From positions 1 to 32,682 of the forward strand of contig JAJKIL010000229.1 in the NCBI GenBank assembly GCA_021154515.1: a stretch of DNA of 32,682 nucleotides, written 5' to 3'. Every line of letters begins with the position of its first letter. Positions within the stretch are counted from its first letter, which is position 1. Shown here in pieces: positions 1 through 32,682 of this stretch. A program made the translations under genes and the position numbers. A model generated the notes under the pieces. The model worked only from the letters and a program-made list of their open reading frames with translations, did not search any database and had not been told where the DNA came from. Source of the stretch: Niastella sp. (GTDB lineage Bacteria > Bacteroidota > Bacteroidia > Chitinophagales > Chitinophagaceae).

Positions 1-615
1 GCAAAAGAGGCAATAGCTTTTAATGAACGCTATTCACAAATTTATGCGGCCTCAGATGGCTTTGTAAGTCAGAAGATGGCCAGCGAAGGAGAAGTGATCG
101 GGCCCGGGATGCCAGTACTTGCCATTAACGAAACACAGGGAAACAATAACTATTTACTTAAGGTAGGGGTAACAGACCGGGAATGGGCAATCATTAATTT
201 GGGGCAAACGGCCACAGTAACGCTGGATGGATATGCTGATAAAAAAATTGACGCGTTCGTGTTTCGTAAGTCGCAGGCGGCAGATCATACCCTTGGCTCC
301 TTTCAGCTGGAACTGAAATTGAAATTAAAGGACATTAAACCGGCGGTGGGCATGTTTGGCAAAGCGGAAATAGCTACCAATCAGAACGACAATGTGAAGG
401 TGATCCCATATGGTTCGCTGGTAGAAGCAGATGGCGACAAGGCATTTGTATTTACCCCAGACGGAACCGATAAGGTCAGGAAAATTCCGGTAATTATTTC
501 AAAGGTCGACAATCAACAGGTTTATCTGAGAGAAGGACTTGATGGCGTGAAAGAAATTGTGATCTCCAATAGTGCCTATCTAAATGAAAAATCTACAATT
601 AAAATTATCAGGTAA
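1..615 (+). CDS. RND efflux transporter periplasmic adaptor subunit (MFP/HlyD-like), 5'-truncated by window edge
   Basis: Frame 1 is open from base 1 (AKEAIAFNERYSQIYAASDGFVSQKMASEGEVIGPGMPVLAI...), with beta-barrel/lipoyl-type adaptor sequence, directly upstream of an RND permease. Confidence 0.85.
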   Translation, partial: AKEAIAFNERYSQIYAASDGFVSQKMASEGEVIGPGMPVLAINETQGNNNYLLKVGVTDREWAIINLGQTATVTLDGYADKKIDAFVFRKSQAADHTLGSFQLELKLKLKDIKPAVGMFGKAEIATNQNDNVKVIPYGSLVEADGDKAFVFTPDGTDKVRKIPVIISKVDNQQVYLREGLDGVKEIVISNSAYLNEKSTIKIIR

Positions 616-626
616 TAATTACAGCT

Positions 627-3600
627 ATGAAGATCACAAATTTTGCTGTTAAAAACCATCAGTTCACGCTCATTATATTTCTGCTGTTTGCAGTAGTGGG
701 TGTACTTACCTTGTTTACAATGCCCCGTTCGGAAGACCCCACCACACATGCGCCGCAGTATCTTATAACTGTCATCTATCCAGGTACCAGTCCCAAGGAC
801 ATGGAGGAGCAAGTGGTAAAACCCATCGAGAACAAAATTTACGGTCTGGAAAATATCGACAAAATGCTTACTACCGTTGAAGATGGGGTGGCGGTCATTC
901 AGCCGAAGTTCAAATATGGAGTTGATGTAAACAATAAGTACCAGGAGATCTCTACAGAAATAAATGCTTTAAAGAACAGCGAGCTTCCCAAGGATATCTA
1001 TTTGATCAAAACAGAAAAGATCTCTTCGTCCGATGTCAAAATTTTACAGGTTGCATTGGTTTCGGATAACGCTTCCGATAAATTGTTGCGGGATGAAGCT
1101 GATATCCTGAAAACCCGCCTGGAGAAAATAACCAACCTTAAAGAAGTCAGGTATTTCGGAATGCCGGAACAGGAGATCCGGATCGATGTACAACTGGACA
1201 AACTGGCGCAACTGAAGATCCCGCTTACTATAGTTGTAGGTAGTTTACAAAGCGAAGCAGCAGACATTCCCGGGGGAAGCATCAACCTGGAGAGTAAGAT
1301 CTTTAATGTAAAGACCAGCGGCAAATTTAAGAACGTGGAGGATGTTGCCAATACCGTTATCTACAATGCCAATGGAAAGATAATATATCTGAAAGATGTG
1401 GCTGAAGTAAGTTATAAAAACGAAATGGTGAACCATATTACCCGGGTAAATGGTCATCGTTGCGTACTGGTTACTGCAGCAATGAAAGACAATGTTAATA
1501 TAGCGAACGTACAGAAGGAGTTTCTTCCCATACTGGATGAATTTTCAAAAGGATTGCCATCTAATATCCAGCTTGTCAAAACTTTTGATCAGGCTACTAT
1601 GGTCTCACAACGGCTTGGACATCTCGGATTTGATTTTGCCCTGGCCATTCTTCTGGTAGTTATTACCTTATTGCCGTTGGGATTCAGGGCATCACTGATC
1701 GTAATGATCTCTATTCCGCTTTCTTTGGCATTAGGGCTTATAGCTATGAATTTATTGGGTTTTTCTTTGAACCAGCTGAGTATTGTTGGCCTCGTAGTGG
1801 CTTTGGGGTTATTAGTGGACGACAGTATTGTAGTGGTAGAAAATATAGAACGCTGGCTTAGGGAAGGACATTCACTAAAGGATGCTATTCTAAAAGGCAC
1901 AAAACAGATAGGTGTGGCGGTAGTGGGATGTACAGCCACTTTAATAATTGCGTTCTTACCACTGGCCTTCCTGCCTGATATAGCCGGTGAATTTATCCGA
2001 AGCCTGCCAATGGCAGTTATAACCAGTGTATTGGCATCGATGATCGTGGCTTTGACGCTTGTTCCATTCATTGGAAGTAGATTATTGAAAACCCACACCC
2101 ATGGAGAAGGCAATTTTTTCCTTAAATATCTTCAAAAATTTCTAACTTACAGTTACCGGGGTATTATGCCTGTGGCTTTAAAATGGCCTAAAACAACCAT
2201 CGGGATCTCATTACTACTAAGTGTGCTGGCTTTTTTCCTGTTTACAAAAACTGGTTTCAAACTTTTTCCCACCTCCGAAAAACCCATGTTCCTTGTCAAT
2301 ATCAAAATGCCATTGCAGGCTGATATTCCGGAAAGTGACCGGGTGACCAAACTCGTGGAAAATGAATTAAGGCAATACAAAGAGATTGTCTATTACACAA
2401 GCAATGTTGGTAAAGGAAATCCACAAGTATATTATAATGTACATCAACAGGATGTTAAGCCAGACTTTGCCCAGATCTTTGTACAAATGGATAATGAGGC
2501 CAGTCCTGACTCGAAAACAGCATTAATCAAGCAGCTGAGACAAAAGTTCACCAATTTTCCTTATGCCAAAATAGAGGTAAAAGATTTTGAACAGGGAACG
2601 CCTATAGAGGCTAACATAGTAGTCAGGGTTTTTGGAGAAGATCCCAATAAGCTGCGTGAACTTTCCTTTAAGGTAGAGGATATTTTACGTAACCATCCAG
2701 GCACTGTTTATATCAATAACGAATTGAACACCTACAAATCAGATGTTAAAATAAAAATAAACAAAGAAAAAGCCCGCACCCTGGGTGTGCTTACAAGCGA
2801 TATCGACAAAGTGATAAGAATGGCGGTAGCGGGATTAACGGTGGGTGATTATATAGACGACAGAGGCGATTCACGCAATGTTGTTATAACGCTTTCCAGA
2901 GATAAATTTTCAAACCTGGATGCATTCAAAAATCTGTATGTAAATAACATCCAGGGTGTTCCGGTTCTGGTTGATCAAATTGCAACCATTTCTTTTGAAA
3001 CCTCGCCTACGGCCATCAATCATTTTAATAAATCCCGATTTGCCAAGGTTACCTCCTTAACCAAAGAAAAGGTATACGCAAATGATGTATTAAAGGATAT
3101 TGTTCCACAGCTAAACAAAATTAAAATGCCGCCTGGCTATTATTATAAGTTATCCGGAGAAGCGGAATCGGAAGGCGATGCGCTGGGTGGGAATTTCCTG
3201 TCAGTTATTTTATTAAGCACATTCCTTTTTATCGGAGTGCTGTTATTGCAATTCAAAACTTTTAAAGGTATCATTATTGTGCTCTCTATTATTCCATTAG
3301 GAATTCTGGGAGGGGTGATCATGCTGCTTATCGCCGGTCATCCGATGTCATTGGTCTCTATTATTGGTTTTATTGGTTTGTCTGGTATACAGGTCAAGAA
3401 TTGACTGTTACTCGTTGATTTTACTATCCGGTTGCGGGCTGAAGGACATAGTATAGATACCGCCATTAAAATAGCAGGAGAAACCCGCTTTTTACCGGTG
3501 GTACTTACTTCGATAACCGCCATATGCGGATTAATCCCGCTTGCGATGAACCCCAATCCGCTTATTTCACCATTAGCAATTGTATTGATTGGAGGACTAA

Positions 3601-3680
3601 TCAGCTCTACGATACTTTCCCGGATCGTAACACCTGTAATGTATAAATTGATTCCGCCAACAGTTGAATCAGCAGAATAA
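627..3680 (+). pseudogene. RND family efflux permease (AcrB/AcrD/AcrF type) interrupted by in-frame TGA at 3402-3404
   Basis: ORF 627-3404 (925 aa) has the RND permease N-terminus, GLVVDDSIVVVENIERW motif and duplicated topology. The same frame continues after TGA as LLLVDFTIRLRAEGHSIDTAIKIAGETRFLPVVLTSITAICGLIPLA... to 3680, completing the C-terminal TM region. Confidence 0.85.
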
Positions 3681-3709
3681 AACTATCACCAACATAAAAA
3701 CAAAATAAA

Positions 3710-4489
3710 ATGAAAGAATATGTATTGCTCACAGGAGCATCGTCAGGCATTGGTTATGAAATGGCCACTCAATTAGCTGCGAAAAAATTGAACCTGATCC
3801 TGGTAGCCCGCAACGAAACCAAATTGCAGCAAATGCAAAAGGAACTAACTACCACGTATGGCATTTCGGTTCAATACATCGTTAAAGATCTGTCGGATGT
3901 GCAAGCTGCCATTGGCCTCTACAAAGATGTGCAACGGGAAAAGCTTTTAGTAACCGCCCTGGTAAATAATGCAGGCGTAGGTAACTACGGCCATTTTATT
4001 GAAACGTCACTGGAAGAAGAACTCAAAATGATCGAGTTAAATATTTCCAGTGTGGTAGCACTCACCAAATTGTTTGCAAAAGAAATGGCAAGCCGTAAGT
4101 CGGGCAAAATTATGAATGTGGCATCCCTGCTTTCATTTTTACCATTTCCTTATTACTCGGTTTACTCTGCTACCAAAGCATTTGTATTGGCATTTACAGA
4201 AACAATTGCCGCAGAACTGGAAGGCACAGGCGTTGTAGTGACAGCTCTTTGCCCCGGACCTGTAGATACTGGTTTTAATACAGATAAGATGCTCTCTACA
4301 AATAACTTTAAAGCAAATAAGCCAATGCATCCAAAAGTAGTGGCACAACAAGGGGTGAAACTTCTTTTACATGGTAAGGGTAAAAAAGTAGTTGGCTTTA
4401 CAAACTGGTTTATTTCAAACCTGCCACGTTTTACCCCTGATAGTATTATGATGAAGATCAAAAAGAATTTAGCCAGTCAAAAAAAATAA
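3710..4489 (+). CDS. SDR family NAD(P)-dependent oxidoreductase
   Basis: N-terminal TGASSGIGYEMA Rossmann motif, NNAGVGNYG, YSATKAF catalytic motif. Confidence 0.93.
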   Translation: MKEYVLLTGASSGIGYEMATQLAAKKLNLILVARNETKLQQMQKELTTTYGISVQYIVKDLSDVQAAIGLYKDVQREKLLVTALVNNAGVGNYGHFIETSLEEELKMIELNISSVVALTKLFAKEMASRKSGKIMNVASLLSFLPFPYYSVYSATKAFVLAFTETIAAELEGTGVVVTALCPGPVDTGFNTDKMLSTNNFKANKPMHPKVVAQQGVKLLLHGKGKKVVGFTNWFISNLPRFTPDSIMMKIKKNLASQKK

Positions 4490-4633
4490 TTCCCGGTATG
4501 GTTTGTACAAGGGCTGGTTTTACCCCGGCCGTGAAAAGATTTGATTTAAATATTTAAATGATATTATTTTGGCCTTTGAATCGTTGATCAGTGATCGTAC
4601 CAGTTATGATCATTCTACTTAAAAACGCTTTAA

Positions 4634-5305
4634 TTGGCTTCGAACAATAACAATACCGTACCACCGCCCGATGAAAAACAACTATTTCTGCAGGTTTCTG
4701 AAGGTGATGAAAAAGCCTTCGGAATCCTGTTTACTGTCTTCCTACCAAAATTATATCCGTTTATTATAAAGCTTGTTAAATCAGAACCTGGTGCACAGGA
4801 AATTATACAGGAAACATTTATCAGGGTATGGTTATCCCGGGATAAATTAAGCGAAATAGATAACCCCGGCGGTTGGTTGTACAAAGTTGCATCCAATGAA
4901 TGCTATAGCTATTTACGAAAGAGCGTTTTAAATAATAAGTTTTTTAATACTATTACATTTGAACCTGACCCGGTAAACACCACACAGGAAAACTTTGCCT
5001 TAAAAGAATTGAACCGGCTTGTAGGTGAAGCTATCGATAAACTGCCCGCACAGCGAAAAAAAATTTACCGCATGAGCCGCGATGAGGGTAAGAGCATTCC
5101 CGAGATCGCTGCCATATTAAATCTCTCTCCCAATACGGTCAAGAACGCCCTGGTGACCGCCTTAAAATACATTCGGGAATACCTGGTCAAATACGGGATC
5201 ATCTTCTTCCTGTTACTCATGGCCGAAAAAAATAAAAATATTTTTTCAGCCGATAGTCCTAAACCTTCCCCCACTCTTCTTATTAGTGATAGCAGGCATA
5301 AATAA
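4634..5305 (+). CDS. RNA polymerase sigma-70 factor, ECF subfamily (TTG start)
   Basis: Sigma region 2 (IIQETFIRVWLSRDKL) and region 4 HTH (LPAQRKKIYRMSRDEGKSIPEIAAILNLSPNTVKNAL); followed by FecR. Confidence 0.9.
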   Translation: MASNNNNTVPPPDEKQLFLQVSEGDEKAFGILFTVFLPKLYPFIIKLVKSEPGAQEIIQETFIRVWLSRDKLSEIDNPGGWLYKVASNECYSYLRKSVLNNKFFNTITFEPDPVNTTQENFALKELNRLVGEAIDKLPAQRKKIYRMSRDEGKSIPEIAAILNLSPNTVKNALVTALKYIREYLVKYGIIFFLLLMAEKNKNIFSADSPKPSPTLLISDSRHK

Positions 5306-5310
5306 CAATA

Positions 5311-6489
5311 ATGAGCAAACAACGATTATCCTGGTTACTGGAACAACACCTGGCGAATAAAACAACGGAGCAGGAACGGCAGGAATTGCACGAACTGGTG
5401 AAAGCCAACGACAATGATGAGCTGTTTAAACAGGTGTTGAGTGAGAAAATGCAAACAGAAACAACCGGTGTTCCTGTAGATGCAGCACCCTGGCAAAAAA
5501 TGATCCAGGATATTGTGGGCATCGATAAAGCGCCTGCTCTACCTGTAAAAAGATCTGCCAATGTGTTTACATTATACCGGTGGGTGGCAGCTGCTGCCGT
5601 GTTAGTGCTGATAGGCACGGGTACCTATTTTCTTATGAACCGTACAACCAAACCAGCACTCACTGTTACAAAAAGCACGTTACCTGCATTACCAGTAACG
5701 CCGGTGAACAAAAACTCGTTGCTGCTCGCCGATGGGTCGCATATTTGGCTGGATGAAGTTAACAATGGAAAAATAGCGACACTGGAAGGAACCACTATAA
5801 CAAAAAAGGATTCACAAATTATTTATACCACTACCAGTAACAGCCGGGAAACTTATTACAATGTGGTGTCAACAGCGCGCAGCGGCCAATATGAAGTGGT
5901 GTTGCCCGATGGCAGTCATGTATGGCTAAACGCAGCTTCGGCTATCCGTTTTCCTGCATCCTTTACAGGAAAAGAACGATCGGTTGAATTGCTGGGTGAA
6001 GCCTGGTTCGATGTTCAACATGCCGATAAGATCCCGTTTATTATTCATTCCGGCAATATGGTTACCTCGGTAATGGGTACTGCGTTTGATATTAAAGCTT
6101 ACCCCGGCGAGCGGTCGATGATCGTTGCAGTGCAACGAGGTAAAGTAAAAGTACAGTCGGGCAACCAGTTACTGGCCACTCTGGAAAAAGGACGACAGGT
6201 AAAAGTAACAACCAATACAAGTCCTATTCAAAGCAACATCGATCCAGCCATCATTGCCGGTTGGCGAAAAGGCGACCTGTATTATAAAGATGAACGGCTG
6301 GCCGATATTACAGCCGATCTGCAAAGAGTTTTTAATGCATCCATTCAAATAAAAAAGGCATCCCTGAAAGAAGAGATCACTACAGTTTCTTTTAATAAAA
6401 ATACGGGACTAGCCAAAGCGCTTGCTATTATCTGCCGCATTACAGATGCCAGGTTTTCTGTAAACAACGGAATATACATTATAGAATAA
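5311..6489 (+). CDS. FecR family anti-sigma factor
   Basis: Single TM (WVAAAAVLVLIGTGTYFLM) followed by FecR domain (YEVVLPDGSHVWLNAASAIRFPASFTGKERSVELLGEAWFDV). Confidence 0.93.
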   Translation: MSKQRLSWLLEQHLANKTTEQERQELHELVKANDNDELFKQVLSEKMQTETTGVPVDAAPWQKMIQDIVGIDKAPALPVKRSANVFTLYRWVAAAAVLVLIGTGTYFLMNRTTKPALTVTKSTLPALPVTPVNKNSLLLADGSHIWLDEVNNGKIATLEGTTITKKDSQIIYTTTSNSRETYYNVVSTARSGQYEVVLPDGSHVWLNAASAIRFPASFTGKERSVELLGEAWFDVQHADKIPFIIHSGNMVTSVMGTAFDIKAYPGERSMIVAVQRGKVKVQSGNQLLATLEKGRQVKVTTNTSPIQSNIDPAIIAGWRKGDLYYKDERLADITADLQRVFNASIQIKKASLKEEITTVSFNKNTGLAKALAIICRITDARFSVNNGIYIIE

Positions 6490-6512
6490 GCAACCTCACC
6501 TACTTACTTTTT

Positions 6513-9140
6513 ATGAAAAAAATGAAACCAATTCTGGTATTCATATGCTGTACCTTTTTGTTAATCGGGAAGGTCCGCGCACAGGATATGGATAAAGTGA
6601 CCATTAGTATTGAACTAAAAAATGCATCGCTTGAAGAAGCATTTACCAAAATTGAAAGCGGTACGTCTTTTAAATTCAATTATAAAACGGCCGATATAGC
6701 CGGCGTTAAAGGGATTAACTACAGGCAGCAGCATGTTACCGTAAAAAAATTACTGGCTGATATAACCGTCAATACCTCCCTGCAATTTGAGCAATTCGAC
6801 AATTATATAGTGGTAAAAAAGACCGGCAAACAGTCATCACACAGCATAACCATTTATGGATTTGTTACGGCAGCCAATTCAGGCGAATCATTAATTGGCG
6901 CAACGGTAAATGTGGCGGGTAATAAAACCTATTCAACCATTACCAATGCTTATGGCTTTTATTCGTTAACAGTTCCTGCAGCCACCTATACGGTGAACTG
7001 TTCTTATGTTGGGTTCAAAGACATCGATACCACTGCCGATCTTCACCGAACTTACCAGCACAATATTCAACTGGTGTTGAATGAGCATACCCCTCTTCAG
7101 ACCGTTGTAGTAGCTACAACAGCAAAGAAAAATCCTGTTAAAAATACGATCACGGGTTATCACCGGTTAAGCATTGCGGAGATCAAAAAGATCGCGATGC
7201 CCGGGGGTGAAGCGGATGTACTAAAGAGCCTTCAGTTTTTGCCGGGGATACAAACGTCTGCCGAAGGCACTACCAATTTATCGGTGCGCGGCGGATCGTA
7301 TGATCAAAATCTGATCCTGCTCGATGAAGCGCCGGTATACAATCCCACCCACACCCTCGGCTTTTTTTCCGCCTTCAATACCGATGCGCTGAAAGATGTT
7401 GCTATTTATAAAGGCGTATTCCCTTCCTGGTATGGATCACGCTTATCTTCGGTGGTAGACGTGCGGATGAAAGAAGGCAACGCTAAAAAGTATACTGTCA
7501 CCGGCGGCATCGGTTTCCTGGCAAGCCGTTTAACGATAGAAGGTCCCATTAAAAAAGAGCGATCTTCCTTTATTGTTTCGGGACGGTACAGCAATATCGG
7601 CATGTGGTTAAAAATTCCTCAGATAGCCGAAAAGATAAACCAGAATACAAAAAATAGCCGGGTATCTTTTTACGACCTGAATGTAAAATTAAACAAGCGG
7701 CTTGGTGCAAAAGACCGCCTTTATTTATCTGCCTATACCGGCTATGATAATTTTTTCCTGAACGCCCTTGATAAAGGAAACGAAATGAATTGGAGCAATA
7801 CTACTGTTACCGCCCGGTGGAACCATATCTTTAATTCAAATGTATTTGCCAATACTTCCTTACTGTACAGCAACTACAAGTATTCATATGATCTGGTAGA
7901 AGATACCCGGAATTTTACCTGGCGCGCCAATTTAAAGGAGGTCACTCTCAAAACAGATCTCGACCTAACCATCAATGGCAACAACCAGGTAAAATTCGGT
8001 ACCGGTATCACTGCACAGGATGTATTGCCGGGCCAGGTAAATCAAAAATCTGCCAGTTCTGCCTCAAAGGAAGTACAACTCAATAATCGCAGTTCAGCTC
8101 AATTATTTGCCTATATAAACAATGAGCAAAAAATAAGTAAACGCATCAGTTTGTCGTACGGACTTCGGGCTACCTGGTTTGCCGCGTTGGGCGATGCAAT
8201 GGTATACCGGTATAATGCCGATAACTCAGATGTGATTGACAGCACTTATTATTCAAAGGGTAAAGTCATCAAATCCTATATGGGCATGGAACCAAGGGCC
8301 ACTGCCAGAGTGCTGCTCTCCCCCACTGCTTCGTTGAAGTTCTCCTATGGCCGCAATTATCAGTTCCAGCACCTGTTAACCAATTCATCTGTTGGCTTGC
8401 CAACCGATCTTTGGATGCCTTCGGATCCCTACTTTAAACCTCAGTATGCCGATCAGTATGCGGCGGGCTTTTACAAAACCATTCTAAACGATTCTTACGA
8501 AGGAAGTATAGAAGGGTATTACAGAAAATCGTATAACATCACTGACTTCAAGGACAATGCTGAGGTTTTCCTGAATGATAAAATAGAAACGCAGGTTTTA
8601 ACAGGCGGGCAAAAAGGGTATGGACTGGAGTTCATGCTGAAAAAGAACAGCGGCGCTTCAACCGGCTGGATAAGTTATACCTGGTCAAAGGCGCTGCGCC
8701 GTATTTATGGCGTAAACAATAACGAATGGTACCCGCCTACCTACGACCACCGCCACAATATTTCGTTTGTATATTCTTATGCTATTAATAAAAGAGCGAG
8801 TGTATCTGTGAACTGGATCTATAGAAGTGGTGGCCGCACCACTATACCATTAGGCACTTATATATTTAATGAGGCCCGGTGGTTATATTATGGTAAAAGG
8901 AACGAATATCAGCTTCCGGCCAGCCACCGGCTCGATATAAGCGCCACCTGGAAAACCAGGGAAAAACCAAACAGAAAATGGCAGAGCGAATGGGTGTTCA
9001 GTGTTTACAACGCATACAACAGGCAAAACGTATTTGCTTTGTTCATAAGCCAGTCATATAATGGCTATACCAATACTAAAGCCACCCAGGTATATCTCAC
9101 CGGCATTCTGCCATCAATCACCTACAATTTTAAATTTTAA
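6513..9140 (+). CDS. TonB-dependent outer-membrane receptor with STN and carboxypeptidase-like regulatory domain
   Basis: Signal peptide, STN-like N-terminus, CarboxypepD_reg-like domain, plug domain (SVRGGSYDQNLILLDEAPVYNP), C-terminal beta strand ending in F. Confidence 0.92.
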   Translation: MKKMKPILVFICCTFLLIGKVRAQDMDKVTISIELKNASLEEAFTKIESGTSFKFNYKTADIAGVKGINYRQQHVTVKKLLADITVNTSLQFEQFDNYIVVKKTGKQSSHSITIYGFVTAANSGESLIGATVNVAGNKTYSTITNAYGFYSLTVPAATYTVNCSYVGFKDIDTTADLHRTYQHNIQLVLNEHTPLQTVVVATTAKKNPVKNTITGYHRLSIAEIKKIAMPGGEADVLKSLQFLPGIQTSAEGTTNLSVRGGSYDQNLILLDEAPVYNPTHTLGFFSAFNTDALKDVAIYKGVFPSWYGSRLSSVVDVRMKEGNAKKYTVTGGIGFLASRLTIEGPIKKERSSFIVSGRYSNIGMWLKIPQIAEKINQNTKNSRVSFYDLNVKLNKRLGAKDRLYLSAYTGYDNFFLNALDKGNEMNWSNTTVTARWNHIFNSNVFANTSLLYSNYKYSYDLVEDTRNFTWRANLKEVTLKTDLDLTINGNNQVKFGTGITAQDVLPGQVNQKSASSASKEVQLNNRSSAQLFAYINNEQKISKRISLSYGLRATWFAALGDAMVYRYNADNSDVIDSTYYSKGKVIKSYMGMEPRATARVLLSPTASLKFSYGRNYQFQHLLTNSSVGLPTDLWMPSDPYFKPQYADQYAAGFYKTILNDSYEGSIEGYYRKSYNITDFKDNAEVFLNDKIETQVLTGGQKGYGLEFMLKKNSGASTGWISYTWSKALRRIYGVNNNEWYPPTYDHRHNISFVYSYAINKRASVSVNWIYRSGGRTTIPLGTYIFNEARWLYYGKRNEYQLPASHRLDISATWKTREKPNRKWQSEWVFSVYNAYNRQNVFALFISQSYNGYTNTKATQVYLTGILPSITYNFKF

Positions 9141-9150
9141 ACAGTACTAT

Positions 9151-10131
9151 ATGAATATGCGATGGAGTTTCATTTGTGTTGTTATTCTTTTGGCAGCCTG
9201 TACTAAAGACTATGATTTTAAACTGAAAGACACTACCCCGTTATATGTAATAGAAGGAAGGATCAGTGACTTGCAAGGTCCTTACTATATTCATATAACC
9301 AGATCAACCAGTTTATTAGGTTATCCGCTTGTAACTACCCAGGACGCCGATAGCTTTGATGCAGTACAGGGGGCGGAGGTTATTATTAAAGATGATCTGG
9401 GAACGGTTGATACCCTTATACCAGCCGCAGATGTTCTGCCAAGAATGCTCTATTTATATAATAACCACGTGATGGATTCCGATGTTCGGGCGTACCCAAG
9501 TAAGGTATACACCTATAAACGGGGTTATTACCAAACAACAAAGATCAAGGGCATGCCGGGGCACAACTATCAGCTGCATGTTCGCATAGGTGATTCCACT
9601 TTTCAGGCATCGGCGTATATGCCGCCTGTTCCTACACTTGATTCAGTAGCGGTAAAAGAAGATACCGTTGTTGACGCGGCCGGAGACAAAGGTAATTTAC
9701 CCCTTGCCTGGTTCAGGGAACCGCAAGATGAAAAGAATTATTATATGCTGCAATTTTATTCGAATGTAGTTGAATACCCCTATAATGCGTTCCTTCTTGA
9801 ATATAATAACTATTACAGCATTCCGTTTGTGGTCGATGATAAAATATTACCGCCGTATGTGAACGGATTATCTGTACAGTTAATTATCCCAGACAGTTAC
9901 CCATACTCCGGAGCGCCGCAATATTTTTCCTATTTAGATCGTGGTGTGCAAATAAGATTGTCATCTTTAACAAAAGAAGCTTTTGAGTATTTCAATGTGT
10001 TGCGAAAACAATTACAAACTGATGGCAATGTATACAAACCCACACCGGCTTCAGCAAGAGGGAATATCCAGGGCGGTGCGCTGGGGCTTTTCTGGGCATC
10101 CAGTATTTCTTATAAATTGATTTTGCCGTAG
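9151..10131 (+). CDS. DUF4249 family lipoprotein
   Basis: Lipobox-like N-terminus MNMRWSFICVVILLAACTKDYDF from ATG 9151; position after the TonB receptor is typical of DUF4249 genes. Confidence 0.8.
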   Translation: MNMRWSFICVVILLAACTKDYDFKLKDTTPLYVIEGRISDLQGPYYIHITRSTSLLGYPLVTTQDADSFDAVQGAEVIIKDDLGTVDTLIPAADVLPRMLYLYNNHVMDSDVRAYPSKVYTYKRGYYQTTKIKGMPGHNYQLHVRIGDSTFQASAYMPPVPTLDSVAVKEDTVVDAAGDKGNLPLAWFREPQDEKNYYMLQFYSNVVEYPYNAFLLEYNNYYSIPFVVDDKILPPYVNGLSVQLIIPDSYPYSGAPQYFSYLDRGVQIRLSSLTKEAFEYFNVLRKQLQTDGNVYKPTPASARGNIQGGALGLFWASSISYKLILP

Positions 10132-10274
10132 ACAGCTCGTTTGCTCACGACCGAGTTAACCGAAATCAATTTTTTGGTCATTTTGCGCGGAATAGAATTA
10201 TACATTAAAAAAATTCCTAAATTGCCTGCATAGGATAAGGTTTAATGGTTTAATGGTATTTGATTAGTACAGCA

Positions 10275-10300
10275 GCCTCCCAGGGGGAGGCTTTTTTTTT
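10275..10300 (+). terminator. Rho-independent terminator
   Basis: GCCTCCC-AGG-GGGAGGC stem followed by nine T. Confidence 0.85.
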
Positions 10301-10381
10301 GGCTAAAAATAACTTTTGCGAATAGGTATGCTATACACGTAAACACGATAGAAAACCCGTGTTTTTCACGTATCCGGTTTC

Positions 10382-10401
10382 AAAAGATAGCCCTATCTTT
10401 T
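10382..10401. repeat. Perfect inverted repeat AAAAGATAG-CC-CTATCTTTT
   Basis: 9-bp perfect arms with 2-bp centre, about 105 bp upstream of the 10506 ORF. Confidence 0.75.
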
Positions 10402-10505
10402 AGCGTATAACCTCCCCACTATACTTTACATGGGAGAACACGATGGTTGCTCTGATTGGTAAAAATTGGTAGTGTTATTTATTCTTAACCCAATAAATTT
10501 TTACC

Positions 10506-10979
10506 TTGACACAAGAAGAACTCTTCAACACACCCGAAGCCCGGGCACAAGCCGAAAAAAGTAAAAAAAAGGCCAGAAAAACAGCCGCCAAACTAAAGCC
10601 TTCTGCAGAAGTGTGGGCCGTTATTAATGGCCTGGAATACCTCACTGAGGAAACAATAGAAATCCTTAAACAAAGAGGCCAGGAATGGCACGACAAGTGG
10701 CCGATTGGCGAACCACATTACAAGAGTGACGAAGATGGTTACCAGTTTGTCATTCATTCCAACCAGGTGGCAGAAATGTATAAGTGTCGTATTCGTAAAG
10801 CCCAGGAAATGCTAGCGGCTGTTCGCCTGGCGATAGGCAAAGATGAAGGTAGCTTTGTAAGTGTAAAGGAATTTTGCTTCATCCATAAAGAGGATGAAGA
10901 AGATTTTCGCCGGGCATTACGCAGTATCCAACAAGATTTCAGCATTGACTCAAAAAAGAGGCCGCCCAAAGAAAAATAA
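10506..10979 (+). CDS. Small hypothetical protein with HTH-like C-terminal half (TTG start)
   Basis: 157 aa. C-terminal segment FVIHSNQVAEMYKCRIRKAQEMLAAVRLAIGKDEGSFVSVKEFCFIHKEDEEDFRRAL resembles small Bacteroidota HTH-like proteins; basic, Lys-rich N-terminus. Confidence 0.6.
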   Translation: MTQEELFNTPEARAQAEKSKKKARKTAAKLKPSAEVWAVINGLEYLTEETIEILKQRGQEWHDKWPIGEPHYKSDEDGYQFVIHSNQVAEMYKCRIRKAQEMLAAVRLAIGKDEGSFVSVKEFCFIHKEDEEDFRRALRSIQQDFSIDSKKRPPKEK

Positions 10980-11001
10980 CTTCATATATATATTGAGGCC
11001 G

Positions 11002-11312
11002 TTACTATATAGAAATCATACTCCACTATATATCTTCACCCCATTTCTATATAGAAATCACCCTCCACTATATATTTTCACCCGGTTTCTATATAGTAAC
11101 GGTGCTTCACTATATATTTTTGTACCATTTCTGTATAATAATGATACGCTACCATATAATTTCACCCTGTTTCTATATAGAAACAGGGCCTCACTATATA
11201 TTTTCAACCCATTTCTATATAGAAACCACCCCCCGCTATATATTTTCATACCGTTTCTATACAGAAACCATATGAAATTAATTATTAGCATATCGTTTTT
11301 ATATAGAAAAGG
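11002..11312. repeat. Tandem array, 42-bp unit, each unit carrying palindrome TTTCTATATAGAAA and a second CTATATATTTTC box
   Basis: Units begin at 11002, 11044, 11086, 11128, 11170, 11212, 11254 and 11296 (last partial). The 14-bp palindrome is perfect in units at 11044, 11170 and 11212, with 1-3 changes elsewhere. CTATAT recurs every 21 bp. Confidence 0.9.
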
Positions 11313-11440
11313 TGCTTCATTCAGCTGCATTTGATGCCTGCCCGCAACAATTAGCTACGCCCACTTTAACTTATGTCAAATTTTACAGGAAAAAATCTGT
11401 CGCAAATAGCCCAACAAGGACGCCAGATAACCACGCAGAA

Positions 11441-11491
11441 AACGCGTATAGCGCGAAGTGCGTCCAGAACGCACAGAACGCGTATAGCGCG
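11441..11491. repeat. Short direct repeat AACGCGTATAGCGCG x2 flanking a hairpin
   Basis: AACGCGTATAGCGCG at 11441-11455 and 11477-11491; between them GTGCGT-CCAGA-ACGCAC inverted repeat. Confidence 0.75.
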
Positions 11492-11507
11492 TAAAACGCA
11501 CGGGTCT

Positions 11508-11540
11508 TTTGGCATTCGGCTATTTCGGTTGTTATATTTG
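11508..11540 (+). promoter_or_regulatory. Candidate Bacteroidota sigma-A promoter
   Basis: TTTG at 11508-11511 and TATATTTG (consensus TAnnTTTG) at 11533-11540, spacer 21 bp. Confidence 0.45.
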
Positions 11541-11698
11541 TATGGAACAATGACACCACGATGAATATCCGAACTTACTGTTCACTACGTAGCACCAGGT
11601 TTAAAAGATCAAACGAGTTAAACCGGTTAACTAAGATGATTGATTTAACCAACAGGATCCAACAGTAATAAAGTTTTCAAAACAGGCAGATTGTTCAA

Positions 11699-11716
11699 CT
11701 GTATTGGCCAATACAG
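11699..11716. promoter_or_regulatory. 18-bp perfect palindrome CTGTATTGGCCAATACAG, candidate operator
   Basis: Perfectly self-complementary, 66 bp upstream of ATG 11783. Confidence 0.55.
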
Positions 11717-11782
11717 AGCAGGTTAAGACCACTGATAGTAGCGTACGGTCTTTCGATTTTTTAACCTGTAAAATTGACGATC

Positions 11783-12394
11783 ATGAAAAAGAACGTCGCC
11801 AGATACAAAAAACGCCAGGTTGACATCGCAATAATATGTCAACGCGTTATAGAGAACATGGAAAACAATCCGGTTTTCCCCAATCCACCAGCCGCGCTGG
11901 CAGAACTCAAAAAAGTACTGCCAGAATTCCAAACGGCGCTTGCCAAAGCCGAAGGACGCGACAAACAAATGGTGTCCATTAAAAACGATAAGAAGGCCAT
12001 CGTTCTGGCTTTATTACAGGAACTGTCTGAGTATGTGACTGTAATCTGTAAAGGCGATAGAACGCTGATCCTGAGCAGCGGTTTCGATGTTACCAATGCA
12101 ACCAGCGGCGGCAGCAACCTGCCCCCTTCTGTCGAATTACTGGAAGTTGATCTGGGCTCACCCGGTGAGGCTACCACCCGTGCTAAAAATGTAACAGGTG
12201 CAAAAGCCTACGTACATCAGTACACCAAAGAGCCACCCAGTTTAAACACCGAATGGATCGGAATAGGCAATTCAGCGAGTAGCTACACCTTCGAGGGACT
12301 GAGTTCCGACAAGCGCTATTGGTTCCGCGTTGTTGCCATTGGCACCGACGGACAAAGAGGCTATTCGCCGGTTGTTTCCAAGGTCATTCAATAA
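11783..12394 (+). CDS. Fibronectin type III domain-containing protein
   Basis: C-terminal half matches an FN3 pattern (GAKAYVHQYTKEPP...TEWIGIG...SYTFEGLSSDKRYWFRVVAIGTDGQRGYSP). ORF is open from 11774 (TTG); ATG at 11783 preferred. Confidence 0.75.
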   Translation: MKKNVARYKKRQVDIAIICQRVIENMENNPVFPNPPAALAELKKVLPEFQTALAKAEGRDKQMVSIKNDKKAIVLALLQELSEYVTVICKGDRTLILSSGFDVTNATSGGSNLPPSVELLEVDLGSPGEATTRAKNVTGAKAYVHQYTKEPPSLNTEWIGIGNSASSYTFEGLSSDKRYWFRVVAIGTDGQRGYSPVVSKVIQ

Positions 12395-12446
12395 CATAGT
12401 GCTGAGATAATTCAACGCACATATTGTCCGCCTTTGGCGGATTGCT

Positions 12447-12477
12447 CGGTCCTGACGAAAGTCGGGACCGTTTTTTT
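12447..12477 (+). terminator. Rho-independent terminator
   Basis: CGGTCCTGAC-GAAA-GTCGGGACCG stem (one wobble) followed by seven T; preceded by TCCGCC-TTT-GGCGGA hairpin at 12427-12441. Confidence 0.9.
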
Positions 12478-12570
12478 ATTTATGGTTTTTTCTTCTTTTT
12501 GGTTTCAAAAGCAAGCTTGTAACCAAGCAGGAACGCTTGTTCCATTTCGGCCTTTATATGTTTCACTGTT

Positions 12571-13269
12571 TTAACCACGATACCCCACCCCTCCCTTTCT
12601 AATTTCAAACTGGTCGCAGCAGTATATTTCCTGTACAAACATGTTCGGAGGATCGAGTTCCATGTATTCATCCTTAGTGGTCACTTTGCTATATGCCTCC
12701 TTTTGGTTCCTGAAGCAGAGCATTGACCCAAAAGTACTTTGTCCATAAACACTATAGTCGCTATACATACAACCATAGCAATTCTTAAAATGGTATGTGT
12801 CCCTGAACTGCTTATAGATACCATCAAAGGCGCCTTCAAAATCGCTACTCGTTCCCGTATATATTGTGCCGGCTATTACCAGTGAAAGCGTCACGTTCTC
12901 ATGATCAATTCCAGTCCCAGGCTTTTCGGACCTTGGGCTCCCCAATGAATTTTTTATAGTTAAGTCCGAATAAAATTCAGCATTGTTCACCTTATCAATG
13001 ATAACCTGAGGCACCACTACTTCAATTGAACAATTACAAAGCGTTTCTACAAAACGGTCTGTCTGATAAATAGGTGTCTTAAGGAACGTAAATCTGGACA
13101 ATTGCTCTGCCGAATATTTCGATTGATCGTCAACGGTCAGATCATCAAATTCGGAACCGGTAAACCCAACGCCATCGATCACTGTTGTCAACGTCCTGAA
13201 ATTATTTTTCACCTCGATGGCGCAGGTTCCCAGACTATCATTGTAACATCCTTTATAGGTTGCTGTCAT
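12571..13269 (-). CDS. Hypothetical protein, Cys-rich, possibly DUF6304-like
   Basis: 232-aa ORF, ATG start; NCYGCMYSDYSVYGQSTFGSMLCFRN...VQEIYCCDQFEIRKGGVGYRG. Confidence 0.7.
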   Translation of the reverse strand: MTATYKGCYNDSLGTCAIEVKNNFRTLTTVIDGVGFTGSEFDDLTVDDQSKYSAEQLSRFTFLKTPIYQTDRFVETLCNCSIEVVVPQVIIDKVNNAEFYSDLTIKNSLGSPRSEKPGTGIDHENVTLSLVIAGTIYTGTSSDFEGAFDGIYKQFRDTYHFKNCYGCMYSDYSVYGQSTFGSMLCFRNQKEAYSKVTTKDEYMELDPPNMFVQEIYCCDQFEIRKGGVGYRG

Positions 13270-13350
13270 ATTTCCAATTAATCATTTTCCTTATACGAGA
13301 TTACAAGATTGAGATTTTTTTATGGAATAACAATTTACCTGTATCTTTTC

Positions 13351-13369
13351 CTGATAATATAATTATCAG
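13351..13369. promoter_or_regulatory. Inverted repeat CTGATAAT-ATA-ATTATCAG, candidate operator in divergent promoter region
   Basis: 8-bp perfect arms with 3-bp centre between the divergent genes 12571-13269(-) and 13385-14110(+). Confidence 0.5.
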
Positions 13370-13384
13370 CCAATACTTTGTTGC

Positions 13385-14110
13385 ATGCAAAATATTCCAT
13401 TCTTCAAAAAATTCATTACCTGCGCATTAGCGGGATTGGTAATTGGCGCTACCACTTTACGGGCAGGCTTTACTTTTTTAAGAGCATGGATTCCCATCGG
13501 GCCTATTAAGATAGTTCCCTTCCTGCTGGTAACTGCAGCGATTATTTATGCAATTATATGGCAGATCAAAAAAACAAATAAACAGGAAACGCTGGCCTTC
13601 TGGCAAGGCCTTATACGCTATGGCGTGGCATTTGACCTGGCCACCTTTGGCTGGGAAAAGATCTTTCATTTGCAATTGGTGATGCAACAGAACAAACTCG
13701 ACATCCCTTTAAGGAGCCTTTCCTCCCGGGATATGTTCTGGGCTTTTTTCAGTTATTCTTACCCTTTGGGTTGCATTATTGCCGGGTGCCAGATTGCAGG
13801 CGCTCTACTACTATTATTCCACAGAACCAGGCTGGCAGGTGTTTTTGTGCTATTGCCTGTTCTTGCCAATATTTTACTGATGGATATCTTTTATCAAATT
13901 GGCCCAAGTGTGGTCGTTCACGCCTCCATTATGTTATTGGGTATCCTGTATTTCCTGTTCATTGAATATAACCGGTTGAAGGAATTCTTTTTTGCCGCAA
14001 AAAACCAGTTGCCTTCCCTGCAACTTTCTACATACTTCAAAATAGCCATTCGGCTTTCCATTATTTATATTCCGTTACTATTGATTGCCATTCGTCAAAT
14101 GAAAAAATGA
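13385..14110 (+). CDS. Polytopic membrane protein, function unknown
   Basis: 241 aa with several hydrophobic segments, ATG start. Confidence 0.8.
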   Translation: MQNIPFFKKFITCALAGLVIGATTLRAGFTFLRAWIPIGPIKIVPFLLVTAAIIYAIIWQIKKTNKQETLAFWQGLIRYGVAFDLATFGWEKIFHLQLVMQQNKLDIPLRSLSSRDMFWAFFSYSYPLGCIIAGCQIAGALLLLFHRTRLAGVFVLLPVLANILLMDIFYQIGPSVVVHASIMLLGILYFLFIEYNRLKEFFFAAKNQLPSLQLSTYFKIAIRLSIIYIPLLLIAIRQMKK

Positions 14111-14130
14111 GCTGGCATTTGTCTTTCAGC

Positions 14131-15669
14131 TTAATGGATTGCAGTAACATTGACCTTTTCAACACCAACAGTATACAAAGTTATATGCCTGTCTTTTGCT
14201 TTATTTTCAAATTCGCTTATTATTTCAAGAATATCGTAGTCAACGAAATTACAGTCGCTGCCATCGATCGTTAATACACTGTTCTCCGGAACTTCATCCA
14301 ACGCTCTTTTTAATTTTACCTTGTTCAGAAAAGTCACATTGCTGTTCAATTTGATCAGCTCGGTTTCTATCCCCTTTATAACCGTTCTGCTGATCCTGTA
14401 TTCCGCCCTGAAGTTGTTTTGAACTATAAAATAAACAGACAGCAATAAACCTATACTTACCCCAATCAAAAGATCGGTTGCCAGGATCATTACGATGGTC
14501 AGTATAAATGGCAGAAACTGCTTCCACCCCAGGCTGAACATATTTTTATACAGTTTAGGCTGGGTAAGGTTATAACCAGTAATAATCAAAATGGCGGAAA
14601 GGGATGCATACGGGATCCAATTCAAGACAAAAGGGATCAGTACAATAGCCAGTAACAACAGGATGCCGTGGGTAATGGCAGCCATTTTAGTTCTGGCGCC
14701 CGCATCTACATTAGCGGCGCCGCGTACAACCACTGCGGTTAAAGGAATGGCGCCCAGCAAGCCGCAAACCATATTGCCAATACCCTGTACTATTAACTCC
14801 CTGTTTACCGGGGTGATCCGGTTATGCCTGTCCAGCTTATCTATTGCTTCAATACACAACAGGGTTTCCAACGTAGCCAGTAACCCGATAACCAGGCCGT
14901 CTTTCCAGATCTGCTTATCAGCAAAAAGCCGGCTGAATTCAGGAAAGGAAATATTTGAAAACGGGTGAGCAGGGATATTAACCAACTGGGTCGATCTAAG
15001 CGCTAATACACTGTTGGTGTTAACAAATAAAAGCGAGATCAGGATACCCATACTCACTACGAGTAATGGCGCAGGGACCCAATTGAGTTTTCTTGCAAAA
15101 GATTGTCGTAGCAATACCAGTAACAACAAGGAGAACAGGGCGACCAATAATGAAGCGGTACTAACATGATGGCGAAATGCTATTATATTCCCGGTTGAAA
15201 ACAGATCCAGCAAACCGCTTGTCCAGAAGTTGGGTCTGTCATACCCCAGTGCCAATGGAACCTGTTTTGCGATCAGCATGATACCAATGGCAGCTAACAT
15301 TCCTTTGATCACAGCCGATGGAAAATAATTGGCTATACCACCCCACTTCAGTAATCCCAGCAGTACCTGGAAAGTTCCCGCAATAATAACTGCCAGCAGA
15401 AAGACCTGGTAGCTACCCAACGAAAGAATGGAAGACGCCACTAAGGTTGTTAATCCGGCTGCCGGGCCGGAAACAGCCAGTGAAGAGGCGCTAAAGGTTG
15501 CAACGATGAGGCCGCCGATCATTCCGGATAAAAGGCCTGCATACAGGGGCGCGCCTGATGCCAGGGCAATACCCAGGCAGAGCGGTAACGCTACTAAAAA
15601 AACAGACAGGCCCGCGGCAAAATCGTACCGCAGCCACATGATCCTGTAATATTTTATTGCTCGTTTCAC
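14131..15669 (-). CDS. SulP family inorganic anion transporter with C-terminal STAS-like region
   Basis: DFAAGLSVFLVALPLCLGIALASGAPLYAGLLSGMIGGL...AVSGPAAGLT; STAS-like VLTIDGSDCNFVDYDILEIISEF. Confidence 0.93.
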   Translation of the reverse strand: MKRAIKYYRIMWLRYDFAAGLSVFLVALPLCLGIALASGAPLYAGLLSGMIGGLIVATFSASSLAVSGPAAGLTTLVASSILSLGSYQVFLLAVIIAGTFQVLLGLLKWGGIANYFPSAVIKGMLAAIGIMLIAKQVPLALGYDRPNFWTSGLLDLFSTGNIIAFRHHVSTASLLVALFSLLLLVLLRQSFARKLNWVPAPLLVVSMGILISLLFVNTNSVLALRSTQLVNIPAHPFSNISFPEFSRLFADKQIWKDGLVIGLLATLETLLCIEAIDKLDRHNRITPVNRELIVQGIGNMVCGLLGAIPLTAVVVRGAANVDAGARTKMAAITHGILLLLAIVLIPFVLNWIPYASLSAILIITGYNLTQPKLYKNMFSLGWKQFLPFILTIVMILATDLLIGVSIGLLLSVYFIVQNNFRAEYRISRTVIKGIETELIKLNSNVTFLNKVKLKRALDEVPENSVLTIDGSDCNFVDYDILEIISEFENKAKDRHITLYTVGVEKVNVTAIH

Positions 15670-15680
15670 CGGTTAATAGA

Positions 15681-16289
15681 TCACAACTTTATCCAGAGCT
15701 TTAATAAATTGTCAAAATGTGTTTCTGCCAATTGGTAACAGGGTGGTATCTCATCGCCCCAGCTGCAATAAGTGGCGACCCTTGTGCCCACTGGCATTTT
15801 TTCCAATTGATTATACAGGTAAATGCTATAGTAGTTGTATAATTCATTTGAATACACAATCTCATTATCTATCTTTTCGGCGCCATTCAGGTTCTCAAAA
15901 AAAGAATTATAGAAATAAAAGTGATCAAACTCGTTCAGGTTAAGCTGGGTAAAATTTCCATGGATAAACCGGGCATTTGGAATTCCCAGTTTTTTTCTGG
16001 CAGTCTCCGCATGTGTTATCAATTTCTTTCGCTGTTCAACCCCGAAAAAAGCTACGGATGGTTTATAAAAAGCGCCGGCCAGACAGAATGTACCTACCCC
16101 GCTGCCGATATCCAACACTTTTATTGTATCATTTGGCGCCAGGTAAGGTATTACCTTTTGTATAATGTATAACGGCGACCAATGCATCCGGGCCAATGAT
16201 CTTATTGATTCAGGATACAATTGGTGCAACCGGGCATCAGTGCTGAACCAGTCTTGCAGATGAAGCGGCTTTTTTACAGTTGGCTTCAT
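15681..16289 (-). CDS. SAM-dependent methyltransferase (paralog of 16759-17373)
   Basis: VLDIGSGVGTFCLAGA motif I, FFGVEQRKKLITHAE, DHFYFYNSFFENL. Confidence 0.85.
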   Translation of the reverse strand: MKPTVKKPLHLQDWFSTDARLHQLYPESIRSLARMHWSPLYIIQKVIPYLAPNDTIKVLDIGSGVGTFCLAGAFYKPSVAFFGVEQRKKLITHAETARKKLGIPNARFIHGNFTQLNLNEFDHFYFYNSFFENLNGAEKIDNEIVYSNELYNYYSIYLYNQLEKMPVGTRVATYCSWGDEIPPCYQLAETHFDNLLKLWIKL

Positions 16290-16295
16290 AAAATG

Positions 16296-16733
16296 TTATG
16301 GAATTACGTTGTCTATTTGGGTTTCTGCCTGCCAGTTTTCATTATAGCGCACAAAAAACGACAACCATATTGCCCTGGACAATCGCATTAAAAATGGCTG
16401 TAGTACAACCAGGAGCGTTATATTTAATCCCAGCCACCAGAAAAACCTGTTATCATTCACCGACAAACCAACCAATACCCACCAGGCAACGAATGTAGTA
16501 ACAGACAATGCCACTGTTAAGGCATAGCTAACATACCCTGTGCCATAATAAAACCCCAGTTCAATTTCCATACGCTGATCACAAACCGGGCAATTATCAT
16601 ACATTTTCATAAAATGTTTCAACCGGTAAGCATGCTTCTCCTGAAACATATCTCCTGATCTGCATCGGGCGCATTTATGATGAAAGAGACTCCATAAATA
16701 GCCTGGCTTTTGAACTTTTTGCGCTGCACCCAT
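16296..16733 (-). CDS. DUF983 domain-containing membrane protein
   Basis: CARCRSGDMF and CPVCDQRMEIELGFYYGTGYVSYAL pattern with two TM segments. Confidence 0.88.
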   Translation of the reverse strand: MGAAQKVQKPGYLWSLFHHKCARCRSGDMFQEKHAYRLKHFMKMYDNCPVCDQRMEIELGFYYGTGYVSYALTVALSVTTFVAWWVLVGLSVNDNRFFWWLGLNITLLVVLQPFLMRLSRAIWLSFFVRYNENWQAETQIDNVIP

Positions 16734-16758
16734 ATTCAGTCGTTTTTGTTTATCTCGT

Positions 16759-17373
16759 TTATAATACTTTTATCCAGAATTTTAATAAGGTCTGCACCTG
16801 GGAATCTACTTCCTGATAACCCGGCGGTATTTTATTATCCAGGCAATGAAAGGTGGCCACCCTCGTTCCTATTGGCATTGCGTTCAATTTTTTATATAAC
16901 TGTCTGTGATAATAATTGAACAGATAGGTTGAATAGGTTATGTTGTCATCTATCTTTTCCTTATCCATCAGATTTTCGTAGAACGAGTTAAAGAAATAAA
17001 AATGATCATATTGGCTGAAGTCCAGTTCGGTAATATTACCATGGATAAAATGAACATTTTGAAACCCAAGCATTTCCCTGGCATCCTCTGCATGCGCTAC
17101 AAGATCTTTGCGTTGTTCAACCCCATAAAACGAAGCATGTGGTTTATAATAAGCGCCGGCCAGGCAAAATTTACCTACCCCACTGCCAATATCCAACACG
17201 TTTACACCGGGATGTGTTACAAGGAACTGAGCCGCCAGCTGGGTAATTTGTAACGGGGTCCAATGCCTGTGCGCCAATAACTGAATGGAATCAGGGTATA
17301 ATCTGTTTAGCTGGGCGTCTGTTCTAAACCATTTATCTATCGGGTTGGAGTAAGCTGATGTTGCCTGGTACAT
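16759..17373 (-). CDS. SAM-dependent methyltransferase (paralog of 15681-16289)
   Basis: VLDIGSGVGKFCLAGAYYKPHASFYGVEQRKDLVAHAEDA, DHFYFFNSFYENL; extensive identity with the neighbouring copy. Confidence 0.85.
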   Translation of the reverse strand: MYQATSAYSNPIDKWFRTDAQLNRLYPDSIQLLAHRHWTPLQITQLAAQFLVTHPGVNVLDIGSGVGKFCLAGAYYKPHASFYGVEQRKDLVAHAEDAREMLGFQNVHFIHGNITELDFSQYDHFYFFNSFYENLMDKEKIDDNITYSTYLFNYYHRQLYKKLNAMPIGTRVATFHCLDNKIPPGYQEVDSQVQTLLKFWIKVL

Positions 17374-17377
17374 GTTG

Positions 17378-17385
17378 CAAAATTA
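17378..17385 (-). promoter_or_regulatory. Candidate Bacteroidota -7 element (TAATTTTG) for the methyltransferase/DUF983/SulP operon
   Basis: Minus strand reads TAATTTTG-caac-ATG, matching TAnnTTTG four bases before the start codon. Confidence 0.5.
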
Positions 17386-17472
17386 CCTCATTTGATAACC
17401 GGGAGCGGTAACCCTTATCACCATAAAAAGTGACATTTATCAATTTTGGGGGATGATGGGCTTGAAACCGGC

Positions 17473-18180
17473 TTATTTATAGTTTGCAATTTTTATAAGC
17501 TGGTTAACGTCAAGAACGATTATTTTCCGGCCCTTTGTTTGTACAATACCAGCCTCTTTAAATTCCGTCAGGATCCGTACCGCACTTTCGCGAACGGTTC
17601 CTACAATATTTGCCAGGTCATTCCGGCTGATATTTATTTCTACCGGCATGCCGGGTTGAAAATTCACCTTGTATTTTTCCCTAAGTACTATTAGTTGTAA
17701 TGCCAGCCTTTCCCTTACTGATTTCTGGGCAAAAGCGGAGATACTATTAGCCAGTACAGCGAATTCATGGCTTAAGGTTTTTAGCAGACGCTTACTTAGT
17801 ACTGAAGATTTCTGTAACGTGTTCAGGAAATCTTCCTTGGGAATAAATGCTATTCTGCTTTTTTCCAATGCGGCGGCCGAATCGGGATACCTGTCTTCAG
17901 AAAGAATAGCATGGTAGCCCAGGATCTCGCCCTGGTTGGCTACATAAATAATTTGCTCCCTTCCGTCTTTGTCTACTTTATACTTCTTTACTTTCCCTTC
18001 TACAATATAAAATATACCGGAAGGATAAGCGGCCTCCCTGAAGATGATCTCCCCTTTTGAATAAAGTTGCTCGGTTTTATTGGCTGTCAGTAACTCAAAA
18101 TCTTCAGCAGGCAAATCCATTAAAACAGATTCACTTTTAAAGTCCCACTTATCAATTGGAAATTTGCCGCGTATGCTCAT
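17473..18180 (-). CDS. Crp/Fnr family transcriptional regulator
   Basis: Cyclic nucleotide-binding-like domain (EIIFREAAYPSGIFYIVEGKVKKYKVDKDGREQIIYVANQGEILGYHAIL) and HTH_Crp (INISRNDLANIVGTVRESAVRILTEFKEAGIVQTKGRKIIVLD); ATG at 18178-18180. Confidence 0.93.
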   Translation of the reverse strand: MSIRGKFPIDKWDFKSESVLMDLPAEDFELLTANKTEQLYSKGEIIFREAAYPSGIFYIVEGKVKKYKVDKDGREQIIYVANQGEILGYHAILSEDRYPDSAAALEKSRIAFIPKEDFLNTLQKSSVLSKRLLKTLSHEFAVLANSISAFAQKSVRERLALQLIVLREKYKVNFQPGMPVEINISRNDLANIVGTVRESAVRILTEFKEAGIVQTKGRKIIVLDVNQLIKIANYK

Positions 18181-18196
18181 GTATGCCTGCAATTTA

Positions 18197-18985
18197 CTAT
18201 ATCTTCTCCGCAATAGTCAAAGCCATGGAGAAATGCTTCTCAACTATACCCTGAAACTCTTCATTTATCAGGGCTTCCATTTCTCCATAAAAAGCCTGTT
18301 GAACGGGTTGAGAAGCAACCAGATGATTGGAGTAAGTATTCAGCAATTTCACAAATTGTTTGGCGTTATAGGTTATAACGACCGGAAAAGATTGAAAATA
18401 TTTTAAGCTGAATAAGCTTTCATCAATCTCAGTTGGCTTCAGGTCTTTATCCCTGGGGAATTCCGGCCTTATATGTTTGTCGGTAAAATCGTATTTGTCA
18501 TAAATAGGTTGAGAAGCATATAAAAAGGCATCTCCCTTTTCGTCAGAGGTATGATAGGTATGAATAATAGCCAAATGTCCGCCGTTCTTTAACAGGTTAT
18601 GCGCTTTTCTAAATCTTACCGAAGGTTCGATCCAATGGAATGCAGTGGCCGCAAAAACCAGGTCGAATGATCTTTCCGGCAGGGGTATCTCTTCGAATGC
18701 ACCTGTTATTATTTGTACGTTTTTATAATCCTGCAACTCATAGCGCGCTACTTCCGCCAGGTCTGCGCCCAGTTCGATGGCCGTGATCTCAAATCCTTTC
18801 TTTGCCAAAGGCCTGGTCGCCTGGCCGGTACCCGGGCCAATCTCCAATAACCTTGAACGGGGTTGCAGGTCGAGCAGTTCTATTAGCTTTTCAAATAATG
18901 CATCAGGATACCGGGGTCTTATTTCATTATACAGCCCGGCTACTTCATTAAATGTTCGCTTCAGGGAATTGTTATCACTCATCAT
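18197..18985 (-). CDS. Class I SAM-dependent methyltransferase
   Basis: LLEIGPGTGQATRPLAKKGFEITAIELG, FDLVFAATAFHWI, LLKNGGHLAI motifs. Confidence 0.92.
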   Translation of the reverse strand: MMSDNNSLKRTFNEVAGLYNEIRPRYPDALFEKLIELLDLQPRSRLLEIGPGTGQATRPLAKKGFEITAIELGADLAEVARYELQDYKNVQIITGAFEEIPLPERSFDLVFAATAFHWIEPSVRFRKAHNLLKNGGHLAIIHTYHTSDEKGDAFLYASQPIYDKYDFTDKHIRPEFPRDKDLKPTEIDESLFSLKYFQSFPVVITYNAKQFVKLLNTYSNHLVASQPVQQAFYGEMEALINEEFQGIVEKHFSMALTIAEKI

Positions 18986-19006
18986 TTCTTAAAAATAAGG
19001 ATTTCA

Positions 19007-19123
19007 TTACAACCCCTGCACAAACCCGGTTAAACTTTCGTCCTGCCCAAGGTTCAATTTCTTTTTCAGGCGATAACGGCTTACCCGCAGGCTATCCTGC
19101 GTCAGCCGTATAGCGGTTATGGC
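19007..19123 (-). pseudogene. C-terminal remnant of LuxR-type HTH regulator
   Basis: Minus-strand translation AITAIRLTQDSLRVSRYRLKKKLNLGQDESLTGFVQGL-stop, resembling the end of Bacteroidota LuxR/GerE HTH domains; no upstream body of the gene. Confidence 0.5.
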
Positions 19124-19225
19124 GTTAATGGCGATGTTCAGCACCAAACGATCGGCAAAAACACCTTTATCAGTAAAGATACTTACGGGGCGAATTATTT
19201 GTTAGGCGTAAAATTCAAAATGTAA
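19109..19225 (+). pseudogene. C-terminal remnant of an outer-membrane beta-barrel protein
   Basis: Plus-strand frame reads YSGYGVNGDVQHQTIGKNTFISKDTYGANYLLGVKFKM-stop; terminal strand typical of OMPs, no upstream gene. Confidence 0.45.
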
Positions 19226-19229
19226 TACA

Positions 19230-19667
19230 ATGAACATTAAAAATATAAAACAGCTAATTATACCAACGCTTGTAGTAGCATTATCCGCTTGTCATAAGGA
19301 GGAAACGATGGATATTTCACCGGCGAAATTTGCTGTTGGGCAACTCATTACCAGCGATACCCTAACCGGTACGGTGAAAGGAACTTTACAAAGTGGTAAA
19401 ACGTATTATTTCAGGTCAGATATCCGCATCAACAAAGGAGATACCTTATTGATGCTGGAAGGATCCAAACTCATTGCCCTGGGCGATGGCAAAACCACGG
19501 CTACCAGTCCGCAGATAAGCTGCAGTGGTACCTTTATCAGTTTGGGATCTCCTAACAATCATAATTTCATTACGGTGCCTGATAACTGCGCACTTCCAGC
19601 TCTATTGGTAAAGAATGGTGGGGTGCCATCCCGGCCGGCCCGGGATGGCACGCTTATTCCAGCTTAA
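19230..19667 (+). pseudogene. N-terminal part of a lipoprotein, apparently 3'-truncated
   Basis: Lipoprotein signal MNIKNIKQLIIPTLVVALSACHKEE and repeat-like beta sequence, then abrupt change to NGGVPSRPARDGTLIPA at a GC-rich hairpin. Confidence 0.5.
19623..19651. terminator. Long GC-rich hairpin between convergent genes
   Basis: GTGCCATCCCGG-CCGGC-CCGGGATGGCAC: 12-bp perfect stem, 5-nt loop, no T tract. Confidence 0.55.
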
Positions 19668-21039
19668 ATACGGCGCTATACTTAAGACCAGCATTATGTT
19701 GCCACTTTGCCGGCACCTGTACTGTTACCAGGTTACTGGCATATGTCCATTTTAATTTCTGTTCAGGCGCTGCCAGCAGCGTAACACGTTTTGGCCTTCC
19801 TGGTTTATTCACAGGTATTTGAATTACGGCAGGCAATTCAACTGTTTCCTTTTCGGAAAGCCAGCAGGCATAGATCTTACTGCTATCCTTCGACTGCGTA
19901 TAATATATATTGTTAGATGAATAAGGCTCTACGGGCCGGGAAGCATAGATCGCTTCGCCATTGAGGGCCATCCAGTCGCCTATGTCCTGCAATCGTTGAT
20001 ATACCACCGGGTCCCAATCGCCATTTCCGTCGGGACCAACATTCAACAAAAAGTTACCGCCTCTTGAAACGATCTTTACGAGCAATTCCAGTAAACGATG
20101 AGCGCTTTTATACTGATCATTCTTACTGAAGCTCCATGAATTGCCCATGGTCATACAGGTTTCCCAGGGATACGTCAATGGCTTTTCAGGTACTTCCTGC
20201 TCAGGCGTGGTATAGTTTTCAAACTCACCCGCCACTGTACGGTCTACCATTATTAATCCCGGCTGATATTTATGGGCCATAGTCGCAATACGTCGCATAT
20301 TTATATCCATATTAAACGGATCATTCTCTTTTTGCGAAGGACGTACCCAACCGCCATCGAGCCACAAGATATCTATCGGTCCATACCCTGTCATCAACTC
20401 TTCAATCTGGTTGTAGGTAAAGTCCTGGAATTTTTTCCAGCGATCGGGATATTTAGTAGTGCTGTAGTTTACATTATGATCTTTAGGCGGGAAATAGGGC
20501 CACCAGAAATTTTCGCTGTGCCAATCGGGTTTTGAAAAGTAAGCGCCGGTCATAAAGCCTGCTGCACGAAAAGCATCAAAGATGACTTTTGTTACATTAC
20601 TATTTGGATTGTGGGAAAAGGGCGTTTGCGAACCGGTTATTTTATAATCAGTTTGTTTGGTATCAAACATACAAAACCCATCGTGGTGCTTAGTGGTAAA
20701 AACCACATATCGCATACCCGCTGCTTTGGCCGCCTTTACCCATTTCTCCGGATTGAATGCTACCGGGTTAAATGTTGTGGGTAGATTTTCATACGCCTTT
20801 TTATATTCAAAATAATTATTAGCATAGGGGCCGGTGCGTGTCACCCACTCATCGGGACAAATGCTCCAGCTTTCCACTACACCCCACTGACTGTAAGGGC
20901 CCCAATGCATAAACAGGCCAAATTTCAGATCATTCCATTGAGCCAGCTTTTTTATTACCAGCGGATCTTTAGGCGGCACGTATTGGGCGTGGAGTCTGGT
21001 ACCCGTTAAGAAAAGAAATACTATTAATAATTGTTTCAT
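19654..21039 (-). CDS. Alpha-L-fucosidase (GH29)
   Basis: Signal peptide MKQLLIVFLFLTGTRLHA; KFGLFMHWGPYSQWG, FTTKHHDGFCMFDTKQTDYKIT, IDILWLDGGW, GGNFLLNVGPDGNG. Confidence 0.93.
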   Translation of the reverse strand: MKQLLIVFLFLTGTRLHAQYVPPKDPLVIKKLAQWNDLKFGLFMHWGPYSQWGVVESWSICPDEWVTRTGPYANNYFEYKKAYENLPTTFNPVAFNPEKWVKAAKAAGMRYVVFTTKHHDGFCMFDTKQTDYKITGSQTPFSHNPNSNVTKVIFDAFRAAGFMTGAYFSKPDWHSENFWWPYFPPKDHNVNYSTTKYPDRWKKFQDFTYNQIEELMTGYGPIDILWLDGGWVRPSQKENDPFNMDINMRRIATMAHKYQPGLIMVDRTVAGEFENYTTPEQEVPEKPLTYPWETCMTMGNSWSFSKNDQYKSAHRLLELLVKIVSRGGNFLLNVGPDGNGDWDPVVYQRLQDIGDWMALNGEAIYASRPVEPYSSNNIYYTQSKDSSKIYACWLSEKETVELPAVIQIPVNKPGRPKRVTLLAAPEQKLKWTYASNLVTVQVPAKWQHNAGLKYSAVFKLE

Positions 21040-21052
21040 AATTGAAGAGTTA

Positions 21053-21116
21053 AAACCTGTCAGGTGCACTTTGGTATCTTGCCCGGCCGAACTGTTTATG
21101 TGCAGCTGACAGGTTT
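21053..21116. repeat. Long inverted repeat between the two GH29 genes
   Basis: AAACCTGTCAG-g-TGCAC (21053-21069) pairs with GTGCA-g-CTGACAGGTTT (21100-21116): 16 of 17 positions pair, 30-nt loop. Confidence 0.8.
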
Positions 21117-21123
21117 ACTACGT

Positions 21124-22488
21124 CTATAATAAAGTCAGTTCAATAACGGGAATTTCGATATTCGGTTGCTGCGGCAATTTTATTTGCAGATCATTTGAAT
21201 TATCACCAACCGGCTCATATTTTATTTCTGAATTATCATGCAGGAACTGCGCATATTTTATCTTCCCTTTATACCCGGGCAATGTAAGCGTGGAGGGGTT
21301 ATATTTATATTGCATCAGGTGCAGGTATATTTTTTTAGTAACCGGGTTGTAGGTCAGCAAGGTATTCTCAGGCGCTTTATATTCAGCCGGCGCCTGCGTA
21401 CAACCATAAATGGCCTGCTGATTATATTTCATCCAAACCCCAATGCTATCCAGGGCGCGAACGGCGCGATAATCAAAATAACCCCTGGCAGTGGGCCCTA
21501 CATTAAGGATCAGGTTGCCACTTTTGCTTACGGCTGTAATCAACAGGGTAAGCAGCTCGTGGTTCGATTTCCAACTGTTCTCATCCCGGAAATATCCCCA
21601 CGATCCGGAGAAGGTCTGGCAGGTTTCAAACGGCAATCCGCCATATTCACTTTGCAATTCCGATGGTTTCACCTGTTCGGGGGTAGCAAAATCAGCGCCA
21701 TCTGAATACTCATCGAGATCGAGCCGGTTATCGACAATAATACCGGGTTGCAGTTGCCGGATCATTTTCAACAATTCCACGGAACCCCAGTCGTTTTTTC
21801 CCTTACCATGCCCGTTTGAATTGGGATAGGAGAAATCGAGCCACAGGATATCTATCTTTCCATAATTGGTCAATAATTCCCTCACCTGGTTATGCAGGTA
21901 AGCTTTATATTTATTCCAGTCGCGGCCTTTATTTATTTTGGCATAATCTGAATCAGCTTCGCTTTTGGGTTGTAACGGGTGAACGCCATCAACTGTAAAA
22001 TCAGGATGATGCCAGTCGATGAGAGAATAATAAAAACCTACCCTGATCCCTTCAGCCCTGAACGCATCTACAAACTCTCTTACCAGGTCGCGCTTTGCTT
22101 TGGTTTTGGTAGATTTATAATCTGTATATTTTGAATCGAACAAACAAAAGCCTTCATGATGCTTGGTGGTCAATACGGCATATTTCATCCCGGCTGCCTT
22201 TGCCTGTTTCGCCCACGTTTTGGGATCGAACATATCGGGATTGAACATATCGAAGTAAGGCTGGTATTGCTCGTTGTTCATCCGCTCCCAGCGCTTTACC
22301 CATTCGTGACGCGCAGCCTGCGCATACAGTCCCCAGTGAATAAACATTCCAAACCGGTCGTGCGTCCACCAGGCCATGCGTTCTACTTTTTGTTCGTGCG
22401 TCTCATTCCCGATCTTCTTTTGGGCACGGGCTGTTTGTAATAGCAATAATGAAAGAATAAAAACAGCGATCTTTTTAATCTTATACAT
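21124..22488 (-). CDS. Alpha-L-fucosidase (GH29)
   Basis: DRFGMFIHWGLYAQAARHEWVK, LTTKHHEGFCLFDSKYTDY, IDILWLDFSYP, SGNLILNVGPTARG. Confidence 0.93.
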   Translation of the reverse strand: MYKIKKIAVFILSLLLLQTARAQKKIGNETHEQKVERMAWWTHDRFGMFIHWGLYAQAARHEWVKRWERMNNEQYQPYFDMFNPDMFDPKTWAKQAKAAGMKYAVLTTKHHEGFCLFDSKYTDYKSTKTKAKRDLVREFVDAFRAEGIRVGFYYSLIDWHHPDFTVDGVHPLQPKSEADSDYAKINKGRDWNKYKAYLHNQVRELLTNYGKIDILWLDFSYPNSNGHGKGKNDWGSVELLKMIRQLQPGIIVDNRLDLDEYSDGADFATPEQVKPSELQSEYGGLPFETCQTFSGSWGYFRDENSWKSNHELLTLLITAVSKSGNLILNVGPTARGYFDYRAVRALDSIGVWMKYNQQAIYGCTQAPAEYKAPENTLLTYNPVTKKIYLHLMQYKYNPSTLTLPGYKGKIKYAQFLHDNSEIKYEPVGDNSNDLQIKLPQQPNIEIPVIELTLL

Positions 22489-22507
22489 GTATGGTCGTTT
22501 TATCGGA

Positions 22508-23710
22508 TTATTTATTTTTCATCAGTTTTACGTTGCTTATCCTTATAGTTTGCTGTGCAGGTACTGCCATGCTGGCTACCACGCCCAGTGTTACAGTAGC
22601 AGCCGTTGGAAGTGTGAACGAAGCCGATACCAGTTTATTGGAATTATCGGTGAACCTGCCATACCCTAAAGCAGTTGTTATATCTGCCACATCTGGCAAT
22701 GCGTTTCCTGATGCTATAGCAAGATAAGCAGCCTCCAGCGAGTTATCAATATTCGATACGGCAGCCTCCAGTACATATTCGCCGGCAGGCAGCGTTACGG
22801 TCTGGTAGATTTTTCCATTGGTAAGAACGCCGTTATCCCAGATCCATAAGGTCATACAGGCATTGTCGACGCCATTGATGGCATCCCAGGTATAGCGGTT
22901 ACGGGCTTCATCGTTGTATTGCCAGTTTAACAACTGTCCAAATCGCCAGTTGCTGTTTTGGGCATTATCCAACAGGAATGGCGACCCGGGATTGTTAATG
23001 TATAGAGCCGTTACATCAGCTTTTACCGGCAGGTTGGCAAAACCGGTGGTAAATGTATCTATGGCCAGGGAAGCCGGTTTATACAACGTACGGTACTGTG
23101 CCTGCGTACCGGGCAACAGATCGGGTAACCTGGTTACCTGGTCTTTATAAACAGCCTTTACCAGGGTGTCGTGCGTACCGTTATTTACATCGGTATACTT
23201 TAGTTGCATACCAATAACTCCGGTTGTTGAATCGGCATCGCTCCAGGTAATTTCAGCCGTATCGTTTATCAGTTCGGCATTCGCAACGCCCCTGTTCAAT
23301 AAAGCGGCAGCATACAGATCGCCATACACCGTACCCGAAACGGTTACTTTAATGGAACTGTTGCCTGCTTGATCGTAATTATAGATCTCGAAGTCGTAGT
23401 TGCCTTCGGTCAGGTTATTGATAATAACCCGCATGGTATCTATGGCCGATGTACGCTGAACAGGTATTTCAACGGAATCAGTATGATTCTTCCAGAATAC
23501 TTTCGATCTTGTTATGGTAGGGTCAGATAAGAGTAACCAATATAGCTGCACTCTTTTCTTTCCGGCATATACCCGCGCCGAATCGGCTTTGGCAGTGTAT
23601 ATGATCTCGCCCCCTTCTACAAACTTTTTAAATTCATCTGCTTTTTTGCAGGACAGTACCAGGCCTGTGGCAACAAATAACAGGCTGATAACGGTTCTTA
23701 TTACATTCAT
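22508..23710 (-). CDS. DUF4998 domain-containing surface lipoprotein
   Basis: Lipobox LVLSCKK; GGEIIYTAKADSARVYAGKKRVQLYWLLLSDPTITRSKVFWKNHTDSVEIPV. Confidence 0.83.
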   Translation of the reverse strand: MNVIRTVISLLFVATGLVLSCKKADEFKKFVEGGEIIYTAKADSARVYAGKKRVQLYWLLLSDPTITRSKVFWKNHTDSVEIPVQRTSAIDTMRVIINNLTEGNYDFEIYNYDQAGNSSIKVTVSGTVYGDLYAAALLNRGVANAELINDTAEITWSDADSTTGVIGMQLKYTDVNNGTHDTLVKAVYKDQVTRLPDLLPGTQAQYRTLYKPASLAIDTFTTGFANLPVKADVTALYINNPGSPFLLDNAQNSNWRFGQLLNWQYNDEARNRYTWDAINGVDNACMTLWIWDNGVLTNGKIYQTVTLPAGEYVLEAAVSNIDNSLEAAYLAIASGNALPDVADITTALGYGRFTDNSNKLVSASFTLPTAATVTLGVVASMAVPAQQTIRISNVKLMKNK

Positions 23711-23757
23711 ACATTCGTTTTTATTCTTGCATGGTGAATGGTCAATGATATAGGGGA

Positions 23758-24954
23758 TTACCTGCTATCGCCCCAGAACGACATTTCCGCAACGTTGGCA
23801 GCATAGCCGCCATCCGTCCAGGTGCGTAATATCTTCAACCGGATGTAACGCACTTTAGGCGCCGTGAGTGGTATATCCATTAACTCACCCGTTTCAGCAG
23901 CCGCCAGATCTGCAGCGTTCGTGGTGCCAACCGGTAACCCGGAAGGCTTTATAACCGTATGATGCGCGAGCAGCGTCCAGCTATTGTCCCAGGCTCCATT
24001 GGGATTGGGGTTATCAGCGCCGTATACTTCAAATTCCCGCAGGTTGTTCTGTGCATAGATCCAGCCGCCATCCTGGTTACGCTGCCATAAACCCACCCGG
24101 CTCAACTGGGCCAGCGTACCCATGTCGAATGTGATCCACATGGGCATACCATCCAGCTTATCGGCCGAGTGCCACATATTATACCCGGTGAAAATACCAT
24201 CCCAGAGATCGGTCATGGATAAGCCCCAGCCATAACCTATATCGGTAGGCAGATCTACTTCCTTAAATTTTGTTTTATCCAACAGCTCTTCATACAGTGG
24301 TGTATATTCCCCCGTTAACGTATCGGAGATATTTCCCCACCTGTCCTTTACAAAAAATCCGAATTTTCTTTTTTCTGCTTTATATCCCCGCAATGAATAA
24401 ACGCCGCTGTCGGCGTTGGTATAATGTGCATCGGTTTGGTCAAACACGCCGGTTGAATCGGTAGTGAGCCCAACGATGGACACATCTGCGCTGCTTTTAT
24501 TTTTAAACGACACATTTACCCCGCCAAAATCAGCCCGCACCTGCAGGCTGCGGTATACATCCAGGTAAGGCGGGGTATGCGGACTTACAGTAATAGTAAC
24601 AGGGGCTGATTGTTTTTCGTCGCGGGTTACCACATATAGTTCTACCTGGTGAAGCAGGGTATCGGCAAACCCATCTACCACCAGCGAGTTGTTGTAATAG
24701 GAGGCGCGTACTTCGCGTTTTTCGCCCGGTTTATTTTCGTACACCGCTTTTACATATAACAAACCGGGGCTTGCCGGCAGTGTATAGGTTAACTGCGCAG
24801 CGCCCGGTAAATTAGTAATGGATACGCTCTTCAACGGATCCGGCGTTGAACCATCACCTTCTCCCGATAACGGCTCATGGATCTCGGGCTTACAGCCATA
24901 CAGTACAACCAGCAACATGCCTGTAATGATCAGCGTTCGTTTGTATAGTTTCAT
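23758..24954 (-). CDS. DUF5000/DUF4959-type lipoprotein with discoidin-like C-terminus
   Basis: Lipobox LLVVLYGCKPE; early PGAAQLTYTLPASPGLLYVKAVYE; C-terminal F5/8 type C-like WITFDMGTLAQLSRVGLWQRN...KVRYIRLKI; downstream of SusD. Confidence 0.8.
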   Translation of the reverse strand: MKLYKRTLIITGMLLVVLYGCKPEIHEPLSGEGDGSTPDPLKSVSITNLPGAAQLTYTLPASPGLLYVKAVYENKPGEKREVRASYYNNSLVVDGFADTLLHQVELYVVTRDEKQSAPVTITVSPHTPPYLDVYRSLQVRADFGGVNVSFKNKSSADVSIVGLTTDSTGVFDQTDAHYTNADSGVYSLRGYKAEKRKFGFFVKDRWGNISDTLTGEYTPLYEELLDKTKFKEVDLPTDIGYGWGLSMTDLWDGIFTGYNMWHSADKLDGMPMWITFDMGTLAQLSRVGLWQRNQDGGWIYAQNNLREFEVYGADNPNPNGAWDNSWTLLAHHTVIKPSGLPVGTTNAADLAAAETGELMDIPLTAPKVRYIRLKILRTWTDGGYAANVAEMSFWGDSR

Positions 24955-24974
24955 GTATTGTAAGATTGTAGAGT

Positions 24975-26888
24975 TTACCAACCATAATTTTGTACCAGTC
25001 GTTTATTTCCCAGCAGGTCCCAGTAGTCTAGCGGCCAAAAGTAATCGCGGGTTTTAAAAGTTTGCTGATACCGCAGGCGGGGGCGGTAATAATAGGCAGC
25101 CGCCTCCTGGTCTACATCCCAGCCCATGACCGGTTTATTCAATTCTTCAAACGACTTTTTCCAGCGCCGCAGGTCCCAAAAGCGGCTGCCTTCCAGCGCC
25201 AACTCTATCAGCCGTTCCTGCTGAATGATCTGCCGCAACCCATCTTTGCTTTGGTATTTAGCAGGTTGAAGGGAATAGTTCGTCCAGGATTCCTGTACCG
25301 TTTTTAAACCGGCCCGCAGTCGTACTTTATTTATATATTCAAACGCTTCCGTACCCGGGCCATTCACTTCATTCAATGCTTCGGCGTATAACAAATACAG
25401 GTCCGACAAACGCATTTCGGGCCAGGCATAATCTTCAATGGTCAGTTCCTGCGCGTCTTTGATCACATATTTCCAGTTCACCAGTTTTTTAGCAAAGTAG
25501 CCGGTAGCATTATAATCCCAGTTGCCTTTACGCGACTGCAACTGGCCATTCTTTGCCTGTACATTAAATGTTCCGTTTTGCATATACCACACCGCACCAT
25601 CAAAGGCGAGGTTGGCATAAAAGCGGGGTTCCCGGTTGAAATTAAGCACCGCGGTTTCGTAGCCATTAGTTATAAATTCGTTTTCAGCAGCTTTGCCTGT
25701 ACGCAATTTGTACCGGTTGCTGTAATCCCAGTTCTTATCTTCATTGATAGGCACCCCATTCTCCGTATAAAACAATTCAGCTATTTTAAGGGTGGGCGCC
25801 AGGCTGCCAAGACACATTTCATTGGTTATTTTAGTGGGATCAAGCCGTGGCATGGCAAAGCGTTGCAAGGTATACGTGCGATCGGTAGTGCCCGCGCTGC
25901 CTTTTGTATTGTTCCAGATAATTTCTGCATTCCATGCTTCGGTAACGCTGTTGCGTATGCTCATTTGCGTAACCATGGCGTCTGACAGGGAAAGCCCCAG
26001 CTTATCAAATTTGTACAGGTGCATCCCGGCGCTTTCACAGGCAGTAATGGCTTCTTTACAGGCAGCAGCGGCCCGTTCCCACTTTCCCGCATCATAAGCC
26101 GCGTTGAAGAATGCCGTTCCGTCGTAATTTTTAAACCCTGCATAATCGCCGTTGCCATTAAACAGCGGACTGGCCGCTGTAACCAAAACCTTCGCTTTTA
26201 TAGCCAGTGCAATAGGTTTGGTAATATGCCCCAGTTGGGTGGTACGATCTGAAATGGTAGCGGGCAGTCCGGCAGCTGCTTCATCAAGCAGGCCGGCAAT
26301 ATAATTTATTGCCGAATCAACCGTTTGCCGGGGTCTTTGCGCTTCATCGGAAGTGGCGGAAATGGGCAGATTTACATCGGTAACCGGTATAGGGCCATAC
26401 ATCCTTAAAAGACACCAGTGATAATATGCTTTTAAAAATTTCACTTCATGACCCCACCTGTCTTTCTCGGCATCCGTCATATCTACCACCTTATTAATAT
26501 TATCCAGGAAAATATTACAGTCCCGGAAAGCGCTGAACATATTGCTCCAGCCCGGCATATAGATCGTAGTGGCCGTTTGATACCCCATCGCGATCTTCCA
26601 GGGCGATTCGCTTAGGGCAAAAGGCGCCACCATCCAGAATTCATCGCCTGCACACAGGGCAGGGTTTGTTTGCATATCGCCACTGGCCGGCAGATAAGAG
26701 TAACAGGTGGCCAGGTATTTGGTGGCTTCCTGTTTTAACTTAAATGCATTGTCAATGGTAGCTACATTATCAGGCACCACATCGAGGTATTTTTTACAAC
26801 TGCCGGCAAAAAGAATACACAGCACCGGCAACCAGTTCTTTATGCATTGCATAACAGCGGGACATTTATATGTTGAAACAGGTTCCAT
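24975..26888 (-). CDS. RagB/SusD family nutrient uptake outer membrane protein
   Basis: CKKYLDVVPDNVATIDNAF; RLSDLYLLYAEALNEVNG; C-terminal ELALEGSRFWDLRRWK. Confidence 0.95.
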   Translation of the reverse strand: MEPVSTYKCPAVMQCIKNWLPVLCILFAGSCKKYLDVVPDNVATIDNAFKLKQEATKYLATCYSYLPASGDMQTNPALCAGDEFWMVAPFALSESPWKIAMGYQTATTIYMPGWSNMFSAFRDCNIFLDNINKVVDMTDAEKDRWGHEVKFLKAYYHWCLLRMYGPIPVTDVNLPISATSDEAQRPRQTVDSAINYIAGLLDEAAAGLPATISDRTTQLGHITKPIALAIKAKVLVTAASPLFNGNGDYAGFKNYDGTAFFNAAYDAGKWERAAAACKEAITACESAGMHLYKFDKLGLSLSDAMVTQMSIRNSVTEAWNAEIIWNNTKGSAGTTDRTYTLQRFAMPRLDPTKITNEMCLGSLAPTLKIAELFYTENGVPINEDKNWDYSNRYKLRTGKAAENEFITNGYETAVLNFNREPRFYANLAFDGAVWYMQNGTFNVQAKNGQLQSRKGNWDYNATGYFAKKLVNWKYVIKDAQELTIEDYAWPEMRLSDLYLLYAEALNEVNGPGTEAFEYINKVRLRAGLKTVQESWTNYSLQPAKYQSKDGLRQIIQQERLIELALEGSRFWDLRRWKKSFEELNKPVMGWDVDQEAAAYYYRPRLRYQQTFKTRDYFWPLDYWDLLGNKRLVQNYGW

Positions 26889-26909
26889 TGTGTTTGCTTT
26901 GTTGAATGA

Positions 26910-29900
26910 TTAAAATCCCAGGTTTACGCCCACATTGTATACCCGCTGTACCGGGTAGCCTAACCCGTTGCCACCCATTTCGGGGTCCCACATGTTGAAC
27001 CTGCTGATCACAAACAGGTTGAAGGCATTGGCATAAATGCGGGTATTGCTGAAATGCAGCTTGCTGAGCAGTGACTTTGGAAATGTATACCCAACTTCGG
27101 CTGTTTTCATCCGTAAGAAGTCACCTCTCCGCATCCACCAGGTGGAAGTCTGGATGTTGTTGGCTGCATAATAATTACTCAGGCGCGGCCAGAAGGCATA
27201 GGGATTGCGGTTATTCTCGCCCCAGTAATCATCGGCAATAGCGGCCAGCAGGCCATGCTGGCCACCCCCATCGAGTACGAAGGGCGCCATTTTAGAAGAT
27301 TCTATCATGAAAGAAGAGCGGGCCGATCCCTGGAAATAACAACTCACATCCCATTTTTTATACCCGAACGACAAACCAAAACCGTAAGTGATCTCCGGTG
27401 TGGTGGGTAAGCCAATGGGCACCATATCCGCATCGGTAATTTGTCCGTCATGGTTTACATCCCGGTATTTAATGTCGCCGCCCCGTACCCGGTACTTTCC
27501 ATTTTCCGCCAGGTTATCCTGGCCGAAGTTCTGGACAGGCGCATTATTCACTTCATAATCGTCAATAAATAACCGCTCGGCTATAAACCCATACGTTTGC
27601 GAAAGCGGTTGGCCTACACGCCGGCGGTATGCTTCCGGGTACGCAGGTTCTTCATTCACCAGCAATTTACTGGTAGCATACGTAAATGTACCGCGGGCCT
27701 GCAACCAGGTATGTTTTCCCAGGTTATAGGTATAATCAGCAGAAAGATCAACCCCTTTACCTTCCGCCTCACCTACATTGGCCTGGATGGGTGCGCTTAA
27801 TCCCATCATACTGGGAATAGTGCCTCGCGTCATTAAGATATTGGAACGTCGCTCACGATACACATCCACCAGTATATTCAGCGAATTCCAGAGTCCCAGT
27901 TCTATGCCTACATTTGTTTTGTAAGATCGCTCCCAGGTTATATCGTAATTTTCGTACCTGTTCACCGAGATGCCATTTGAAGTATTATTATACATTTCGC
28001 CAAAGCCGTATGACCGGTTGCCATTGTTCATATTTACATCCGACAAATAGAAGAACCGCTCCCAATCAGCGCCAATCTGGTCGTTGCCAACGAGCCCATA
28101 AGTTGCCCGCAATTTCAACTTGCTGATAAAGGACAGGGGTTCAAAGAATTTTTCGTTCGATACATTCCAGGCAAGGCCTACAGAAGGGAAAAAACCAAAC
28201 CGGTGATTTTGGGCAAACCGCTCGGAGCCGTTGTAACCGAAATTGAATTCAGCCATGTACCGGTTGTCATAGGCATACGTAAAGCGGCCGGAGACGCCAT
28301 GATTACGGTGTGGCAGCGATAATTGCAGGCTGCCGGCATTGGCGGCTAAATAGTTCCTGAACAAGGTGATCAACATGCCCGAAACATTATGCTTTTGGCC
28401 GATCTGCCGGTTATAGTTCACTGCTGCTTCCAGGTAACTGGTGGTATTTACTGTTTTGGGTCCTTCGCTGTAATTCAGGTATTCCGTACCGTTGGTATTC
28501 AGCGGGGTAAGCCTGGGGACTTTGGTTTGCAGATCGTAAGAAAGCTGGTAATAGAACGGAGTGTATTGCCGGGTCACATCGAAGTAAGAATATCGCTGGG
28601 TATACGCCATTAGCCGGGCAGCCAACCCCGGCGTAATGAATGCCAGATCCTGTTTCAATTCTAACTGCGCCTGTAAGGTGGAGCTGTTATATTGCTGATA
28701 CCCCGACATCATACTGGCGTAGGGATTATTGTATAAGTTGCTGCCGTTGCCCGGGAACGGATTAATGACATCTGAACGAAAGGCATTGCCAAATAAGGGA
28801 TGGGTTAACCCGGGCGCATAACCGGCCGGGTATACCGGTGCAAATTTCACCGGATTGGCCCATACCGCCTGCTTAAAAATAGTGTCACCGCCGCCAACAG
28901 GCCCCTTATAGTCATTAAACTGCCCGTATGTTCGAACAATGGCCTGGGTGGTGGGCGTAAAATTGAAAGTAACATTCGACCGGATGGAATAGCTCTTCAG
29001 CTTTATGTTGCTGTTGAAATTATTGATCTTGTCAACCTTCAACACCCCGTTATCGATATTGTAGGTACCGGCAATATAATATTGCGCTAATTTATTGCCG
29101 CCGCTTACGTTCATATCAAAACGCTGATTATTGGTATAATCTTTTATGAGTCGTTTTAACCAGTTGTTGCTGGGGTACAGATAGGGATCGTCGCCGGCGG
29201 CTGTATGATCGATCTTGCTTTGGGAATACGGTACATTTTCAAGCGCATTCCTTGTTGATACCGCTTCATTGGCCAGCTTCATGTAGGAAACGTTATCGGC
29301 GAACCTGTAGTTGCGGGTATTGCTGCTTAACGAATTTTCGGCGCGGATATTAAACCTCGTTCTTCCATCCGCACCTGACTTGGTGGTTACCAGCACTACG
29401 CCATTGGCGCCCCTGGCCCCATACAATGAAGAAGCCGTGGCATCTTTCAATATGGAGAATCCCGAAATATCATCAGGCTGCAGCCGCGCCAGGTCGGTAG
29501 ATGAAGATTCAATGCCATCAATGAGGATCAGCGGATCTACCTTACCGGTACCAAAGGTGGTAATGCCGCGGATAAAAAAACTCGCATTGTCTTTTCCGGG
29601 CTCGCCGCTTCGCTGATAAGAAATAACACCTGAAAGCCTGCCGGCCAGCATAGTCGTTAAATTACTGACAGGCCCTTTTAATTCTTTTGGATTAATAGTA
29701 GTAACGGCGCCTACCATGGTGGTCTTTTTTTGCGTACCATAGGCCACCACCGCAACTTCTTCCAGCGAATTGTTAGCGCTCTTAAGTTTTACATTAATGA
29801 CGCTTTCTCCTTTAATATCTATTTCTTCTTCTTTATACCCTACTGAAGTAATGATCAGGGTACCGTTTGCCGGCGCTTTCACCAGGTACCTGCCGTTCTG

Positions 29901-30386
29901 ATCTGAAGTGACTGCCCGGGTGGGGTCCGATTTCAGGCTAATAGTGGCGCCTTCCAGCGTGGCAGAATCGGTTCGAATGGTACCGCGCACTATTATTTCA
30001 TTCTTTATTTCCCGGCCGGTTGTATCAGGGATGGTGGTTTGCACCTGCGGCGGACTGCCTTTTTTGATGGCGTAGGTGTTCTCCCCTACCGGCTGCAGCC
30101 GCAGGTCATATTTTTTAAGTAGTGTCGATAACCTGTTGATGGTCCACCTGGTTATTGTGCCCGGTGAAGCGGTATCGACAAATTTATTGGCCAGGTCATC
30201 GGGATTGTACAACAATTTCCAATGCATTTCGCCCGATAAACGGTCGATAAACTTTGCCAGCTCTATCCGCTGTAAAGATCTGTTCTCCGTTTGTGCGGCA
30301 GCCTGGTAACAGCCAACCATTAACAACAGGTATAATACGAACACATTGCTCCATCGAATGATGGAAGGTTTTTGTGTCATAAGCAA
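26910..30386 (-). CDS. SusC/RagA family TonB-linked outer membrane protein with STN domain
   Basis: STN-like N-terminus, CarboxypepD_reg, plug GISFxxx-type sequence VAYGTQKKTTMVGAVTTI...SILKDATASSLYGARGANGVVLVTTKSG. Confidence 0.95.
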   Translation of the reverse strand: MLMTQKPSIIRWSNVFVLYLLLMVGCYQAAAQTENRSLQRIELAKFIDRLSGEMHWKLLYNPDDLANKFVDTASPGTITRWTINRLSTLLKKYDLRLQPVGENTYAIKKGSPPQVQTTIPDTTGREIKNEIIVRGTIRTDSATLEGATISLKSDPTRAVTSDQNGRYLVKAPANGTLIITSVGYKEEEIDIKGESVINVKLKSANNSLEEVAVVAYGTQKKTTMVGAVTTINPKELKGPVSNLTTMLAGRLSGVISYQRSGEPGKDNASFFIRGITTFGTGKVDPLILIDGIESSSTDLARLQPDDISGFSILKDATASSLYGARGANGVVLVTTKSGADGRTRFNIRAENSLSSNTRNYRFADNVSYMKLANEAVSTRNALENVPYSQSKIDHTAAGDDPYLYPSNNWLKRLIKDYTNNQRFDMNVSGGNKLAQYYIAGTYNIDNGVLKVDKINNFNSNIKLKSYSIRSNVTFNFTPTTQAIVRTYGQFNDYKGPVGGGDTIFKQAVWANPVKFAPVYPAGYAPGLTHPLFGNAFRSDVINPFPGNGSNLYNNPYASMMSGYQQYNSSTLQAQLELKQDLAFITPGLAARLMAYTQRYSYFDVTRQYTPFYYQLSYDLQTKVPRLTPLNTNGTEYLNYSEGPKTVNTTSYLEAAVNYNRQIGQKHNVSGMLITLFRNYLAANAGSLQLSLPHRNHGVSGRFTYAYDNRYMAEFNFGYNGSERFAQNHRFGFFPSVGLAWNVSNEKFFEPLSFISKLKLRATYGLVGNDQIGADWERFFYLSDVNMNNGNRSYGFGEMYNNTSNGISVNRYENYDITWERSYKTNVGIELGLWNSLNILVDVYRERRSNILMTRGTIPSMMGLSAPIQANVGEAEGKGVDLSADYTYNLGKHTWLQARGTFTYATSKLLVNEEPAYPEAYRRRVGQPLSQTYGFIAERLFIDDYEVNNAPVQNFGQDNLAENGKYRVRGGDIKYRDVNHDGQITDADMVPIGLPTTPEITYGFGLSFGYKKWDVSCYFQGSARSSFMIESSKMAPFVLDGGGQHGLLAAIADDYWGENNRNPYAFWPRLSNYYAANNIQTSTWWMRRGDFLRMKTAEVGYTFPKSLLSKLHFSNTRIYANAFNLFVISRFNMWDPEMGGNGLGYPVQRVYNVGVNLGF

Positions 30387-30402
30387 CGTTTTGGTTTTGG
30401 TC

Positions 30403-31272
30403 TTATTTTGAAATAATCAACGAATCTCCCTGTTGCAGTACTGTTAATCCCATTATTACCCGCAAAGCATTGAATAACCCACTGGAATCTTTTACCGCTA
30501 TATTGCCGGATAATTTCCGCTCCGCCACCGGCAGGTTGGCCGCCAGTTTTACCTTCAATTTGTAATACTTTTCTATCAGTGCTATTACTTCGGTCAGGCT
30601 GGTATGATCAAAGTGAAACTCTCCATCTTTCCAGGCGCTGTACAATTGTACGTTTACCTCTTTCCTGTATATGTGGTTGCCCTGCACGATCAATACCTGT
30701 CCGGGCACCAGCGATATCACTGCTTCTTTACCAATATGGGCTTTTATGCTGCCGGTATGTAATGCGGTTGAAAAAAATGAGGAATCGGCCTGTACATTAA
30801 ATGAGGTTCCCAATACCTCTATATCGCCTTTTGCGGTATGTACAATAAAGTTGTTATACCGGCCGCTTGTTGTTTTTACTTTATTGATCTTAAAAAAAGC
30901 TTCCCCGGTAAGCCAAACTTCCCGCTTACTATTCGACCAGCCAATTAAATTGGCCCTGATCTCCGAATACCGGTTCAATAAGATCTCAGAACTGTCAGGA
31001 AGCAAAATGGTGCGTTGAAAATCCCCGGTTTGAATGGCGGTTGGTGGTGCAGATCGTTTGCGGTTAAAGATCATCAACATACCAACCAGTAAAAAGCAGG
31101 CGGTTATAACCGACAGCCAGGCGCTTTTTTTCCGCCATTTCCCTGATGGCCTGGTTTGGGCAATATTGCTTAACAGGTCTTGTCTGCTTTTGTCTTTCAA
31201 TGCTTCATCCCTTTCGGGTTTATTAAACGCAAAAGGCAGTTCATCGTTAAAATGGTCATGCTCATTTTCCAT
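30403..31272 (-). CDS. FecR family anti-sigma factor
   Basis: TM WLSVITACFLLVGMLMIF; FecR LPDSSEILLNRYSEIRANLIGWSNSKREVWLTGEAFFKI. Confidence 0.92.
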   Translation of the reverse strand: MENEHDHFNDELPFAFNKPERDEALKDKSRQDLLSNIAQTRPSGKWRKKSAWLSVITACFLLVGMLMIFNRKRSAPPTAIQTGDFQRTILLPDSSEILLNRYSEIRANLIGWSNSKREVWLTGEAFFKINKVKTTSGRYNNFIVHTAKGDIEVLGTSFNVQADSSFFSTALHTGSIKAHIGKEAVISLVPGQVLIVQGNHIYRKEVNVQLYSAWKDGEFHFDHTSLTEVIALIEKYYKLKVKLAANLPVAERKLSGNIAVKDSSGLFNALRVIMGLTVLQQGDSLIISK

Positions 31273-31364
31273 GGGTTGTAAGTATTGTCTCTCTACTATA
31301 AAGACACAATAATTTTACTTCCAACTCAGTGTTGACCATTTTTTTTATGCAGGAGTAAGTTCAA

Positions 31365-31973
31365 TTATAAAACAAAGGGGAATAGCAGGATGATCCAGAA
31401 AAATTCAGGATGGTTCCTTAACGCCGTTTTGAACCGGTTCATGATGCGGTTGATATTATTTACCAGGGACTGGTAATTGATGTTAAGTATCCGGCTGATC
31501 TCTTTGTAAGACAGGCCCTCATAAAAGCGTAAATAAATAACCTCTTTCTGGCGGGCAGGCAGGGTGTTGATCATCTTCGTTAGCTGACGGGTATTAAAAG
31601 AGGCTGATTCCTTTTTTATTCTTATTTCTTCGGGAGAAAATTCAATATCGGGGGTATGAAAGCGGGTTGTTATTTTTAGTTCGTATAATTTCAGGGAGCG
31701 GAGTTTGTTCAATATAGCACAGCGCAAACAGCGCATCAGGTACGCTTTTACAAACTGTACTTCCGGAAGCGCGGCCCTTTTTTCCCATAATTTCAGGAAC
31801 AGCTCCTGTATAGCGTCATACGCGAGATCAGGGTCCTGTAACATCCGAAATGCATAGGCATGTAAGGAGTGAAAAAAAAGGTCATGTAACATCACAAATG
31901 CTTTTTCGTCTCCCTTTTTGAACGCGCTCCAGCATTCGGCAGTGTAAGTATTATCGCATCGGTCCTGTTGCAT
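31365..31973 (-). CDS. RNA polymerase sigma-70 factor, ECF subfamily
   Basis: AYDAIQELFLKLWEKRAAL (region 2) and LPARQKEVIYLRFYEGLSYKEISRILNINYQSLVNNINR (region 4). Confidence 0.93.
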   Translation of the reverse strand: MQQDRCDNTYTAECWSAFKKGDEKAFVMLHDLFFHSLHAYAFRMLQDPDLAYDAIQELFLKLWEKRAALPEVQFVKAYLMRCLRCAILNKLRSLKLYELKITTRFHTPDIEFSPEEIRIKKESASFNTRQLTKMINTLPARQKEVIYLRFYEGLSYKEISRILNINYQSLVNNINRIMNRFKTALRNHPEFFWIILLFPFVL

Positions 31974-32185
31974 GAATTACTAATTAAACGCTCATTTAAA
32001 ATGTATCACTGAAACAGGTTAATAATGGAATTTCTACAGGATCGAATATAATTTAAAAATTCATGATTTTTTAACGCAAACGGTTGTTCCATTTTATAAC
32101 ATGGCAGCTACTCCTGAAAACAAAAAAGTCATCGGTGAGAACACCAACGACTTAACACTTAAGATCAAACTTGAAATATTTTATA

Positions 32186-32682
32186 TCAATACAATACTTT
32201 CCGGATTACTTTTTCCAGTGACGGATAAGGCTGAACCTCGCTTTTCACCTGCTCATTTTGTGTTACCCACTCCCGTTCCCAGGCAAAGAAATCAGGCGGA
32301 TTGGCTGATCTGCCTGCCAGGTTATTACGCAGGTAATCGAAATACAACTTCCACCGCTGCTGGTAAAACGTAGTCATCATTCCGCCCCATTCTTTATAAG
32401 CATATTCATGGAGGTAATCCTCCTGCCGGTTGTTCTCACCCCAATAGGAGATCAACATCATGGCATTGTGCAGGTTATTCTTTTTTTCTGCAGCCGTATT
32501 ACCTGCCTGCAAAGCCTGCTGCTGATAGGTGGTTAACCGGTAATACGAATGGCTGTTGAGCAGGTTATTCATGAGCGCATGCAGCGATAAAAATGCTTCG
32601 GCTGCCGCGTTGAAGGCAGCTGTATTTTCTTCCTTATAGGCTGTTACCAGGCTGGCAAATACGGTATCGGCCCGGTTTGACA
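32186..32682 (-). CDS. Alpha-N-acetylglucosaminidase-like protein (GH89 C-terminal region), partial at window edge
   Basis: Frame is open to window end (SNRADTVFASLVTAYKEENTAAFNAAAEAFLSLHALMNNLLNSHSYYRL...MLISYWGENNRQEDYLHEYAYKEWGGMMTTFYQQRWKLYFDYL), matching the NAGLU C-terminal pattern. Confidence 0.8.
   Translation of the reverse strand, partial: SNRADTVFASLVTAYKEENTAAFNAAAEAFLSLHALMNNLLNSHSYYRLTTYQQQALQAGNTAAEKKNNLHNAMMLISYWGENNRQEDYLHEYAYKEWGGMMTTFYQQRWKLYFDYLRNNLAGRSANPPDFFAWEREWVTQNEQVKSEVQPYPSLEKVIRKVLY

Follow-up and report, generated by a model that had tools for sequence, protein, structure and literature searches.

In plasmid replication iterons, direct repeats are placed about two helical turns apart. 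Bacterial satellites of constant unit length, with units of 20–23 or 52 nt, were described by Subirana and Messeguer (PMC8161180; PMC6749651). Those of 20–23 nt are scattered through many bacteria with a species-specific sequence; their length was noted to be two helix turns, a protein that polymerises on DNA has already been proposed for them, and their function has been unknown since their description (PMC8161180; PMC6749651). According to the 2021 paper on Bacillus, sequences are conserved between close relatives at most, and the word palindrome is not used in it (PMC8161180). In the case of plasmid F, sopC/parS consists of twelve 43-bp repeats with 16-bp inverted repeats that are bound by ParB (PMC6238139). 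BrickBuilt of Porphyromonas gingivalis is a minisatellite-MITE with a 23-nt unit, in which leader and tail segments carry terminal inverted repeats (PMC4596501), and REP/BIME elements and RAYTs are a further point of comparison (PMC3733652).

The window array and its neighbours

The window, i.e., the whole stretch of 32,682 nucleotides that was analysed, is contig C229 of G000, a 4.69-Mb assembly with 495 contigs and 61% completeness. Eight matches to TTTCTATATAGAAA with 0–3 mismatches follow one another at a step of exactly 42 bp (P boxes, Table 1); three are exact, four carry one mismatch and the fourth box carries three. The whole window contains 14 matches of this type against 3.2 expected, and none of 100 shuffles reached 14. 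Tandem Repeats Finder assigns this stretch a period of 42 (6.9 copies) and, in addition, periods of 21, 84, and 126; indels amount to 0–3% for periods 42, 84, and 126. The original prediction of tandem 42-bp units with a palindrome is therefore borne out by eight 14-bp boxes in exact register, and the claimed recurrence of CTATAT every 21 bp is found as CTATATA/TATATAG in the same 21-bp register. The exact helical spacing also agrees with the proposal that the boxes lie on one helix face, two and four turns apart. A second box midway in each unit had been claimed as well; this holds for approximately five of the seven units, in which the box is CTATATATTTTC or a one-base variant, but it is altered at 11149 (CTACCATATAATTT) and lost at 11275–11288. 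The unit that matches P box 4 reads TTTTCATACAAAAA, TTTTTGTACAAAAA, or TTTTTGTACAGAAA in the other arrays of the genome (C25, C225, C312), and TTTTTGTACAAAAA is altered on both arms and is itself perfectly palindromic.

Table 1. Positions of the window array, its boxes and linkers, and the adjacent reading frames (window coordinates).
Feature	Position	Strand	Description
157-aa gene	10506..10979	+	predicted helix-turn-helix-like C-terminal part, modest confidence
Mechanical ORF through array	10894..11334	+	judged not a gene
Whole window array	11002..11309	.	8 palindromic boxes, exact 42-bp register, 21-bp half-units, intergenic
P box 1	11002..11015	.	TTACTATATAGAAA, 1 mismatch
7-bp linker after P, example	11016..11022	+	reverse complement of ...CGTACYR type
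B2 (second) boxes, 14 bp	11023..11246; starts 11023, 11065, 11107, 11149, 11191, 11233	+	mostly CCRCTATATATTTT, midway between P boxes
Linker before next P	11037..11043		CACCCCA = reverse complement of YRGGGTG
P box 2	11044..11057	.	TTTCTATATAGAAA, exact dyad
P box 3	11086..11099	.	TTTCTATATAGTAA
P box 4	11128..11141	.	degenerate TTTCTGTATAATAA
P box 5	11170..11183	.	exact dyad
P box 6	11212..11225	.	exact dyad
P box 7	11254..11267	.	TTTCTATACAGAAA
P box 8 (terminal)	11296..11309	.	TTTTTATATAGAAA
206-aa gene	11774..12394	+	C-terminal fibronectin-III-like; homologs repeatedly downstream of 21n-bp array

We found TTTCTATATAGAAA 18 times in the assembly, always inside one of four arrays (C25, C225, C229, C312) with approximately 7–9 units each, and the reversed control pattern had zero matches across the assembly. 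All four arrays are intergenic and their neighbours differ; from reading the sequence, we take the neighbours of the other three to be TPR-like, repressor-like plus sterol-desaturase-like, and two Gfo/Idh-type oxidoreductases. No shared ends are visible by eye among the four arrays, except that C225 and C312 share ~40 bp on one side. A separate short-repeat family, TCAACC/GTTGAC with a period of 16–24 bp, occurs near genes and beside the C225 array; such repeats were seen at L244 12799–12856, L239 7342–7434, and L021 ~2950–3050.

The window array is placed between the stop codon of the 157-aa gene (10979) and the 206-aa gene (11774). No family was found for the 157-aa protein in Pfam, NCBIfam, or the PDB; AlphaFold models it poorly as a whole (mean pLDDT 63, with C-terminal helices at ~72–84), and a PDB fold search with this model gave no match. 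Relatives of the gene exist in all ten genus genomes, including G004, in which we found no array, and approximately one array per genome adjoins a homolog. It had been asked whether arrays always sit beside a homolog of this protein. A dedicated tie is not supported, because the other three arrays of the genome adjoin unrelated genes, with no homolog seen beside them, and most arrays in the genus lie elsewhere. Furthermore, the G000 and G005 homologs are ~86% identical while the adjacent cores differ completely; with this, the ubiquity of the gene, and the few arrays that adjoin it, the 157-aa protein is unlikely to be the general partner of the arrays. In G005 and G006, an apparent intrinsic terminator hairpin separates this gene from the array; G007 has one 3' of the gene, at a site where no array was seen. 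The window gene has no obvious terminator, and the array begins ~20 bp past its stop codon.

Homologs of the fn3-like 206-aa gene were observed near a 21n-bp array in the window, in G005 (1783k, 3643k, 2257k, 7667k), and in G001, G009, and G002, with the array usually on the promoter side. The four G005 copies have a different core upstream of each, and in an unbiased 400-kb sample of G005 both fn3 copies (2/2) have an array. At ~7.667 Mb in G005 (L250 16857–17151), the array has a 63-bp period (3 x 21) and a dyad-like core, TTTGATCGATTAAA, and is located upstream of the fn3-like gene at L250 17547–18116.

The genes at 3710–9140 and 21069–31973 of the window are, by our ORF reading, presumably short-chain dehydrogenase, sigma factor, anti-sigma/TonB-type, and SusC/SusD-like genes. 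Genes of the parAB type were found neither among the window ORFs nor as Pfam matches in the near neighbours scanned (in G000, the window genes alone). The array gave no match to plasmid, phage, or viral contig collections, which does not support the plasmid context that was to be checked.

Scaffold, cores and positions across the genus

The exact palindrome pair at a spacing of 40–44 bp is absent from 100 relatives. The search that had been recommended, TTTCTATATAGAAA with 42-bp spacing across relatives, thus gave no match, yet this result is misleading: it would wrongly count against the array, because most relatives carry an array with another core. A phased TATA/ATAT scan revealed at least seven arrays with TTTTCATATGAAAA in the congener G006, and these agree with the window array in frame and linkers. 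When the core was left open and TTT-N8-AAA was required four times at 42-bp steps (at most two mismatches allowed), nine of the ten genus genomes gave matches; this core-blind scan fixed TTT/AAA and the 42-bp spacing, and their constancy among congeners is therefore partly ascertained. The matches in G002 are weak, and the reversed control is equally frequent there. In G004, which is listed as 100% complete, no array was found by the core-blind pattern; therefore, the function of the array is not essential in the genus.

Consensus sequences were compiled from 43 loci in R orientation, few of them from G001, G002, and G009, and the frame and neighbour counts use 41 arrays. The consensus is TTTCTATATAGAAA in G000, TTTGCAGCTGCAAA in G001, TTTTTACGTAAAAA in G003, TTTCTAACTGAAAA in G005, TTTTCATATGAAAA in G006, TTTGCAATTGCAAA in G007, TTTATAGCTGGAAA in G008, and TTTTCCCAGGAAAA in G009. 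Beside the window type, the dyad cores of the genus include CTATATAG, TCATATGA, GCAATTGC, TTACGTAA, CTAACTGA, and GCAGCTGC. The linkers are common to the genus, with YRGGGTG following the box and (GGTAG)CGTACYR preceding the next one (also written YRGGGTG, GGTAGCGTACYR), and the B2 box of each other species carries that species' own core. That a species has one core is a strong tendency, not a rule: G005 holds several core classes, CTAACTGA, CTCATGAG (1783k, 7181k), and CCCAGG (2257k), and G007 and G003 hold two each, the second one minor.

Among array consensuses, the cores are 0.70 identical within genomes and 0.44 between them (p = 0.0005 by label permutation), and the identity of the B2 centre is 0.76 and 0.47, respectively (p = 0.0005). 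In contrast, linker identity is 0.54 within and 0.49 between genomes (p = 0.085, not significant). The linkers are almost as diverse within a genome as between genomes, whereas the cores are homogeneous within and different between them. Wholesale conversion of units or the recent spread of one array would homogenise cores and linkers alike. A mix of old unit types could lower the linker identity within genomes, but a genome-wide change of core would still act on the core alone.

The N8 core shows dyad symmetry in 2.77 of four pairs against 1.25 with columns permuted (12 core classes, p ≤ 5e-5), and this symmetry is independent of the array search because N8 was not part of the pattern; the G005 core alone is a poor dyad (1.67 of four). 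The linkers flanking the box show no pairing above permutation (p = 0.14) and the two flanking bases show it slightly (p = 0.01); therefore, the dyad is operator-sized rather than a long stem. Long hairpins spanning the linkers, which a few perfect 24-bp palindromes had prompted us to consider, were rejected on the same test. Terminal units agree less with the genome consensus than interior units do (0.76 against 0.86–0.88, p = 1.5e-4). Two arrays of G005, at 453k and 4958k (L199 2686–2769, L194 2652–2735), begin with one or two units of TTTATAGCTGGAAA, the dominant core of G008, an apparent relic of another core.

A motif-free test was made with Tandem Repeats Finder on 400-kb samples (taken at even intervals in G005 and at contig starts in G692, which belongs to another genus), counting non-redundant periods of 10–70. 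Periods 21, 42, and 63 account for 7 of 14 repeats in G005 and 14 of 22 in G692; periods 20 and 22 are absent, and periods 18, 24, and 27 contribute zero and two repeats, respectively. Samples of G004 and G006 contain two and three weak period-21 repeats, respectively. A variable-gap scan over 395 genomes of the class returned array-like matches at steps of 21 or 22–23 bp only, together with scattered chance-like matches and one 29-bp tandem in G440. A scan for five TATA at 21-bp steps matched in 27 of 299 Chitinophagaceae genomes; some of these matches resemble coding heptad repeats, and the reversed control is not independent of the pattern (TATA and ATAT overlap). Selection on box, palindrome, and phase, as the original prediction had it, agrees with boxes that are far more conserved than linkers, with dyad symmetry that persists through sequence change between species, and with the dominance of period 21 among the tandem repeats sampled in two genomes.

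In addition, AA/TT is phased at 10.5 bp in eight of nine genomes, strongly in five; this harmonic is dominant in G000, G001, G003, G006, and G009, moderate in G002, G005, and G008, and missing in G007, and it is partly ascertained, as TTT and AAA at 11 bp are within the search pattern. Other Chitinophagaceae genera (G692 L151–L170; L125–L150) show many 21-bp arrays with a sequence that varies from locus to locus within one genome, several of them at contig ends, which suggests that the arrays break assemblies. G132, from another family, has dispersed arrays of CTATATAT-type units with YACC at 22–23 bp steps (L105, L112, L115, L117).

Arrays are present in two or three species at no fewer than five intergenic sites. 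Flanking genes are shared by the arrays of G000 C225 and G005 1432k, of G005 360k and G006 C214, of G005 6957k, G006 C189, and G008 C33, and of G005 5578k and G008 C39; G001 C58 and G002 C1b have some flanking genes in common, the G002 array being doubtful. The window order of 157-aa gene, array, and fn3 gene is kept in G005 with the core CCCAGG, and 157-aa gene followed by array is kept in G006 with the core CATATG, at a contig end. Orthology of these sites is based on two to four flanking genes each. The cores differ at every orthologous site, the array orientation is opposite in two pairs, and the linkers of arrays at orthologous sites are no more alike than those at non-orthologous ones. 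These sites are old, with contents that turn over. The genes flanking the 41 arrays are tandem, divergent, or convergent, with no clear preference and no common function. G005 is a 9.03-Mb single contig with arrays dispersed along it; by reading, ~7 of 11 are co-oriented with the replichore, which is not significant, so a segregation role receives no positive support from orientation.

Proposed protein binding and its alternatives

From these patterns we infer, with a confidence that only modestly favours it, that the arrays are sites of cooperative binding by dimeric DNA-binding proteins, the specificity of which switches from one species to the next; the role is probably architectural or centromere-like. 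One dimer of the putative sequence-specific protein would sit on each 14-bp dyad box, and a further dimer would occupy the midway B2 box, in which much of that core recurs. With its strict 21-bp step, the array would set the dimers on one helix face so that neighbours could touch, and A/T tracts with a phase of 10.5 bp may favour bending or wrapping. The ~4–15 dispersed intergenic arrays of a chromosome could jointly act as nucleation points of an architectural or centromere-like nucleoprotein structure. The core would match the genome's own protein, and the linkers and the phase would serve a common geometry. Because each species has its own dominant core, the putative protein and its sites seem to change together, with scaffold, spacing, and several positions kept. 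Arrays scattered around the chromosome beside no particular type of gene are more in line with an architectural, tethering, or centromere-like role than with local control, but the fn3 association still allows for some regulation of adjacent genes.

The arrays could instead be neutral or selfish satellites, made and homogenised as 21-bp-unit arrays by slippage and unequal exchange, with one variant per genome spread by gene conversion and without cellular function. Terminal units that diverge from the consensus, as in eukaryotic satellites, the apparent relics of other cores at array ends in G005, orthologous arrays no closer in their linkers than non-orthologous ones, and the tolerance of array absence in G004 all agree with this. 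Conversion of whole units should, however, homogenise the linkers too, and these vary almost equally within and between genomes; dyad conservation, the 21-bp preference, and the positions common to several species are also left unexplained, and we regard this explanation as unlikely. Movement as REP/BIME- or MITE-like repeats by a tyrosine (RAYT) or other transposase would account for dispersed, intergenic, palindromic arrays, has a precedent in BrickBuilt, a MITE with a 23-nt minisatellite (PMC4596501), and could draw on the Y1-transposase gene present in all ten genus genomes. That gene is nevertheless also present in G004, where no array was found, the species consensus table shows no consistent GTAG/CGTC tag at the hairpin foot, no shared terminal repeats are obvious, and positions common to species are unlike those of recently mobile copies; such mobility is very improbable.

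Control of the adjacent gene by the arrays as local operators or enhancers, above all in the fn3-domain family, is unlikely: fn3 homologs lie at or near arrays at ~8 loci of several species, with the array usually on the promoter side, and both copies in the unbiased G005 sample have one, but most of the 41 arrays have other neighbours, sharing neither function nor orientation preference, and a promoter scan showed no excess with a sigma-70 model, which is poorly suited to Bacteroidota. We also doubt strongly that the arrays act as transcribed RNA, with a chain of hairpins that serves as a small-RNA precursor, a sponge, or a stabiliser. The arrays do fold with energies far lower than those of shuffles (z of -4 to -14), and constant-length satellites are transcribed in Bacillus coagulans (PMC8625621), but the folding signal appears on both strands, as expected of any array of short dyads, the stems stop short of the linkers, an Rfam search gave no match, RNA would have no obvious use for a 10.5-bp phase, and at the window locus the congener arrays lie beyond the apparent terminator hairpin of the upstream gene. 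A repetitive protein gene with 14-aa repeats (FLYRN...) might be read from a period that is a multiple of three and from the 146-aa ORF that runs through the window array. This coding reading is rejected as scarcely credible: no frame is open in all 41 genus arrays, the best being open in 17, periods 18, 24, and 27 are rare, and elsewhere in the class phased arrays step by 22–23 bp.

More speculatively, and with considerable doubt, these dispersed chromosomal arrays may be viewed as a bacterial counterpart of centromere satellites or PRDM9 sites, in which scaffold, spacing, and sites would persist while the dyad core is replaced genome-wide from species to species. A dimeric DNA-binding protein that evolves fast would drive this replacement by co-evolving, perhaps in conflict, with the arrays. 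Sister species provide a natural swap experiment, with the same scaffold, several of the same sites, and a different dyad core, which sets the core, as the part that must match something in its genome, apart from the linkers. The core swap makes the protein–DNA explanation directly testable in a species pair and offers an assay by which the putative protein could be fished out. Such a cognate protein, if there is one, would represent a rapidly switching bacterial DNA-binding specificity and perhaps an unrecognised chromosome-organising system in Bacteroidota.

Relation to described repeat systems

Unlike iterons, the arrays described here have no adjacent rep gene and occur in many dispersed copies. 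They resemble sopC/parS in the tandem unit of ~42–43 bp, with one inverted-repeat box in each, and in the clustering of sites, here putative, for dimers, but they are chromosomal, several to a dozen in number, and dispersed (on the 9.03-Mb contig of G005) rather than confined to a single plasmid site, with a second box every 21 bp and a species-specific core. They share with BrickBuilt the occurrence in Bacteroidota as dispersed intergenic arrays, and BrickBuilt positions are conserved between strains; in contrast, no leader, tail, or terminal inverted repeats were seen by eye, and the step is 21/42 bp with dyad cores instead of 23 nt. REP/BIME elements are likewise dispersed extragenic palindromes in species-specific families, but our arrays lack the GTAG/CGTC tag and have exact helical tandem spacing and operator-sized dyads. 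We found no description of such arrays in the literature on Chitinophaga repeats, and a common scaffold with a switching dyad core and conserved positions was not found described in the openly accessible literature.

The likeness to constant-length satellites is greater in kind: tandem, mostly noncoding arrays with a unit of about two turns, several families per genome, a species-specific sequence, and a short conserved motif. The unit is constant at 21/42 bp in exact register in the window and in its relatives, a multiple of the ~20–23 nt that define the class; the arrays are intergenic, without a common open frame; and they are dispersed and differ between species, with four in G000 and arrays in nine of ten congeners, mostly with different cores. 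The absence of conservation between species, which was reported in other taxa and is no requirement of the class, does not apply here, as the linkers are genus-wide with 0.49 identity between genomes. Compared with the described satellites, the families of different species thus have a recognisable common scaffold (42-bp unit and linkers), the variable part is the dyad core, and arrays occur at orthologous sites in several species. The array belongs with the constant-length noncoding satellites, a known class; what is new is the combination of a common scaffold, a dyad core that switches, and conserved positions.
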